Shown piece by piece: positions 1 to 64,000 of a stretch of DNA of 64,000 bases. The stretch's first letter is position 1. The number at the start of each line of letters is the position of its first letter. Where the stretch lies: assembly GCF_003670115.1 (NCBI RefSeq), contig NZ_QQTY01000006.1, forward strand, positions 1 through 64,000, given 5' to 3'. The notes under the pieces were generated by a model. The model was not told the DNA's origin and ran no database searches. It was given only the letters and a program-made list of their open reading frames with translations. The translations under genes were made by a program, and so were the position numbers. Origin of the DNA: Natronorubrum halophilum (lineage in GTDB: Archaea; Halobacteriota; Halobacteria; Halobacteriales; Natrialbaceae).

Positions 1-22
1 GACTTATAGCTGATTGAGCCTC

Positions 23-547
23 TCAAAAATCCTGTCCCCACTCTCGGAGGATATCCTCGACGTCGAGCGAGCGCGCGGCTCCCATCCGAATCATCGTGTG
101 CCAAAGGAACGCGAGCGTCACGTGCGGAAGTGACGCGTACTCGTACCGCTCGAGGTGGTCCAGAACCGCCTCAGCCTGCTCTTGGTCGAGCATCACCTCG
201 CGGACGCCCTCGCCCGGGCGGAGATCGGGCGATCGGACCTTCTCGTGCAAGTCCTGATCGACGCCGTCGATCGTGCCGAGGAACCGGACAAATACCCGGA
301 GGGTGTCCATCTGCGTCTTCAGAGTCGTCTTCTTCAGGTCGCCGTCGTTCCGTCGGCAGAGACGGTACTCGTGGAGCTTCCGCCCCGTGAGGTCGTTTAG
401 GTTGTCGATGTCGCGCTCGCCGCACCAGCGGACGAAGTGGCTCAGTCGTGCTCCGTGCGAGCGGATCGTCGATTCGGCCGCTTCGGCCTCGCGCTCGGCG
501 AGGTACAATTCAACTGCGGTTTTCGGGTCGATTGGTTCGAGGTTCAT
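23..547 (-). pseudogene. Truncated tyrosine recombinase (XerC/phage integrase type)
   Basis: The 174-residue product carries the N-terminal SAM-like core-binding domain of haloarchaeal integrases (acidic, with a run reading AESTIRSHGARLSHFVRWC) and the beginning of the catalytic domain (FLWHTMIRMGAARSLDVED). After that point the reading becomes ILREWGQDF and stops, so the catalytic Arg, His-x-x-Arg and Tyr boxes are absent. The Met at 547 is chosen because the family homology begins there (MNLEPIDP) and the upstream 21 codons look unrelated. Family members are usually about 330 to 400 residues. Breakage by deletion or IS activity is inferred; the window begins 22 bases beyond the stop, so the missing part cannot be sought. 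Confidence 0.7.
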
Positions 548-636
548 GGTTCGCTCAGTTGCGAACCACACGAGAACACGATCCTCGCACCCCGATCGGT
601 GAATCACCAATTATCTCGCCGTCTCGGGTGGACCCG

Positions 637-1734
637 TCAGAACTGGTCCATCAATTCTTCCGTCCGCTCTTTCCGAGCCTGTTGCTCGTGAATCACTTGG
701 ACGTTCTCGAGGTCGAAGTCGATCGTTTTCCCCGGCCCGGTGCCGTCGGTCGTCACTATCCCGCGATCGGCCAACGGCTTAATTCCCTTCTCGATGTTCG
801 TGTCCGACTTGATATCGATATCGCGGGCGATTTCCTCGCGCGGGACCGGACCACCGCGGCGGAGGATACTGGCGACGACCGCTCGCACATACCGCGGCGA
901 GCCTTCGTCTTTCGCTTCGTCGATCACCTCTTGCACGTACTCGTCGTCGACAAACGATTCGTAGTCGTCGGGGACATCGACCGTCGGCTGCGTGGCCTCC
1001 AGTTCATCGATTCGTTCTTGTGCGGCCTCGAACTTGCGCTTCCACTTCCCCGATTCGCCGTCGGTTCCGACGCCGAACGCATCCGCGAGTCGTTCGGTCG
1101 CCTCCCGTGCGGTCTCGAAGTCCTCGAGCGTCGGCCGGTCGGCGAGTTCCTCGCGGAGTGATTCTACCTCGCGTTCGAGATCAGCGATTCGGTCCTCGCG
1201 GGCTTCGAGGTCGCGTTCTAAGCGATTCTTTTCCTCGATGACCTCAGACACGGGCGCGGACGTATCAGCCTCCGTGTCGGCCCCGTGGTTCGACAGGGCA
1301 TCGGCCATTTGGGTGGCCGCCGCCGCGATATCGTCTTGGCTCTCGAGCTTCTGCTCCAGTTCGTCAATTCGGTTTTCACGGTCTTCGAGTTCCGCCTCGA
1401 GTTGTGCCACCCGGTCCTGTCGGCGCTGTTCTTGGGCGCTGATTTCCTCGAGTTCGGAAACCAGATTCTCGCCGACGGATTTTAGTTCCGGGCGGTCGAA
1501 ATCCTCGAGTCCGGGCGTCGCACCCGCGTCGAACGTGCGCTTCCGTCGGAATTGCACGCGGTCAACGCGGTCTGCTCCCCAGTCGGTTTGCACGAACGCT
1601 TCCCCATCGTTGAGATCGGCGACGCGCTCGCGGTACTCGCTGCCGAGCACGCGCCCGGCGACTTTCGTATCGTTATCCCACGTCAGTCGGTGCCAGACCA
1701 ACCAGTTCGCTTGCGTGATGAAATCCTTTTTCAC
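637..1734 (-). pseudogene. C-terminal fragment of a HerA-like plasmid ATPase
   Basis: The protein opens inside a conserved core (FITQANWLVWHRLTWDND, then VAGRVLGSEY and RKRTFDAGATPGL) that I recognise from the C-terminal end of haloarchaeal HerA/VirB4-related ATPases. It continues as a long coiled coil (about residues 85 to 250, rich in E, L and R) and ends with a winged-helix-like segment (residues 270 to 350, GGPVPREEIARDIDI). The Walker A half is missing, and only a GTG codon at 1734 is available as a start, so this is probably the tail of a larger gene cut at about 1735, next to the transposase remnant. It lies on the same strand as the integrase fragment, consistent with one decayed plasmid or provirus module. 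Confidence 0.6.
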
Positions 1735-1918
1735 ACAGTTTCGGAGGATAGGCTATTTTCTCGTGTTTTCCGGGCCAATCGTGGCTCGAATGGGCCACGT
1801 TAGTGAGGTCTCAGCTATACTTCTCGGATTGATCTCAGCAAGTGAGCGAAAACGCGTCAGAATTCGACGTCTCGTAGAGTGTCGCCACTCACGACGGGCG
1901 GCCCGAGTTGGGTAAAAG

Positions 1919-3015
1919 TTAATCCGGCGGTATCTGCGCTGAGCAAACCAATTCGACACACTCACCGGCTGTGAGAATCGGTGCGTAGTCTATCTCACAT
2001 CCGACACCCGTCTTCAACAAGAAATCGGTGAGCCGCCAGACGTTGTGGAGTAACACTGCGAAGACGAAAAAAAAAAGAGCCGCACGCGGTAATCCTTAGA
2101 AGAAGTCTTCGCAAGGAAGTCGTTCTTGATCGACTTGTACTCGTTCTCGATCTGCCAGCGACGGTTGTACCGGCGACAAAACGTCTCGGCCTCGTCTGGC
2201 CCGATTGAGAGATTCGTCGCAAAGACTGCTGTACCCTCTCCTTTCGTCGATGGGACGTACAGAAATTGCATCGCGTGCGATCCCCGTTTAGTATGAACGG
2301 TCGCAGATTCCACGGCTACGTTCTGCCAATCATCGTTCATTTTCTCGATAGCCGCCCGCTCGGAGCTGTACGTTCGCTTCGGAATGAGATAGTTCACGTC
2401 GAGATTCGACAACGTCTGGTAGACCGGCTTCGCGTCAAACTCGGAATCGCACAAGATCATTTCTATCGGAACGAGCTCCTGCGCGCGTCGAACAAGTCGT
2501 CGGACTACACTGTGAATTCGATTTGGTGGGTTTTCGTCCCATGCCGAGCTCTCCCGGACGGGTTCGACAGCCAATACAAGCGGGATATTCCACCCGACAA
2601 TCGAGAGCGTCGCAAATTTGAACGCTCGTTTGTCACTGTCTTTTGTTCCACTAACCATCCCCATTCCCTCGACGTCGCCGTAATACTGGAGCGTCGTGAT
2701 ATCGATGGCTACCGTAACGGGGCGACGGAACGTGACTTCCGACTGGATGACCGATAGCAGCCGGTCAGTCGCTTCTTGAAACCCGGATATCAGGTCTTCG
2801 GGGTCAAATTTTTTGACTGTCCGAAGGTGTGTGTCGCCATGAGGACCATATTCGGTCCCACGACGGAACTGGAACCGGGTTGCACCCTGCGAAGTTCCAC
2901 AACCAGCCATCCCGAGAAACGCCTGAAACTCGAGAAAGCGAGTGTCCTCGTAGGTCGCGTTCTGTGCGCGGCCAGAGTCGAACAATTCGAAGGTGTGATC
3001 GCGTGCGAGATGGGT
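1919..3015 (-). pseudogene. IS4-type (ISH8-like) transposase, frameshifted
   Basis: The frame reads a DDE transposase: AIDITT with the first Asp, LCDSEFDAKPV with the second, and a C-terminal YNRRWQIENEYKSIKNDF carrying the catalytic Glu. The frame is lost in a run of ten A (T on the coding strand) at about 2067 to 2077. Beyond the run the next frame resumes the family sequence (VFAVLLHNVWRLTDFLLK) to a stop at 1919. The N-terminus has no start codon, and recognisable homology begins near 3015 (RDHTFELFD). It is therefore a decayed or ribosomally frameshifted copy; terminal repeats were not found. Assignment to ISH8-like elements is from memory of the family. Confidence 0.75.
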
Positions 3016-3281
3016 CGTCCGAGAGATTTTGGCATCGGTAAACGTGGGACCGTTCTCAGGTTCGTCATCAATCTCATCAAGCGTCGGTTCGACTTCCTTC
3101 AGTGGACGCACCTCAGGTGCGTAGAAATCTCCTCTGTCGACTTCCCAGATGAGATCATGTGCGCCATCGGCGACGACAGGTGTTCGAAAACCTCGGGTTG
3201 GAACCGACCGGGCGTCTCTCGAGTGAGCGTCACGAAATAGTGCGACTCGTCGAGCGCGACGTCGGCCCGGTGACAGCGCAC
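3016..3281 (-). pseudogene. Fragment of an unrecognised acidic haloarchaeal protein
   Basis: Two reading frames join near 3180 into one plausible acidic product. The upstream frame reads RCHRADVALDESHYFVTLTRE and then PGRFQPEVFEH. The downstream frame reads VVADGAHDLIWEVDRGDFY and runs into the transposase remnant. No function is recognised. It may be host sequence interrupted by the insertion element, or the degraded N-terminus of the element's own gene. The frameshift and the absence of a stop before the transposase make a working gene unlikely. Confidence 0.35.
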
Positions 3282-3475
3282 GACGTCGTTTCCGAGTGAT
3301 TACTCGAGCGTCGGGCGACTGTCGAGACCGTCCACTCGGGGCGACCGGGTGGGGAGCGACCGCGAAACCGTTGGGTTCGGGGATAGAACATAGGCAACAG
3401 TCGGGACTCTGGAATCGTGAATCCACCGGCGAAAGTGAGCGGGGACCATGGTTCCCATCGTCCACGCTTGGCCGG

Positions 3476-3727
3476 TCACCACAGCCGGCCGTGTAAAGCG
3501 TCTCTATTCCGTGAAATATCGCTTCGGGCGTGAATCAGTGGGTGAAAGCCACACCATCCTTGTACCATAACCACTGCAGCGAACAGTACCAGCACAAGGA
3601 GCAAGCTGTTCGGTACGAACGCGAGTAGATCCCAGGAAGATACGCCTACTATGTCGTAGTATCCGATAGCGGTGACTAACACAGCAATTGCACCACTGAT
3701 TAGCCGATCGCGAAGAGTGCTGCTCAC
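3476..3727 (-). CDS. Small two-helix membrane protein, hypothetical
   Basis: The 83-residue product starts at GTG and has two hydrophobic stretches (about residues 10 to 25 and 34 to 55, the second rich in L and V) followed by a short basic tail, so a small integral membrane protein is plausible. The start overlaps the stop of a short upstream frame encoding a CxxC...CxxC-like zinc ribbon without a usable start codon. No family is recognised, and the spacing to the divergent conjugation module gives no functional hint. Confidence 0.35.
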   Translation of the reverse strand: MSSTLRDRLISGAIAVLVTAIGYYDIVGVSSWDLLAFVPNSLLLVLVLFAAVVMVQGWCGFHPLIHARSDISRNRDALHGRLW

Positions 3728-4002
3728 TGATAAAATTCGTGATCGACATCATCGAATGCACCGCAGCGAGAGCACTCTTTTCCGGACCCCACGAACGAGT
3801 CGTCAACCCAATTGTGTCCGGTCTTCCAGCAGAAAGGGCCGTTTCAGCGGGTTTATACTGGTATCTTAACCATTTTAAGTTAATTAATTTATGTTTTAAC
3901 CTCTCTAATAGCCAATCTCGATAGATAACTCTCAGTAGATGATAAATCATCAACCACCACCCATAATAGTAATTATTATGTAATACCAATAATGAGTATT
4001 CA

Positions 4003-4308
4003 GTGCTGACATTAGATCAGAGAATAATGCTGCGCAATACTGTTCACACACGAATTCTGGTCATATCTGCCAACGCAGTGTTACTCAGGTGGAGTAGCAA
4101 CACCATTGTCTCCAGATCTGTCCGAGACACACTGATTACACGATTGACCAGTTGCAAGAGCACCCCTCAGGACTGGGACGTACTGGTTACCGATGTGATT
4201 CATGGTACAAAGTACGATCTCGAGGGCCTGATTGAATCGCTGTCCAACGACGAGGACGACCAGCCACGGCTTCACGCACTACACCCAGAAATTGCCCCAT
4301 ATGAGTAA
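4003..4308 (+). CDS. Hypothetical protein leading the conjugation module
   Basis: A 101-residue frame starting at GTG ends eight bases inside the next gene (ATGAGTAA), which suggests translational coupling with the pilin-like gene. The product is mixed, with a basic N-terminal half and an acidic C-terminal end (SLSNDEDDQ). An ATG nine codons in (4027) is an alternative start. The region just upstream (about 3960 to 4000) is very AT-rich and is the likely promoter of the module. No domain is recognised. The evidence that it is real is the overlap and position. Confidence 0.45.
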   Translation: MLTLDQRIMLRNTVHTRILVISANAVLLRWSSNTIVSRSVRDTLITRLTSCKSTPQDWDVLVTDVIHGTKYDLEGLIESLSNDEDDQPRLHALHPEIAPYE

Positions 4309-4768
4309 TAGCCCCCATCACGATTCCGCCGAACAGTCTACCGAACGTCCTGATGAGCACTCCACGTTCTCGGAGCAATTCCGATCCCTGTTTGTCCGAA
4401 TGTCACCGAAGGTACTCTCGATCGCCATGTGGATGGCATTCCTCGTCATTATGACTGGCTCAGCGACTGCCCAGTCGGATGTGGGTGATGTCTACTGTGG
4501 GACTGGCGTCGAAACCGGGATCACCATTGTCTTCGGTGCGATTGCCGGACTCGGGCTCCCTGCAACGGGCTTCTACGTTTGCCGGGCAGGCCTCTCGTAC
4601 ATGCGTGCCGGAGGAAATCCCGAGAAGAAGAATACCGCCAAAGAGCGGCTGGTTATGTCGGGTATTGGGTTCGGAATCATCGTCCTCGCCCTTATCTCGC
4701 CCGAACTCATCGACAACGTCGGAAGCCAGATGGGATTCAACTTCTCCAGTTGTGTCAAGCCGTTCTAG
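4301..4768 (+). CDS. Pilin-like (VirB2/TrbC-type) small membrane protein
   Basis: The 155-residue product has a hydrophilic N-terminus and a signal-like hydrophobic segment ending in a plausible cleavage point (GSATAQS, about residue 65). Two further hydrophobic helices follow (ITIVFGAIAGLGLPATGFY and SGIGFGIIVLALISPELI), separated by a short basic loop. This three-helix hairpin layout, the small size and the position at the head of a VirB4/VirD4-containing operon fit the VirB2/TrbC pilin-like proteins of archaeal type IV secretion-like systems. Direct sequence similarity is weak, so the role is mostly inferred from context. The ATG at 4301 follows family hydropathy and overlaps the preceding stop. 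Confidence 0.6.
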   Translation: MSNSPHHDSAEQSTERPDEHSTFSEQFRSLFVRMSPKVLSIAMWMAFLVIMTGSATAQSDVGDVYCGTGVETGITIVFGAIAGLGLPATGFYVCRAGLSYMRAGGNPEKKNTAKERLVMSGIGFGIIVLALISPELIDNVGSQMGFNFSSCVKPF

Positions 4769-4810
4769 ATCCTAACACATCCGAACACGACCTCCCACAC
4801 CATATTGTCG

Positions 4811-6574
4811 ATGACCATGCTCCGGCCGGTGATCGTTGTCGTCCTCCTCGTTACGAGTAGTCTCGCCATTGGGCTGATGAACACTACAGCATCTGCCTCA
4901 CCAGAGACGAATTCGAGTACAGCGCTCCCCGTGGACGGCCCTGATTATGGTGTCAACGAGTCGCGATTTCAGCTGTTGTGGTCGGAAGATACAGATCAGG
5001 CGAACCTCTCGAGTGATGACCTAACAGAGAATGCGTCCTCGCCTGCGGAGTTCTCACAGCACCTCTCGCGATCGACGGACTACTTGTTCGACGACCCAAT
5101 CGAGGATGTCGAACGCTGGAATAGCGGTGACTTCGACGACTACGCCGCTGGTGATGAAGAGACATCGATCCACCCCGAGGCAGCAGCCCTTGAGAATAGA
5201 CGCTTCATCAAAGACGCATACAGTAGCATCTTTGCAGTCAATCCGTCGACGGTTCTCCAGTCGGGGAACGAGTCAACGACGTATATCGCGCCGGAGGGTG
5301 AGGTTCTCGCGATATCCGATTACCGAGTCGAAGTGCCAGACGACAGTGAGAGCGGACCAGTACGGGACGAATGGTCGCTCGAGGAGACCGATCTCGAGAG
5401 TGTCACCCTCGAGGCAGATGGTCTGAAACTCGATTCCAACGCAAGCCATCGGTCGTCCCTCGAGTACAGCAGTCTGTCAGGCGACCCAACGCTAGCAGTT
5501 GAAGCAGAGATCTCCGCTCAACTTCGTCAGAAGGAGCGGACGTGTGACGAGTATAATCAGAGCACGGACTCCTGTGAGGGTTCGTGGGAGACAGAAATCA
5601 ACCACCCTTCCGAACAGCTCACAGTAACTGACTCGGTCAACACTACCGTCAATCGAGTCGACACCGCCGATGGAAACCAGATGGCGTTCGAAGCCGATGA
5701 CAACCGCACCGGTGCTGTCGTTCACCCGGGTACCGTCTGGTCAGGGATCGATATCGACGACAACACACAGGTTCGCGGGAATTGGCGCTTCTATTCCGCA
5801 GGCGCAGACGGCTGGCACACGATGGTCTCACGCACCGAATCAGGCGCGACTCGAGCGAATTCCACCGTTCGTCCGGCGCAACTCTACGCGGTACCAATGC
5901 AGGCGGAACCAGACGTGGCGGGTGGCGCGGCCGATACTGTCGAACCACCACTCGAGATCGAAGCAACCTGGGGGAGTGAACATGAGGCCCCATCCCTCGG
6001 TGACGACATCGACGTTACGCCTGTCGATCAGTACGTAAATACGTCGTCCGTTGCACTGCAATCGGAATCCCTCGCAGCAGATTCGTTCGACACAGTGACC
6101 GTTCACGGAATCGTTCGTGGCCAGTCACAATCAGTCTCGCTCGAGAACGAAGGGACCGTTCGCGAAACGAATCTCAACCTGACCGTTCTCGAGGTCAATT
6201 CCTCGGGAGCGGTCGTCGAAGCAGTAGTTACGGAAAACGCGACTGGAGAACCGGTGACGACTGGGCGCGTGGAAGTCGGCAACCAGTCGGCTCCCCTCAA
6301 CGCCAGTGGGATGGCCCGCCTCCAACTTGAGGAGCGACCATCGCTCTTGGTCGATGGAACGTACGTTGCCGAGGATTGGTGGCGTGCGGAGACGATGTAC
6401 GCTACTGCAGAGGATCGGGCAAAGATCCCACCGAAGTATCCGAAGTTTGCTCAACTCGTCGAGTTAGCGCTCGTGACGCTGCTCTGGTTCCTGCCAGTTT
6501 CCTTGGCTGTCTACGGGTTTGACTGCCTGACAGACGGCACGTTTCTTGGACTTACAGATACCGATGACAGATAA
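4811..6574 (+). CDS. Large secreted, C-terminally anchored protein of the conjugation module
   Basis: The 587-residue product starts with a Sec-type signal peptide (hydrophobic IVVVLLVTSSLAIGL, then NTTASAS). It has a long acidic, Ser/Thr/Asn-rich extracellular region with many potential N-glycosylation sites, and one transmembrane helix near the C-terminus (LALVTLLWFLPVSLAVYGF) before a short acidic tail. Segments around residues 430 to 520 resemble a beta-sandwich repeat. A TTG at 4805 is an alternative start. The 11-base overlap with the next gene indicates an operon. A surface role in mating-pair contact is inferred from topology and location only; I recognise no named family. Confidence 0.6.
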   Translation: MTMLRPVIVVVLLVTSSLAIGLMNTTASASPETNSSTALPVDGPDYGVNESRFQLLWSEDTDQANLSSDDLTENASSPAEFSQHLSRSTDYLFDDPIEDVERWNSGDFDDYAAGDEETSIHPEAAALENRRFIKDAYSSIFAVNPSTVLQSGNESTTYIAPEGEVLAISDYRVEVPDDSESGPVRDEWSLEETDLESVTLEADGLKLDSNASHRSSLEYSSLSGDPTLAVEAEISAQLRQKERTCDEYNQSTDSCEGSWETEINHPSEQLTVTDSVNTTVNRVDTADGNQMAFEADDNRTGAVVHPGTVWSGIDIDDNTQVRGNWRFYSAGADGWHTMVSRTESGATRANSTVRPAQLYAVPMQAEPDVAGGAADTVEPPLEIEATWGSEHEAPSLGDDIDVTPVDQYVNTSSVALQSESLAADSFDTVTVHGIVRGQSQSVSLENEGTVRETNLNLTVLEVNSSGAVVEAVVTENATGEPVTTGRVEVGNQSAPLNASGMARLQLEERPSLLVDGTYVAEDWWRAETMYATAEDRAKIPPKYPKFAQLVELALVTLLWFLPVSLAVYGFDCLTDGTFLGLTDTDDR

Positions 6575-7439
6575 CAATCCAACTCACAAGAGTCGTATCG
6601 CTCGCCGATCAGTCCTTGCCACCATCGGACTCAGTACCGCCGTCCTCGCAGGTTGTACGTCGGATTCTCCCTCAAGTCCTTCAAATAATAGTTCGGCGGA
6701 TGGCTCTGGACTCGACACCGAAGACAGCGATATCTTCGCGAACGTCGAGATGAACGACGAGAATCTCGAGGTCGAAGTGACTGGAGAGAGTTCGGCCAAA
6801 TTCATCAACCTCGTCGATCCAGATGGCGAGTTATTCGATCAAGCCCGTCTCGAGGATGACGACACCGAAGCCTCATTCGATATCCTCGGCAGGTTTGAAG
6901 ACGATATCGACACTGGTGAGTATGAACTCGTCGCCCTCGAGAATCGTGAAGCCGATGAACCGGTTGACTCGACGACGATCACGCTCGATGCAGAGTGCAC
7001 AATCACCGACGTGCTCTGGGCGGCAGAGAATCCAGATATGGACTGGGAGAAGAATTCACCAGTCTGGGATGAATACGCGGCAGTTGTTATAGAGAACGTG
7101 GGGACGATTCCCTCCTTACTTACAGAACTTCAGTGGAAAGGCGCACCGGCCGCCAAGTTAGGTAGAGACGATACAGTCTCGTATCACCATGAGATACGCT
7201 TGCCGCCCGGAGAGACGACTGCCTATTCATTTGGTCAAATCTATCAGACAAGTGGTGCAGGAGGTTCACTGGACTGTAGCGAGTTAGGGACAGAACCGAT
7301 GACAGTGACAGCTGTCGTCCAAGTAGGATCAGATCCATCCTACACACAGCAAATCGAGTATGGTGGGGAACAATCGTGTGATCTTACTATCGTTGAGGAG
7401 GGCCCAGGTGAATCGCTATCTGATGGAGGTGACGATTAG
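6564..7439 (+). CDS. Tat-exported lipoprotein, unknown function
   Basis: The product starts MTDNNPTHKSRIARRSVL, with a twin-arginine motif, and continues through a hydrophobic core to AVLAGCTSDS, which contains a lipobox with Cys near residue 31. It is therefore likely exported folded by the Tat pathway and lipid-anchored outside the cell. The 260-residue mature part is very acidic and seems to contain two beta-rich domains (around residues 60 to 150 and 150 to 270) with three Cys that could form disulphides. The gene overlaps its upstream neighbour and abuts the next (TAG immediately followed by ATG), so it belongs to the conjugation operon. No specific activity is recognised. Confidence 0.65.
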   Translation: MTDNNPTHKSRIARRSVLATIGLSTAVLAGCTSDSPSSPSNNSSADGSGLDTEDSDIFANVEMNDENLEVEVTGESSAKFINLVDPDGELFDQARLEDDDTEASFDILGRFEDDIDTGEYELVALENREADEPVDSTTITLDAECTITDVLWAAENPDMDWEKNSPVWDEYAAVVIENVGTIPSLLTELQWKGAPAAKLGRDDTVSYHHEIRLPPGETTAYSFGQIYQTSGAGGSLDCSELGTEPMTVTAVVQVGSDPSYTQQIEYGGEQSCDLTIVEEGPGESLSDGGDD

Positions 7440-8651
7440 ATGGCATGGCTCCAAAACGAAGTTGAAAATGCGATTGAAAACGTTATTGAGAGGCTCACCG
7501 ACGCAATTCTTGGGCTAGTAAACGATATCTACGGAGCGCTCTTGGAGCCCATCGTCGGTGTTCCGGCGCCGGAATCTAACTCTCAGTATATCGTTGTTGG
7601 AACTCCAAGTGGAGAGCCATGGGCAAGTTTGTATCAGGATGTGTATCTGGCGTATATTATGCCCTTGGCGATTATGATGGTGATTATTTCGTTCTCGTTC
7701 ATCGGGCTCCGCGCAGGGTCGATGAGTGCGTATCGTCGGAAGCGACTCATGAGACGTCTCGGAATCGTGTTCATGGGAACGTTCGTTTGGTTCCCGTTAG
7801 TTTCGATCCCGTTGCAATTTGTCGACGCAATTGGGACAACGATCGCTCCAATAGAAGATATGTCCGCAGGTCTTGGCGGACTTATTCAAGCGACTCTTGG
7901 AGGGACGTTTGTAATCCTCGCGATGGTTGTCATCTCAAATTTCTTCTTAGTTGTTGCTGGATTCGTCGTTGCTCTCCGATGGATCGGAATATTCGTGCTA
8001 ACGGTCACTATGCCGCTTCTGGGGGTTATCTGGGCGCTTGAAGCCTGGCCATTCACACCAGCTGCGAACATGGCCCGTCGAGTAGCAGGGATTTATCCTG
8101 GCCTCATCCTTGCTGGAGTTCCAGCGGCGCTTCTCTTCCGGATTGGGTGGGAAGTCGGTGGTATTGAGACACTCGGCCAAAATGAACTTTTTTCGCTACT
8201 CATTGGATTGACGCTGATTCCCGCAGCGGTTATTGCGATGATCATGACCGTCTACTGGAGTAGCCCCGCCGTTCGAACGATCGCTCAGAAGAGCGTTACC
8301 GCCACAAATCCGGCATCGGCTGCTGCTGGTGCCAGTAAAGCAAAAGCCGCGTCTGGGAGTGCCGTACGCGGCGCTCGAAACGTTCATCGTGGCTACGCAA
8401 ACGGAAAATTCGGCCCGGTAACGAAAAGCGGTCAGACGAAACTCGGGAGTAGTAACTCGAAAGCGTACAAACTCGGTAAATCAGCGAACGCGACGAGGGC
8501 GCACGCCAGTCAGTACAACACACTGCGGAAATCGGATTCAGGACGAATACGCGACAAAGCCAAAGATGACGCCAAACGCGCTACACGGAAAACATCGGCC
8601 AAAGCTAAGCAAGGGCTCAGAAACACCAAAGAAAAGGTCTCGAGGTGGTGA
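7440..8651 (+). CDS. TrbL/VirB6-like polytopic membrane protein
   Basis: The 403-residue protein has an amphipathic N-terminus, about six hydrophobic helices between residues 70 and 285 (for example MPLAIMMVIISFSFIGL, FVILAMVVISNFFLVVAGF and LLIGLTLIPAAVIAMIMTV), and a long basic Ala/Lys/Ser/Arg-rich tail of roughly 110 residues. This topology resembles TrbL/VirB6 inner-membrane channel proteins. The tail is unusually positive for an otherwise acidic proteome and might contact DNA or the ATPase. It starts one base after the preceding stop and its end lies five bases before the next ATG, so all are likely cotranscribed. Confidence 0.65.
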   Translation: MAWLQNEVENAIENVIERLTDAILGLVNDIYGALLEPIVGVPAPESNSQYIVVGTPSGEPWASLYQDVYLAYIMPLAIMMVIISFSFIGLRAGSMSAYRRKRLMRRLGIVFMGTFVWFPLVSIPLQFVDAIGTTIAPIEDMSAGLGGLIQATLGGTFVILAMVVISNFFLVVAGFVVALRWIGIFVLTVTMPLLGVIWALEAWPFTPAANMARRVAGIYPGLILAGVPAALLFRIGWEVGGIETLGQNELFSLLIGLTLIPAAVIAMIMTVYWSSPAVRTIAQKSVTATNPASAAAGASKAKAASGSAVRGARNVHRGYANGKFGPVTKSGQTKLGSSNSKAYKLGKSANATRAHASQYNTLRKSDSGRIRDKAKDDAKRATRKTSAKAKQGLRNTKEKVSRW

Positions 8652-8656
8652 TCGAT

Positions 8657-11600
8657 ATGAGTTCGAACACAGCCGATAGCGAATACAATGCACGAAAGAT
8701 TCACCAATCGCTGGGCGGCACGACAGCGTTCTTCCAGGGCTACACGATTGGCGAACTTATGCTGTTTCTCACAGTCGCGTTCGTCACCGTCATCGCAGCG
8801 ACGTTCGTTCCATCCGCGCTCACGATCCCGATCCTCGGATTCGGATGTATGTGCACGATTCTCCTCTTCTTGCTTCACAAGGTCAAGCCCGATTACCTCT
8901 GGCTCACCGAGTGGCTCGTCGCTCGATTCGGGTGGGCGATCAAAAACAAGGAGTACACACATGGCGGGGAGGACAACAGCGAAGTTCGCTATCTGACCCG
9001 CCTCAATCGAGTGTACCCACACGCGATCGAACGAACTGACGGTGCACTTGTCGGAGCCATGAAAGTCGAGCCGGCGAATATGGCCCTCGAGGATGATGAC
9101 GCCTGGGCGAAGGCTGTCCAGTCACTCTCGGAGTTCGTGAATTCGACTGTCGATTTTCCCGCGAAGATCTACATCACCAGCCGCGAAGTTGATCACGACG
9201 ACGTCGTTCGCGAACATCAAAATCGGCTTGGCGATGCTGACGTTCGCTCGCGGCCAGTCCTGAAACGCCTTCTCGAAGAGTACGTCGCAGCTAATACTAA
9301 CGAAAACGGAGATCTGGACTCTGAGACGACCACAATCCGTGAGTACTATCTCATCACGGCGGTGACCGACAGCGACATCGAGCAGTTCGACGAAACCGGT
9401 GACAGCGTTCTAGCTTACCTTGCAGATGTACCAGCACTTGGGCGGCTCTTCGGTCGCTTTCAGTCTGAGGGGGTGAGTGAGTCCAGACGTGACCAACTCA
9501 AAGAAGAGAAGCTAGAATCGCGACTCGCGCAACTCCGACGTGGTGGGTCGTCGCTCTATCGGTGTTCGATCAGCCCCGTCGACGCGTATGACCTCGCTCG
9601 AGTCACGAAGGAGTACTGGACGTGCCAGTCGCAAGACTATGCTGATATGACGAGTGCGATTGGGACGTTTCCAGTTATTTCTCATGGGATTAGTGACGGT
9701 GTTCCAGCCACGCCAGATCCCGAGGATGTCGTCGGTGCGATGGACGACAGTGGTGACGAATCTGAGGACTGGGAGTACTCTCTCGAGGATCTCGATGAAG
9801 AAGACGACGCCTCATCAGTCTCTTCGGAGAATCGTCTTCCAGACACGTCGACGATGCACCAGTCGGTTATTGCGCCGTCGACGATCGATTGGGAAACAAC
9901 CTACGCCGTGATCAATGACGAGACGTTCGTTCGCACGTTTTGGATCGAGCAGTTCCCCGAAGAACCGTCGGATGGACTCCTCGAGCGGCTCTTGCTCGAG
10001 ACCGATCTACAGACGGATCTCAGTATCCACCTCGATCCGTTCGATAGCCAGTCAGCGCAGGATATGATGGCAGATTGGATCTCGGACTTGAAGATCAACC
10101 AGCACGACTCGAACAGCCTCAAAGCCGAAGATCTGCAAGAAGACATCGACCAGGCGAAGTACATGCGCTCGCTCGTTCGAGCGAACAAAGCCTCGTTCTA
10201 CCGGGGTGGTGTGTTCATTCGACTCGCAGCCGAGAGCCAGCAAGAACTCGAGAATCAGACGACTCGGCTACGCTCGATTATTAAAGATGCACCAGCCAAT
10301 TGTACGCTCAAAGTCGCGAGCCGATGGCAAGAACGAGGTCTCGCTACAGTCTCACCACTCGGACGGAACGAACTTGGTCGCGATCGAATGTCGACGCTGA
10401 CCAACCAAGCCATTGGCGCGATGTTCCCCTTCTCGTCGAACTACCAGATGATGGACGACGGGATTGAATACGGCTATCACGGCCATAACGGCTCTCCGAT
10501 TCGTATCAACCCGTGGGAGCTCGAGACCGGGCATAGCGAACTCGTGGTCGGGATGCCCGGTGCCGGGAAGACGTTCGGTGGGATCATGCGCCACCTGCGG
10601 ATGATGAAACGCCGCAACGATACAATGCTCGTTCTTATCGATCCCGTTGGTGGCTTTCGAGGGATCGCCGATGCTTTGAACGCAAAGACGATCACTGTCG
10701 GTGGTGATACGAAACTGAACCCGCTCGAGATCCGTCAGACGCCCCAACACGTGCTTGAGTCCAGCGATGGGATCTCTCCCCTCTCGGCGAAAAAAGACGA
10801 GGTCTACGCTGTCCTCGAGAACTTCCTCGAAGCGCGCGATATCGAACTCGGAGCCGAGACGGGTGTCCTCTCGTATGTGATCGACGAAGCCTATCGACAG
10901 GCTGGGATCGTCGAGGACAACGTCTCGACGCATACGTCGGAGAACTCGCCGACGATGCAGGACGTCCACCGAATCCTCTGTGATATCGCCGAGAATCCGG
11001 ACGAGCACAATATCGCAGAATCCGAATCCGCTCGCGAGCGTGCTGCACAGTATGCTGACGAACTCGCGATTGCCTTCCAACCCTTTCGTGAGGGTGGCTC
11101 CTACGAAAACCTCTCTCATCGCTCAGAGATCGATATCCTCGAGGGAGACAACAAGGTCGTCTACATCGATCTGAGCCAGATCGAAGGCAGTGCCTCGGGG
11201 ATCGACCGCCAGACGTTCCTGATGCAACTGCTGCTGTCGACGATCTACCAGCAAGCCAAGAACACCCAACGGAATGTCGAACTCGCGATCGACGAAGCCC
11301 ACTACCTCTTCGAGGATCAGGCCAATCTCGACTTCCTCGAGACGGCGTTCCGCCACCAACGCCACGCCGGCCTTCGCATGGTATTGCTCTCTCAGACCGC
11401 TCAGGAGTTCTACGAGACCGAACAGGCCGAGAAGATCATTGGGATGTGCCCGATCAAAGTCTTCCACAAACTGCCCGAACTCGACGATCGGACGGCCGAG
11501 AAAATTGGCTTGACCAAAGAGCAGCGCCAGTATGTCAGAGGTGCTGACGCTGGGAAAGAAGATCTCGGCTACAGTCAATCACTCGTTCGCGTCGAGGAGC

Positions 11601-11950
11601 ACGGCACCTATCCCTTGCACGTGGTCGCAGACGACTTCGAGAAGCGGGTTATCGACTACGAGCCAGAGGACCAGGCCTTCATCCAGCAGGCAATTAGCGA
11701 CGAGCCGGCGGAACTGCTCGCCTTCGAAGAGTTCGTCGAAACTGAGGCACAGAAGAACGCTCTTGCGACCCGTCTCAATCTCACAGCAGAGACAGCGAGC
11801 CAACTCCTTGAAGAGGATCTCACGAAAGCGGAGGTCCTCGATGCTGTCGTTGAACAGGCTCTCGAATCGGATACAGAATCCGAAGAGGCACCGATCCAGA
11901 CTGACGGTAGAACTGAACAGCGAACAATTGGACCCGAATATGACAGCTAA
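8657..11950 (+). CDS. VirB4-like conjugation ATPase with PrgI-like N-terminus
   Basis: The protein has about 1097 residues. Two transmembrane helices near residues 28 to 75 form a PrgI-like anchor. A domain follows that in this family contacts the membrane channel. The ATPase core has Walker A GMPGAGKT at about 632 to 639 and Walker B ELAIDEAH with Asp near 879. The tail is acidic. VirB4 proteins power assembly and substrate transfer in type IV secretion. ATG 8657 is chosen; in-frame GTG codons at 8645 and 8648 overlap the upstream gene and are possible. The order TrbL-like, VirB4 and VirD4 supports the assignment. Confidence 0.85.
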   Translation: MSSNTADSEYNARKIHQSLGGTTAFFQGYTIGELMLFLTVAFVTVIAATFVPSALTIPILGFGCMCTILLFLLHKVKPDYLWLTEWLVARFGWAIKNKEYTHGGEDNSEVRYLTRLNRVYPHAIERTDGALVGAMKVEPANMALEDDDAWAKAVQSLSEFVNSTVDFPAKIYITSREVDHDDVVREHQNRLGDADVRSRPVLKRLLEEYVAANTNENGDLDSETTTIREYYLITAVTDSDIEQFDETGDSVLAYLADVPALGRLFGRFQSEGVSESRRDQLKEEKLESRLAQLRRGGSSLYRCSISPVDAYDLARVTKEYWTCQSQDYADMTSAIGTFPVISHGISDGVPATPDPEDVVGAMDDSGDESEDWEYSLEDLDEEDDASSVSSENRLPDTSTMHQSVIAPSTIDWETTYAVINDETFVRTFWIEQFPEEPSDGLLERLLLETDLQTDLSIHLDPFDSQSAQDMMADWISDLKINQHDSNSLKAEDLQEDIDQAKYMRSLVRANKASFYRGGVFIRLAAESQQELENQTTRLRSIIKDAPANCTLKVASRWQERGLATVSPLGRNELGRDRMSTLTNQAIGAMFPFSSNYQMMDDGIEYGYHGHNGSPIRINPWELETGHSELVVGMPGAGKTFGGIMRHLRMMKRRNDTMLVLIDPVGGFRGIADALNAKTITVGGDTKLNPLEIRQTPQHVLESSDGISPLSAKKDEVYAVLENFLEARDIELGAETGVLSYVIDEAYRQAGIVEDNVSTHTSENSPTMQDVHRILCDIAENPDEHNIAESESARERAAQYADELAIAFQPFREGGSYENLSHRSEIDILEGDNKVVYIDLSQIEGSASGIDRQTFLMQLLLSTIYQQAKNTQRNVELAIDEAHYLFEDQANLDFLETAFRHQRHAGLRMVLLSQTAQEFYETEQAEKIIGMCPIKVFHKLPELDDRTAEKIGLTKEQRQYVRGADAGKEDLGYSQSLVRVEEHGTYPLHVVADDFEKRVIDYEPEDQAFIQQAISDEPAELLAFEEFVETEAQKNALATRLNLTAETASQLLEEDLTKAEVLDAVVEQALESDTESEEAPIQTDGRTEQRTIGPEYDS

Positions 11951-13142
11951 GACCATGACTACGCTCAATCGTTTCACGAAGATGCTCGGTTCATCGCCAC
12001 AGTACGAGGCGACGCAACTCGAGTTCGAAGAGCAGGACTCGTTCGTCCAGCAGCAAGCAGACACGCCGGGACTACTCCTTCGAATCCGCCCCTACAAGGA
12101 GAACAACGGTGTCGTGGATGGGGCAGGTGTCCTTCAATCGGTCCACGATGTGACGACGAATTTCCGTGGGAAGAACACGAGCGATCACCACTCGTTCGAG
12201 GTCTGGTTCGATGAGGGGAAGATCAAGTTCTATATGCATGCTGCTACCGAGGCAGCCGCAGACAAGTTCCGCCGTCGGGTCGGGAACAACTACGCCAACA
12301 GCGAAATTTTCCCTGTCGAGGAAGGCCATGCGTTCCCAGTTATTGATTCTGACCAGTACGTCGCTGGTGCGTGGCTCGAGATGGAGAAGATTCCCTACTA
12401 CCCGATCCGCCATCACAACAGCGAAGGCTTCGAGACGGACCCCTACGGCGAAATCACCAGCGAGATGCTCTCGCTCGACGAGAGTACAGTCGTCACACAG
12501 GTCGTCTTTCGACCCGCGAAGCAATCGTGGACCGAGGGTGATCGGTTCAAGCACAATAGCGTCGACGAACTCGCACACGCACTCCGGCAAGGAACCTCTG
12601 TGGGATGGCTCAACCCTCGGACCCGACCGGCAAGCGAGAAGGACAAGCAAGCAGCGAAAACGATCGAACAGCAACGCGGGCAACAGGCGTTCCACGTCAA
12701 CATCCGCGTTCTTGCTGCCTCGAGTGAACAGGACGAAGCCGAGGCTCGAGCCCGCGGGGTTGCAGGGATGTTCAGGAAGTACTACAACGCGATCACGGAG
12801 CAAGGGCTGGACGATAACCCAGTCTGGCATCGCAAAGAGCGAAAACGAGCCGAGCGACTACGACGGTTCCTCTATCGTATGCGCGATCGCGAGTGGATCG
12901 ACCGCCGCATGATCATGACCGTCGACGAACTCGCCGGTGTCGCACACATCCCTAATGCTGAGATTGAGACACCGAAGATCGATTGGCGATACACCCAACG
13001 TGGCGATCGGCTCCCGTCGGATGGGTCTCAACACCCATCTGACGAATCGCCGGTTGATGGGCAGACACCAGCTGTGCCGGATAAGACGGCAGTCACCTTT
13101 GACGGCTCTACTCGAGAGCAGGAGGGATTCGATGGTGTTTGA
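11940..13142 (+). CDS. Conjugation protein, probably a separate N-terminal part of a coupling protein
   Basis: The 400-residue product has no ATP-binding loop. It has an N-terminal alpha/beta region (FVQQQADTPGLLLRIRPYKE), a central region with HVNIRVLAASSEQDEAEAR, and a late segment ending in MTVDELAGVAHIPN. In VirD4/TraG-like proteins of several prokaryotes a comparable LxxEELAxLxHxP-type segment lies directly before the ATPase domain. Here the next gene starts with that ATPase, so I infer a coupling protein split in two. The start overlaps virB4 by 11 bases and the end overlaps the next gene by 11 bases, indicating tight translational coupling. An alternative ATG lies at 11955. Confidence 0.55.
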   Translation: MTAKTMTTLNRFTKMLGSSPQYEATQLEFEEQDSFVQQQADTPGLLLRIRPYKENNGVVDGAGVLQSVHDVTTNFRGKNTSDHHSFEVWFDEGKIKFYMHAATEAAADKFRRRVGNNYANSEIFPVEEGHAFPVIDSDQYVAGAWLEMEKIPYYPIRHHNSEGFETDPYGEITSEMLSLDESTVVTQVVFRPAKQSWTEGDRFKHNSVDELAHALRQGTSVGWLNPRTRPASEKDKQAAKTIEQQRGQQAFHVNIRVLAASSEQDEAEARARGVAGMFRKYYNAITEQGLDDNPVWHRKERKRAERLRRFLYRMRDREWIDRRMIMTVDELAGVAHIPNAEIETPKIDWRYTQRGDRLPSDGSQHPSDESPVDGQTPAVPDKTAVTFDGSTREQEGFDGV

Positions 13143-16100
13143 TCGGTTCTTCGGATCCGGTGAGGAGTCTTCGAGTAGTGATAGTCAGCACGAACCAGTA
13201 GATGATGCATCCGGTGAAGATATCCCCTCCACAGGTAGTGACGACCAGACAGAAACCAAGAACGCTGTTTCTGAGTCGTCTCCTGATCAGCAACCAAACT
13301 CCGACAGCGAGCAATACCAGATCGTCGATCAAAATACGACTCGCATCGGTGGCAAGCCGATCCTCACGGAAACAGCCAGCGAAGGCACGGTCGCAGGCCC
13401 GTTCGTTCGAGAGATGTTCGAAGCTGGGATGTACAATGCCCCGGCCCCACTCTGGGTCGGCTACACGGAAGATCCTCAGACTGGATTTCGTGAGGCCCCG
13501 CTCCGGTTTGACTCACTGTTTCGGCACAACTGGATCGCAGGGACGACCGGCTACGGAAAGACGACTCAGCTCCTGAATATGATGGTGCAGTGGGCGTATT
13601 CGGGCTACGGCTTCACGTACTTCGATCCGAAAGGGCGAGACTCCCGTGAACTCCTCCGAATGCTCCCTAAACATCGCCTTGAGGACGTGATCTGGATCGA
13701 GCCCGGGTCGACCACCCATGAGGACACGGTCGGGATGAATTTTCTTGAAGTACCAGAATGCGAGACGACTGAGGAACTCGAGAACGAGATCGAAAACCGG
13801 GTCGAGAACCTGAAAGCAGTCTTCGATACGTCCGACTATTGGGGCATCAACATGGAGGCGATCACCGAGTCGATGGCTCGGGCGATGATGAAATCAGAGC
13901 AGCCGTTTTCGGTCATCGATATGTACTTCATCCTGCTCAACGCCGACCGTCGCGAAGACTTCGCACTCGATGTCGAGGATCCCTATATCCGTGAGTTCTG
14001 TCTCGAGATCGCGAACATGGAAGAGGAGACGATTCGACCACTTCTGAAACGGATCAAGTCCTGGGTTGAGAACTCGGTGATTCGCCGGATTATCGCTCAT
14101 CGCGAGAGTACGATTAACTTCCGTGATATCATCGATAACGATCGGATCGTCATCGTCCGAACGCCCGTTGAGAACACGGATATCAAGAAGATGGTCACCC
14201 TCGGCGTGATGCGGAATTTGTGGAGTGCGATTCAGCGGCGGTCGTACGAACTCGATACCGATCCAGAACCCTACTTTGTTCTCTGTGACGAGTTTGACGA
14301 TATCGCGAGCGACAATCTCGATATCGAGTCGATGCTAGCCCGTGCTCGGTCGATGCGGTTGTCGGTGACCCTGGCCTCGCAGTATCCCTCCCAGTTTGAC
14401 GAGGACACGCTGAAAGCAATGCAGAACAACTGTGATAATCTTCTCACGTTCTCGGTCAACGACAGCGACGATGCCGAGTTGTTGATGAAACGCTTCCGCG
14501 ACTACACGGCCGAAGATCTTATTACCACCGACCAGTTCAAAGTTTGGACGCGGATCCCACTGTCTGGAGGGCGCTACTCTGAACCGGTCTTGATCCGGAC
14601 GTTTCCGCCATACCCGCCTCTCAGAGGGACGGATGCTGTCGATCGAATCATCGAACAGAGTCTCGAGCGGTATGGGACTGATCCGCTGACGGATGCTGAA
14701 ATTCTGCAGGATCTCATCTATAGTGATTCGAACGAGGCAGCGAACCCCAAGCAGATTCTCGAGGAAACGATGGCGAAAGCCGTTCGTGCAATCCAAATCC
14801 GGGAAGATGTGCGGACAGAAAATGGCTGGGTCGATGTCACTATCGTCGACGAGGAACTCGCGGCCCGTCTCGAGAATACTGAGCCTGAGATCGACGTTGC
14901 ACCCGAAGACTTGCCTGACATTCGTGAGGAATCCCGGTTGCTCGAGGTTACGCTGCAGAACGACGACATCGTGGTTCGGCTCACTGATGATGGAGAAACG
15001 CTGGTCAAGCCCGAGACGGGTACTGTTCGATCAGCTGGTGGCTCAAGTCACGATGCAGTCCTCTTCGAGACGGAAACAGCACTCACCAAACGTGGATTCA
15101 GTGTCGAAATTCTTGAGCAGGATGGAAGCGAGCAGCCCGACGCAATTGCAACCCACCCCGATCACGACGCCGTATTCAACATCGAGGCTGAGACGACGAC
15201 GCCGGACCGACCCGTGAAAGTCTTGCAGAATCTCAAGCGAGCCCACGAAGCGGATCGGATTCCGATATTCGTCGTCCGTCCTGGTGACTCCGAGACAGAG
15301 TGGGCGACTCGAGTTGAGAATATCCTCTCGCCACCGCTGCAAGAGCGGGCCGATGGTACCGAACAGTTCTACAATCGTGATGAGGTCCTGACTTTCGGAG
15401 GTGGTGCGACCGCTCACGGTGGTGTCACTGCCGTTCGGCCCAAGACGTCTGAGACGAACCGAACTGTTTGGACACGAAAGAACGGTGAAATCGTTCTTTC
15501 AGACGGTGAAACAGAGTTTGCCCGCGTTCCAGATGAGGGACCACTCTCGAAAGACAGTGTGCCAGCGTACTATAGCCATGACCGAGAAACCGGCCAGTAT
15601 ACTGTTTACGAGGCTGGAGAAAACCAGGTCTACGACTCGAGAGACGACTTTGAGGAGGAGTGGACGCCGATCAAACGGCCGTTCCGTCCCACTGTCGACC
15701 TGCCAGATCCGGATTGTTCGCGTGATAGCTATCTAATCCTGATCCATCCCACAGATGGGGTTCCTGTACTCTTCCAACAAGGCGAGACACATGAGTTGCC
15801 TGAATCATTGGACGCTGGAGAGTTATGGACGGATACTTCTTCAGATAAACTTCCCCAAGCATCGGGATCGTTCCCATCAGTAGGAGCGGATTCGTCGGTA
15901 GAGGAGTCAGTGGAGATTGACCCAGATAGTGATGGTATCGAAGCGTTTGCAGCGATGTACATCAGGGAGGCTGAGGAAGCACAGGTACCGAAGGCAACAC
16001 TGTTTCAGGCATACTCGAGTTGGACCGACAAGCACGATATTGATGGGACAAACGCGAGCTGGTTCGGTCGGAAGCTTTCGAACGTCGTCGACTATGAGGA

Positions 16101-16185
16101 TAATCGGGCCAGAGACGGCGACGATCTGGTGACTGTCTACACCGGTATCAATCTGACCAGTGATGGATCAGAATTCCTTGAGTGA
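13132..16185 (+). CDS. VirD4/TraD-like coupling ATPase with extra nuclease-like and winged-helix domains
   Basis: The 1017-residue protein has an acidic disordered N-terminus (1 to 70) and an ATPase domain with Walker A GTTGYGKTT at about 137 to 145 and Walker B VLCDEFDDIA with Asp at 386. After residue 600 it departs from ordinary VirD4. Residues 640 to 740 (VLFETETALTKRGFSVE, PDAIATHP with D670, FNIEAET with E685/E687, then a Lys-containing helix) look like a restriction-endonuclease-fold domain. Residues 940 to 1010 (LFQAYSSWTDKHDIDG, SWFGRKLSNVVDY) resemble the winged helix at the end of phage and plasmid primases. No transmembrane helix is evident. Start ATG 13132 overlaps the upstream stop. 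Confidence 0.8.
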   Translation: MVFDRFFGSGEESSSSDSQHEPVDDASGEDIPSTGSDDQTETKNAVSESSPDQQPNSDSEQYQIVDQNTTRIGGKPILTETASEGTVAGPFVREMFEAGMYNAPAPLWVGYTEDPQTGFREAPLRFDSLFRHNWIAGTTGYGKTTQLLNMMVQWAYSGYGFTYFDPKGRDSRELLRMLPKHRLEDVIWIEPGSTTHEDTVGMNFLEVPECETTEELENEIENRVENLKAVFDTSDYWGINMEAITESMARAMMKSEQPFSVIDMYFILLNADRREDFALDVEDPYIREFCLEIANMEEETIRPLLKRIKSWVENSVIRRIIAHRESTINFRDIIDNDRIVIVRTPVENTDIKKMVTLGVMRNLWSAIQRRSYELDTDPEPYFVLCDEFDDIASDNLDIESMLARARSMRLSVTLASQYPSQFDEDTLKAMQNNCDNLLTFSVNDSDDAELLMKRFRDYTAEDLITTDQFKVWTRIPLSGGRYSEPVLIRTFPPYPPLRGTDAVDRIIEQSLERYGTDPLTDAEILQDLIYSDSNEAANPKQILEETMAKAVRAIQIREDVRTENGWVDVTIVDEELAARLENTEPEIDVAPEDLPDIREESRLLEVTLQNDDIVVRLTDDGETLVKPETGTVRSAGGSSHDAVLFETETALTKRGFSVEILEQDGSEQPDAIATHPDHDAVFNIEAETTTPDRPVKVLQNLKRAHEADRIPIFVVRPGDSETEWATRVENILSPPLQERADGTEQFYNRDEVLTFGGGATAHGGVTAVRPKTSETNRTVWTRKNGEIVLSDGETEFARVPDEGPLSKDSVPAYYSHDRETGQYTVYEAGENQVYDSRDDFEEEWTPIKRPFRPTVDLPDPDCSRDSYLILIHPTDGVPVLFQQGETHELPESLDAGELWTDTSSDKLPQASGSFPSVGADSSVEESVEIDPDSDGIEAFAAMYIREAEEAQVPKATLFQAYSSWTDKHDIDGTNASWFGRKLSNVVDYEDNRARDGDDLVTVYTGINLTSDGSEFLE

Positions 16186-16313
16186 GATTTACTGTCAGAA
16201 AGATGGATTTAATTCAGACACTTGAGCCGGTGAAAATCTCGCCTCCACAGCCCAAATTCCGAAATACAATTGTCAACCGGTATATCTGCCATTATCGGCC
16301 GTATAGTCGAATT

Positions 16314-16405
16314 TGTTCAGGGCAAATTCTCCGTTCAGGTCAAGGAATTGGAAAATGTTCAGGGCAAAACCGCAGTACGGAGGCGATGTTCAGGGTAAAT
16401 TCACC
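16314..16405 (+). repeat. Iteron-like direct repeats (TGTTCAGGGYAAA)
   Basis: Four direct copies lie between the VirD4-like and primase-like genes. TGTTCAGGGCAAATTC is at 16314, a degenerate CGTTCAGGTCAAGG at 16332, TGTTCAGGGCAAAAC at 16356 and TGTTCAGGGTAAATTCACC at 16387. Spacing is 18, 24 and 31 bases, so it is not a strict helical-phase array. The block sits in an AT-richer gap of about 320 bases directly before a replication-type gene. That would suit either an origin with initiator-binding iterons or an operator for autoregulation. Both readings are inference. Confidence 0.6.
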
Positions 16406-16503
16406 AGCAAAACCAACTAGTATACAACGGGTTGCATCCGTTGGACAGGGTCACGAACAGTCTACCAGCCTATGGCACGTTTATCAGCATACTGATGAGT
16501 GGT

Positions 16504-17793
16504 ATGCGACCAAATGGACGCGCAGTAGGAGGCGGATCAGTGGTGTCTGAAAGCACGATCTCGGTGCTCCCCGAGCAATTACGTGAGCGTGACCAGTGGG
16601 TCTGCTGGCGAGAAGAGTCTCGAGATGGGAAACCAACGAAGATCCCGGTGACACCGGGAAGTGGTGAATTTGCGTCTTCGACGGATCCGGATACATGGGC
16701 GTCGATCGAGACGGCGCTCGAGTACGCCGATTCGGGAGATGCGGATGGCGTCGGGTTCGTGTTTACTGACGATGATCCCATCGTTGGTGTAGATCTCGAT
16801 GACTGCCGAAATCCAGAGACTAGGGACGCCGAAGATGCAGCACAGGACATTATTGAGCGCCTCGATTCCTATACGGAGATTTCGCCCTCGGGAACTGGGT
16901 TTCATGTGCTCATCGAGGGTGAACTCCCGGACGGACGGAATCGACGTGGAAGTATCGAACTGTATGATACTGCCCGGTTTTTCACCGTGACTGGTGACAG
17001 CCTCGAGGAGATGCCCGGTCACGTTGCTCGTCGACAGGATGCACTCGAGGCGATTCATCGTGAATATGTCCAAGATAGTGAGAGCGATGGAACGTCCGAG
17101 TCAGGGTACCGTGGCGTGACTGACGATCAGGCTTCGACGGACACAGCAGGTGATGTTGACCTCGAGGACAAAGAATTGCTCGAGAAAGCCCAGAATGCGT
17201 CGAACGGTGAGAAGTTTGAGCGGCTCTGGAACGGGAACATGGCTGGGTACGAGAGCCAGTCGGAAGCCGATATGGCGCTGTGCTGTCTGCTGGCGTTCTG
17301 GACTGGCGGCGACCACACTCGAGTAGACCGACTCTTCCGCCAATCAGGGCTTCTCCGCGACAAATGGGACGAAGTCCACTACGCCGATGGGTCGACGTAC
17401 GGCGAGAAAACCATCGAACGAGCGATTGCGAACACCTCCGAGTTTTACGATCCGGACGCTCGAGAGGACTCGAGTGAAGCGAGTTCCAGACAGAGCGAGT
17501 CGTCGACCGCTGGCAGTCATGACGAACCAACGCAAAATTATGCGTATTTGGTCGAGAAAAACCGACTGTTGACTGACCTCGTCGACGATCTCGAGGCAAC
17601 ACTCGAGGAGAAAGACGAACGTATCGCCGAACTCGAGGCGACTAACGAAGCGCTTCGGGAGGCTCTCAGTGACTGTCAAGAGACACTCGAGTGTCGTGAT
17701 CAGTCTTCGAGCCCCGAGATGGATGAGCCAAGTGCCGATGACGGCAACTCGATCTGGGGCCGTGCACGGCGGTTCGTCGGAGACGACAATTGA
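16504..17793 (+). CDS. Primase-polymerase-like protein (NrS-1 polymerase type)
   Basis: The roughly 429-residue product reads WVCWREESRDGKPTKIPVTP near its start, then IVGVDLDDC with a DxD metal-binding pair, and SPSGTGFHVLIEGELP with the sGxGxH signature. These are features of the archaeo-eukaryotic primase-polymerase fold found in phage NrS-1-like replication proteins. A helical segment with FWTGGDHTRVDRLFRQSGL and KWDE follows, typical of plasmid and phage replication proteins, and then an acidic coiled coil (about residues 340 to 400). No helicase domain is present. ATG 16504 is chosen; two adjacent GTG codons at 16540 and 16543 are credible alternatives. The iteron-like block upstream supports a replication role. 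Confidence 0.65.
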   Translation: MRPNGRAVGGGSVVSESTISVLPEQLRERDQWVCWREESRDGKPTKIPVTPGSGEFASSTDPDTWASIETALEYADSGDADGVGFVFTDDDPIVGVDLDDCRNPETRDAEDAAQDIIERLDSYTEISPSGTGFHVLIEGELPDGRNRRGSIELYDTARFFTVTGDSLEEMPGHVARRQDALEAIHREYVQDSESDGTSESGYRGVTDDQASTDTAGDVDLEDKELLEKAQNASNGEKFERLWNGNMAGYESQSEADMALCCLLAFWTGGDHTRVDRLFRQSGLLRDKWDEVHYADGSTYGEKTIERAIANTSEFYDPDAREDSSEASSRQSESSTAGSHDEPTQNYAYLVEKNRLLTDLVDDLEATLEEKDERIAELEATNEALREALSDCQETLECRDQSSSPEMDEPSADDGNSIWGRARRFVGDDN

Positions 17794-18340
17794 GGCTTGT
17801 TCTAACGCTCTCCATTGAGTTTATCGACTCCTCATCCCTCGAGGAGTTCAATGATGACAATAACCAACTAGGTCCGACAATGTATTGCGTGACCTATATC
17901 AGCAATCGGCTGCTCGAGATGTGGATCATTTGTAACTGATTCCAGTACTCTCATTGTGATTAGTGGGCAGAAAAATACTGTATTCGAAGATGGAAACGAG
18001 AGGTACTACAGGTTTTCGCTGTTGATGGCAATCTGCCAGCGCGCATCCATTGCGCTAGCAACCGTGAAGATCAAGAAACAGGACTCTGCCACCAATAGCT
18101 TCTAAGTAATCCTATTTCCAGATATTCTCCACCGAACCTGCATCAAAAAATGAGATAACATGGTCCACCCATCCGCTGATCACTGACCAAGATTCTGACT
18201 TTGAAGGGCTTCGTCCGACTGACGAAGCGTCGCATATCCCAGATAAGATACTCAGCGAAATTTGTTCAGTAGGTGTGTATCGGTCAAATTCGAGTTTGAG
18301 CATACACAAAGATTTTAGTCATCCCCATTTAAGAGAAACC
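17794..18340. other. Intergenic region without a supported gene
   Basis: About 550 bases lie between the primase-like gene and a small membrane protein. Base composition is AT-richer than its neighbours and frames are short. A 65-codon frame on the minus strand (18112 to 18309) has unremarkable composition and no recognised motif. An imperfect hairpin, CGTCCGACTGACGAAGCG, lies near 18208. I see no RNA gene or strong repeat. Confidence 0.5.
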
Positions 18341-18787
18341 ATGACCAACCCATCGCTCCGTGACAGAATTCTGGTCGGTGGAGGTATAATGACCGTTTCA
18401 GTCGGGACGTACCTCCCGTGGTTGAAAACTAACCCGAATCTTCCCCCAGACGCTGAGATACCGACAGTCCTCCTCCCCGGAATGAACACAGGATTTGAGG
18501 CATTCGACTTTGCCTTACTCGGCTTAGTCGGGCTTGTCCTCCTCAGTAGAGTCAGTTCACGGAAACGGTTACAGTCCATAGTCACGCTTCTAACGGGTGT
18601 AGGAACTGTGTTGTTTTGTGTGTTTTATCTATCTGGCTCGTCGCTTACCGGATTTAACACCACATTCGTTCCGGGACTTGGCTGGTATCTTACAGTCTTC
18701 GGCGGAGTATTGTTATTTGTCGCCGGAGGACGCCAATTACCGTCGGTAATTCAAAGTTCTACAATCATATCCTCACTAAATGATTAA
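18341..18787 (+). CDS. Four-helix membrane protein, hypothetical
   Basis: The 148-residue protein has four hydrophobic helices: ILVGGGIMTVSVGTYLPW, FDFALLGLVGLVLLS, IVTLLTGVGTVLFCVFYL and WYLTVFGGVLLFVAGG. The loops are short and the first extracytoplasmic loop is Pro-rich. The ATG at 18341 follows an AT-rich stretch and gives a compact protein without the unrelated upstream codons. I recognise it only as a haloarchaeal-type small membrane protein. There is no operon partner, because decayed transposase sequence follows directly. Confidence 0.5.
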   Translation: MTNPSLRDRILVGGGIMTVSVGTYLPWLKTNPNLPPDAEIPTVLLPGMNTGFEAFDFALLGLVGLVLLSRVSSRKRLQSIVTLLTGVGTVLFCVFYLSGSSLTGFNTTFVPGLGWYLTVFGGVLLFVAGGRQLPSVIQSSTIISSLND

Positions 18788-18958
18788 CCTTTGGATTGTT
18801 CAGTAGAGGCTCTGTGCTTATCGGATGTCCTTCACTCAGAGTTCCGTCAAGATGCATACTATTTTATAAGACGTTTCTCGTGCTATCGAATAGTATCAAT
18901 ATATCAACCTACTGAACCACCATTCGACCAGACAGGTACTTCACGTTCACCATCAATG

Positions 18959-19195
18959 GCGAGACTTACAACGGGAGTATCTACTTTCTCACCCAAGTAC
19001 GCAGGGAAGTTCGATTTCGTAGAAGTACTACGAAGTGCGTTCTTCTGGGACTAGACCTACGACGACACCCGTTAGGCTGTTCGCTTCGAGAGACACAAGC
19101 GACTCTTGATTCACTCGGTATTAACCGCCCTCACCAAGCAATCTGGCACTGGGTACATTAGCTGGTTGACAGCGTTCCAGACCCGCCGACGGCGC
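18959..19195 (+). pseudogene. IS6-family transposase, N-terminal remnant
   Basis: The sequence reads KFDFVEVLRSAFFWD to a stop. In the next frame it continues GCSLRETQATLDSLGINRPHQAIWHWVH and SVPDPPT, a helix-turn-helix region characteristic of haloarchaeal IS6-type transposases (family wording SLRETxxILxxLGVxRSHxAV). At least one frameshift and stops are present. At about 19196 the sequence changes abruptly to IS5-type transposase, so the copy was cut by another insertion or a deletion. The catalytic half is absent here, although a separate IS6 C-terminal half exists at 36951 to 37399. Confidence 0.6.
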
Positions 19196-19588
19196 TTGTT
19201 GATACAGAATCTTAAGCTGTTCTCGACGTTTACTGTACGACCGAGAAAACGCATCATACACAACCCAGCTGGCAGGTCGCTTGCCGCAACACAGACAACC
19301 TGCACAGCCTCGTAGCCGACAAAGGCTATGATTGGGTGCGATTATGCGAGAAATTACGGAAAGAGGATATAAAACCGCTAATTAAGCTCACACCTTCCGG
19401 CCTATTGACCACGCGCATAACGTGCGGGTCGATGGCCCTATCTACCGTCAAAGGTCGATATGTGAGACAGTCTTCTCGTCGGTTAAACGCACTCTCGGCG
19501 ATGCCGTGCATGCGCGAAGCTGGTACCGAAATTTCGTGAACTCGTCTTGAAACGTGTCGTTCACAATATCAAGCGTGCCGCAACATAG
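19196..19588 (+). pseudogene. IS5-family (ISH1-like) transposase, C-terminal remnant
   Basis: Across several frames the region reads LVDTES, AVLDV, CTTEKTHHTQ, DKGYDWVRL, PIDHAHNVRVDGPIYRQRS and VVHNIKRAAT. These match in order the C-terminal two thirds of haloarchaeal IS5-type transposases, including the Asp box before GYDW and the final CETVFSSVKRTLGDAV-type Glu region. Stops and frameshifts rule out activity. It points rightwards towards the protease gene and is mirrored by a second remnant at 20955 to 21690. Confidence 0.7.
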
Positions 19589-19671
19589 ACAAATCAACCG
19601 CCGTATGGTGATTCACCAAAGCCAACTATTTAGGGCAAATCCGATAATGTGAAAATATTTTCAATAGAAAG

Positions 19672-19679
19672 TTATAATA
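19672..19679 (+). promoter_or_regulatory. TATA-like box of the protease gene
   Basis: TTATAATA is centred about 35 bases before the ATG at 19711 in a strongly AT-rich stretch, a spacing that would give a short-leader or leaderless transcript. A second TATAAATTA at 19688 is too near the ATG to serve the same start. Assignment is by position and composition only. Confidence 0.4.
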
Positions 19680-19710
19680 CCTAGCAGTATAAATTAGATA
19701 TGAAGACATT

Positions 19711-20943
19711 ATGGTTGACAATGATGAACTAGAAAAGATGGGGCGTCGCCGTTACATGAACACTCTGGCAGGGCTTGGAGTTTCTGGGGCTGCAATTCCA
19801 GCGCTCAGTCAAGGAGTTTTGGCTAACGTCACCAAAAACCCAAAAGAAGATGTGCCATATATTTCACACTACGAAGCAAAGAGTATAGATGATAGTTCCA
19901 AAATACCAAGTGGAAAAAAAGCAGTTTTTAACACGATCTCTCGCCAAGAATGGACACAAGTGGAGGCAGCATGTAAAGTGGCTGAGAAACTTCAAACGAA
20001 GCTTAATAAAAATCATCAAGGAGGAATGATACGGCCAGCAATCACAACGATCGACAACCAGAAAGAGGTTGAACTCGTTCATACAACGATTGTCCGAACG
20101 AATCCTGACGGAGAAGAAATAAATATTAAGCCAAATATTAGTTTAAAGGAACTCGAGTCTCAATTTTCTGGAAAATCATCTGCGACTGTTGGCAAGAACC
20201 TAGATATTTCCACAGAGACCATTACAATGCCGGTACATGTGACAGAAGAGGTAAGACATGAAACAGCATACTACGACGATCAGTACCGGCCGCTCGTTGG
20301 GGGGTGTCAATTTGAGGTTAAAGGTTACCCAGGATCAGCACCAGCCTGCTCATTAGCTACTCCTGCTTATAGTACCCGACATGACGAATATGTGATGATT
20401 ACAGCAGGCCATTGCTTTGCTGAAACGGGCGGTAGTGATGATGCCATGCAACCAGCAGATAATTGGAATGATAAACATCAAATTGGTTATGGTGACGATA
20501 TTGAATTTGAATCAAGCGATGGCGATGTCCAGTTAGATGGTGCAACTATTCGGTTGGACAATAAAGATGTGTCATATGAATTAGCAGGAGGGGGAAATAA
20601 AGTTATTGGTGGCATTACGACATGGGACCATGTACGTTATAACTTAGAAGGGGATAGTTCTGCTACCGTCAATCTCCAAGGTCGAACATCAGGTCGAACT
20701 AATGGATATGTGGATAAAATCTATCCATCAAATTATGCGTTTCGCAACACCGCCAACTGTGATACAGGTGACTCAGGTGGCACGCAGTATGAAGAGCCCT
20801 ACGATGACGGTATAGTATCCATTGTTGGTGTACAATCGTGGGGCAATGACATATACAGCGGTGGATTCCGATACAGTGGTGGAAATTCGATAGAACATCT
20901 GCAAGATGAACTTGGATTTGAAGTGATCAAAGGCTCGTCATGA
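19711..20943 (+). CDS. Tat-exported trypsin-like serine protease
   Basis: The 410-residue product begins with a twin-arginine-like signal (MGRRRYMNTLAGLGVSGAA). After a propeptide-like region of about 170 residues comes a chymotrypsin-fold domain: catalytic His in ITAGHCF (H234), Asp in VQLDGATIRL (D276) and Ser in DTGDSGGTQ (S355). Two Cys pairs (CQF/ACSL and HCF/NCDTGDS) could form disulphides. An extracellular protease is therefore likely, made as a zymogen. The gene is much richer in AT codons than the conjugation genes and lies between two facing IS5 remnants, which suggests separate acquisition. The substrate is unknown. Confidence 0.85.
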   Translation: MVDNDELEKMGRRRYMNTLAGLGVSGAAIPALSQGVLANVTKNPKEDVPYISHYEAKSIDDSSKIPSGKKAVFNTISRQEWTQVEAACKVAEKLQTKLNKNHQGGMIRPAITTIDNQKEVELVHTTIVRTNPDGEEINIKPNISLKELESQFSGKSSATVGKNLDISTETITMPVHVTEEVRHETAYYDDQYRPLVGGCQFEVKGYPGSAPACSLATPAYSTRHDEYVMITAGHCFAETGGSDDAMQPADNWNDKHQIGYGDDIEFESSDGDVQLDGATIRLDNKDVSYELAGGGNKVIGGITTWDHVRYNLEGDSSATVNLQGRTSGRTNGYVDKIYPSNYAFRNTANCDTGDSGGTQYEEPYDDGIVSIVGVQSWGNDIYSGGFRYSGGNSIEHLQDELGFEVIKGSS

Positions 20944-20954
20944 AATAACTAAAT

Positions 20955-21690
20955 TTTGCGCATGAATAGTGAAGTTACAAGAACTTGGCCGTGGTGAAAC
21001 ATAGAACAATCTCACGGCATCGATCCGTGTGTTATGCGCATGATCGATGGGACAGAACTTATGATGGTTGATTAGCGATCTCACGTGTTCTTCCCTTAAC
21101 TTATCGCGTAATCGCTGCCAATCATAGCCTTTGTCAGTAGCTCGGCAGTGCAACTTGACTGCGTTGCGGCGGGCAAGTTGCACAGTCGAGTCGGGTGTCG
21201 TGATATTTCTCGGTCGTATAGTGAACGTCAAGGACAGCTTGTGACTCTGTATCGATAAGCAGTTATTTTGAGCATCTGCACGGTAATTCGTCCGTTGGCA
21301 GTAGTGTTTGCTGGTGTTTTCGCGGTCGAAAAACGTCATGTCTATCGCTGCATGGCCAGACGGCTCGTGCTGCTGCGCCTATCGACGCAGCAGCACTCAC
21401 CAGACCGCGATCTTGATCCTGTCAAACGCCTTCACTAGCGTCAGGTGGTCAGTGAAATCGGCCTTCTCAAGACCGATCTCCGCCAGTATTTGTGGCATCT
21501 TGCTCAGGTGATCAAGCGCTTCGCAGTGGGATTTCTCCAAGTAAATCCGCAAGCAATGCAGCGAAACGACGGCGTAGTCGGCGAATCCGCTGCCACCCTG
21601 CGGGGCGGCGGATTCGCCTTGGCCACCAACACAATTTTAGCCAATGTCACCACTTTCCCAGTGAAGCAGGAGATCTTTAACACAGAAAAA
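20955..21690 (-). pseudogene. IS5-family (ISH1-like) transposase remnant
   Basis: On the minus strand the sequence begins LKISCFTGKVVTLAK (near 21680), continues DYAVVSLHCLRIYLEKSHCEALDHL, then AAIDMTFFDRENTSKHYCQ, VQLARRNAV, DKGYDWQRLRDKLREEHV and PIDHAHNTRIDAV. All are in the order of a haloarchaeal IS5-type transposase, but spread over different frames with stops. The final Glu-containing segment is lost. It faces the plus-strand IS5 remnant across the protease gene, as expected of two insertions or an inverted duplication. Confidence 0.75.
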
Positions 21691-21794
21691 TAGGAGCCTC
21701 CCGCTTCAACTTCCTAGTTCTAACGGTCAAAGTCTACGTACTCATGCAATTTACCAGAGACAAAAGCTTAAATAGCTTGTCGTATTATATTCTT

Positions 21795-21896
21795 ATGATG
21801 CTTTATTTAATCTCAATGGGGCTAAAGAGTTATAAGACATATGCTCAAGCGCTTATATTCATATTACTAATCATTATTTCGGGTTGTAGTTCCTGA
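21795..21896 (+). CDS. 33-residue hydrophobic peptide with lipobox-like end
   Basis: An ATG-ATG start opens a 33-codon frame with a hydrophobic stretch (ALIFILLIIISGCSS) that ends in a lipobox-like SGCSS just before the stop. It lies 12 bases upstream of the next gene. It could be a tiny membrane peptide, a leader peptide, or the remains of a lipoprotein gene whose body is gone. Real translation is uncertain. Confidence 0.25.
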   Translation: MMLYLISMGLKSYKTYAQALIFILLIIISGCSS

Positions 21897-21908
21897 GGTA
21901 GACCAATC

Positions 21909-22229
21909 ATGAGTGATTCAAACACTACATCGACAGATACCGAATTGGATAACTGGATAGTCGTTGTCCCTATTGAAGAAAGAAGTATAACAAAGGACAT
22001 ATCTATCGTTGATGCCGCTTCTGATCCTTTTAATGAGTTGACCGGACTTCAACAGGCACTCGCTGAAGCAAATGAGACAGCGAACAAGTCTTCTATAAAA
22101 ATTGATGAGCGGGAGAGTAGACGCTTCGTGGACGCAACAGAGGGGGTTGATAGGGTACCCAATGATCCAGGTATCATAATCCGCTACCATGGAGAACTCT
22201 ACCGTGTATATATAATGGGACTAACTTGA
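21909..22229 (+). CDS. Small acidic protein, hypothetical
   Basis: The 106-residue product is acidic, with a Thr/Ser-rich start, a beta-like core (NWIVVVPIEE), a helix (LTGLQQALAEANETANKS) and a C-terminal segment (DPGIIIRYHGELYRVYIMGL). No family is recognised. AT-rich codons match the neighbouring protease. It is preceded by a hydrophobic micro-frame and followed by about 330 bases without a gene. Confidence 0.45.
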   Translation: MSDSNTTSTDTELDNWIVVVPIEERSITKDISIVDAASDPFNELTGLQQALAEANETANKSSIKIDERESRRFVDATEGVDRVPNDPGIIIRYHGELYRVYIMGLT

Positions 22230-22345
22230 CTATTCTCTATCGGAGGCACTGTTAGATTGAGATTGAATTGAACGGAGTTCTTCGAAGAACTCTAGGTGAA
22301 CATCACGCGTTCTTCTGATATGGAGTTTTTGAACAGTGATCGAAT

Positions 22346-22381
22346 GCGCACGCCAACCTGATCAGCCAGGCAAGCGTGCGC
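22346..22381. repeat. Inverted repeat in the gap before the TFB remnant
   Basis: GCGCACGC at 22346 and GCGTGCGC at 22374 are perfect 8-base complements separated by 20 bases that contain the TGATCA palindrome. No gene ends immediately before it and no T-run follows, so terminator function is doubtful. The surrounding 22230 to 22566 has no supported gene. Confidence 0.4.
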
Positions 22382-22566
22382 TGTCCACTCGACACCGATT
22401 GAGTGTGCCATATTTGTAACGATTATCCTCGAGAAGACAGCGTTGAAAAACTAAGCATAGAGTCTGGATATCACTGCCAAGAGATTCACCTACGTAACCA
22501 AACGGCGCTGTTTATCGCCCCAGTAGCGGTGAAGGGGCTGATCAGTTGTCCTCTTTGGAGTTACCG

Positions 22567-22830
22567 ATGGCAACGAGAAATATCTACACGACTGCGTTTG
22601 ACAAAGGCGTTCAGACGACTACAATTAACTGTCCAGACTGTGGACGTGTCCTTGAGGACACCCAACTAGACCGAGGACCAGACTGGGGTCGACATAACGA
22701 GCAGAGATCCAAGAAACGGACCGGCGCCCCGCTGACACCGACACGCCACGATCGAGGCCTCTCCCGACGTACTGGACGCGAGACTTCGGTGAGCACCGCG
22801 TTGGAGGAGAATAGCACGAGCTCGGTGAGT
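22567..22830 (+). pseudogene. Transcription factor B (TFB) N-terminal remnant
   Basis: The frame starts MATRNIYTTAFDKGVQT, followed by a half zinc ribbon (NCPDCGRVLEDTQLDRGPDW) and the B-finger-like RTGAPLTPTRHDRGLS. These are the hallmarks of haloarchaeal TFB proteins, which recruit RNA polymerase at BRE/TATA promoters. The first CxxC of the zinc ribbon is missing, and after the B-finger the sequence loses the family and never reaches the cyclin repeats. The family is about 300 residues. It is a decayed extra TFB gene, as is common on haloarchaeal plasmids. Confidence 0.75.
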
Positions 22831-22906
22831 AATCGATTGGGACCGAGTGAGGCTCACATCGTACACACGAAAACGACTAAGTGCGTTGGCTCACATTGTA
22901 CACATC

Positions 22907-23209
22907 ATGAGCACCGATAAGAAGCGCGTGCAGTTTCGGGCCCCCAATCGGCTCATCGACCGGGCTGACGCACTGGCTGCAGTCCTCGGGGAAGACCGGA
23001 CAGACGTCCTCGTAACCGCGCTTCGGGAATACCTCCAAGACGCCGCTCACGACGACGCACTCGTCCAGGAGATTGCCGCCGCCTATTACGACGATGAAAT
23101 TACCTTCGAGCAACTCAAAGCGCTCGTCGGCGCCGAAGAGGCGGCAAACCTCCGAGTGTTGAAACAGCAGCTGGACGAGGACTTCATCGATGAGGTCGCC
23201 GACGCATAA
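22907..23209 (+). CDS. Ribbon-helix-helix-like antitoxin
   Basis: The 100-residue acidic protein begins KKRVQFRAPNRLIDRADALA, followed by a helix, consistent with a ribbon-helix-helix DNA-binding N-terminus. The C-terminal part is acidic and helical (FEQLKALVGAEEAANLRVLK), typical of a toxin-neutralising tail. Its stop TAA shares a base with the ATG of the downstream PIN protein. Antitoxin and autorepressor of that pair is the standard reading for this arrangement; the ATG at 22907 is chosen because homology-like sequence starts there. Confidence 0.7.
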   Translation: MSTDKKRVQFRAPNRLIDRADALAAVLGEDRTDVLVTALREYLQDAAHDDALVQEIAAAYYDDEITFEQLKALVGAEEAANLRVLKQQLDEDFIDEVADA

Positions 23210-23721
23210 TGTCGTGGCTTGTCGCAGACGCCTCCGCCCTCGTGAGTCTCGGGATCGTTACTGACGACGATCCCGATCCACTCGCACGCTGTCTATCCCG
23301 GTACGAGGTCGTCGTCCCAATGGCGGTTATCGAGGAACTCCGAGAGATTGCCTCGTACGATGACGTCCATGGGCACGCCGCGTCCGCCGTGCTCGACCGA
23401 ACGGATTCATTCACGACACAGCCAGTCGACCTCGATGCCGAGTTTCCACTCGATGACGGTGAAAACGCGGCTGTCACCCTCGCGAACGATCTCGATGCTG
23501 CGCTCTTCCTCTGTGACGAGTTCAACCAACTTGGCTTGATCCACGCCTCACTCGCTGATACCCGGCTCGTCACGACACCGACGCTGCTCTCGGTTCTCGT
23601 TCGAACTGAACAACTAGCAGCTGCCGATGCTCGACTGCTCCTCGATGAGATCAGTGACGCCCGTAGCTGGGGCGCGAACAGCTACGTGCAACGAGCTCGC
23701 TCGTTGCTTGAAGAGCCCTGA
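23209..23721 (+). CDS. PIN-domain protein, probable toxin
   Basis: The 170-residue product begins SWLVADASALVSLGI with the first PIN-domain Asp (D7). It continues VVPMAVIEELREIA with the conserved Glu, DDGENAAVTLAND with further acids, and ALFLCDEFNQLGL in the position of the last Asp cluster. PIN proteins are metal-dependent ribonucleases, and VapC members are toxins. Coupling by a one-base stop-start overlap with an RHH-like protein supports a toxin-antitoxin pair. The family also contains DUF3368-type members found in archaea, so the precise subfamily is uncertain. Confidence 0.75.
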   Translation: MSWLVADASALVSLGIVTDDDPDPLARCLSRYEVVVPMAVIEELREIASYDDVHGHAASAVLDRTDSFTTQPVDLDAEFPLDDGENAAVTLANDLDAALFLCDEFNQLGLIHASLADTRLVTTPTLLSVLVRTEQLAAADARLLLDEISDARSWGANSYVQRARSLLEEP

Positions 23722-23734
23722 TACCAAGACTGTC

Positions 23735-24010
23735 GCTTCCCGACGTGCTCCTTGCAGCCGATGAAGACAAGCGTATAGAGATCACACGGGATTGTTGGGA
23801 CTGCGGGTGGCACAAAGTGCGGCAGTTTCGCGTCGAGTCGATCGACACGATCGCGGGCGACGAGGCCGCCGTCGAGTGAGCTGCGCCCATCGACGAGATT
23901 ACCGACGACCTCGCGGTGATCGAGGATTTGGCAATGCTGGGAGAGATCCATGCCGAGATCCGCCGGCGGCGTCGACACGATCTACCGACACCGAGAAGAG
24001 ATTTCGGAGT
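23735..24010 (+). pseudogene. Broken small conserved haloarchaeal protein
   Basis: Starting near 23735 the frame reads DVLLAADEDKRIEITRDCW, then DCGWHKVRQFRVESIDTIAG, and meets a TGA at 23878. The same frame continues past it as PIDEITDDLAVIEDLAMLGE and an Arg-rich helix. The CWDCGWH motif suggests a zinc-binding or disulphide site. Without an initiation codon and with an internal stop it appears decayed. I recognise the pattern as a small plasmid-associated haloarchaeal protein but cannot name a function. Confidence 0.45.
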
Positions 24011-24201
24011 GAGACGACTGCGACCGTTGGGCGTGCATTCTGAGTCGGAGCCCTCGAGTGTTGTTCCAGTACGAACAGCGTCTCAGGATGTCGTGAATGG
24101 AAAGAGGGTCAGCTAGTAATATAAAGAATCGACTAGTTGGATCAGCGTACACCCATGTACGTATATAATAACAAACATCATCTTGCTTGAATGGCTGCGC
24201 C

Positions 24202-24474
24202 ATGGACGACCTCACAGGATTCCAACGGGATCTCCTATACGTGATCGCGGGCGCTGATCAGCCATCCGGACAGGATGTCAAAGACGAGATCGAGCAGTAC
24301 TATAGTTCAGAAATTAATCACGGTCGGCTGTATCCAAATCTCGATACGGTCGTCAACAAGGAGCTTGTCGAGAAAGGGCAACTCGACAGACGAACGAACT
24401 ATTACGCGATTACAGACGAGGGAGAGCACGCAATCGAGGAGCGTCGTGAGTGGGTATCCCAGTACGTCGACTAA
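24202..24474 (+). CDS. PadR-family winged-helix regulator
   Basis: The 90-residue protein reads LTGFQRDLLYVIAGADQPSG, then VKDEIEQYY, HGRLYPNLDTVVNKELVEKG and TNYYAITDEGEHAIEER. This is the PadR winged helix with its characteristic L-YPxLDxLxxxGLV-type recognition helix and YxLTxxG wing. The size equals that of minimal haloarchaeal PadR-like proteins. A TATA-like TATATAATA at 24162 lies about 36 bases before the ATG. No adjacent target is obvious; the LURP-one-like gene downstream on the same strand is a candidate. Confidence 0.8.
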   Translation: MDDLTGFQRDLLYVIAGADQPSGQDVKDEIEQYYSSEINHGRLYPNLDTVVNKELVEKGQLDRRTNYYAITDEGEHAIEERREWVSQYVD

Positions 24475-24691
24475 ATTGAGATCAGAAGTGGTCTGGATCA
24501 CTGCTTCGCCCCCCGAATCGGTAAGTACAGAGTATACACAGATCAGAACGAGTCTCGTTTATTAGGTTCTCGATGCATTTTTGCCGTAGTTTTTCTATCC
24601 CAATCTGAGTAAAGAACTGTCTTATCAGCTACTGAAAGGATATCAGAGCGTGCAGAAGGTTTTTACTCTAGACATGATTTGTCTATTACCG

Positions 24692-25294
24692 ATGACCGAG
24701 TCTTTCCCATCTGACCCAGGGACGAATACCTACGACATCTCCACGGTGGATCTCACCGATGACCGGTACGAGGTCAAGCAGTCCGCAATTAGGAACAAGT
24801 ACACCGTCCGTGATAGCGCCGGCAATGTCGTCCTGCAAGGGAAGCAAAAAATGTTCAAACTGAAAGAGGAGTTTCCGTTCGTGACCGGCGATGGCGAGGA
24901 CGCGTTCACCGTAAAGGCCGGCGGCATCATGGACGTCGCGGGAAACTATACCATCACGGATGCAGGCACCGACCAGGAGATCGTTGTTCTCGACGAGGAT
25001 TACTCGCTGTTCGTGGAGAATTGGGCGATTCGAGACCCCGATACGGGGGCGACACTGGCGACTATTCAATCGAAGAGCAAGCTTCTCTCGGCGCTTCGAC
25101 ACCTTGTCTCTGCTGCGAATCTCTTTCCCAACAAGTACGAAATATTTGATGCTGATGGCGACCATGTTGGCGATATCGAGGGGAAGTTCTCTCTGCGGGA
25201 CGCCTATACGGTCAGCATCGACGACGCCAGCGGTGTTCCGAAAGAGGCGGTGATCGCCTCTGCATGCATCCTCGATGCCCTTGAGAACGAGTGA
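24692..25294 (+). CDS. LURP-one-related (tubby-like barrel) protein
   Basis: The 200-residue product has the alternating beta pattern of LURP-one-related proteins: YEVKQSAIRNKYTVRDSAGN, VVLQGKQKMFKLKEEFPF, then a second half with YEIFDADGDHVGDIEGKFS and YTVSIDD. The family folds as a 12-stranded barrel around a hydrophobic helix, is related to phospholipid scramblase/tubby domains, and is common in haloarchaea without a known role. The ATG at 24692 is chosen as the upstream codons do not fit the fold. The C-terminal helix (EAVIASACILDALENE) is the expected central helix. Confidence 0.75.
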   Translation: MTESFPSDPGTNTYDISTVDLTDDRYEVKQSAIRNKYTVRDSAGNVVLQGKQKMFKLKEEFPFVTGDGEDAFTVKAGGIMDVAGNYTITDAGTDQEIVVLDEDYSLFVENWAIRDPDTGATLATIQSKSKLLSALRHLVSAANLFPNKYEIFDADGDHVGDIEGKFSLRDAYTVSIDDASGVPKEAVIASACILDALENE

Positions 25295-26321
25295 AAATTC
25301 CTGCGTAGTGATACTGCCACGGTCCAGCCGTGACGCCTTCTAAGATATGATTCCTGTTCAACATCTTTGCTGTACGTAACGCTGAAGCCGTGGAAGTTCC
25401 ATGACCGATACGCGTTGCACCGTTGTACGCCGCTACGAACATCATCTGAAGCTGGCAGGAAACCCGGTAGTCAGTTAGCAGCTGTAGTGTGTGGATGGGT
25501 TGCCGAAATAACTGTGATGGAGTAGATCTCAATGAGTGGCTTGCAATCACCGCTTTCAACAACAGGGAGAAAGCCCCTGTACGCTCGAGTCCTTCGCCTG
25601 GCAAGGCGTACGCGTCTCGCTGCCCTTCGCTCGTTTCACTCCTGAAGATCTCGCTGCGTTCCTCACGAAGTTGCGGTACTTGCTCCGTGAGATGTACGCA
25701 TCCCACTGACCCCTCGCTCACAGGTTCGCGAGGACGTCGTCGGGGTTTCCCGAGCAACGGAAGGCGTGTGCGCCTTCCGAGCATCGCGAACGCGAAGCAT
25801 TCGCTCAGCGCGTCAGCCCCTTTTGATTCCACCCACGTGGTTCGCTCGGGAGTTAGTTGAGACGGTTGATTGCTCTACGTTTACGGCCCGCCCCGCTCGT
25901 CGCGTGCCGCCCTCCGCTTCGCTCACGACCGACCATTCCGGATTGCGGTTCGCTCACCGTTCCGGGCTAAAGTGAATCTGGTCTCGACGCCAGCGGGTAT
26001 CCCCGTTTCAGCGCTTGATTCTGCGCTGTCGCACGCCACACCGCGTCGCGCGTTCTCGACGACAGTTCTGCTGGACACGGACCCGCAGTCCGGGCCGGAC
26101 ACAAGTAAAGGCATCGCGCTGCGGTTCCGAGAAAGGTGACTTGCATGTTCGGGTCGACACCCCCGCACCGATAAACGTGGCTCTCCATCTGCGGAAGTGA
26201 GAGCATCAAATAGCACTCCTGACCGGAGAGGCGCTGCTGTACCTCCTGATCTCGTTGTGTGTTTCTAGCAGTTTCGTGTCGATTCCGTCGAATATTTCCG
26301 GCGGATACTGTAATTCAACTC
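25295..26321. other. 1 kb non-coding, hairpin-rich region
   Basis: No gene is supported although both strands keep long open frames; these have Arg/Ser-rich compositions unlike haloarchaeal proteins. The region is rich in short palindromes. The clearest is GGAAGGCG-TGTG-CGCCTTCC at 25759 to 25778, a perfect 8-base stem with a 4-base loop. A block at 25887 to 25941 recurs in altered form at 28401 to 28478. The sequence may come from plasmid non-coding DNA, an IS end or a structured RNA; nothing decides between them. Confidence 0.4.
25887..25941 (+). repeat. Copy 1 of a dispersed GC-rich repeat
   Basis: This block, from CCCGCCCCGCTCGTCGCG to GACCGACCATTCCGG, shares its core (GCCGCCCTCCGC, TCGCTCACG and GACCGACCATTCCGG) with a second copy at 28401 to 28478 in the same orientation. 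The second copy carries about 22 extra bases made of TTCGCTTCGCTCGC-like units. Such repeats occur in the non-coding parts of haloarchaeal replicons; their role is unknown to me. Confidence 0.55.
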
Positions 26322-26672
26322 ATGCATCGCGTCGCCCGCTATGTCGTCTCGATCGTAGTCGGACTGAGCGTGACCGCATTCACAGTGTGGCTCTCAGGAA
26401 CTGAATATTTGCTATTTTTGGCGGTATTTCCGCTTTACACGACGACGACCGCGTTCGTACTGAACCACACGTCTGAGTGGTCCCGAAACCTTCAAATGAA
26501 AAAGACGGATTTTTCCTCCCGAATCCGTGGAGCCACTGTCGGAGGTGTCGGCGCGTTCACGATTTCGTTACTGTTGGATGTTTCTATCGCTGTCGGTATA
26601 ACAGGGATCGGCCTAATGCTATTTTCTCTATCAGTTGGCATCGCGGAATATGCAGTCAAGCGTGAGCGCTAG
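26322..26672 (+). CDS. Four-helix membrane protein, hypothetical
   Basis: The 116-residue protein has four hydrophobic helices: YVVSIVVGLSVTAFTVWL, YLLFLAVFPLYTTTTAFVL, ATVGGVGAFTISLLLDV and VGITGIGLMLFSLSVGIAEY. A basic central loop (NLQMKKTDFSSRIR) and a basic end suggest both termini face the cytoplasm. The ATG at 26322 gives a natural N-terminus. No family is recognised and it has no operon partner. Confidence 0.5.
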   Translation: MHRVARYVVSIVVGLSVTAFTVWLSGTEYLLFLAVFPLYTTTTAFVLNHTSEWSRNLQMKKTDFSSRIRGATVGGVGAFTISLLLDVSIAVGITGIGLMLFSLSVGIAEYAVKRER

Positions 26673-26816
26673 ACCTCGAAAACGTTCCGATGTCACGAGA
26701 CGCACTCGACCGAAGCCACAACTGAGTCAGTCGACCGTGTTGTCCAGTTTTCGCACACTCGGATGAATGCCGTAATTCCCCGTATAGTAGTCTATGACAC
26801 CTGCTAGTATACTCAG

Positions 26817-26999
26817 TTATTTCAAAAGAAAAACGAAGTCGTGGATGAAAAGCACCGTAGCTCCGAGACCAACTGTGACCAGTACAGTGATCACAGAGGA
26901 TGGCAGCGAGATAAAGGCGTCGAACTGTGTAAGGACCATGATCCCAAGCCAACCAAAGAGTTGGTACTCCGAAGGTATATCACCATTATATATCGTGCT
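26817..26999 (-). pseudogene. Remnant of a small membrane protein
   Basis: The minus strand reads DIPSEYQLFGWLGIMVLTQF, then DAFISLPSSVITVLVTVGLG and FIHDFVFLLK to a stop at 26817. This has convincing membrane-protein composition with two helices. There is a stop upstream at about 27025 and no ATG or GTG before the conserved-looking part, so the N-terminus seems lost. A TTG start within the frame cannot be excluded. Confidence 0.35.
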
Positions 27000-27245
27000 G
27001 TAATAATCAAAAGTGGTGCGACGATACTAAGTCTAATCACCTATCTCACCGGCATCAAGATACTCTTTCACTCCATTACAGTCCTGATGCCAGAGGTCGC
27101 CACACGAGTTGGACGACCGTCGGCGCGTGGTAGGTCGGCCCGTCGGTGAGTGCGGTCTTGTTTCTACTTAGAAATAATCTGAAATATTTGTATATATTAG
27201 TAAATATAGACATTATACAAGTTAATTACGATTGCAGTCGGGTCA

Positions 27246-28166
27246 GTGAATGTGATTCGACAGAAACTCCTGACAGCAGTCATGGTCGTAGCGCTCGTTG
27301 CAACTGGAATGACGGCCTCGGCAGGGGCGGTCACGGCACCGTCAGTCGAGACGACGACCTCGATCAGCGAGTCGACGACAGTGACGGTGACGAACGTCGT
27401 CGACGGCGACACAATCGACATCGAATACCAGAATGGCTCGACCGATACCGTTCGCCTACTGGGTGTCGATACACCAGAAACGTACGGATCGGTCTCGCCC
27501 GGTGAATTCGAGGGCGTGCCGGACACGCAGGCGGGCCGTGAGTGCCTGCAACCCGCGGGTGAGAACGCGAGTGCGTACGCGACTGACCAACTCGCTGGCC
27601 AAACGGTCACACTGCAGTTCGACAGCCAGGCGGACCGACGCGGTGACTACGGCCGTCTGCTCGCGTACGTACAGGTCGACGGTTCGAACTTCAACTACGA
27701 TCTCGTGGAGCGGGGCCACGCCCGGGTCTACGACAGTACGTTCTCCCAGAGCGATTCGTTCTACAGCGCCGAATCGACGGCTCAGTCCGCCGAGCGAAAC
27801 GCCTGGTCGTGTCGGACGCCGAACGATGACGACGGGTCGTCGGGTGGGGACGCAAGTGCGCTCACTATCGATTGGGTCAACGCAGAAGCGAGTTCCCTCA
27901 ACGACGAACGTGTGAAGATCACCAACACCGGCAGTAGTTCGATCGACCTCGACGGGTTCACACTCTCCGATGAAGCGGGTTATAGCCACACGTTTGCGGG
28001 GTTTACGCTCGGCGCCAGTGACTCGGTGTACGTCCACACTGGTAGTGGAACCAACGACGCCGACGACCGCTACATGGGCTACGGGACCGAGATCTGGAAC
28101 GACGACGGTGACACGGCGACGGTGCAGACGGCAGTCGGGACGACTGTCGCCCAACTCGCGTACTAA
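27246..28166 (+). CDS. Secreted thermonuclease (SNase-like) with lamin-tail domain
   Basis: The 306-residue product has a signal peptide (LLTAVMVVALVATGMTASAGA). An SNase-like domain covers about residues 45 to 190: TVTNVVDGDTIDI, TVRLLGVDTPET with Arg, Asp and Glu of the active site, and DRRGDYGRLLAYV with the second Arg. The acidic linker is Ser/Gly/Asp-rich. A lamin-tail beta-sandwich follows (LTIDWVNAEA, VKITNTGSSSIDLDGFTLSD, WNDDGDTATV). SNase enzymes cut DNA and RNA using calcium, and the added lamin-tail domain is common in extracellular nucleases. It starts at GTG 27246, as no ATG lies before the signal peptide. It is probably used for nutrient scavenging outside the cell. Confidence 0.85.
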   Translation: MNVIRQKLLTAVMVVALVATGMTASAGAVTAPSVETTTSISESTTVTVTNVVDGDTIDIEYQNGSTDTVRLLGVDTPETYGSVSPGEFEGVPDTQAGRECLQPAGENASAYATDQLAGQTVTLQFDSQADRRGDYGRLLAYVQVDGSNFNYDLVERGHARVYDSTFSQSDSFYSAESTAQSAERNAWSCRTPNDDDGSSGGDASALTIDWVNAEASSLNDERVKITNTGSSSIDLDGFTLSDEAGYSHTFAGFTLGASDSVYVHTGSGTNDADDRYMGYGTEIWNDDGDTATVQTAVGTTVAQLAY

Positions 28167-28400
28167 AGCGAGCGTGGCAGCTCATTTTTCAGACGTCTCG
28201 GCGGCGGGTCAGGTGGTGGCGACCGCACTCGATAACGAGCGGTGAAAGCCTTCGGCCGCTCGACGTCCCGCAACCCACGCTGCACTCCTCGTACCTGCGG
28301 TGCTTGCGGGGTCGAGGGACGGCCTCGCCCTTTCTGAGTCCGCCAGGACGGTGGCTGCTTTGCCAAGCGCTGTAGCCGGATAACTAGTAGTACATAACGG

Positions 28401-28478
28401 CGCGCCCCGCTCGCCGCTGCCGCCCTCCGCGTCGCTCACGGCTTCGCCGTTCGCTTCGCTCGCGACCGACCATTCCGG
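28401..28478 (+). repeat. Copy 2 of the dispersed GC-rich repeat
   Basis: This block starts CGCGCCCCGCTCGCCGC and ends GACCGACCATTCCGG. It parallels 25887 to 25941 in the same orientation but is lengthened by about 22 bases of alternating TTCG/CGCTCGC units, which look like local duplication. Confidence 0.55.
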
Positions 28479-28666
28479 GCGGGCTTCCGCTCCAGTGGGT
28501 GCGGTTCCTGCCGGGCATCTGGTTTCGGCGCCAGCACCAAGCGCGCTTTCGGTTGCGTCTCCCTCGCTCCAGTGGTCGCTCGCTCGACGGACGCGAAACC
28601 GGCTTGTGTGCTGGCCGCTCGCTCCGGGCGGATCGATGCGCGGTGCTGGTTGGGTCTTCTCTATAG

Positions 28667-28719
28667 GCGCTCTCGCTCGCGCCCCACAGGGACGCGAGCG
28701 AAGGCGCGAGCGAGAGCGC
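28667..28719. repeat. 17-base perfect inverted repeat
   Basis: The left arm GCGCTCTCGCTCGCGCC (28667 to 28683) and right arm GGCGCGAGCGAGAGCGC (28703 to 28719) pair perfectly, with a 19-base loop that itself contains GCGAGCG. The structure ends four bases before an ATG at 28723. It could form a cruciform or an RNA hairpin occluding the start; no T-run follows, so an ordinary terminator is less likely. Confidence 0.6.
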
Positions 28720-28722
28720 GCG

Positions 28723-28791
28723 ATGGTTGAGTTGGTCGTTGTGGACAGCCACGGCTGGAGAGTCGTGGTGTCGGAAGAAGACGCCGAGTGA
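28723..28791 (+). CDS. 22-residue micro-frame after the inverted repeat
   Basis: The frame MVELVVVDSHGWRVVVSEED plus AE has the acidic beta-strand style of haloarchaeal proteins and ends 26 bases before the next ATG. It may be a genuine leader peptide or the relic of a longer domain. It has no support beyond composition. Confidence 0.2.
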   Translation: MVELVVVDSHGWRVVVSEEDAE

Positions 28792-28817
28792 GCGCCTTCG
28801 GAGCTGTGCTAACTCCA

Positions 28818-29450
28818 ATGTCTAGTAAGAATTCAGTCAGTAAGGTCGTTTCGGTGGATGAACAGGCATACGAACAGGAGCAGGCTCGAGACGAGCACGA
28901 GGACGTCGTCGACGAGACGCCAACGTTCCAGGCAACGGTTGAAATGGAAATCCAGGCGAAGGTGGATGCGAACCACCCTGACGGAATCGTCGATACGAAC
29001 GATAATCGGATCTACGGCGCGACCTTGGCCCAAGAAGAGCGGATTCGGGCTCGAGAGGAAGAACTCGAACGCATCAGTGCCCAGGCCGAGTTCGGTCAGC
29101 AGCAGGGACGAGCGAAACGAGCGCGAGAGATCGCTGCAAAACAGAGCGCAGAGCGGCGTGACCGCTTCCAGAAGCGGGCAGCAAGTGTGGACCCGATGGC
29201 AGACCCGGAGCGGCCGGATCCTCGAACAGAACTCACACAGGAGGAGCTAGCGGCCGTGAACGAGCAGTCGATGCGGTTGACCGAGCAGCTCAATGGCTAC
29301 TCTCAGCGCTGGATGGGCGAAATCTCGTACTCAACAACGAAGCGCTTGCTCGGCGATGCCATGCGAGCGCTGGGCTGGTATCGCCAGTTCCGTGAAATTG
29401 TTCTCATGTTCGCCATCATCAACATAGAAAAGCTCTGTGAGCCACTCTGA
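28818..29450 (+). CDS. Coiled-coil protein fused to an IS5 transposase tail
   Basis: The first 160 residues are acidic and helical with a Gln/Arg/Glu-rich coiled coil (ERIRAREEELERISAQAEFG and RDRFQKRAASVDPMADPERP), resembling plasmid-borne haloarchaeal proteins of unknown function. From about residue 165 the wording changes to ISYSTTKRLLGDAMRALGWY and FREIVLMFAIINIEKL, which is the C-terminal end of an IS5-type transposase. The reading frame stays open through the junction near 29305, so a chimeric protein of 210 residues may be made, but the original C-terminus is lost. The Met at 28818 is chosen. Confidence 0.5.
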   Translation: MSSKNSVSKVVSVDEQAYEQEQARDEHEDVVDETPTFQATVEMEIQAKVDANHPDGIVDTNDNRIYGATLAQEERIRAREEELERISAQAEFGQQQGRAKRAREIAAKQSAERRDRFQKRAASVDPMADPERPDPRTELTQEELAAVNEQSMRLTEQLNGYSQRWMGEISYSTTKRLLGDAMRALGWYRQFREIVLMFAIINIEKLCEPL

Positions 29451-29691
29451 CTACCATTCAGCAGCTATTCAACAAAGCAGAAAATGCAGAGCTGGGAGAA
29501 ACACCCCACATTATCGATTCAGTCTAAAACAAGTAGTGGATTGATGCTCCGTTGCTTCTCCTCCTCTTCTAAACCTTTTTTATCGAGAAGCGCTGCCATG
29601 AACTGGCCTCCGGAACTGGCTTAAAACCTGGGGAGAATCAGTAAGTACAGATCTTTCAGAGATGGAGGGTTGTCGAGGCAGCCGGTAAGCT

Positions 29692-31410
29692 ATGAATCTG
29701 TCAACATCGAGTTTCAAGCAGTTTGGGGATGGAATACCTACAAAGATCATACTGACTACGTTCTTTCTTCCGTTAACCGGCTTTATTTTGATGTATGCAA
29801 CCGGTTTCACCGGTTCGACGGAGAACACCCGCATGTTCTTGAGTACGTTGGCTGGCGCTCAAGCAGGTATACTTGCTATCGTATTCTCTGTAACGGTGAT
29901 CGGCGTACAGTTAATCGCTACACGGTACTCGCCGAGGATGATCTCGCTCTTTACCGACTCCCCGATCTTCGTCTACACGTTCACACTATTCGTTCTATCC
30001 ATAGCCGTCGACCTTGGACTACTCTACACCGTTCCCAGTGATATGTCACAGATCCATGCTGCCGGTGTAGGGGCGGTATCCGGTCTAGGACTTGCTACAG
30101 CAGTCACATTACTCATCTTCGTCAGGACCGCAATCAAGCAAAGCACACCTGATGGAGCTATCGATGCCTTCGTATCGGATATGACCTCTGAGAAGTACCT
30201 TGACCAGGTCAAAAGATCAGTCGAAAACGGTTCGGAGACCGCCCACCCGATGCACCCGTTATACAACCTGACCATGAATGCTCTCTCCGACGGAGAACAC
30301 GTAACTGCCGGAAAAGCGGTGCAAGAGTACGGGGAACTCGTTGAAGACGTTCTAAAAGAGTTAGACGAGGAAGACGTGTTTTCAGATGATCGGAAGGTAG
30401 CTATCCAGTTGTTCAAACCGGTTTTCAAAGAACATCTCCACGGAATTGCCTTACATGCGGAAGAAAAAGAAGAGAACCGGATCGTCAGCGACGCCATAGA
30501 ACTCCAGTACAAACTCGGGAAGAAAGGACTGGACCTCTCCACCGATACCGTGACTCGTGACGCGCAGTTCGGGCTTTCAGACGTCCTCCGGGATGCACCG
30601 GTCGACACAGGCAGCTACATATCGAACAGCAACGCCTGGAAACAGCTCGGCCAGTTGCTAGTCGATGCCTCAGAAAGACCGGAACCCGGAGCTGTTCGGA
30701 ACATCGCATCCTCCATCGATCAAAACGTTTCACGTCAGATCTGGAAAGTCAGCAATGTACTCCGGTACCACCACTCCATGATGCGTCTCTACAGCCATAT
30801 GGAGAACAGCCACAAAGCCCTTCTGGACCACTACGGCGAGGAACTCTCTAAGGTGGATATGGAGTGGCAGTACGAACACGTGCCAGACAATACGCCGGGC
30901 AGAGAAAGGATTATGGCGGTCTTCAAACTGAGACAAGCACTGTTCAGCACCACAGAAACATTCCTCCGATACAGTGAACAGGAAGATCAGAGCCCGATTA
31001 AGGTTGGAGACCTCAAAGACAGTTGGAAAAACATCTGCGTCCAGACATCCAAATCACCTGCTGAAGACTATGCCATTTCTCTCTGCCAAGCACTGATCGA
31101 GATCGCAGTCATCGACCACCACCACGATCCAACCGGTATCCCTTGGAGCGATACAATCGCCCGGGTCAAGCACAAAGGCGACCCTGAGATCGTCGACAAA
31201 GCCTTCAACCGTATATTCCAGTACAGCTACGTCGAAGAAGAACCAGGTCTACTGATCGCTGGAGAAACCGAGGAACGGTACCAAACCTACTACTGCAACC
31301 AGCTCAACATCGAAGACTACCAGCCACTAAACACTGTGCCAGGAATTGACAGAACACTCGACGATATTCAAAGGGCAACGGACGAACGGTACAACACATT
31401 GAGGAGCTAA
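29692..31410 (+). CDS. DUF2254-like large membrane protein
   Basis: The 572-residue product has four transmembrane helices in its first 160 residues (ILTTFFLPLTGFILMYA, AGILAIVFSVTVIGVQLIA, IFVYTFTLFVLSIAVDLGLL and VSGLGLATAVTLLIFV), followed by a long soluble helical domain. The segment with SVTVIGVQLIATRYSPRMI is what I associate with DUF2254 predicted membrane proteins. The cytoplasmic part has no recognised catalytic motif. It stands alone at the border of the defence island, so a membrane-acting defence role is possible but unproven. Confidence 0.6.
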   Translation: MNLSTSSFKQFGDGIPTKIILTTFFLPLTGFILMYATGFTGSTENTRMFLSTLAGAQAGILAIVFSVTVIGVQLIATRYSPRMISLFTDSPIFVYTFTLFVLSIAVDLGLLYTVPSDMSQIHAAGVGAVSGLGLATAVTLLIFVRTAIKQSTPDGAIDAFVSDMTSEKYLDQVKRSVENGSETAHPMHPLYNLTMNALSDGEHVTAGKAVQEYGELVEDVLKELDEEDVFSDDRKVAIQLFKPVFKEHLHGIALHAEEKEENRIVSDAIELQYKLGKKGLDLSTDTVTRDAQFGLSDVLRDAPVDTGSYISNSNAWKQLGQLLVDASERPEPGAVRNIASSIDQNVSRQIWKVSNVLRYHHSMMRLYSHMENSHKALLDHYGEELSKVDMEWQYEHVPDNTPGRERIMAVFKLRQALFSTTETFLRYSEQEDQSPIKVGDLKDSWKNICVQTSKSPAEDYAISLCQALIEIAVIDHHHDPTGIPWSDTIARVKHKGDPEIVDKAFNRIFQYSYVEEEPGLLIAGETEERYQTYYCNQLNIEDYQPLNTVPGIDRTLDDIQRATDERYNTLRS

Positions 31411-31453
31411 GCGCCAATAAGGTCTTCCTCAAAAAATAGATGATCGGTATCGG

Positions 31454-31684
31454 GGCACTGTCTAGATAAGGAAAACCGCAAGAGAGAACGATGACAAAAT
31501 GACAGGATCGGTTGTAAAACCACCATCTGTGATCTGATATAACGAGATCCTGTTCCACGAGCAGCGAACCTTCGACTGCTTCAGCAAACGTCTCAGAAGA
31601 AGTGATGATTATAGATCATACGGTACTGCTGCGACAGGAGCTGAAACGCCGTTCTACACCAGAAGCGCTTAACTAGACAGTGCC
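31454..31684. mobile_element. IS6-type end pair (MITE-like or IS remnant)
   Basis: GGCACTGTCTAG at 31454 and its exact complement CTAGACAGTGCC at 31673 bound 231 bases without a gene. The same CTAGACAGTGCC forms the right end of the IS6 transposase remnant at 37388. No matching 8-base target duplication is visible outside the two ends, so this may be two fused ends left after recombination rather than a cleanly transposed miniature element. Confidence 0.6.
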
Positions 31685-31940
31685 AGTTGCCGACGCATTT
31701 CATCAAGGCGACAAGTGATCTCTTCTACAGCTATATTTATTCTTCAGAGTGACCCCCTATCAAATCTGTGTCGACCTCTATCGGGGACGAATCGGTGAGG
31801 CGACGATGCTTTTGAAACAGGTGTGACTGCTTACCCGGCCCGGTGTTTCGGAGGCAGCTAACGTTGCCGTCGAACACCGAGGGTAACAAGGCTAGTTTAT
31901 CCGGAAAGTTTTCCCGCCTGCCCTTCGCGACCGGAAGTAG

Positions 31941-34900
31941 ATGGCAACCCAATATGTGGACACTACTTTGGATATCGATGCTGATCAATGGTACTACACG
32001 AAGTTCAGTGTTAAGCGGTATCGACAAACAGTTGAGTGGGAGAACGTCAAGGAAACCTTCGACCGGACCGCAGAGGCTGTCCGAGCCCTTCTGGAGGCGT
32101 ACCAATCGGCGGGCGTATTCGGGGATGCAGAGCTGACGGCACTCAAATCGACTACTTTGATATCCTCGGCTATCGGTGGGGAGGCCACCCGAGCGCAGTA
32201 CTTCGAAACTGATGGCGCTCGGGAAGAGTTGGAACGCGCAGCGGAGCTGGTGTCGGACGACACTGGAATCGTCGGTGGTATTCCCTACGATGCCTCCGTC
32301 GAGGGAACTCCAGCGGACACGCTACTCGATATCTTCGGGACACTCGTCGATGAAAACGCTGATGCGGAGGCGGTTGATTCGGCCGTGGAACGACTCCTCG
32401 ATCTCGACTTAGATAATGTCGGCGGGGCAACCCTCACGGCGCTCCTCTGTCTGCTCCGCCCGACGCGGTTTCCTATTGTCAATCAGCAGACTGTGAAGGT
32501 GTTCGATGCCTGTTTCGACATCCAGCTCTCGGCCAGTGCAGAAGACTATCTCGACAGTGTCGCACAATTCCACACGGTTCGCGAGGAGTTTGGATTCGAC
32601 GCCCATCTCCGGCAACTGGATTACTTTTGCTACTGGCTACGGGCGGAGGTTAGCCCGGAAGATTCGCCCCTCCCCAAGGACTTTGGCAACCGGAAGGTTT
32701 GGCAAATTAATGCGGGGCGATCTGATGTCGAGAAATCCGAGCCGGAACGGCTCTGGCCCGTGTGGCAGGAGCTGGGTTTATGTTCTATCGGTTGGGATAC
32801 AGGCCCGCTCGACGAACTTTCGGCAGCAGAAATCGAGACTGCAGCCGAGCAGTGGGATGGAGAGGAGGTAGATGACTACCTTCGGCGGTTCGGCAAGGAG
32901 ATGCAGCCTGGTCAGCTCGTCATCGCGAAGGACGGGGCCGATCTTCTCGGTATCGGTGTGACCCAGCGTGGTGGATACCACTACTGCCCAGAGGTCATCG
33001 ACGAACGGATCGAGGGTCCGGATACCGGACATGTTCACGCCTGGCCGGTAGATTGGGAGGTGATTCCCGATTCAGGGCTCGACCGAAACGTCGGCAATTG
33101 GGAACTCGAGACTGAGCTTTCTACACGGAAGACGCTCATCGGAACCGAGGCGTTCGAGGGCATCCGCTGGCAGTTAGCTGAGCGTGATCCGGGCCTGATT
33201 CCGGCATTAGGCGCCCTCGAGGAGACGTTGGTCGATCCACCAGTAGCAACCCTACCTGACGACTGCCAGACTGCAGAACGGTCTGTAGGCGGCTACTTCA
33301 TTCTTCAGACGGGAGATGACAAATGGGAAGATGACCTGACTGCCCAGTATCATTTCAAACTTGGCAATCCGGGAACACGACTCCTCTGGGAGGCCGAAAT
33401 GGCTCGTGTAGTCTATCTCGAAGATGGCGACCTCTACGCGACGGCCCGAGTCACGGACATCGAGCGCGAGGAACGCGACGATGAGGTCCACTGTTTCGCG
33501 TCCATCGAGGACTATGAGGAGATGCACCCAGTCGCTGTGAACGACATCCGAGGCGAACTCGACACATCGTTTTCTCTACAGCACTCAATCATCGAAATCT
33601 CGGACTCCGATTACCAGACTATCCTTGACCGAGGAATCAAGACCCACTACTTCTGGGTCAATTCCGCGACCGAGGGCTGGTATCATGACGGCGGGGAGGC
33701 GTTCTACACGACGAATACCAACGCTGGAACGCAACGCCGGAACCAATCGGTCTACGAACGGGCCCGACCAGGCGACGAGATTCTGATTTATCGGAACGCT
33801 CCCGCTCAGGCCATTGTCGGACGGGGTCACGTCGCGGAAGGGCTGCACGAGGAGGTGCCCGACGATGGAGACGAGCCCGTCGAGGGAATCACTCTCACCT
33901 GGGATGAGGCGTTAGACGGAGTTGACTGGAGTCGCTTGCAGTCGGTGCCCGAACTTGAGGAAAGCCCGGTGCTGGAGTCGGACAACAGCTACGTCATCAC
34001 TGAACTCGGTGAGCAGGAGTACGAGACTATCCTAGAGCTGGCTCGGGGGCGTGAGCGCAAGTACTACTGGGCCACCGCCAATCAGGACCTCTGGGACCTC
34101 GAAGCCGTGAAGCCTGGGGAGGAGATATTCTATACGGCCTACAACGAGGCCGGACGAAAACGGCGCCTCTTCGAATCATATGAAACCGCCCGGTCCGGGG
34201 ACCGGGTGTTGTTCTACCATTCCTCGCCGGTACAGCAGATAGTCGGCGAAGGTGTCGTGGTCGAAGGCCTCCATAAGGAGGAGCCGGAATTCCGCGACGA
34301 GCCAGTCGAGGGGCTCACGCTCCGCTACGAAAACTCACTGGCGCCCATCTCCTGGGAAACCGTTACCGAAATCGAGGAACTAACAGACTCTCGGGTACTC
34401 CGGAACAATGCACGGGGTGCCTTGTTCCCGCTGTCGGAAACGCAATTCAAGGCGACTCGGTCGGCTAGCGATATCGACATGCGAATCGAGGAGCTTCGAG
34501 ACCGCCTCTCGCCCCCCACGATAGCTATTGACTTCCCAAATGGCCTCTACTTCGAATCTAAGACGGAACTCGAGCGCCAAATCAAGGCCTCACTGAATTC
34601 TGGACAGCACATCATCTTCACCGGGCCGCCCGGGACGGGGAAGACCAAGCTGGCCAAGCACATCTGCGAACACGTCGTCGACGAGTACGGCGATTTCGTC
34701 GACGGCCACCGCTTCACCACTGCCACCGCCGAATGGACAACCTTCGACACCATCGGTGGCTATGTCCCGAACCGATCAGCTGAAGGCGACGAACTCGTCT
34801 TCCAGCCACGTATCTTTCTGGACTGTTTCCGGAAGGACGGCGCCATCCGCAACGAATGGCTTGTCATCGACGAGATCAACCGCTCAGATATCGACAAGGC

Positions 34901-35609
34901 CTTCGGCCAGCTATTCTCAGTACTCTCAGGTGATTCGGTCCAGCTCCCCTACGAGCGAAAGTCGCCCATCGAGATTGCCTCGCTGGATGCCAGCGACGCG
35001 GAGAATGAAGCCCGTCTGGAATCAGTTATCACTGACCCGGATACGTTCCCTGTGACGCCGTCGTGGCGGCTGCTTGCGACGATGAACACCTACGACAAGA
35101 CCTCGCTCTATGAGCTCTCCTATGCGTTCATGCGTCGGTTCAACTTCATACACGTCGGTGTCCCACCGCTGGCCGAAGATGGGGAGGTCCGGGTCTCACT
35201 GCTTGACCCCGAGTTCGACGAGAACTACGCAACGGAATGGATTGCCGAGGACGAGAGCCTACGGGAACCGCTAGAAGCAAGCTACGAACAGTTGGCTGTG
35301 GTCTGGCACAAAGTCAATAATCACCAGACCATCGGCCCATCCATCGTCCGGGACATCCTCGGGTATCTCGCAGCGGCCGGCCCAGCGACGCTTGAGGATC
35401 CGGGGCCAGCCCTAACGGACGCGGTCATCGCGCAAGTCTTCCCACAGCTCGAGGGGATGGCACCTCAGGAGCAACGGAGTCTCGTCGACGCGCTCACGGA
35501 TAAGGACGTTCCGACCGAGGACAACCCGGTCGACCTAACCCTCGAGAGAGAGCGGCTCGAGAGAAAGGCGGAGGACTTCTTCGACCTCCCGCCACGTAGC
35601 GATGAGTAA
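31941..35609 (+). CDS. mcrB: McrB-like AAA+ protein with tandem EVE-type domains
   Basis: The protein has 1222 residues. A helical N-terminus (1 to 240) is followed by RKVWQINAGRSD...LCSIGWD (250 to 400), an EVE-like segment, and a further beta domain (435 to 560). Two clearly repeated EVE-type modules come next: YFWVNSATEGWYHDG from about 567 and YYWATANQDLWDLE from about 707, each with an RPGDxxxIY/RSGDRVLFY strand and a GEG/GRG-HVAEGLHEE end. The McrB AAA+ motor has Walker A GPPGTGKT at 895 to 902, WLVIDEINRSDIDKAFGQ and LLATMNTYD. EVE/YTH-like domains bind modified bases, so this subunit would recognise modified DNA and drive McrC. It overlaps mcrC by 8 bases. Confidence 0.85.
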   Translation: MATQYVDTTLDIDADQWYYTKFSVKRYRQTVEWENVKETFDRTAEAVRALLEAYQSAGVFGDAELTALKSTTLISSAIGGEATRAQYFETDGAREELERAAELVSDDTGIVGGIPYDASVEGTPADTLLDIFGTLVDENADAEAVDSAVERLLDLDLDNVGGATLTALLCLLRPTRFPIVNQQTVKVFDACFDIQLSASAEDYLDSVAQFHTVREEFGFDAHLRQLDYFCYWLRAEVSPEDSPLPKDFGNRKVWQINAGRSDVEKSEPERLWPVWQELGLCSIGWDTGPLDELSAAEIETAAEQWDGEEVDDYLRRFGKEMQPGQLVIAKDGADLLGIGVTQRGGYHYCPEVIDERIEGPDTGHVHAWPVDWEVIPDSGLDRNVGNWELETELSTRKTLIGTEAFEGIRWQLAERDPGLIPALGALEETLVDPPVATLPDDCQTAERSVGGYFILQTGDDKWEDDLTAQYHFKLGNPGTRLLWEAEMARVVYLEDGDLYATARVTDIEREERDDEVHCFASIEDYEEMHPVAVNDIRGELDTSFSLQHSIIEISDSDYQTILDRGIKTHYFWVNSATEGWYHDGGEAFYTTNTNAGTQRRNQSVYERARPGDEILIYRNAPAQAIVGRGHVAEGLHEEVPDDGDEPVEGITLTWDEALDGVDWSRLQSVPELEESPVLESDNSYVITELGEQEYETILELARGRERKYYWATANQDLWDLEAVKPGEEIFYTAYNEAGRKRRLFESYETARSGDRVLFYHSSPVQQIVGEGVVVEGLHKEEPEFRDEPVEGLTLRYENSLAPISWETVTEIEELTDSRVLRNNARGALFPLSETQFKATRSASDIDMRIEELRDRLSPPTIAIDFPNGLYFESKTELERQIKASLNSGQHIIFTGPPGTGKTKLAKHICEHVVDEYGDFVDGHRFTTATAEWTTFDTIGGYVPNRSAEGDELVFQPRIFLDCFRKDGAIRNEWLVIDEINRSDIDKAFGQLFSVLSGDSVQLPYERKSPIEIASLDASDAENEARLESVITDPDTFPVTPSWRLLATMNTYDKTSLYELSYAFMRRFNFIHVGVPPLAEDGEVRVSLLDPEFDENYATEWIAEDESLREPLEASYEQLAVVWHKVNNHQTIGPSIVRDILGYLAAAGPATLEDPGPALTDAVIAQVFPQLEGMAPQEQRSLVDALTDKDVPTEDNPVDLTLERERLERKAEDFFDLPPRSDE

Positions 35610-36930
35610 GCTCAGTCGAGCGGCCCTGACAGACGCTGTTCAGGAGGAGCTAATTACCTACCTCCGGAATGGGACCATCAACGAACGGTCGGTCACCCGG
35701 GCGCTCGATATTTCAGGGCTGGGAATCGAGAATCTCGATCGACTCAAGCGCATCCACTTCTGCCTCAGTGATGATATCGTCGAGTTCGTTGAAGCCCTCC
35801 AAGGGCGGCTCCGCCGAATCAAGACCGCCAATCAGCGGGAGCGAGAGGTCACGCGCGGCGAGGTGCGAGGCGGCATTGACTGGCAGGCGACAACTAGGCT
35901 TCGGTATTCCGAGGCTCCGGGCGACCGAACTCAGTTTGCCTGCAAGACGCCGTATACCGAGTACGATATCCCTGAGAATCTAGTCCTGAAGAAACTGCTC
36001 TGGGTTATCCACTCGACAGTACAGGACGACCTTTCAAATATCGACTATGAGTGGCGGACGGATGTCTGGCCGACCGAGCGCATCACTATGTTCGACCGTA
36101 TCTACGCCCGGAATGTCCATCTCAATCGCATCCGTGATGGAGACGATATCAACATTAACCAGCGGATGCTCAACACTGCCCGGACAGCCCGCCAGTCGCT
36201 CTACACCGATGCTTACACCTACTACGATCGATACCGCAGATTGCTGGCCAGTGCCTATGATGACGATGACATCTCCGAGTTGCTATCGGACACACTCGTC
36301 GTCCCGGAGCGACTACCGCAGCTGTTCGAACTGTTCTGCATCTTCCGGCTCCTCAGGGGCTTCAGCGCTCAGGGGTTCCGACTGCATCCGATTGAGTCCG
36401 GGTCAAAGCAGCTCGCGACATTAGAGGATAACCGCCATACAGTCGATGTCTACCACGACCGGAGTGGGAGACTCTCCTTTCACGTCCCACTCTCGGAGCT
36501 GGAGGGGGTTGAGGAGAACTACGTTGAACGCATCCAGCACATCCAGCGTCGTCACGAGGAGCTGGTCGATGCTTTCCTCGGGAACGACACGCAGCATTCG
36601 CTGTTCAGTGGAAGGCCCGATATCGTCTTCGAAGTGTATGACTCCCCTCGACGAGAGAGGCTAGTAGCGGTCACCCTCGGTGAGATAAAATACAGTGACA
36701 GCCCACAGACGTTCACGAGCGGCCTTGAGGAACTGCTGGAGTACATCGAGTTCGCCCAGCAGGATAGCTATCTCACCGGCCAGGAAGTCGACGTTCGGGG
36801 TCTACTCATCACCGACGGCGTTAAGTCGAACGCGGTGGCCCCACTCGATGGACGCATCACGCATCTCTCGGCTGCTGATCTGACAACTGAGAGATTCGCA
36901 ACGGACTGGATACCAGAGCGGTTTCGATAG
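35602..36930 (+). CDS. mcrC: McrC-like restriction endonuclease subunit
   Basis: The 442-residue product follows the McrC pattern: an N-terminal alpha/beta region, a DUF2357-like middle, and a C-terminal PD-(D/E)XK nuclease with GRPDIVFEV (D340) and TLGEIKYSD (E361, K363). In type IV restriction McrB hexamers translocate and McrC cuts the DNA. The start overlaps the mcrB stop, so a fixed ratio is probably maintained by coupling. Length and motif order are normal and the gene seems intact. Confidence 0.85.
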   Translation: MSKLSRAALTDAVQEELITYLRNGTINERSVTRALDISGLGIENLDRLKRIHFCLSDDIVEFVEALQGRLRRIKTANQREREVTRGEVRGGIDWQATTRLRYSEAPGDRTQFACKTPYTEYDIPENLVLKKLLWVIHSTVQDDLSNIDYEWRTDVWPTERITMFDRIYARNVHLNRIRDGDDININQRMLNTARTARQSLYTDAYTYYDRYRRLLASAYDDDDISELLSDTLVVPERLPQLFELFCIFRLLRGFSAQGFRLHPIESGSKQLATLEDNRHTVDVYHDRSGRLSFHVPLSELEGVEENYVERIQHIQRRHEELVDAFLGNDTQHSLFSGRPDIVFEVYDSPRRERLVAVTLGEIKYSDSPQTFTSGLEELLEYIEFAQQDSYLTGQEVDVRGLLITDGVKSNAVAPLDGRITHLSAADLTTERFATDWIPERFR

Positions 36931-36950
36931 ACCGACTCAAATCGACAGCA

Positions 36951-37399
36951 GTTCCTCGCTTCGTTAGTTGCCTCCCCCATCAAGCGCCGCCAGCAGTTCG
37001 GAAGAATCGTCTCGACACGGTTCTCGAGGCACAGATCTTTGAAGACGTCCAGTTGTTCGGACGATATGGCACTGATCCGGCGGCTGCGTTTCTGCCTAGA
37101 CTCCGCGAGAAACATGGTCTCTCCAATACCGTGTTTCTCGTCGATCAGTTTAGCTATCGGACTTCCCTTGCTCGGTTAGGGTTGAACGGTTGGGTAGACT
37201 ATACTAACCGAAACCTCATCGAAAAGTGGTTTCACACCTTCAAATGCGTCTCGACCGTTTCCCCAACTCGTGGGTGGGCAGTCGATCAAAGCGTACGCAA
37301 GTAAATTGAACAGTTTGTGCATTACTACAACCATCAGAGATCACACCAATCGCTGGATGGACGAACGCCAGCCGACGAGATGCTGAACTAGACAGTGCC
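36951..37399 (+). mobile_element. IS6-family transposase C-terminal remnant with right terminal repeat
   Basis: Directly after mcrC the sequence reads VQLFGRYGTDPAAAFL, LREKHGLSNTVFLVDQFSYR with the Asp, DYTNRNLIEKWFHTFK with the Glu, and QFVHYYNHQRSHQSLDGRTP, ending MLN. It is an IS6-type DDE transposase C-terminus with at least one frameshift and a stop (near 37303). The element's right end CTAGACAGTGCC is at 37388 to 37399. The N-terminal half is missing. Together with the ends at 31454 to 31684 it brackets the McrBC pair. Confidence 0.75.
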
Positions 37400-37421
37400 A
37401 ACTAAACTGTGCCATAAGAAG

Positions 37422-37430
37422 ATTAATATA
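37422..37430 (+). promoter_or_regulatory. TATA-like box before the zinc-ribbon helicase
   Basis: ATTAATATA lies 28 to 36 bases upstream of the ATG at 37458, the spacing expected for haloarchaeal short-leader transcripts. It starts 23 bases after the IS6 right end, so the insertion has changed what lies upstream of the box. Confidence 0.45.
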
Positions 37431-37457
37431 TTGGCAAATCAATCAAGTTTCTATCGA

Positions 37458-40400
37458 ATGTCTGAGTGGTATGTTCATGCACAATGTGGCCATGAGTTGG
37501 GTATAGAACCCGGTATAGTTCGGTTGGTTGATCTACTGATTGATGCTCCATACATCGTCTCGCGTGCAGCACCGCAGTTAGAATTCGAATTCCCTACGTC
37601 TGCTAGACGAATTCAGGATTGGATCAAAGACTGTCCACAGGCTGGCATCACTGCGTTCGATAGACAACTTGGAGCTGATGCTGCTGTCGCAGCAATCGTT
37701 CACTATGCGTTAGTTGGCGCACAGCGCATGTTTGACCCTAATAGTCGTTCTCTCGGGAAGGCAATTCCAGCCCAGATCAGGGAACGGCTCGACACACTCT
37801 CTAGCGTGTCTGAGATCAAGGGTCCAGTAGCGACTGCAACCAGGTTCTTTGAGAATAACGATGTGTTGATTCAAGATGCCCTAAAGCGCGCTGTCTCAAA
37901 TAAAAGCGAGGAAAGTCTCTATTGTGATCATTGCGGAAATCCGTTTGAGTCTGCACCGCTGTTGTACTGTTCTAACTGCGGGACACTCCTTGGTGGGTGG
38001 CCGCAGATCGTTCATGACGAGGCGAAAAGAGAGCGACAAGATCGCTACAATCAGCGACTCTCTGGTGAGATTACTGAGCACAACCCCAGTTCGAAGTTCG
38101 TTATTGTTGGAACAGCGCATCGTCCCCCGGATTGGATCGAAGATGGAAGTCAGGTTGGTTATACGATAAATGATCAGCGGCTCCTCCTAGGAAGAGTAAT
38201 CAACACCACTGAGAGCGAAGTGCATGTCGATTACGGTGAGATGGGATCACTCCCTCTCGCAGAGGGGATGTCGGTTGAGTTGTGGAGTGCAGAATCACAT
38301 ATCACTACGATTCTACAACAATCGTGGCTGCTCGAGGCGCGACGTGACTTTCAAGGCCTCACTACATCATCACCAGATCACGAACGCCTCGTGCAGAACT
38401 CGATGCGCTTGCTTGAGACACTGCACCGCGATTCACCACCGCAGATCACTCCAGAGCAGAATACACGGTTAGAGAGTGTTGGCACTGACAGTTTTCCGCT
38501 CAATGACTCGCAGCGCGAGGTTGTCAATCACATCCTCGGTATGAGTCCGGGGGATCTATATACCGTCGTTGGTCCACCTGGAACTGGCAAAACCGAGGTG
38601 ATCGCGAACGCAGCACACGAACTTGCCAACAAGGGAGAACGCGTCTTAGTAACGTCACATACGAATATTGCGGTCGACAATGTCATCGAGAAACTGGCCG
38701 GAAACAATCTACACAAGGTCGTTCGGGTTGGCCGTCCTGAGAAGGTATCAACAAAGGCTAAGGAGTTGATGTTGGAAAAAGTAGTCGATAGCGAGTCGGC
38801 ATCAGTGAGTGGGTTACTTAACCGGGTTGATGAACTCAAATCGGAGATTAGTACGCACCAAGATCGAATTGGTGGTTTAGAGGAACATAAGCAGTTCCTC
38901 AGCCGGGAGGTCGACCATCGGCTACGTGACTCCAATAGGGAAGCCGAGATAGACGCAGAAATTGCAACAGAGCGTGAAGAGCTGACTACCCTCCAGCGAG
39001 AGTTGCGAGAATTGTGGGATGAGGCAGAGGCCACATCCGTGAGACAAGCCGATATCACCGGAGCGACTTTGATCCGTTCCCAACTCGGTGGGCTTGCACA
39101 GGTCGAATTTGATACGGTCATTATCGACGAGGCGAGCCAAATTAGTACCCCGATGGGACTGCTGGCAATGACAACTGCGAAAAAGTGGGTCGTCGTTGGT
39201 GATCACAAGCAGCTGCTACCAGTTCTGAAGAGCGTTAATACTGACTCCGGACGTCCTCCAGTAGGATCGAGTATCTTCAATCTTCTTCGCGACCGCTTTG
39301 GTGAGGACGCCTGGCTCCGAACACACTACCGATCCATTGCTCCAATCATTGGGTTTGCGCGTGACCGAGTCTACGACTCGAATATCGAGCTGGCAGATAC
39401 CAATGGTAGAACGATCAAAACACCATCTCACCTGCGATCGGACGGGATGTTCGTGGATGAGATTTTAGACGAACCACTGGCGATGGTTGCTACCAACAAG
39501 GAACAGGGCTGGCGCAAACGCTACGGAAGTCCGTTCAACAGACAGGAAGCCGACGTCTGTGTCCGGCTGGTTGCCCGACTCGTCCAAGATTATGGTCTCG
39601 ACACCGACCAGATCGGTATCATCACACCGTATCGTGGCCAGCGCAACGTAATCCGCGATGAACTCGAGACAGAGTATGCCGTCGACGTCGAGACAGTCGA
39701 TGGCTTCCAAGGCCGCGAGCGAGACGTTATCATCTACAGCGTCGTCGGAACTGATCCAGGGAGTCTAAAGTTCGCTGGGGACCAGAACCGATTCAACGTG
39801 GCGGCAACACGGCCGAAGTCGAAACTCGTAGTTGTAGGTAATGTCGACCGCATCGGTGCAAAGACCCAGCCTGATAACATTCTTCGCTCGTTTGTCGAAT
39901 ATGCAGATACCCGTGACGCGTTTTTTGACTGGGATACGGAATCAAGAGTATCTCCAGACCTCCCCAGCCCTCTTTCCACCGAACCTGATGACGATCTGGT
40001 GGAGGATACCGAACACGAGCTTCCTCCAAGGGATCTTACGCGGCTCAGCGATATTGTTGCGATGCAACCAACGAGTAATGGAGAACTAGCATCTCGGTGG
40101 GATCTCAACTCTGGTAAGGAAGTCCATCGCTATCTTTCTTCGGCCCTTGATGAGTATTTCTATCGCGACGAAACGGTTCGTATTCGAGCTACTGCAGAGG
40201 CCGAACAACTTATCGAATCTAGTCGGGAAGCGGCACTGTCCACAGCAAATGTCAAAGGAGAAGAACAGGAAGGTGCTACGCAGACTAATCATGAAAAGCC
40301 CTCGCAGAAAGACACCGACCATGACCGACGGGGCGAATTGATTGCCGAATTGAAGCACCTCGACGAAAACTGGTCTAACGTCGATAGAAGGCTGCTCTAC

Positions 40401-40592
40401 TCAGTCGGTGACAACCACCCAGACGAGTATGAGGAAATATTCGGAACCCTCAACGCTGCACTGTCCGCCGCTGGCCTCGAGGACACAACTGACCGCGATA
40501 CTGGCACAGAATCATCGAATACTGGCACTACAAATGACAAACTAGAGCAAGCGCTCAGAGAAGTTGGGCTAGCTAATGAGCCCGGTAGCTGA
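37458..40592 (+). CDS. Zinc-ribbon SF1 (UPF1-like) helicase
   Basis: The product has about 1044 residues. A helical N-terminus is followed near residue 160 by a zinc ribbon (CDHCGNPFESAPLLYCSNCG). An OB-like region carries RVINTTESEVHVDY. The helicase core has VVGPPGTGKTEVIANAA (Walker A), TSHTNIAVDNVIEKL (motif Ia), an inserted coiled coil, VIIDEASQISTP (DEAx, motif II), VVGDHKQLLP (motif III), IGIITPYRGQRNVI (motif IV/V) and VDGFQGRERDVIIYS with NVAATR (motif VI). It ends with a winged-helix-like tail. Start 37458 is preferred over a GTG inside the IS end at 37395. It lies 114 bases before brxE on the same strand, so a role in the defence locus is possible. Confidence 0.8.
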   Translation: MSEWYVHAQCGHELGIEPGIVRLVDLLIDAPYIVSRAAPQLEFEFPTSARRIQDWIKDCPQAGITAFDRQLGADAAVAAIVHYALVGAQRMFDPNSRSLGKAIPAQIRERLDTLSSVSEIKGPVATATRFFENNDVLIQDALKRAVSNKSEESLYCDHCGNPFESAPLLYCSNCGTLLGGWPQIVHDEAKRERQDRYNQRLSGEITEHNPSSKFVIVGTAHRPPDWIEDGSQVGYTINDQRLLLGRVINTTESEVHVDYGEMGSLPLAEGMSVELWSAESHITTILQQSWLLEARRDFQGLTTSSPDHERLVQNSMRLLETLHRDSPPQITPEQNTRLESVGTDSFPLNDSQREVVNHILGMSPGDLYTVVGPPGTGKTEVIANAAHELANKGERVLVTSHTNIAVDNVIEKLAGNNLHKVVRVGRPEKVSTKAKELMLEKVVDSESASVSGLLNRVDELKSEISTHQDRIGGLEEHKQFLSREVDHRLRDSNREAEIDAEIATEREELTTLQRELRELWDEAEATSVRQADITGATLIRSQLGGLAQVEFDTVIIDEASQISTPMGLLAMTTAKKWVVVGDHKQLLPVLKSVNTDSGRPPVGSSIFNLLRDRFGEDAWLRTHYRSIAPIIGFARDRVYDSNIELADTNGRTIKTPSHLRSDGMFVDEILDEPLAMVATNKEQGWRKRYGSPFNRQEADVCVRLVARLVQDYGLDTDQIGIITPYRGQRNVIRDELETEYAVDVETVDGFQGRERDVIIYSVVGTDPGSLKFAGDQNRFNVAATRPKSKLVVVGNVDRIGAKTQPDNILRSFVEYADTRDAFFDWDTESRVSPDLPSPLSTEPDDDLVEDTEHELPPRDLTRLSDIVAMQPTSNGELASRWDLNSGKEVHRYLSSALDEYFYRDETVRIRATAEAEQLIESSREAALSTANVKGEEQEGATQTNHEKPSQKDTDHDRRGELIAELKHLDENWSNVDRRLLYSVGDNHPDEYEEIFGTLNAALSAAGLEDTTDRDTGTESSNTGTTNDKLEQALREVGLANEPGS

Positions 40593-40673
40593 CTCGATGA
40601 AGTGCTCTATCGTCTCTTTTGTCGGCTAAACCGTCTTCGTGTCCGTGGAAACACCATGTATTGAAAAGACGTG

Positions 40674-40682
40674 AATACTATA
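40674..40682 (+). promoter_or_regulatory. Candidate TATA box of the BREX operon
   Basis: AATACTATA ends 24 bases before the brxE ATG at 40707. This spacing fits a leaderless or very short-leader transcript starting brxE, brxA, brxB and brxC. No strong Shine-Dalgarno precedes brxE, in keeping with that. Identified by position and composition only. Confidence 0.4.
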
Positions 40683-40706
40683 GGGGCGGTCGCCAATCGA
40701 CACAGT

Positions 40707-41312
40707 ATGTCAAGTGGATCGCTCGAGGGCACACTCGAAACTGTCCAAGAGGAGTTGGAATCACTAGGGGTGGAAGATGCGTTAGCACGGGAGGTTGTCT
40801 CGTATCGACTGCTTGTTGAGAGACTCGGCGAAGAGCGAAACAACGAGTGGTGGGAATCCCTCGTTTTCACCGAAACGGGACGGGATCGGCTCGAAGAAGT
40901 AACTCCCAAAACCGCAGTCAAAGCGCGAATTGACCTTGCACAACGTATCGGTAAGAAAGTAGAACAGGACCGGGTATCCGACAACACGGTCTCTCTCTTC
41001 TATCTCGGGCCGACTGCGGAGTCACAGATCGATGCTGAACTTGAGAACATCGAGAAGGAGGACGTTCCGTTTGAGACGCTTGAATCGCTTTCAATTACCT
41101 TTGATGAGACGGGATGGGCAGATGATCTCGTCGATGATACCGAGCCCGCCATAGATACGACAGATACAGTGATGCAGATCGGGGAGATTACCGACAAATC
41201 TGACCTCAAGTCGCGGCGTACACTTCGTGAAGTCGCGCGACAGTGTGTAGTAGCATACGGGCAATCTACTCACAACGACCTTCGAGTACCCTACTACAAC
41301 ATCGATCGATGA
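40707..41312 (+). CDS. brxE: BrxE-family BREX protein
   Basis: The 201-residue product is helical and acidic. It contains LLVERLGEERNNEWWESLVF, TPKTAVKARIDLAQRI and SLFYLG..AESQIDAEL. BrxE proteins share this order: an early GWW-type segment, a PRTA-type turn and a short HLF/LFRLP-like strand. The match is from memory and moderate. Position as first gene of a brxA-brxB-brxC run, with a 4-base overlap into brxA, supports the call. BrxE is characteristic of type 6 BREX; its function is not established. Confidence 0.65.
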   Translation: MSSGSLEGTLETVQEELESLGVEDALAREVVSYRLLVERLGEERNNEWWESLVFTETGRDRLEEVTPKTAVKARIDLAQRIGKKVEQDRVSDNTVSLFYLGPTAESQIDAELENIEKEDVPFETLESLSITFDETGWADDLVDDTEPAIDTTDTVMQIGEITDKSDLKSRRTLREVARQCVVAYGQSTHNDLRVPYYNIDR

Positions 41313-42097
41313 TGACTCAACCAGATTCGGAAGACGTCGAGTACGACTCTTGGATAGCCCACAATACGACGTATATCGAGGAGACGAAACGCGTTCTCGA
41401 GGAGTATGTTGAGCTGCAGTCTTTCGAGGAAACCAAAGAACGAGTCATCGGTGATAATATTCTAAACAAAGATACCAACAAGTATCGAAGGGACGTATTT
41501 CGCGAGATCGCTCGTCGGTATATCCCTTATGAAGACGAGTATGCTGAAACACCGCTGATGCGCGTACTGGCATCCGAAGTAGATGAGACGATTAAAGAGT
41601 GGATCCTCTACTACGAATTTTCGCAGAATGAGTTGATTCATCGATTAACAGTCGACTTCCTGTACGGGAAATACACGAGTGGCTCTCTCCTTATCCAAGC
41701 CCCAGAAATACGTGAGTACATCACTGTACTGGGAGAGGACCATCCTGAGATACAGGAATGGTCCCAGAGTACCCTCGAGGAAGCGAGTACGAAGTATCTG
41801 AGCGCTTTGAAGAACTTTGGACTACTGAAGGGAACCCAAGAAAAAGAGTTTGAAGTCTTCTATGTTCCTGACGAAGCGATAGCGTACGTCTGCTACCAGC
41901 TCTGCGAAGACGACGCTGAGACGGTAGAGGAACTCGTGTCACATCCTGATTGGCGGTTGTTCCTCTTCGACGAAGACGAGGTGCGACGGAGGTTGCAAGG
42001 GATTAGCCCCCGGTACATCCGATACGAAAAGCGAGGTAGTACCGAACGAATCGAACCGGTTTTCGACGACGTTTACGAGGCCATCGATGACTTCTAG
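41309..42097 (+). CDS. brxA: BrxA (DUF1819) BREX protein
   Basis: The 262-residue protein has the two-lobed helical pattern of BrxA: ETKRVLEEYVELQSFEETK near the start, VFREIARRYIPYEDEYAETP in the middle, YYEFSQNELIHRLTVDFLY, and a C-terminal winged-helix-like part ending YKAL-type segments (STKYLSALKNFGLLKGTQEK). BrxA is a small DNA-binding component of the BREX complex. It starts at ATGATG over the brxE stop and overlaps brxB by 11 bases, so these genes form one translation-coupled operon. Confidence 0.85.
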   Translation: MMTQPDSEDVEYDSWIAHNTTYIEETKRVLEEYVELQSFEETKERVIGDNILNKDTNKYRRDVFREIARRYIPYEDEYAETPLMRVLASEVDETIKEWILYYEFSQNELIHRLTVDFLYGKYTSGSLLIQAPEIREYITVLGEDHPEIQEWSQSTLEEASTKYLSALKNFGLLKGTQEKEFEVFYVPDEAIAYVCYQLCEDDAETVEELVSHPDWRLFLFDEDEVRRRLQGISPRYIRYEKRGSTERIEPVFDDVYEAIDDF

Positions 42098-42650
42098 TAA
42101 GATACAATCCCGAATGGAGGAGCTTGAGTCGTTGACAATAGACAACCGAGAGCGTATCGGCCGACGCACTGGCGTTCCGTTTATTGTGTTCACATACGAT
42201 CCAAAAGACGAATTCTCGGTCGATGACACGGTAGAAGCGTACGTCAAAAAACTGCGCAACCGAGGACAGTCAGTGGAATGGATCGACATGCGCGACCTCG
42301 TCTTTACTCTCCTCGAGGAAGAACACATTCTCGATGCTGTCATCGAGAAAGAGCAGGCCAACGAAGGAGAGTTGCGTCAAGGGCTCTCTTCCGTCCTCCT
42401 CGGTGGACGAACCGACGAACAAGGACTGATTGCGGAAACGATCAAGGACCGTATCGCCGATGTCGATACTGCGGTAGTGTACAGAACTGGGGTCTTGTAT
42501 CCCTTCGCTGGCATCTCTTCGATTCTCATGCAGTTAGAAAACGAAATTGAAACACCGTTCGTCGTCTTCTATCCCGCAGTCAAAGAAGACAAGAGTTTAA
42601 AATTCCTCGACAAAACAGAGGGGACATACTACCGCGCTCGGGTGATCTAA
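42087..42650 (+). CDS. brxB: BrxB (DUF1788) BREX protein
   Basis: The 187-residue protein reads RTGVPFIVFTYDPKDEFSVD, VEWIDMRDLVFTLLEE, then DTAVVYRTGVLYPFAGISSI and TPFVVFYPA. This is the Rossmann-like core of DUF1788, BrxB, including the conserved YPF near the end. BrxB bridges PglZ and other BREX subunits in characterised systems. The ATG overlaps brxA and the stop lies one base before the brxC ATG. Length is normal for the family. Confidence 0.9.
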   Translation: MTSSKIQSRMEELESLTIDNRERIGRRTGVPFIVFTYDPKDEFSVDDTVEAYVKKLRNRGQSVEWIDMRDLVFTLLEEEHILDAVIEKEQANEGELRQGLSSVLLGGRTDEQGLIAETIKDRIADVDTAVVYRTGVLYPFAGISSILMQLENEIETPFVVFYPAVKEDKSLKFLDKTEGTYYRARVI

Positions 42651-42651
42651 T

Positions 42652-45600
42652 ATGAGTTCAAACACGATAACAACGATTGACGAGATCTTCTATCGGTCGA
42701 TAGACCGGCACATCAACCGCGTCGTTAAGGTTGAACAAGACGACACAGAGACGGTAAAACAGGAACTCGACGAGTACGTACTAACCGGGTCTCTCGAGCA
42801 GCACTACCTGAAGATTCTGGAGGCGATTCGAGATACAGAGCACAATCCGACCGACGAAACGGGGGTCTGGATTTCCGGGTTCTTCGGCTCAGGAAAGAGC
42901 CATTTCATGAAGATTCTCGGTTACATTCTGGAGGATAAGACGCTCCCCGACGGTCGATCCGCCGCAGAGGCGTTCAAGCCTCGAGCGCAAGATGAAACCC
43001 TGAAAGCGACCGTCGACGCCGTCAGCCGAACGTTCGATTCGGAGGTGCTGATGTTCCAGATCGGCTCGCGAACGAGCCGAGCCGGCGAGGATTCGATCAC
43101 CGACGTGATCAACCGCGAATTCAATCGCAAGCAAGGCTACGCGGAACTCCCATGGGTCGCACGTCTGGAAGAGGACCTCGAAAAGGAAGGACGATACGAA
43201 GCGTTCAAAGAGGCAGTCGAAGCCAACGACGGACGAAACTGGGAGGAGATTCAGCAGAGCGCTGCGTTCATCGAGCCAAAAATCGAACAGGGGCTCGTCG
43301 ATGCCGTTCCCAATTTCGACGAGCAGGACGCGAAGAACGCGATAGAGAACGTCAAGGACGAGCCGGAGATCACTCCTGCCTCGCTCGCGGAACGAATTCT
43401 CGACTACGTCGAGCAGAAAGAGGCCGAAACGGATCAAGACGTTCGATTCTTCGTCTTTCTGGACGAGATCTCGCAGTTCATCGGTGACGACGAGCAGTTA
43501 CTCCTTGAACTCCAGAGTATTGCCGAAAAATTCGGAGAAAAGGGGATGGGGAAGCTCTGGCTCGGAGTAACCTCTCAAGAGAAACTCGAGGAACTCGTTC
43601 CTGGGGTACTTGCGAAGAACCTCGAAGAGTCGAAAGTCGGCGACCGGTTCCCGCACCAAACGGACCTCATCTCGGATAACCTCGACGACGTCGTTCGTGA
43701 CCGTATCTTGCAAAAGAAGGGAGATGCAATCCCATCGATCAAGACGCTGTACGGCGATAATGAGGGGCGACTGAGTGCCAGATACAAACTCAACTCATCC
43801 CGTCAGATGGAGACGATCGACGATGAGTCGTTCGTCGAGTGCTATCCGTTTCTTCCCTACCAGCTCGAAATACTGCCCCAGATCTTCGCAGCCCTTCGTG
43901 GTCGAGGATCCGACGACCGGCTGACCGGCCGCGAACGGACACTCATCGACGTTACGCAGAGCGTCTTCAACGAACCGCACAACCTTCGTAATCGTGAGCT
44001 GGGGGCACTCGCGACACTCGATCTCGTATACGAGGAAATCGTTGAGGACATCGACGACGACGACCAGCGGACGATCGCCGATGCGTCTCCACAGGATGTC
44101 GATAACGAACTGGCACGCCGAGTACTGAAATCACTATACCTCTTGCAGCGTCTCGACTGGATCCCCAACACCGCTTCAAACATCGCGACTACCCTGTACT
44201 ACGAAATAAGGGATATGAGCGCCTTCGAGAGCGACGTTGAAGAGGTATTAGAGCAGTTGGTCGAAGAAGGATACGTTGGTCGTGGCGAGGAAGGATACCG
44301 GTTCCTGCAGGAATCGGAACGTAAACTCGAGGACGAAATCGCGTCTGTAAAGGTTAACGAAGGGAGAGTCCGGGGCCGCTCAAAGGAATTCGTTCGTGAA
44401 GCCTTGGACAGTGCTGATACAGTCCGATACCGAGAACAGCCGTTCCCGGTTTCAGTCGAAGTAGACGGCGAACAGCTCTCCGGTAGCGGCCATATCCACC
44501 TTCACGCCTACTCACCGGTTCACCAGCAGTTCGAAGAAATTAACCCACGGACGCTGAAGACCCAGAGCTTCGATCAAGAGGATACAATCTACTGGATCGC
44601 TGACGATAGCGATGCAAACGATATCAAGAGCCGAATCAAACGGATCAAGCAGATCGAACAAATTGCGACGGAAAAACAGGGTCAGCAACTCAGTACTGAA
44701 GAGCAGGAAGCACTCGATCAAAAGAAAGAGGACCTTGGTCGAATGCGACGTAGTGTCCAGCGGGACATCGAGATCGCTTTCCAGACTGGAACGCTGATTT
44801 ACCACGGGAACGAGACAGAACTGGAAGAGTCGGGAACGCGTCTCGATCGAATCATCCAAGACCCGGCTCGAGACGCCGTTGAGCGCGTTTTCACCAAGCT
44901 CGAAGATGGCCTCGGGAGTGTCAGTAACCGAAACATCGAGAAGCTGTTCGAAGATCTCGAAGGCCGATCGAATCCGGCCGTATTCAAAGAGTTGAACGTC
45001 GTTCTCGATGGCGAACTAAATCCTGAGGCGCGGATCGCGACTGAGGTCGCCGACGAGATCGACTCGCGGGAGAAGGCCGGTGACGTTCCTACCGGAAAGG
45101 CGTTGATCGAGCACTTCTCCGAGCCACCGTACGGTTGGAGCCGCGATGTTGTCCGGCTGGCGGCGGCCGTGTTGTTCAGAAACGGATCGATTATGGCGAT
45201 CTACAAGGAGCAAACCTTCGACAGCTACGTCGACGACGGCGCTCAAGATGTATTCACTCAGATATCGAAGTTCCGCGAGGCTTCTTTCAAAGAGCGTGAA
45301 ACGGTCGATCCAGAAACCCGAAACGAGGCAAAGCAACTGCTCGATATCCTCTTCGATAAGAAAGTCAAGCAGACCGATCAGGAGGTTGCTCAGGGGATCT
45401 CGGAGGCTGCAAGCGAATGGATCGAGACGTGTAAGGAGCGACAGACAAATCTCGACGACGCGTTCTTCCCGCTGCGGGACGAACCCAAGCGGCTCGTCAC
45501 GTTACTCACAGCGATTCGAGACAAAGGTACGTCGGCGGCAAAGATCAACGCCTTCCTCGAGCACGAGGACGAACTCGAGGACTTGGTCGGAACGGTGAAG

Positions 45601-46272
45601 AAGGTCGTCGAATTCGATCGATCGGGCAAGCTCGATAAGTATGCGATCTACCGTGAATTCCTTGAAAACGAGTGGGAGGAGTTCAAAGACCTCGCGGAGA
45701 CATCCTCGTTCGTCGAGATCAGTGACGACGTAAACGAGGCAGCACGTCAGCTCGAAGGGGAAATCGACTCGAGAGCGGTAATCGAGAACTGGTCGAACAT
45801 CGAGACCGACTACCGAACGGTTGCGAACACATACGCCCGAACGTACGAGGACCTCTACAAGCAGCGATACGAGCTGTATTCGCGGGCCGCGGACGACGTG
45901 CGGGCACAAGGAACCGATCTCGATGCCGATGATCTCGAGACGGCCGTTGAGCCGCTCACCAATCGGATGGGGAGTTCGTCGATCTCTGTGGATATCGATG
46001 GGCGTTCGCATCTGAACCTCAATCCAAGCCTGAAACAGCTGACTGAGTATCTCCAGACCGTCGATTCGTATCGGAAACAGTCGCGCGATCGCATCGACGA
46101 GCTTCGGCCGGAGGACGAGGATGTCACGCACTATCGCGTCAACCTCGAGGAGTTCTTCGGCGGTGTTATCGTGACGGAGGAAGAGGAACTCGATGCGCCC
46201 GTCGATCGGCTTCGGACCGAAGTGCTGGAGTTACTTGACGAAGAGGGTGATGTCGAGATACACTTCGAGTAG
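42652..46272 (+). CDS. brxC: BrxC/PglY ATPase of BREX
   Basis: The 1206-residue protein has an N-terminal P-loop domain with WISGFFGSGKSHFMKI (Walker A at 76 to 83) and a Walker-B-like FFVFLDEISQFIGDDEQLL. The conserved region WLGVTSQEKLEELVPG follows, then a KIP-x-KTLYGDNEGRLSAR block and a long helical C-terminus. Family members are about 1200 residues and form large ATPase assemblies required for both methylation and phage exclusion. Codon use is the GC-rich type, in contrast to the centre of pglX. The gene is intact and follows brxB without a gap. Confidence 0.92.
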   Translation: MSSNTITTIDEIFYRSIDRHINRVVKVEQDDTETVKQELDEYVLTGSLEQHYLKILEAIRDTEHNPTDETGVWISGFFGSGKSHFMKILGYILEDKTLPDGRSAAEAFKPRAQDETLKATVDAVSRTFDSEVLMFQIGSRTSRAGEDSITDVINREFNRKQGYAELPWVARLEEDLEKEGRYEAFKEAVEANDGRNWEEIQQSAAFIEPKIEQGLVDAVPNFDEQDAKNAIENVKDEPEITPASLAERILDYVEQKEAETDQDVRFFVFLDEISQFIGDDEQLLLELQSIAEKFGEKGMGKLWLGVTSQEKLEELVPGVLAKNLEESKVGDRFPHQTDLISDNLDDVVRDRILQKKGDAIPSIKTLYGDNEGRLSARYKLNSSRQMETIDDESFVECYPFLPYQLEILPQIFAALRGRGSDDRLTGRERTLIDVTQSVFNEPHNLRNRELGALATLDLVYEEIVEDIDDDDQRTIADASPQDVDNELARRVLKSLYLLQRLDWIPNTASNIATTLYYEIRDMSAFESDVEEVLEQLVEEGYVGRGEEGYRFLQESERKLEDEIASVKVNEGRVRGRSKEFVREALDSADTVRYREQPFPVSVEVDGEQLSGSGHIHLHAYSPVHQQFEEINPRTLKTQSFDQEDTIYWIADDSDANDIKSRIKRIKQIEQIATEKQGQQLSTEEQEALDQKKEDLGRMRRSVQRDIEIAFQTGTLIYHGNETELEESGTRLDRIIQDPARDAVERVFTKLEDGLGSVSNRNIEKLFEDLEGRSNPAVFKELNVVLDGELNPEARIATEVADEIDSREKAGDVPTGKALIEHFSEPPYGWSRDVVRLAAAVLFRNGSIMAIYKEQTFDSYVDDGAQDVFTQISKFREASFKERETVDPETRNEAKQLLDILFDKKVKQTDQEVAQGISEAASEWIETCKERQTNLDDAFFPLRDEPKRLVTLLTAIRDKGTSAAKINAFLEHEDELEDLVGTVKKVVEFDRSGKLDKYAIYREFLENEWEEFKDLAETSSFVEISDDVNEAARQLEGEIDSRAVIENWSNIETDYRTVANTYARTYEDLYKQRYELYSRAADDVRAQGTDLDADDLETAVEPLTNRMGSSSISVDIDGRSHLNLNPSLKQLTEYLQTVDSYRKQSRDRIDELRPEDEDVTHYRVNLEEFFGGVIVTEEEELDAPVDRLRTEVLELLDEEGDVEIHFE

Positions 46273-46330
46273 CGTCTGACTTAGAGAACCTGATTCACTA
46301 ACTTCTCTACGGTCACTTTGCAGATCCCGT

Positions 46331-46591
46331 CTACGGAGGACTTTCAACTGGCATTAAATCGTGGTGATGGAATGCTATTGGAAGCTCTTCGTTTGTTTCT
46401 ACATCTCGAAGGATGTACGAGTATGAGTCTGTAATTCGACCAGTTTCTACATCAAGGTCGTCCTTGTGAACTCCCACAATCTCACAGATCATACCATGAT
46501 ACTGGACATCGGAGTCGCCAGAACCGAGGTATATTTTCACCTTGTCTCCAGCAGAGTATGAGCTACTCGATGGCTGTGAAATATCCTCCAT
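46331..46591 (-). CDS. Small antisense KOW/SH3-like protein between brxC and pglX
   Basis: The 86-residue product reads YSAGDKVKIYLGSGDSDVQY, GMICEIVGVHKDDLD, SYSYILRDVETNEELPIAFH and HHDLMPVE. It is a small beta-barrel of a type seen as single-domain haloarchaeal proteins (a short conserved domain with GD-VR-YLG at its start). The ATG at 46591 removes 15 codons that look unrelated. It is transcribed against the BREX operon, ending 58 bases after brxC. It may be regulatory or a hitch-hiker. Confidence 0.6.
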   Translation of the reverse strand: MEDISQPSSSSYSAGDKVKIYLGSGDSDVQYHGMICEIVGVHKDDLDVETGRITDSYSYILRDVETNEELPIAFHHHDLMPVESPP

Positions 46592-46903
46592 TAGTATCCT
46601 TTTGGTTGTACCGGCCGTATCAGTCCATCGCCACATTGGTGACCTACCTTCTCTACATGTATCCTATACGAATCGTTCGATAGCACTCTTAGTGAAAACT
46701 GAGTCTCTTTCAAAGTATGATTAACGACATATTCGACCAGCTAACGTAATCCGGTACTTCACTGATCAGTAGCTATTCGGAATATGATGTCTGTTCCAGA
46801 GTCAGTTTCTCGAACCCACTAGATTGATACGGCTGCTGTTTGTGGGAAGTAGTATACTGGAAGAGGGCAGCCCCCCGTTCCCTCGAATTCACGGACTCTA
46901 CAT
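46592..46903. promoter_or_regulatory. Divergent intergenic region upstream of pglX
   Basis: This 312-base gap separates the antisense small gene from pglX. It is AT-rich and contains TAGTATACT at 46851, about 45 bases before the pglX ATG, the best TATA candidate. The presence of an own promoter would uncouple pglX from brxE-A-B-C. No gene or strong repeat is seen. Confidence 0.4.
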
Positions 46904-49900
46904 ATGTCAGCAAAAACTCGACACAACGGTCTCAGCGCGGACGATCGATCGGGCATTCGAAGCACCATTCTGCAGGCTCGTAAGACGCTCGAGGAAGAGT
47001 TTGAACGCCAACTCGAGCGCTACGGGATCTACGATGACGAGCGAGTCCCGGTGAGTTCGCTCTCTCATCTGTCCGTCGAGGATATCGCGACACGAAAGGA
47101 GATCGATGCAGCGCTCGAGCGTGAACTCGAGGCGACGGATGGACTCTACGGGCGGGCATACCGAAACTATGTTCGAGAAGCAACGAAGGAGTATCTCAAC
47201 CGGCTCGTCGGGCTAAAGACGATCGAAGCGCGAGAACTAGTGACGGAAACACTTCGGACTCGAGCGGAGTACGGCAATCGCTCGTATATGCACTACACTG
47301 TCGACGAAATTGCGGGGGAATTGACCGATACTCCAGACGGCGGTCTAGGAGTCGCACTGGATCTAATCTACCAAGAGATCAGGTCAGAGATCCAGGTTCT
47401 GTTCGATGAATCTGACTACACGGCACTTGAGCCAGACTTCGCGGTGCGACGGGAGGTCCTTGAAGAATTCGATGATCTGGGTGATAATATCTGGGCGTCG
47501 GACGAAGCGATGGGCTGGGTATACCAGTACTTCGGTGAGAACGAGCGCAAAGAAATCGATGATCGGATTGACGAAGACAATTATAAGGTCCAAGACACGG
47601 ACATCGCAACGAAGACGCAACTGTTCACGCCCCGCTATATTGTCGAGTGGATGGTTGATAACTCGCTAGGACGGCTGTGGCTTGAGATGCGCGGCAATGA
47701 GACGAATATCGACGATGAGGACAAGTGCTTCTACCTCGCACCGCTCGAGGAGTCGTTGATCGATCGCGAACCGAAAGACGTGCGCGAGATCAAGGTGCTA
47801 GATCCGGCCTGTGGTAGTGGGCATATGTTGCTCTATGCATTTGACGTGTTGTATGAGATGTATCTCGAACAAGGAGATGTTCCGGAAAAGTATATTCCCC
47901 GAGAGATCCTTAAGAATAATCTCTACGGTATTGATATCGATGAAGGGGCCGCCCAGATTGCTGCATTAGCCCTGTACGTGAAGGCAAAGGGCTACTCACC
48001 AAATGTTTCAATTGAAGGTGTAAATATAGTTTCTGCTAATGCAGTATTAGTAAATGGTGAGAAGAAGAAAAATGTATTAGAGAATACTAACTTAGAAATA
48101 GAAAAGCGAGTACTGGACCAGCTCTGGGATGATTTTGAGCATATTCGAGAGTGGGGAAGTCTAGTTCGTATTGAAGAAAGAATAGAGGATATTATTGAAG
48201 AAGAATTCGAAGATGTCGGCACGACAGGCCAAACACAATTCACGAACGGTGGTAATTTGGCAAAGCAATCATCTGTAGTTTCATTCTCTGGTGAGGAGCA
48301 GTCATGGGATCAGGTAAAAGAAGGACTACTCAATCAGGTAACTAGATTAGCCGAGGAATCTCTCGAGCATGACAACCCCATTGAAGAGATGTTTGCCGGG
48401 GAAGTCAGAAAAAGCGTTCAATTATTAGACCTGTTTTTACAAGACTATGATGTTGCAATTACGAACCCACCATATTTAGGCCGGGGTAAAATGGGTGATG
48501 ATTTGAAGTCGTATGTAGAATCAAATTATAAAGGAAAACAAGATCTCTATGCAGCATTCATCGAACGTTGCAGAGATTTCATCAGCGAAAATGGGTATGC
48601 ATCTCTTATTACAATGGAAGCGTTCATGCACCAATATTCTTTCCGGGGTTTACGACCAAGTCTCATCGAGAACTCAAATATAATCGACGCAGCACATATC
48701 CGGAGTAGGGCTAAGGGATCTGGTGAATACCGAGGACTAAATGTATCATTCACAATATCACCTCTAAACGAAAGTACACCAGTCCGTCCATCACGGTTTT
48801 ATCGTTTAGTAAATGCTAATGACAAGCCATCAGCTTTGAGAGAGATAACTAGTGGTATCCGGGAGTCACAGTCCCATCCAGACTCTTATGTAATTGACCA
48901 ATCAGCATTTGCTGAAATTGACAGAACACCCTTTGTGTATCATCTTGGAGATGACATATTGTCATTATTCACATCAGAAGAATCTCTTTCGGACATGGCG
49001 GATATAAAAACTTGGTTGGACACTCAAGGAAATGATGACCGGTTCATAAGACGGTTTTGGGAAATAGATCCACAAACGGATCTTGACTGGGTGAGGTTAG
49101 TTACAAACGGTGATGGTGAATCCTACTATGAGCCAATAGTCAACAAAGTCCTTTGGGATAACGATGGCGAGGCTGTCAAAGAAGCTCTTGATGGAAAGCC
49201 TAGAAATGAAGATTGGTATTTCACAGAGGGGCTAAATTATCGAGTGTTTAGTGATAAGTTCTGTGCCAGATATCTTCCAGGTGATACCATTTTTGGCAAA
49301 AATACAATTGGTGTATTTCCACATGAGAAAGAAAATATATATTGGCTTATCACTTATCTCAATTCAACTCTAATCCGTCATACAGCAGATAGTTTGTCCC
49401 CTGGCTTACACTTCTTGAAAGGAGATGGTGGTACATTACCAATTATCCAGTTCTCGGAAACAAAAGAGAGGAAACTGACTAACATTTGTAAGAGCCAGAT
49501 TCGACTACGTAAAAAGCTAGGCTCATTATCAGAAGTGTCACCGGAGTTTGATCCTGAAGAATTTGTTTCGAATATTTCTTCCGGTGGATTTGGAAATGTC
49601 CTCCAATCTGAGGAATTACTTGAGGCAAATGTTAGAAATGGCGAAGGAAAGGCTGATTCAATGATATGGGAGAGCATGGATGCAAGTGAAAAGACAATTA
49701 ATGACGCACATGACCAATTTGGAATGAATTATTATGAGTTGCCAATATACCAAGAACATACTGATTATTCAGAGCATGAAGGTATCGATATAATAAAGTC
49801 GAGGCCGGATGATGAATCGGTCGATCAGATAAGTGGATTAATTAACGATGGGACCGGAGGTATATTTGGATTGTCAAAAGAGGTTGAGTTGTCGCCGGTA

Positions 49901-50608
49901 TCTGTCGCGAAATTACGGTATGAAAACGACCTATATGTAAGGGAAAATCTAAAAGAAGTATGTGGCCGACTCCTCTCTTACTACGTCGGTGTCCTGTTTA
50001 GCCGATGGGACAACCTCGAGCAAATCACAACGATCGAAGACGGTATCCTTGTCTTTGACGATCAGTTTGACAATAACGTAACCGATCGCATCCGTAAGTG
50101 CATCGAAGCCACTTTCGACGATGTTTACGAGAAAGAAGCCAAAATCGAGGAGTTACTCAACAAGAACATGACCGACTGGCTCCGCGAGAACTTCTTCCGC
50201 TACCACCACACAAAGAAGTACCGTCGGCGCGGTCAACGCATCCCTATCTACTGGCACCTCGAGAGCGACGACGGTGCGTTCAGTTGCTTCCTCTACTATC
50301 ACGCCATGGACGCCGAAACACTCCCAAAACTCCGCGGTCAGTACGTCGACGCCAAGATCGAGACCCTCGAGAACCGACTCGAAAGCATCGAGAGCCAACT
50401 TGAGGGCGCGAGTGACAATCGGAAACCTGAACTCAACTCCGAACTGGAGGAGGTTCAGGAACAACTCGATGACGTGAGAGACTTCGGTAAGCGACTCGAC
50501 GAACTGATCGACGAGGGCTTCGAGCCGGACTTCGAGGCCGGGATTTGGGAGAACATCCAGCAGGTCGATGAGTACGATCTACTGCAGACCGAACTCGATA
50601 AACTGTAA
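46904..50608 (+). CDS. pglX: PglX BREX adenine-specific DNA methyltransferase
   Basis: The 1234-residue protein has the PglX layout: N-terminal helical region, motif I VLDPACGSGHMLLYAF (D300), GIDIDEGAAQIAALAL, and motif IV DVAITNPPYLG (N521 to Y524). The target-recognition and C-terminal parts include YHHTKKYRRRGQRIPIYWHL and a coiled coil near residues 1150 to 1200. BREX PglX methylates the N6 of adenine in a short non-palindromic site to mark self DNA. Both ends use GC-rich codons, while roughly 47990 to 49960 is strikingly AT-rich, suggesting that the centre and target domain came by recombination. Confidence 0.93.
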   Translation: MSAKTRHNGLSADDRSGIRSTILQARKTLEEEFERQLERYGIYDDERVPVSSLSHLSVEDIATRKEIDAALERELEATDGLYGRAYRNYVREATKEYLNRLVGLKTIEARELVTETLRTRAEYGNRSYMHYTVDEIAGELTDTPDGGLGVALDLIYQEIRSEIQVLFDESDYTALEPDFAVRREVLEEFDDLGDNIWASDEAMGWVYQYFGENERKEIDDRIDEDNYKVQDTDIATKTQLFTPRYIVEWMVDNSLGRLWLEMRGNETNIDDEDKCFYLAPLEESLIDREPKDVREIKVLDPACGSGHMLLYAFDVLYEMYLEQGDVPEKYIPREILKNNLYGIDIDEGAAQIAALALYVKAKGYSPNVSIEGVNIVSANAVLVNGEKKKNVLENTNLEIEKRVLDQLWDDFEHIREWGSLVRIEERIEDIIEEEFEDVGTTGQTQFTNGGNLAKQSSVVSFSGEEQSWDQVKEGLLNQVTRLAEESLEHDNPIEEMFAGEVRKSVQLLDLFLQDYDVAITNPPYLGRGKMGDDLKSYVESNYKGKQDLYAAFIERCRDFISENGYASLITMEAFMHQYSFRGLRPSLIENSNIIDAAHIRSRAKGSGEYRGLNVSFTISPLNESTPVRPSRFYRLVNANDKPSALREITSGIRESQSHPDSYVIDQSAFAEIDRTPFVYHLGDDILSLFTSEESLSDMADIKTWLDTQGNDDRFIRRFWEIDPQTDLDWVRLVTNGDGESYYEPIVNKVLWDNDGEAVKEALDGKPRNEDWYFTEGLNYRVFSDKFCARYLPGDTIFGKNTIGVFPHEKENIYWLITYLNSTLIRHTADSLSPGLHFLKGDGGTLPIIQFSETKERKLTNICKSQIRLRKKLGSLSEVSPEFDPEEFVSNISSGGFGNVLQSEELLEANVRNGEGKADSMIWESMDASEKTINDAHDQFGMNYYELPIYQEHTDYSEHEGIDIIKSRPDDESVDQISGLINDGTGGIFGLSKEVELSPVSVAKLRYENDLYVRENLKEVCGRLLSYYVGVLFSRWDNLEQITTIEDGILVFDDQFDNNVTDRIRKCIEATFDDVYEKEAKIEELLNKNMTDWLRENFFRYHHTKKYRRRGQRIPIYWHLESDDGAFSCFLYYHAMDAETLPKLRGQYVDAKIETLENRLESIESQLEGASDNRKPELNSELEEVQEQLDDVRDFGKRLDELIDEGFEPDFEAGIWENIQQVDEYDLLQTELDKL

Positions 50609-50673
50609 CTGAGAGTAGTCTGTCAACCAGTTCCCTTCTGTTCAGTGACGCAGAAATTCGTGTTTGAAAATCA

Positions 50674-51525
50674 TCACAGCGCCTCGAGCCGATCGATCGC
50701 TCTATCGGTACAGATTCCCTCAATAGTCAATCGAAGCAACGAACCCAATCGCCCACCTTCGCCATACGACGGACGATTCAGATTACCAGCTCGTCTTGGC
50801 GATCCAATTTCTCTGATTGCTCGTTGCTTTGCCGACCCGTCATCACTGTTAATAACCCCAAAGACTCGACCGCCTCGGTCTTTGATCAGGGAAAAACACG
50901 GAATATCCGTGATTCCGTCACCAATATAAATCATATTCTCGAATGGAATTCGACGATCCTCCGGATCCGTCTGCGTGTTTACTCTGTATGGGTTTTCCTG
51001 GGCAGACTCGGGAGAGATTCCTTTATTGATCTCGTAGAGATACCGGGTTTTATCAGTAAACGATATTGGTCGTTGAATACGATTAACGACACCTTCAGCG
51101 TCTATATCCAATCGAGATCCATATATTGCCTCACAATGATCAGCGATTTCGGTTCCCTTGATTATCGGCTCGAGTCCCTCCGAGACAATATAGAAATTGA
51201 CCGAGACATCGGTATATTCGTCTACGATCGCACGAATGTCGCCGAAAAGACCAGACAATCCGGGGTAGAGCATCTCGTTCAACGTTGCTCCGACTGATTC
51301 GAGATCCTCGATTGTGAGTTCACCGAATGGTCGGTCTTCCCCAACCTTATCGAGTAATAACGAAAGATAGGCGACTGTTGGATCGTATCCTTCTTTGACA
51401 CGGGCTGAAAATTCTGCCGACCAGAACTCCTGCGGATCACATCCATACTCTCGAAGCAGTTGCGTTGTTGAATCAGGAGCAAGTGTATCATCGAAGTCGA
51501 ATATTAATCCGATGTTGGTACTCAT
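50674..51525 (-). CDS. HAD-superfamily phosphatase
   Basis: The 283-residue product shows all four HAD motifs: GLIFDFDDTLAPDS (I, nucleophile and acid Asp), NFYIVSEGLEP (II, Ser), SFTDKTRYLYEINKG (III, Lys) and MIYIGDGITDIPCFSL (IV, acidic pair). A helical cap lies between I and II. It would hydrolyse a phosphoester, perhaps a nucleotide or small signal. It converges on pglX and is 9 bases downstream of the regulator gene on the same strand, thus probably a two-gene operon inside the BREX locus. Confidence 0.8.
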   Translation of the reverse strand: MSTNIGLIFDFDDTLAPDSTTQLLREYGCDPQEFWSAEFSARVKEGYDPTVAYLSLLLDKVGEDRPFGELTIEDLESVGATLNEMLYPGLSGLFGDIRAIVDEYTDVSVNFYIVSEGLEPIIKGTEIADHCEAIYGSRLDIDAEGVVNRIQRPISFTDKTRYLYEINKGISPESAQENPYRVNTQTDPEDRRIPFENMIYIGDGITDIPCFSLIKDRGGRVFGVINSDDGSAKQRAIREIGSPRRAGNLNRPSYGEGGRLGSLLRLTIEGICTDRAIDRLEAL

Positions 51526-51534
51526 CTGCTGTGG

Positions 51535-52101
51535 TCACTCCTGACCGGCTACTTGCTGGAAGTTATTTCTCTGTGACCGGTGATCTCTCCAGCGGTTTTG
51601 CAGATCCGCTGCTTCTCCCTCATCAGTGGCGACGAGGATTCGTCGTCTATCACCATCGCCGATCATCCCATCGACAAGCTCTGGGTCACCAAGCGACTTG
51701 TAACGCTTCTCATGTGCGTGTCCACCCACGAGGTGGTCGATATCGCTGGCGATCTCTTGCTTTCCGAGCGTAGTGATTCTATAGTAGGTTTGACGTCCAT
51801 CAGCACCCTCAGGAGCAGGTATTTTCGCGATAAGATTCGTCTCGAGAAGATCCTCTAAGTGGTGCTGTAAAGCATTGCTGTCGCGGCCTGTTTCCGTAGC
51901 GAGGCGCTTCCTCGAGATCTTCCCGTACTCGAAGAGCAAGTAGAGGATGCTATATCTCGTCGGCTCCGCTAGCGCTTGTTTCCGTTCGATATGCCGCTCC
52001 AACGTATCGATCTTCCCGCCGAACAGTTGCTGCTCTACGTATTCGATTACGTCCCCGTTGTCCAGCGCATCGAAGATATCCACCTCTGGGAACCTTGTCA
52101 T
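51535..52101 (-). CDS. ArsR/MarR-like winged-helix regulator
   Basis: The 188-residue protein has a winged helix at about residues 42 to 115: RKQALAEPTRYSILYLLFEYG, KISRKRLATETGRDSNALQ, HHLEDLLETNLI and GRQTYYRITTLGKQE. The C-terminal part (GGHAHEKRYKSLGDPELVDG) is the kind seen in haloarchaeal regulators. The ATG at 52101 is chosen since an earlier frame start would lie on a GTTAAC operator-like repeat. It is divergent from the deoxyribosyltransferase-like gene and upstream of the HAD gene, so it is likely to control both. Confidence 0.8.
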   Translation of the reverse strand: MTRFPEVDIFDALDNGDVIEYVEQQLFGGKIDTLERHIERKQALAEPTRYSILYLLFEYGKISRKRLATETGRDSNALQHHLEDLLETNLIAKIPAPEGADGRQTYYRITTLGKQEIASDIDHLVGGHAHEKRYKSLGDPELVDGMIGDGDRRRILVATDEGEAADLQNRWRDHRSQRNNFQQVAGQE

Positions 52102-52134
52102 GGTAGTCCTATCTACGCAGTCCTCCTTGATTAG

Positions 52135-52150
52135 GTTAACGGTAGTTAAC
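52135..52150. promoter_or_regulatory. Palindromic operator candidate GTTAACGGTAGTTAAC
   Basis: Two GTTAAC hexamers separated by four bases form a near-perfect 16-base dyad in the middle of the 105-base divergent gap between the regulator (start 52101) and the deoxyribosyltransferase-like gene (start 52207). A dimeric winged-helix repressor commonly binds such a site. The link is inferred. Confidence 0.5.
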
Positions 52151-52206
52151 AAAACTATTCAACAAGAATCGATACCTATTCGGTGTTCATAGAACCAGTA
52201 TTGGTA

Positions 52207-52932
52207 ATGGGCGATCGGGACTATGGGTTCACGTTCGACGGAGAACCGGTGTTCACGCATATTCAACAGGACGTTCCTCAGCCGCCTGAATCCGGTCTCG
52301 ATCAAGATCTTTTCGTGTTCGTGATGGGCCCATATACCGCGTTCGACGCGGGGTACGTCTATGATGATGGAGAACAGCTCGAAAATCCGTTTATCGCTGA
52401 CCCACTGTTTGACCCCGAGAGTCACGTCACCGCTGATGGACGCGGAAGTTTCAGACAAGCTCTTGAGGACATCTGTACCTCATTTCGAGAAGAATTCGGC
52501 GTTCATGCGTTCCTCGCGACCGACGTTGCAATCCCTACGGAACAGGAAGCTGGTGACGATGAACCGTCGATGTCCGTGCTTGACCAATCAGTTGCCTTCG
52601 CAGCAGTCAGTGATGCCATCGTTTTCGTATTCACGAAGGCTGGACTTACAACGGGTGTCGGGTCAGAAGTAGGCGCTATTCTCGGGGAATTTCATCTTCG
52701 GAGGGGGAATCCGGAACCGGTTCGAAAACCTCATGAGCGGTTCCGAATCTTCAAAACGGCAGATTTCAGTAGTGCAAGTATCGACGAAATCCCATCGACA
52801 TATGGGATCGATACAGTCGAGTTTGAGGAAAAAGAGGAGTTGGTTCGAAGAACTCAGCACTTCCTCGCAAATATAGAGCGTGACGATCCTGATCGGCCAC
52901 TTCCCGTGTTCAACCCATATACAGGAGTGTAA
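52207..52932 (+). CDS. Nucleoside deoxyribosyltransferase/TIR-like protein
   Basis: The 241-residue product has a Rossmann-like fold: LFVFVMGPYTAFDAGYVYDD as first strand and turn, an inner helix (FRQALEDICTSFREEFGVHA), FLATDVAIPTE, LDQSVAFAAVSDAIVFVFTK, and then GVGSEVGAILGEFHLRR. The last has a Glu in the SExG-type position that is catalytic in 2-deoxyribosyltransferases and related TIR/SLOG nucleotide-cleaving folds. That relation makes it a candidate for cleaving NAD or nucleotides. I know similar haloarchaeal genes only as uncharacterised. It is divergent from the regulator. Confidence 0.6.
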   Translation: MGDRDYGFTFDGEPVFTHIQQDVPQPPESGLDQDLFVFVMGPYTAFDAGYVYDDGEQLENPFIADPLFDPESHVTADGRGSFRQALEDICTSFREEFGVHAFLATDVAIPTEQEAGDDEPSMSVLDQSVAFAAVSDAIVFVFTKAGLTTGVGSEVGAILGEFHLRRGNPEPVRKPHERFRIFKTADFSSASIDEIPSTYGIDTVEFEEKEELVRRTQHFLANIERDDPDRPLPVFNPYTGV

Positions 52933-52986
52933 AGACACGCCACCATGACAAGCAGTGCAGCTCTTAACGAGGCGGGAAGTGGTCGG

Positions 52987-53628
52987 CTACAGGAATGTAT
53001 TCGAAATTACTTCGACCCGCTCAAGTTCGTCCTCAAGTTCATCGATCGTCGACAGCACATCCATGTACTCCGATAGCGGTCGTGCCTTCCGCGACTCGCC
53101 GTACGTCGCCGGCTCCATGTCTTCTCCAACGATACAGAGGAAGGTTCGTTCCCTCTTTCGACCGAGTCCCATCTCCATCGCCTTGTGATAGCGTTCGAGT
53201 TGTCGTTTAATGTCTTGAGCTTTCAGATTTGGCAGTGCTCGTTTCATCTCAATGAGGTAGTCCCCTTCACTGTAGTCGGATTCGACGTACAGATCTGCAG
53301 ACGGTCGATTGTGCACGTCGAGCCGATATTCCGTTCTGACCGTGTATGGTCCAGTAATCGTCGCTGTGAGTGCACCGTACAACTGCGCTGTAAACCAGTT
53401 TTCAGACATTCCACCGTTATCGCCACCGCCTGTCGATGTCGACACTGGCGTTTCTCGAAGCACCGTACGAATTTTCTGTGGCAGCGTTTCCGGCCCCGGA
53501 ATCAATACCTTGCGACGAATATCCGCCATCGCGTCGGTATACGTAATGTTCCCACTCGATATGTTCCGATCGATCGACTCCCGTATCGAGATTGAGAGAT
53601 CATTTACCGAAACATCTGTTTTCCGCAC
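52987..53628 (-). CDS. PD-(D/E)XK-like nuclease, putative
   Basis: The 213-residue product has an N-terminal helical region and a core reading ENWFTAQLYGALTATI, RLDVHNRPSADLYVES with an Asp, and GDYLIEMKRALPNLKAQDI with an ExK pair. A helix with QLERYHKAMEMG and a strand FLCIVGEDM follow. This is the order expected of a PD-(D/E)XK nuclease-like domain such as those in restriction or Holliday enzymes. It is encoded against pglZ and converges with the deoxyribosyltransferase-like gene. It could be a cutting partner of the BREX locus; activity is inferred from motif spacing. Confidence 0.6.
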   Translation of the reverse strand: MRKTDVSVNDLSISIRESIDRNISSGNITYTDAMADIRRKVLIPGPETLPQKIRTVLRETPVSTSTGGGDNGGMSENWFTAQLYGALTATITGPYTVRTEYRLDVHNRPSADLYVESDYSEGDYLIEMKRALPNLKAQDIKRQLERYHKAMEMGLGRKRERTFLCIVGEDMEPATYGESRKARPLSEYMDVLSTIDELEDELERVEVISNTFL

Positions 53629-53897
53629 CTGACACCACTCCGCTCCGGAATCGCCTGCAGTTCGTCCTTAGTGAATCCACGAAGAAACTGTAGATGAGGA
53701 CCTCCTCGAGCCATATTGAGTCTCTCGAGCCAGCGCTCTTGGTACTACTGGCTCTTCCATACGATACCGACATGTGGCCGAAAGTTTCCGAGGACACTGA
53801 ATCGAACTACCTGACTATTATAGTAGCAGTCACTCTATGACCGACAAGTGAGATTCATGCAACGAAGGAAAATCGACTGTACATCGGTGATTCGCTA

Positions 53898-56333
53898 ATG
53901 TCGGACACGTTCACGGAGGTCGTCACCGAACTCGAGGAAAAGTTCGAGCGCCACCCCGTCTGGGTCTGGTACGATTCGAGCGAAAAGTACGGCAACGTCA
54001 TTGACGACATCGAAGCGACGATGGAAGATCGAGGAGTGAACGTCGCCCGATACGATGGTAGTTTCCTCGAACTGAAACGCCGACTCTGGGAAGAGGACAA
54101 CGACATCGAAGAGGAGTGGCTGTTCTACATCCCGAAATGGCGCGATGAGGCGGAGTGGTTTATGGACGTCCACCGGCTGGGGCGACAGTTCCGGCCCGGC
54201 GCAACCGTCGGTGATCGACCTGCTTCGAAGTATCTCGTCGGAAAGGAGGATCGAATCCCGGACGAGTACGCCAACTGGGGGCAGAACGAGACGCAGCTGA
54301 GTCGAGCGTTCTTCTGCGTCCTCTTCGAAACGCCGAACCATTCCCCTCGCGACTACATCGTACAGTACCTCGCGGATCCCGACACGTACCGCGATACGAT
54401 CGAAGAACACGGACAAGGGCACGAGTGGGAACACCTTCTTCAAGAAACGTACGGCATCTCGGCAGGACTCGACGCAGAAGAGATCGCAACCGAAGTACTC
54501 TTCGGCGAACTCCAGCACAGCTCTCCCACTGACCGGTATGACCGTCTCGCTGCCGACGAGACCCAAACAGCAACCGAACTCTGTGAGTACTGGCAGAAGA
54601 TCGATACCGCGACCTATCTCGAGTACGCCGCTTCGGTTAGTGAGGACCGAAATCTCACCCAAGAGGTCGTCGGCTCGGACTCGCTCGAGTGGGCGTCGAA
54701 TTCGTTCCGACAGGTCGACGACGGCCTCGTCCAACTCTGTCTGAATCGCCTTTCCCAAGCCGATTTCGACGAACTACCCACAATTGCAACTGAGCTCGAG
54801 TCAGTCGTCGAACGGCGACAGAACGGGTTCTGGTACGATGAGGGACACGCTGGGTACTGGGATATTCTCGACCACGGGTTGGAAGTTCTCAACGATGCAG
54901 GCTCCGCAATAGACGAAATCGAAGCCGAGGGATACGATCCGAGAGCTCTCGCGGAACGGTACACTGACGACTGGTGGACGATAGACGCTGCGTACCGTCG
55001 CTACGTTCGCAGCGTCAAAGACAACCGTCGTCCCGTCGAGGGATTGCACGACGTTCGAGACCGGATTACGAACTACTACGTGTCGTTCCTCCGGACGCTC
55101 AACCGTCCAGTCGCCGAACACCTCGCCGACGACCCTGTGCTCGGAACGCCACAGACGGACTTCTTCGACTCGCACGTTGATCGTGAAGATGGAACGGCAG
55201 TCATCATCTGTGACGGATTACGATATGAACTAGCCCGCGAGCTGGAGGAACGGTTCGAATCCGACGACGAAACCGATCAGCATACTGCGCTTGCGTCGGC
55301 TGCACTTCCGTCGATCACGGAAGTCGGGATGGCGACCCACCTTCCCGGCGATCTCTCGCTTAAACTCGACTCGAACGAAGACTTAGTCGTCGAAGTCGAT
55401 GAAACCGAAATCTCGTCAAAACGGGATCGAAAAGCGTGTTTGAACGATGCCGGGTTCACCGTTTCGGATATCGACGACGTTCTGAGTACACCTCAGAAAT
55501 CCCTGAAAGAAGAGGGTGTACCACCGAGAATTGTTTACTCCGGTATTATCGACAAGCTCGGGGAAAGTCTCGACGATGATAAGGCACTCGCACAGGCTGC
55601 TGACCACGTTCGCGACGTAGAGGACGTAATCCAACGCCTCCGCGCTGCGGGGTACACTCGGTTCGTTGTGACCGCAGATCATGGCTTCCTCTACACCGAA
55701 GAACTCTCCGACCGGGATAAGGTCGAATCGCTCGATGGAGTCGCATTCACGAAGCGAAGATTCGCAGCGGCCGATGCTGATGCTCCGGTTATTCCGGGTG
55801 AGGAGATCATCGAGTTCGACGAGAGCCAGTTGAGTCAACTGGGGATCGAAGTGGACGATCTGCGGCTATTCTTCCCGCGAAGCGTTGCCTGCTTCAAAGC
55901 AGCCGGTGGAAACATGCGTTACTTCCACGGCGGCATTTCGATGCAGGAGCTGGCAGTTCCCTGCCTTACAGTGACGACCGTTGAACGCGAGGACGAAGAT
56001 GCTCCGATCGAATACGACGTGTCGTTCCCTGACAACGTGACGAACACGATCGTCGACGTAACGATCGCTGCTCGTAGTAGTCAGCTCTCGTTCTCCCGGA
56101 CGCCAACACTGCGACTCACGGCAACAGTCGATGGTCGAGAGGTGGCGGAACCGAAACTCATCGAGGTCAACCAGGGTGAGAATGAAGCGACGCTCCGTCT
56201 GAAAAGTGGCGAACTCGACGAGGACGCAACCATTTTGTTCGAGGCGATTGACGAAGAGACGCGTGAGACGTTGTCCAAGGGTGAAGCGAAAAATGACATC
56301 GTTATGCGGGAAGACTTCGAATTCGATATCTAA
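53898..56333 (+). CDS. pglZ: PglZ (BREX alkaline-phosphatase-fold protein)
   Basis: The 811-residue product has a helical N-terminal half (ELEEKFERHPVWVWYDSSEK near its start). The PglZ domain carries TAVIICDGLRYELARELEER with metal-binding Asp (D439), EVGMATHLP, a region around DKLGESLDDDKAL and FVVTADHGFLYTEELSD with D594/H595. The C-terminal beta-sandwich includes VTNTIVDVTIA. PglZ is essential in every BREX type. The gene shares one base (A of TAATG) with the brxL ATG, so both are coupled. Length fits the type-A PglZ of type 1 BREX. Confidence 0.92.
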   Translation: MSDTFTEVVTELEEKFERHPVWVWYDSSEKYGNVIDDIEATMEDRGVNVARYDGSFLELKRRLWEEDNDIEEEWLFYIPKWRDEAEWFMDVHRLGRQFRPGATVGDRPASKYLVGKEDRIPDEYANWGQNETQLSRAFFCVLFETPNHSPRDYIVQYLADPDTYRDTIEEHGQGHEWEHLLQETYGISAGLDAEEIATEVLFGELQHSSPTDRYDRLAADETQTATELCEYWQKIDTATYLEYAASVSEDRNLTQEVVGSDSLEWASNSFRQVDDGLVQLCLNRLSQADFDELPTIATELESVVERRQNGFWYDEGHAGYWDILDHGLEVLNDAGSAIDEIEAEGYDPRALAERYTDDWWTIDAAYRRYVRSVKDNRRPVEGLHDVRDRITNYYVSFLRTLNRPVAEHLADDPVLGTPQTDFFDSHVDREDGTAVIICDGLRYELARELEERFESDDETDQHTALASAALPSITEVGMATHLPGDLSLKLDSNEDLVVEVDETEISSKRDRKACLNDAGFTVSDIDDVLSTPQKSLKEEGVPPRIVYSGIIDKLGESLDDDKALAQAADHVRDVEDVIQRLRAAGYTRFVVTADHGFLYTEELSDRDKVESLDGVAFTKRRFAAADADAPVIPGEEIIEFDESQLSQLGIEVDDLRLFFPRSVACFKAAGGNMRYFHGGISMQELAVPCLTVTTVEREDEDAPIEYDVSFPDNVTNTIVDVTIAARSSQLSFSRTPTLRLTATVDGREVAEPKLIEVNQGENEATLRLKSGELDEDATILFEAIDEETRETLSKGEAKNDIVMREDFEFDI

Positions 56334-58360
56334 TGACCCAACGTGAACTCGATCAAAAGGCGCTCGAGCACTTTTCTGGGCGCGTCGTCCGGAAAGATCT
56401 CGTCCAAGATATCAAATCAGGCGCGAACGTCCCGACGTACGTTCTTGAGTACCTCGTCGGTCAGTACTGTGCGACCGATAGTGAGTCAGCGATTGAGGAA
56501 GGCGTCGAGAGAGTAAAAGAAATCCTGAAAAAACACTACGTCCGACCCGACGAAGCGGAGTTCATTAAGTCGGAGGTTCGTGAGCGTGGCCGCTACCGCG
56601 TCATCGATAAGGTGAATGTCCAGCTTGACGAACGGCAAGACGCGTACGTCGGCTCGTTCGTCAATCTGCAAATTAGCAACGTCGAGATCAACGAACATCT
56701 CGTCAGCAAACACCCTAAACTGCTTGGTGGAGGAGTGTGGGCGGTTATCGACCTCGAGTATCTTCCAGACAACGTTGGATCGGAGCACAGCCTATTTGGA
56801 ATTGACTCATTCAAACCAATCCAGGTATCAAGTCTTGATCTCGAGGAGATCAAAGAGCGTCGTCGAGAGTTCACACGCGACGAGTGGCGCGACCTGCTGT
56901 TGCACAGTCTGGGATACGATCCAGCCAGCTTCTCCGACCGAGAGAAGATGCTCTTTCTCACCCGCTGTCTTCCTCTCTGTGAGAATAACTATAATTACGT
57001 TGAACTCGGCCCACGAGGGACTGGAAAGAGCTTCCTGTATCGCGAGATCAGCCCCCATTCGATCCTCATCTCTGGTGGCAAGACGACGGTCGCAAAGTTG
57101 TTCCTGAACCTCAACACAGGACAAATAGGTCTCGTCGGTCGATGGGATGTCGTCGCTTTCGACGAAGTTGGTGGACTGCGATTTTCCGATTCGGAGGCAG
57201 TCCAGATGCTCAAGGATTACATGGAGTCTGGGAGCTTCTCACGCGGTACTGAAGAGCTCTCAGCCCGGGCATCGATGGTCTACGTCGGGAACATCGATCT
57301 CGATGTTGAAGGGGTTCTCAAGAGCTCACACCTCTTCAAGCCGTTCCCTGATGATATGCAAGATCTCGCGCTGATCGATCGCTTCCACTATTACCTTCCC
57401 GGCTGGGAAATTCCAAAGATGCGCTCGGAATTCTTCGACGACCAGTTCGGATTCATCGTGGATTATTTCTCCGAGTTTATGCGCGAGTTGCGGAAAGAAT
57501 CCCACGGTGACGCGATAAACGAATACTTCGCCTTCGGCGATCACCTGAACCAGCGAGATGAACGAGCGGTCCGAAAGACCGTTTCAGGATTCCTGAAAAT
57601 GCTCCATCCGCACGGTGAGTATACAAAAGAAGAGCTCCGGGAATACCTCGAATTCGCCATGGAAGGGCGGCGACGAGTGAAAGAACAGTTGAAGCGGATG
57701 GGTGGAATGGAGTATCGGGCGGTCAACTTCTCGTATATTGATCTGGATACTCGAGAGGAAATCTTCGTCACCGTTCCGGAGGAAGCGGAAGAAACACTCA
57801 TTCCGCAGGGAACGCAGCAGCCGGGTTCTATCTATACGATTGGGAACACTGAGTCTCAAAATGCCGTTTTCCGGATCGAGACGCAGGCACTTCCAGGGAA
57901 GGGGAAAAAGAGTATCTCGGGTACTCCCGGATCTGAGATGAAAGAGGAGTTCGAAACAGCGTATGACTATCTGAAGGCAAACATGCGCGAGCTTTCGCGT
58001 GAGGAGTCACTCGACGACCACGATATCAAAATTCAGGTGCTAAACCCATCTGATGCCTCGGAAGGAAAGGCTACCAGTGTTGGATTCCTGGTTGGAATCA
58101 TCTCGAGTATACTTGATCGACCAGTACGTCCGCGTCTCGTAGTGCTCGGGAGCATGAGTCTCATGGGAGAACTCGTAGAAGCGAGTTCGCTCGTCGACAA
58201 ACTCCAACTAGCAGTCGACGCAGGAGCAGGAACGGTACTTCTTCCGGCGAAAAATAAGGACAGCTTCAGCAAGATCCCCGACGAGATTCTTGATGAACTC
58301 GAACTCGTATTCTATACTGATCCAATAGAGGCAGCAAGCAAAGCACTCCAACTAGAATAA
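56333..58360 (+). CDS. brxL: BrxL, AAA+/Lon-like BREX effector
   Basis: The 675-residue protein opens like BrxL (LDQKALEHFSGRVVRKDLVQ and VLEYLVGQYC). It has an AAA+ core with ELGPRGTGKSFLYREI (Walker A at 226 to 233) and GRWDVVAFDEVGGLRFSD. A C-terminal Lon-like domain has EGKATSVGFLVGIISS with a Ser in the nucleophile region and VDKLQLAVDAGAGTVLLP with the Lys. BrxL is DNA-binding and required for phage exclusion rather than methylation in type 1 BREX. It is the last gene of the core operon. Its presence sets the locus apart from the type 5 systems more usual in haloarchaea. Confidence 0.92.
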   Translation: MTQRELDQKALEHFSGRVVRKDLVQDIKSGANVPTYVLEYLVGQYCATDSESAIEEGVERVKEILKKHYVRPDEAEFIKSEVRERGRYRVIDKVNVQLDERQDAYVGSFVNLQISNVEINEHLVSKHPKLLGGGVWAVIDLEYLPDNVGSEHSLFGIDSFKPIQVSSLDLEEIKERRREFTRDEWRDLLLHSLGYDPASFSDREKMLFLTRCLPLCENNYNYVELGPRGTGKSFLYREISPHSILISGGKTTVAKLFLNLNTGQIGLVGRWDVVAFDEVGGLRFSDSEAVQMLKDYMESGSFSRGTEELSARASMVYVGNIDLDVEGVLKSSHLFKPFPDDMQDLALIDRFHYYLPGWEIPKMRSEFFDDQFGFIVDYFSEFMRELRKESHGDAINEYFAFGDHLNQRDERAVRKTVSGFLKMLHPHGEYTKEELREYLEFAMEGRRRVKEQLKRMGGMEYRAVNFSYIDLDTREEIFVTVPEEAEETLIPQGTQQPGSIYTIGNTESQNAVFRIETQALPGKGKKSISGTPGSEMKEEFETAYDYLKANMRELSREESLDDHDIKIQVLNPSDASEGKATSVGFLVGIISSILDRPVRPRLVVLGSMSLMGELVEASSLVDKLQLAVDAGAGTVLLPAKNKDSFSKIPDEILDELELVFYTDPIEAASKALQLE

Positions 58361-58598
58361 AGGATGTCATATACCCCTTCTCATGGTATCGATTGTACAA
58401 TATTCTACATCGAATATACGGATAAGTGAATGTAATTTCTCATTAGTTGTCGCAAATTTGATTTATTTATTGACATATTCCTTGGCTTCGCTTGTTCCGA
58501 CCCACTGCTCTGTCGTCATGCAGTACTAGATCTGTTTAAAATTCCAAAGGAATAGTCCAGCCACTCCCTTTATTTTTGATTAGTGATTATTATTTAGT

Positions 58599-59939
58599 AT
58601 GCCAGACTCATACGAAGTTCGAATACCTATTCGGACAGAAAGTATTTCCCTGCCTGAATTTAATGTTAATGGACTAAAAGTAAGGGAAACCCCGAGAAGT
58701 AGAAGCGAAGACCGGAGGGCAAGTGATAAGAGATTTGAATTTATTGCCAATTTCCAAGCAGAACAAGATGAACGGGACGAAAAAACAAAAGAAATGCATG
58801 AGCGGGCGCAGAGACTTAGTCATATAATTAGCTTCCTCACAGGCCATGGCGTGGTAGCGGAGACTCCGCTGAAAACGTACCGACCAGATAGTCGCGTTCG
58901 GATCACCGAGACCTCTGGTGCCACTGTTATTCCAAGTGATTGGGAAAATTTCTTTGTCGATTTGTATGAGGTTTTAGAAGAGTCCGATGAAATCGACACA
59001 GAAATACTGCGGGCACTCCGATGGTTTACTAGAGGGTTGGCATCGGAACATCCTACTGACCGGTTTCTGGCATTTTGGTTAGCTTTAGAAATTCAAGTCA
59101 AAGCTCAGGAAAAATCAGCAGACGAAATTGATCCGAACGTTGAGGACCCGGTAGAGCAGGCTATGGAAGCGATGCGTAACGGGATCGAATCAGACTATGT
59201 TAAGAGTCGCGTCAATCAGTTTATTGCAGAAGCCATTCGGGATGAGACCATTCCAGAAGCAATAGCGCGGGAAATACGAGAAACGCTCGGTGAGAATCAC
59301 TCTATTGTGAATAATGAGTTGGAAGGTAAAATTAGATCGTTTCAGAGTGATCGGAGCGACTTAGTCCATGATGGCGACCCTATTGATGAGGTGAAGAGTA
59401 AGGCGAGTACCTTAGAATCGTATAATCGGTTGTTATTGAAACGGAAACTGGACCCGGTTTTTGTTGAAGAATACGGCTCAGACATGTTCCCTGATGCTAC
59501 TGAGGTTCCACGAGCAACGGCGCTCCAGATTATTTTGGCTGATAACCCTGATGGATTGACAAAAGCGGAACTTCGAAAGGAGGCATTCGCCGCAACACGG
59601 GACTTTCAACAAACTGCACGAATCGTTGAATTGCTCGGCCCACATCATGATCTAGAGAATTTAGGCATCGTTGAGGATAGTGTGTACAAGTTAGATAGAG
59701 ATGGTCCAGTATTCGTTTGTCCCGTTTGTGGTGATGAATTTGAGGTGGTGTTTGCTCTTATTCGCCATCTCACTGATGCAGATGCTGTAGAAACAGATGA
59801 AGGAATGGATTACCATTCGGGTGAGCATGGAGAGTGGAGGGCGGACCAAGAGTTAGCTGAAAATAAACGTGAATGGCGAGAAGTTGATAGTTGGGTGACA
59901 AAACGTCGGGAGAAGCTTAGAGCAGACGACAAAGAATAG
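58599..59939 (+). CDS. HEPN-like protein with C-terminal zinc finger
   Basis: The 446-residue product has a basic-acidic N-terminus and a helical middle with LASEHPTDRFLAFWLALEIQ. An RSDLVHDG motif (R252 to H257) fits the R-x4-6-H signature of HEPN ribonucleases, as in Apea-like proteins. Residues 310 to 360 form a winged-helix-like segment (LADNPDGLTKAELRKEAF). A zinc finger follows, with CPVCGDEF (C374, C377) and later paired His. A TTTATTTTT box lies 20 to 30 bases before the ATG. Codons are AT-rich. Lying 239 bases after brxL, it may be an accessory toxin-type effector, but this is inferred. Confidence 0.6.
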   Translation: MPDSYEVRIPIRTESISLPEFNVNGLKVRETPRSRSEDRRASDKRFEFIANFQAEQDERDEKTKEMHERAQRLSHIISFLTGHGVVAETPLKTYRPDSRVRITETSGATVIPSDWENFFVDLYEVLEESDEIDTEILRALRWFTRGLASEHPTDRFLAFWLALEIQVKAQEKSADEIDPNVEDPVEQAMEAMRNGIESDYVKSRVNQFIAEAIRDETIPEAIAREIRETLGENHSIVNNELEGKIRSFQSDRSDLVHDGDPIDEVKSKASTLESYNRLLLKRKLDPVFVEEYGSDMFPDATEVPRATALQIILADNPDGLTKAELRKEAFAATRDFQQTARIVELLGPHHDLENLGIVEDSVYKLDRDGPVFVCPVCGDEFEVVFALIRHLTDADAVETDEGMDYHSGEHGEWRADQELAENKREWREVDSWVTKRREKLRADDKE

Positions 59940-60434
59940 ACCCCTTGCTGCACAAAAAAGTAATCTGCGTCCATTCCTCTCCCATCGTTTTTGTTAGATA
60001 CTCTGCCTGTACTTATCGTCTCACAAGGTTAGCAAAGCACGGTATAGGGACTGTTCTAGACTCCCTCAGAATATAGTAACAACTGTAACGATTCACATAC
60101 CGATCGCACGACGGCTGTGCGTTCGAGTGTTTAGTAACATTGAGTGGCTACTATAGCCTGTCTGGAAACAATATACAGTCTCGGAACCATACCCCTATTT
60201 CATCTGCATCAACTCGAGCTTGCGGAGGCGTAAGTAATTTTTTGAGCACGTGCCCTTAGGCACACTCGCTAAGGGGGTTGTCCCATCGGCCGGGAACGGA
60301 TAACCCACCCAAGTCGAATTCTCGAGTTATCGTGCCGATCGGCTCTCCAGTCGAAGCACACGTTCGACGATATTCAGGTGAAACAGACCGCTAATTAGGC
60401 CCGTACGATAGTATTGCCACTCACTGGGCCGGCG
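59940..60434. other. Intergenic region without a supported gene
   Basis: Nearly 500 bases separate the HEPN-like gene from the end of the regulator. It contains a palindrome GTGCCCTTAGGCAC at about 60250, followed by CTCGCTAAGG, and no open frame with haloarchaeal composition. A structured RNA is possible but no family is recognised. No tRNA cloverleaf was found. Confidence 0.45.
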
Positions 60435-60998
60435 CTATCTGAGGGTCGGATTCGCTTTTCCGTACTCCCATGAATCGGGATCGGATCGCCACTGAACATT
60501 GGCCGCTCGAAGTTCGAGCGGGTCACGACCGATCGAGCGCCACGCGTCGACGCCCTCAGCGAGTATGTCCTGGACACGCGGGTTAGACGAACTCTTCAGC
60601 TTCGAGAGAATCGTATCGATCCGTAGCGTCGTATCCTCCTCATCGGCAACGCCGACGAGACTCGCACTGTACGAAGTACAGAACTGTTGCCAGGCGTTCG
60701 ATGACGCGCTCTTTGTCTCGAGGTTGTAGAGCTTCGAGACGCGATCGGCAGCGTCCTCGATCCCGAACTCGACTTGCTCGACAATCGCGGTGATGTCCTG
60801 CTCGAACTTCTTGCTCGCGAAGGAGACGCACGCGTTGTCGTTCCGGATAACACCCCGTAGTCGATCGAGTGTCCGATACACCGTGCTGATACTCCGCCCA
60901 GTACTCTCCGCCAGCTCGTTCGGGTGTTGCTCCCCGCCATCGGTGACGAGCGGGTTTTGCCCTTCTAAGGTGTCGAATTTCTCGCCGATTTCTGCCAT
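60435..60998 (-). CDS. Winged-helix regulator of a haloarchaeal family (DUF7342-like)
   Basis: The 187-residue product has NPLVTDGGEQHPNELAESTG, RSISTVYRTLDRLRGVIRND, SFASKKFEQDITAIVEQVE and a helical end with ASLVGVADEEDTTLRIDTIL. It is a winged helix followed by a helical dimerisation part, found in many copies on haloarchaeal plasmids and near transposons. The ATG at 60998 is chosen because the preceding 49 codons do not fit the family. It faces the BREX locus and starts about 310 bases from the divergent methylase-like gene, so it may regulate that gene. Confidence 0.65.
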   Translation of the reverse strand: MAEIGEKFDTLEGQNPLVTDGGEQHPNELAESTGRSISTVYRTLDRLRGVIRNDNACVSFASKKFEQDITAIVEQVEFGIEDAADRVSKLYNLETKSASSNAWQQFCTSYSASLVGVADEEDTTLRIDTILSKLKSSSNPRVQDILAEGVDAWRSIGRDPLELRAANVQWRSDPDSWEYGKANPTLR

Positions 60999-61310
60999 CG
61001 TCTTGCCGTCCTTAGATTTCCCGTTTATCCGGTCGTTAGCGCCTCTCTCCGCAGAAGTAGTCTTACGTCGCCTCCCCGGTAAAACACCCAGGACACGTTC
61101 TATCGGAACGAGTGGTAATACTGTTTTACATATCTTCCCCCTCAATCAAGTGCAGCGTGTCACAGAACGCTTCACAAAGAATACCATTGGGCAGATAGAG
61201 AGTATATTCCTACAGAAATTCCTCGGAATTTGCACAGTCAATAAGTCCAGTAGAGGTGGTTAGATATTTATTCCCTCTGTCTGTTGCTTGCGTATGGAGT
61301 TCAAGGGATT
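60999..61310. promoter_or_regulatory. Divergent intergenic region between the regulator and the methylase-like gene
   Basis: About 310 bases. The right part is AT-rich with AGATATTTATT at 61262, about 40 bases before the GTG at 61311 and a plausible TATA box for the methylase-like gene. An ATG at 61294 leads only to a six-codon peptide. No gene is seen. Confidence 0.35.
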
Positions 61311-64000
61311 GTGAATCAGGAACTCACACCTTCCGACATTAGGCGATGGAATACCCCAAGATCGGTTAGACAATCCTTTTTTGAGCTTGGGTTAGATCCG
61401 GATGAGATTTCTTGGTTTGATATCAAAACAGTAACCGTAGATGACGCTTCAGAGATTGACATCGAGTTCAGAGAAGGGCGGCGTTGTGCGCTGGTGCTTC
61501 ACGAAAATCTCGAAGCTGCATGGTTAGTTGGGTTTGTTCGACGACCAATTGGGGCCTCATCAGTTCGGTATCATCGGTTTGAACCAACCGAGCTTACCGA
61601 CTCCAAATCAGAGCTGAGGGAGACACTTGACCGAGTTAATGCACTGGATCCAGAATCATCACGGTCAACAGCCGATGCGCTATCTAAATCTGATCTCAAT
61701 GACCGATTCTCGAATATAGTGTCAGATTTATATGAAGAAACCGAACGGGAAATTAACGCCATATATAGCTTTTCTGATGAGCAGACTAAATATTTTGCAA
61801 GCTCGTTATTGCTTACTGCACTCCGAGCAAAAGTACTAACTGAACACCCAGTACAACCCATTGAGTCATTTCGACAGTCGTTTCTCAATCAATTGAATAG
61901 TTTCTTCTCAAGAAATGAGACGCAAAATACACCAGAGACACTTCAGCCACTCTATGCGGCAGTAACTTCAAGTGAACAGCGCTCATTAAATGTTACACCC
62001 GATGTATCCGCACAAAGGGAACTTCTGCACACACTTGTAAAGACGTTTGAAAATCAGTTAGATAAATTTGACTGGCTCCTCTCGGATACCGTCTGGGATC
62101 AACTTGATCAAGTAACAGCTCATACCATTGGAATTGCTTTAGAACGCCACCTCACCCTGAAACAGAGTGAAGGATACGACACACCTTCAGGTCTGACATG
62201 TCCGACTACCGATGAGGCTATTGAAGATGCTATCATCGACCAACTTCAAGTCGCTGTGGATGAGAAGTATACAGATTTATCCGAGATTCTTGGCACATCT
62301 ATCGATTCTATCACTAGTGAACAATCAGCTGAAACGGATTGTAGTACTTTAAATCAAGAAACTCTTGAAATCATATATAAAGACATACTTCCAAAACTCC
62401 GCATTGCTGATCCAGCCACCGGAAGTGGTACGTTCTTACTATCCGCTTTGGACACGATTGTGAAACTACGAAAGTACATTGAGTCAGTTCCTGATGTATT
62501 TCGCTCATTTGAGGCCTATGACTATCCTACACAACTAGATAACCAAACTCAGCAAGGACTTACAGCCTGGACCTCAATCTCACAAAATCTATTCGGTGTC
62601 GATATCAATCCCGAGGCAGTCGCTTACACACGCTTCCGTTTAGAATTAGCATATCTTTGCACAATCAACAACCAAGACGGGTTTCTCCCTCCTAGAGTCA
62701 GCCATAATATTAAGCAGGGCAATAGTATTATTGGAAAACCATTTAGTACAGACCCACCGTACTGGTCAGGCCAGTTACCCCTCACAGCATTTCGAGACGA
62801 AGAAGAACCATATTCTGCTTTGTTACAAGGAATTGACTCGTCAGATGCGTTGGCCAATGAGGTCAGACCGGTTCTGGCGAGCTATCGGAGTGCACCATCA
62901 GCCGAGAGACAAGCACTGCTCAACACAATAATTGATACAATATCAGATCAAGTTGAGGCGATTAATCCTAGACTGAGGTTTGAGATGTATGGAGGAGTTG
63001 AGGAAAATAGTGAGTCAGAGACCAATGTGAAAGAGGAACTCACAAAAAAGGATGCTTTCCACTGGCCACTTGAATTCCCGTGTGTCATGGACGAAGGTGG
63101 GTTTGATGTCGTATTATTCCATTCTCCGTGGTCCAATTCTAATATACTCGATTCTCTCGACAAATCAACACGTGACTACCTCTATTCCGGTAGTCAGTAT
63201 CAACTTCCACCTCCAAAAGGTTGGAGACGCACTGGAGATGTCATAGATGCATTCTTTCTTCATCGTGCCCATGATATTGTTTCTAACGGGGGGACGATCG
63301 CAGCACTGGTTGACGAATCCGTGTTGACTACTTCAGCCTCGCACCACGCGCGTGTCCGATATCTTAGTACTACGGATATTGATCGTATTGCTACTTTCAC
63401 TAATCAAAACACATTCGGTCAAATTGACCGTAGGTTCAAGTATGCAATTATTGTTTCCCAAGCAAGGGAAGACACTGGAAAAATCAATATCGGTTCTGGA
63501 TTTGTTACCCCTGAAAACTACACCGACATGGAAAAATATCATGAAATTGATAAAGGATTTATCAATAGATTTTCTCCAAAAACGCTTGCCTTCCCGCAAA
63601 TCGAACATGACGTTCAACTCAAAGCCTTGGATCGAATTCTCGATGCTCCGATTCTTAGTGATGATGAGAAGAGTGATGGTTGGACCATATTTCCAACCGG
63701 AGAATTTAATCAAACAAATGACAGTAGATATATTTCAGAAAGTCGTTTCGAGAACAGTAGTCCTATATACAGAGGATCAAACATCTATCAGTACATCTAT
63801 CAAACTGCACCAGAGGCTACTGTAGATGAACCAGACCTGTGGACTATTCCACGGGAGGCTGAGCAGGGGATATCGACACGAGAGTATCTACGAGAGCGAA
63901 AACAAACATCCGGTCCTGTATCACTTTCAGTTGAGTCTTCACGCATTGTCTACCGTCGAATCACAAGCTCAGCAAATGAACGAAGTATGATTGCATCTCT
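61311..64000 (+). CDS. Large Eco57I/PglX-type DNA methylase-like protein, partial
   Basis: An uninterrupted frame runs from GTG 61311 (VNQELTPSDIRRWNTPRSVR) to the window end, giving at least 896 residues without a stop. It contains a long helical N-terminal domain, motif I IADPATGSGTFLLSAL (D367 to G373), FGVDINPEAVAYTRFRLELA, and a motif IV-like FDVVLFHSPWSNSN (H604 to W607). Next come RDYLYSGSQYQLPPPKGWRR, IAALVDES and a target-recognition-like region. The fold is that of an N6-adenine methylase or type IIG enzyme, but the expected NPPY is HSPW. No ATG start is available. Codons are AT-rich. The C-terminus lies outside the window. Confidence 0.7.
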   Translation, partial: MNQELTPSDIRRWNTPRSVRQSFFELGLDPDEISWFDIKTVTVDDASEIDIEFREGRRCALVLHENLEAAWLVGFVRRPIGASSVRYHRFEPTELTDSKSELRETLDRVNALDPESSRSTADALSKSDLNDRFSNIVSDLYEETEREINAIYSFSDEQTKYFASSLLLTALRAKVLTEHPVQPIESFRQSFLNQLNSFFSRNETQNTPETLQPLYAAVTSSEQRSLNVTPDVSAQRELLHTLVKTFENQLDKFDWLLSDTVWDQLDQVTAHTIGIALERHLTLKQSEGYDTPSGLTCPTTDEAIEDAIIDQLQVAVDEKYTDLSEILGTSIDSITSEQSAETDCSTLNQETLEIIYKDILPKLRIADPATGSGTFLLSALDTIVKLRKYIESVPDVFRSFEAYDYPTQLDNQTQQGLTAWTSISQNLFGVDINPEAVAYTRFRLELAYLCTINNQDGFLPPRVSHNIKQGNSIIGKPFSTDPPYWSGQLPLTAFRDEEEPYSALLQGIDSSDALANEVRPVLASYRSAPSAERQALLNTIIDTISDQVEAINPRLRFEMYGGVEENSESETNVKEELTKKDAFHWPLEFPCVMDEGGFDVVLFHSPWSNSNILDSLDKSTRDYLYSGSQYQLPPPKGWRRTGDVIDAFFLHRAHDIVSNGGTIAALVDESVLTTSASHHARVRYLSTTDIDRIATFTNQNTFGQIDRRFKYAIIVSQAREDTGKINIGSGFVTPENYTDMEKYHEIDKGFINRFSPKTLAFPQIEHDVQLKALDRILDAPILSDDEKSDGWTIFPTGEFNQTNDSRYISESRFENSSPIYRGSNIYQYIYQTAPEATVDEPDLWTIPREAEQGISTREYLRERKQTSGPVSLSVESSRIVYRRITSSANERSMIAS

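What the first reader, a model, noticed from the sequence alone, without database searches (positions are those of the whole stretch)
50674..53628. Four-gene block with its own regulator inserted between pglX and pglZ
Seen: HAD phosphatase and ArsR-like regulator on the minus strand, a divergent deoxyribosyltransferase/TIR-like protein, and a minus-strand PD-(D/E)XK-like protein. They split the BREX core at the place where accessory genes are often inserted. Inference: a regulated secondary module that might make or clear a nucleotide signal (NAD or nucleotide cleavage by the Rossmann protein, phosphate removal by HAD) and damage DNA if BREX fails. I know no description of this combination.
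Basis: partly seen in the sequence, partly recalled or inferred. Interest (0 to 1): 0.75.

Follow-up and report, generated by a model that had tools for sequence, protein, structure and literature searches.

The report
Mobile nucleotide-enzyme cassette inside BREX
A small mobile gene cassette (a nucleotide-cleaving-type enzyme, its repressor and a phosphatase) has dropped into a swap-in slot of an archaeal antiviral system next to an unrelated nuclease gene; the enzyme–repressor pair is scattered through about half of salt-loving archaea and I found no description of it.

Summary
The four genes exist as described, but they are not one block. A near-identical BREX-1 locus in Halomontanus rarus keeps the PD-(D/E)XK gene between pglX and pglZ and lacks the other three. 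Homology stops at the pglX stop codon (50607) and resumes at the nuclease stop codon (52988). So 50609-52986 is a three-gene cassette (HAD phosphatase, wHTH, divergent DUF7509), and the nuclease is a separate BREX-linked gene. The pglX–pglZ gap is a swap-in slot: 22 other haloarchaeal BREX-1 loci hold nothing, GmrSD, TBP paralogues, an OLD/LmuB-like ATPase or unknowns; none holds this cassette.

The cassette occurs in five other haloarchaea, with no BREX recognised nearby. Its core, wHTH divergent from DUF7509, is present in 30/30 sampled loci, while flanking genes are almost never shared. DUF7509 is in 213/391 haloarchaeal genomes. It models as a nucleoside-deoxyribosyltransferase fold closest to the CMP N-glycosidase MilB, with the nucleophilic Glu invariant, but the DNPH1 catalytic Asp replaced by Ser. 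A conserved palindrome (52134-52151) in the shared promoter looks like the repressor's operator. Best reading: a repressor-controlled nucleotide-hydrolysing conflict/defence module. Activity and any link to BREX function are untested.

The parts
50674..51525 (-). HAD-IB-type phosphatase (PADLOC candidate PDC-S34), 283 aa; co-directional with the wHTH gene (9 bp gap)
   Evidence: Pfam HAD 1.6e-7, PDC-S34 8.9e-59; catalytic motifs DFDDT / SEG / K / GDGITD intact
51535..52101 (-). winged-HTH regulator, 188 aa from the likely ATG (ORF open to 52152)
   Evidence: HTH_20 7e-6; homologues divergent from DUF7509 in 72/79 locus records
52134..52151 (.). palindrome GGTTAACggtaGTTAACa, candidate operator of the wHTH in the shared promoter region
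   Evidence: 12-14/14 matches to GGTTAACN4GTTAACC in 5 of the 6 cassette loci and 11/14 in the sixth; 0 to 1.3% of shuffles as good
52207..52932 (+). DUF7509 protein, 241 aa from the likely ATG (ORF opens at 52183): nucleoside-deoxyribosyltransferase / DNPH1-MilB fold
   Evidence: PF24349 4.9e-42; model pLDDT 79.5, pTM 0.81; best PDB match MilB CMP N-glycosidase, prob 1.00; invariant MGPY and E162
50609..52986 (.). extent of the inserted three-gene cassette
   Evidence: homology with the Halomontanus BREX locus stops at 50607 and resumes at 52988
52987..53628 (-). PD-(D/E)XK nuclease, BREX-linked accessory gene, not part of the cassette
   Evidence: 93% identical gene at the same place in Halomontanus without the cassette; remnant beside pglZ in Natronosalvus; motif conservation
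50609..53800 (.). whole variable slot between pglX and pglZ (GmrSD sits here in the same-genus genome G120)
   Evidence: DNA homology with G120 breaks at about 50601 and resumes at about 53801

Best explanation
The finding is two things in one BREX-1 accessory slot. (1) A three-gene mobile cassette: a winged-HTH repressor and a HAD phosphatase are co-transcribed, and DUF7509 is transcribed divergently from the shared, palindrome-bearing promoter. The repressor is inferred to silence both directions until infection or stress releases it. DUF7509, a deoxyribosyltransferase-fold enzyme with the MilB/DNPH1-type nucleophilic Glu, would then split the N-glycosidic bond of a nucleotide (a monophosphate or NAD-like), and the HAD enzyme would dephosphorylate the nucleotide or the sugar phosphate, so that nucleotides needed by a virus or plasmid rival are drained. 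(2) A resident PD-(D/E)XK nuclease that belongs with the BREX locus. Shown: anatomy, modularity, fold family, motif conservation, conserved palindrome. Inferred: co-transcription, repression, catalysis, substrate, antiviral role.
For: Cassette versus resident gene: Halomontanus comparison. Cassette found in five more haloarchaea with no BREX recognised near it. Pair conserved in 30/30 sampled loci, yet only 7/30 share any flanking gene with another, against 30/30 for radA: an independently moving two-gene unit. DUF7509 in 213/391 haloarchaeal genomes. Fold: MilB E 6.6e-5, prob 1.00, with DNPH1, BcmB, NDTs and TIR further down. E162 invariant. Palindrome. HAD relatives lie inside type I R-M operons, two of them with Shedu, on three alphaproteobacterial plasmids and the family is a PADLOC defence candidate. 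The slot elsewhere holds GmrSD and LmuB/AriA-like ATPases. Precedents: HAD phosphatase effectors that deplete ATP/IMP (PMC12715507), DS-9 (PMC13092281).
Against: The catalytic Asp of DNPH1 (D80, PMC10603095) aligns with an invariant Ser (S136) in DUF7509, so the chemistry may differ or be lost. The HAD nucleophile is lost in one cassette (L130) and motif IV is GNG in two. None of the other cassette neighbourhoods is a recognised defence island (trk/topoVI, aldolase, PdxS-like, tRNA synthetase). DUF7509 itself matches no PADLOC model. Three of six cassette loci were found only through DUF7509 searches, and the count is small.
Confidence: 0.4

Rival explanations
1. The four genes are a dedicated BREX back-up module acting together.
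For: All four sit between pglX and pglZ; auxiliary nucleases in BREX loci are documented (PMC12839542).
Against: The unit breaks in both directions: nuclease without cassette, cassette without nuclease or BREX. 1 of 23 examined haloarchaeal BREX-1 loci has the cassette.
Confidence: 0.07
2. The cassette is a nucleotide-pool sanitiser or salvage unit (DNPH1-like removal of odd nucleotides plus phosphatase), feedback-controlled by the wHTH, with no antiviral purpose; it was captured in the slot by chance.
For: The closest solved folds include MilB and, lower down, DNPH1, a sanitiser (PMC10603095); more than half of haloarchaea have the family; neighbours of other copies are ordinary genes.
Against: A housekeeping enzyme would be expected in stable neighbourhoods; flanks are almost never shared. 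Some haloarchaea already have ordinary DNPH1-like proteins.
Confidence: 0.25
3. wHTH-DUF7509 is a toxin-antitoxin or plasmid-maintenance unit: DUF7509 is a nucleotide- or NAD-destroying toxin held in check by transcriptional repression, and HAD is an add-on.
For: Autonomous two-gene unit with no synteny; next to orc1/cdc6 replication genes on Natrinema and Halalkalicoccus plasmids; retron systems combine an NDT-like protein with a winged helix (PMC12548924).
Against: No protein antitoxin tested; the wHTH is divergent rather than in one operon with the toxin; no toxicity data.
Confidence: 0.2
4. DUF7509 has lost catalysis and is a nucleotide-binding sensor that tunes the wHTH.
For: Catalytic Asp of the family replaced by Ser; the wHTH resembles the HTH part of the CARF regulator Csa3.
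Against: The nucleophilic Glu and the MGPY loop are invariant in the aligned members, as expected of an enzyme.
Confidence: 0.08

Closest known systems
CMP N-glycosidase MilB / DNPH1 (RCL), nucleoside-deoxyribosyltransferase superfamily
   Same: Predicted fold (MilB prob 1.00), GxGxExG motif with invariant nucleophile-position Glu, GP(Y) loop
   Different: DNPH1 catalytic Asp is Ser in DUF7509; extra N-terminal part; substrate unknown; paired with a wHTH
Retron-Eco1 (Ec86) effector, NDT-like plus winged helix
   Same: Combination of an NDT-fold protein with a winged helix
   Different: Two divergent genes, no reverse transcriptase or ncRNA recognised here; the resemblance comes from PMC12548924 and my own knowledge, not from an alignment
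CARF-HAD (Chp) effectors and DS-9 HAD phosphatase
   Same: HAD phosphatases used in defence (PMC12715507, PMC13092281)
   Different: Stand-alone HAD with no CARF part matched; different partner genes; no published test
PADLOC candidate PDC-S34
   Same: The HAD protein matches over its length at 8.9e-59
   Different: PDC-S34 is only a predicted candidate; here the gene is in a three-gene cassette
Auxiliary/back-up PD-(D/E)XK nucleases of BREX (PMC12839542)
   Same: Stand-alone nuclease inside the core BREX locus
   Different: A small haloarchaeal family, antisense to the operon, decayed in relatives

Membership tests
BREX type 1 locus | BrxA, BrxB, BrxC, PglX, PglZ, BrxL in order | tested here: met
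   BREX-1 PglX 1e-203, BrxC 9e-253, BrxL 4e-273; PglZ type A matches at 1.6e-53 but under its curated cut-off
BREX-dedicated four-gene module | the four genes co-occur as a unit beside BREX in other genomes | tested here: not met
Nucleoside deoxyribosyltransferase / DNPH1 superfamily | fold | tested here: met
   (MilB E 6.6e-5, prob 1.00; TM-score by target 0.54-0.58, so a distant member)
Nucleoside deoxyribosyltransferase / DNPH1 superfamily | nucleophilic Glu in GxGxExG | tested here: met
   E162 invariant
Nucleoside deoxyribosyltransferase / DNPH1 superfamily | general-acid Asp (D80 of DNPH1) | tested here: not met
   aligns with invariant Ser136; alignment weak (E 0.019)
Nucleoside deoxyribosyltransferase / DNPH1 superfamily | N-glycosidic bond cleavage | not testable with these tools
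   needs an enzyme assay
HAD phosphatase | motifs I-IV | tested here: met
   DFDDT, SEG, K, GDGITD in the window protein
PD-(D/E)XK nuclease | D...ExK core conserved in the family | tested here: met
   D112, E127, K129 invariant; family hits
PD-(D/E)XK nuclease | fold | tested here: inconclusive
   single-sequence model failed, pLDDT 32
Retron type with NDT/WH effector | reverse transcriptase and ncRNA | not tested
   no reverse transcriptase search was run; none of the annotated or Pfam-scanned neighbours is one
Toxin-antitoxin | toxicity neutralised by partner | not testable with these tools
   needs expression assay

The most novel reading that the evidence does not exclude
wHTH-DUF7509 is an unrecognised, autonomous antiviral or toxin-type module spread through about half of haloarchaea, with an NDT-fold effector that uses an altered active site (Ser in place of the catalytic Asp) on a new nucleotide substrate, and with a HAD phosphatase as a second processing step in one branch.
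Probability: 0.35. Interest if true: 0.75.

Novelty: new variant of a known kind. Interest (0 to 1): 0.5.

Why it matters
It turns an apparent BREX add-on into a clue to a widespread module: DUF7509 had no hit in the 5.39-million-paper library, is in over half of haloarchaeal genomes, keeps its regulator as partner and changes its neighbours. If its enzyme destroys a nucleotide it would add an archaeal branch to nucleotide-depletion immunity. It also marks the pglX-pglZ gap of haloarchaeal BREX as a place to look for new defence genes.

Tried and rejected
Four-gene unit: rejected. BREX-specific cassette: rejected, 1 of 23 BREX-1 loci. Virus-borne origin: no DUF7509 relative in IMG/VR by pattern scan or in phage records. 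Direct or inverted repeats at the cassette borders: none of 9 bases or more. Foreign base composition: cassette 50.0% GC against pglX 45.9% and pglZ 56.4%, not informative. PDB sequence searches with DUF7509, the nuclease and the HAD gave nothing meaningful. Single-sequence fold of the nuclease failed. Nuclease relatives in viral contigs: none. Promoter palindrome outside the cassette clade: Halorussus L127 has it (11/14); the more distant L131-L135 show a TTAA-type dyad that does not match the same consensus better than shuffles except L134.

Full report
Observation. The window holds a complete haloarchaeal BREX type 1 locus (brxA, brxB, brxC, pglX, pglZ, brxL at 41243-58360). Homologue alignments favour starts at 52101 for the regulator and 52207 for the divergent gene.

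Not one block. A Halomontanus rarus plasmid (NZ_CP135525.1, L061) carries the same BREX locus at 96-98% protein identity outside pglX (63%), and a 93% identical nuclease between pglX and pglZ, but no HAD, HTH or DUF7509. DNA homology ends at window 50607, the pglX stop codon, and resumes at 52988, the nuclease stop codon; Halomontanus has 607 unrelated bases there. The insertion is therefore 50609-52986, three genes. In Natronosalvus (L116) the same sub-slot holds two other genes and the nuclease is a remnant. In the same-genus genome G120 (pglZ 98%) the whole interval is replaced by a GmrSD type IV restriction gene and small ORFs.

A swap-in slot. In 22 other haloarchaeal BREX-1 loci the pglX-pglZ gap holds nothing (4), TATA-binding-protein paralogues (6), GmrSD (2), an OLD/LmuB-like ATPase (2), a 172-176 aa unknown family (3), a 353 aa unknown family (2), a 128 aa ORF (1), the nuclease alone (1), or two unknown genes plus a nuclease remnant (1). 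Only the window has the cassette.

The cassette elsewhere. HAD-wHTH-DUF7509 in the same order and orientation occurs in Halolamina sp. CBA1230 (plasmid; also found as G074), G318, G345 (= L118), G174 and a Haloferacaceae MAG (L130), at 56-73% DUF7509 identity. Neighbours there are ordinary genes (trk and topoisomerase VI; aldolase; PdxS-like; tRNA synthetase), not BREX or nuclease genes. In the DUF7509 tree the six HAD-bearing rows fall on one side of one branch, with weak support (64/3). So HAD was probably recruited once and the three genes then moved together. HAD catalytic motifs are intact in the window copy; one relative (L130) lost the nucleophile and two have GNG in motif IV.

The core pair. 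DUF7509 is in 213 of 391 haloarchaeal genomes. A homologous wHTH stands divergently beside it in 72 of 79 locus records (two collections overlap, so these are not all independent) and in 30/30 of the sample of best family matches. Several of the seven exceptions are disrupted copies. In that sample only 7/30 share any gene in the 1.5 kb flanks with another genome and no family is shared by more than two, while all 30 radA loci share one and the commonest family is in 11. The radA sample is a different draw with more same-genus genomes, so this is a rough control. The pattern is that of a small autonomous mobile unit, not a housekeeping gene with a fixed address.

Fold and active site. AlphaFold2 on 18 sequences gave pLDDT 79.5 and pTM 0.81. 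Foldseek against the PDB ranks MilB CMP N-glycosidase first (4jel, E 6.6e-5, prob 1.00), with NDT, DNPH1, BcmB and TIR structures further down at non-significant E-values. Pfam's NDT family matches weakly (0.025). Invariant residues include M48 G49 P50 Y51, F110, A112, D114, Q135, S136, G158, E162, G164 and L220 (a few columns are about 97% because of gaps in the larger set). In DNPH1 the nucleophile is E104 and the catalytic Asp D80, with MilB closely similar (PMC10603095). Aligned with haloarchaeal DNPH1-like proteins, E162 matches the nucleophile and S136 the Asp (low-confidence profile alignment). The fold membership is sound; the chemistry is inferred and may be altered.

Regulation. The 105 bp between the two likely start codons hold GGTTAACggtaGTTAACa at 52134-52151. 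Five of six cassette loci match GGTTAACN4GTTAACC at 12-14 of 14 positions, with none of 300 shuffles as good; L130 has 11 (1.3% of shuffles). The consensus was chosen after looking at these sequences, so the shuffle figures are optimistic; the conservation across loci is the stronger point. It lies 33 bases upstream of the regulator's likely start, where a leaderless haloarchaeal promoter would have its TATA region (general knowledge), so autorepression, and control of both directions, is the natural inference. It was not tested.

The nuclease. Its family has invariant E100, D112, E127xK129, Q143 and Y147 and relatives match PDDEXK_4 and HSDR_N_2. Close copies sit beside BREX (Halomontanus, Natronosalvus remnant); the Natrinema copy is broken and away from BREX; distant ones occur elsewhere, e.g. 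beside a type I-B CRISPR-cas locus. Stand-alone PD-(D/E)XK auxiliaries in BREX loci are described (PMC12839542), so this part is a new member of a known kind.

Mechanism. Most likely the wHTH keeps the cassette off; on release, DUF7509 cleaves the glycosidic bond of a nucleotide and the HAD enzyme removes phosphate, lowering a nucleotide pool. Support for a conflict role is indirect: slot company (GmrSD, LmuB/AriA-like ATPase), mobility, HAD relatives inside type I R-M operons, two of them with Shedu, on three alphaproteobacterial plasmids, the PADLOC candidate label, and precedents of HAD phosphatase effectors (PMC12715507, PMC13092281). Against it stand the ordinary neighbourhoods of the other cassettes and the missing Asp. 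Sanitation and toxin-antitoxin readings remain open.

Verdict. The four-gene BREX module is not real as a unit. The cassette, and above all the pan-haloarchaeal wHTH-DUF7509 pair, is real and undescribed in the library searched.

Noticed in passing
L141, L142, L143, L146, L150, L158 (pglX-pglZ gap): Six of 22 haloarchaeal BREX-1 loci carry a TATA-binding-protein paralogue between pglX and pglZ (two Pfam-confirmed, 7e-44 and 4e-18; the rest by similarity), which could give BREX its own promoter recognition.
   Followed up: partly
L061:19173-19835 and L116:1738-2400; window 46331-46636: Halomontanus and Natronosalvus have a related 220 aa antisense gene (sequence suggests a nuclease-like GEVK motif) between brxC and pglX, a second accessory slot; the window has only an unrelated 101 aa ORF there.
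   Followed up: partly
window 46904-50608: PglX is only 63% identical to the Halomontanus copy although the neighbouring BREX proteins are 96-98% identical, as if the methyltransferase had been swapped for a new specificity.
   Followed up: no
L144, L147, L149, L151, L156 (pglX-pglZ gap): Two recurrent unknown families (172-176 aa and 353 aa) occupy the BREX slot in several haloarchaea; representatives had no Pfam or PADLOC match.
   Followed up: no
L007, L008, L159: The HAD family sits in an alphaproteobacterial plasmid type I R-M operon (M, RhuM, S, Shedu in two of three, HAD, R, SprT).
   Followed up: no
L102:9220-12035 (Natronoglomus, also L121): A TnpB-like gene lies between the two halves of a DUF7509 gene, which is therefore interrupted.
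   Followed up: no
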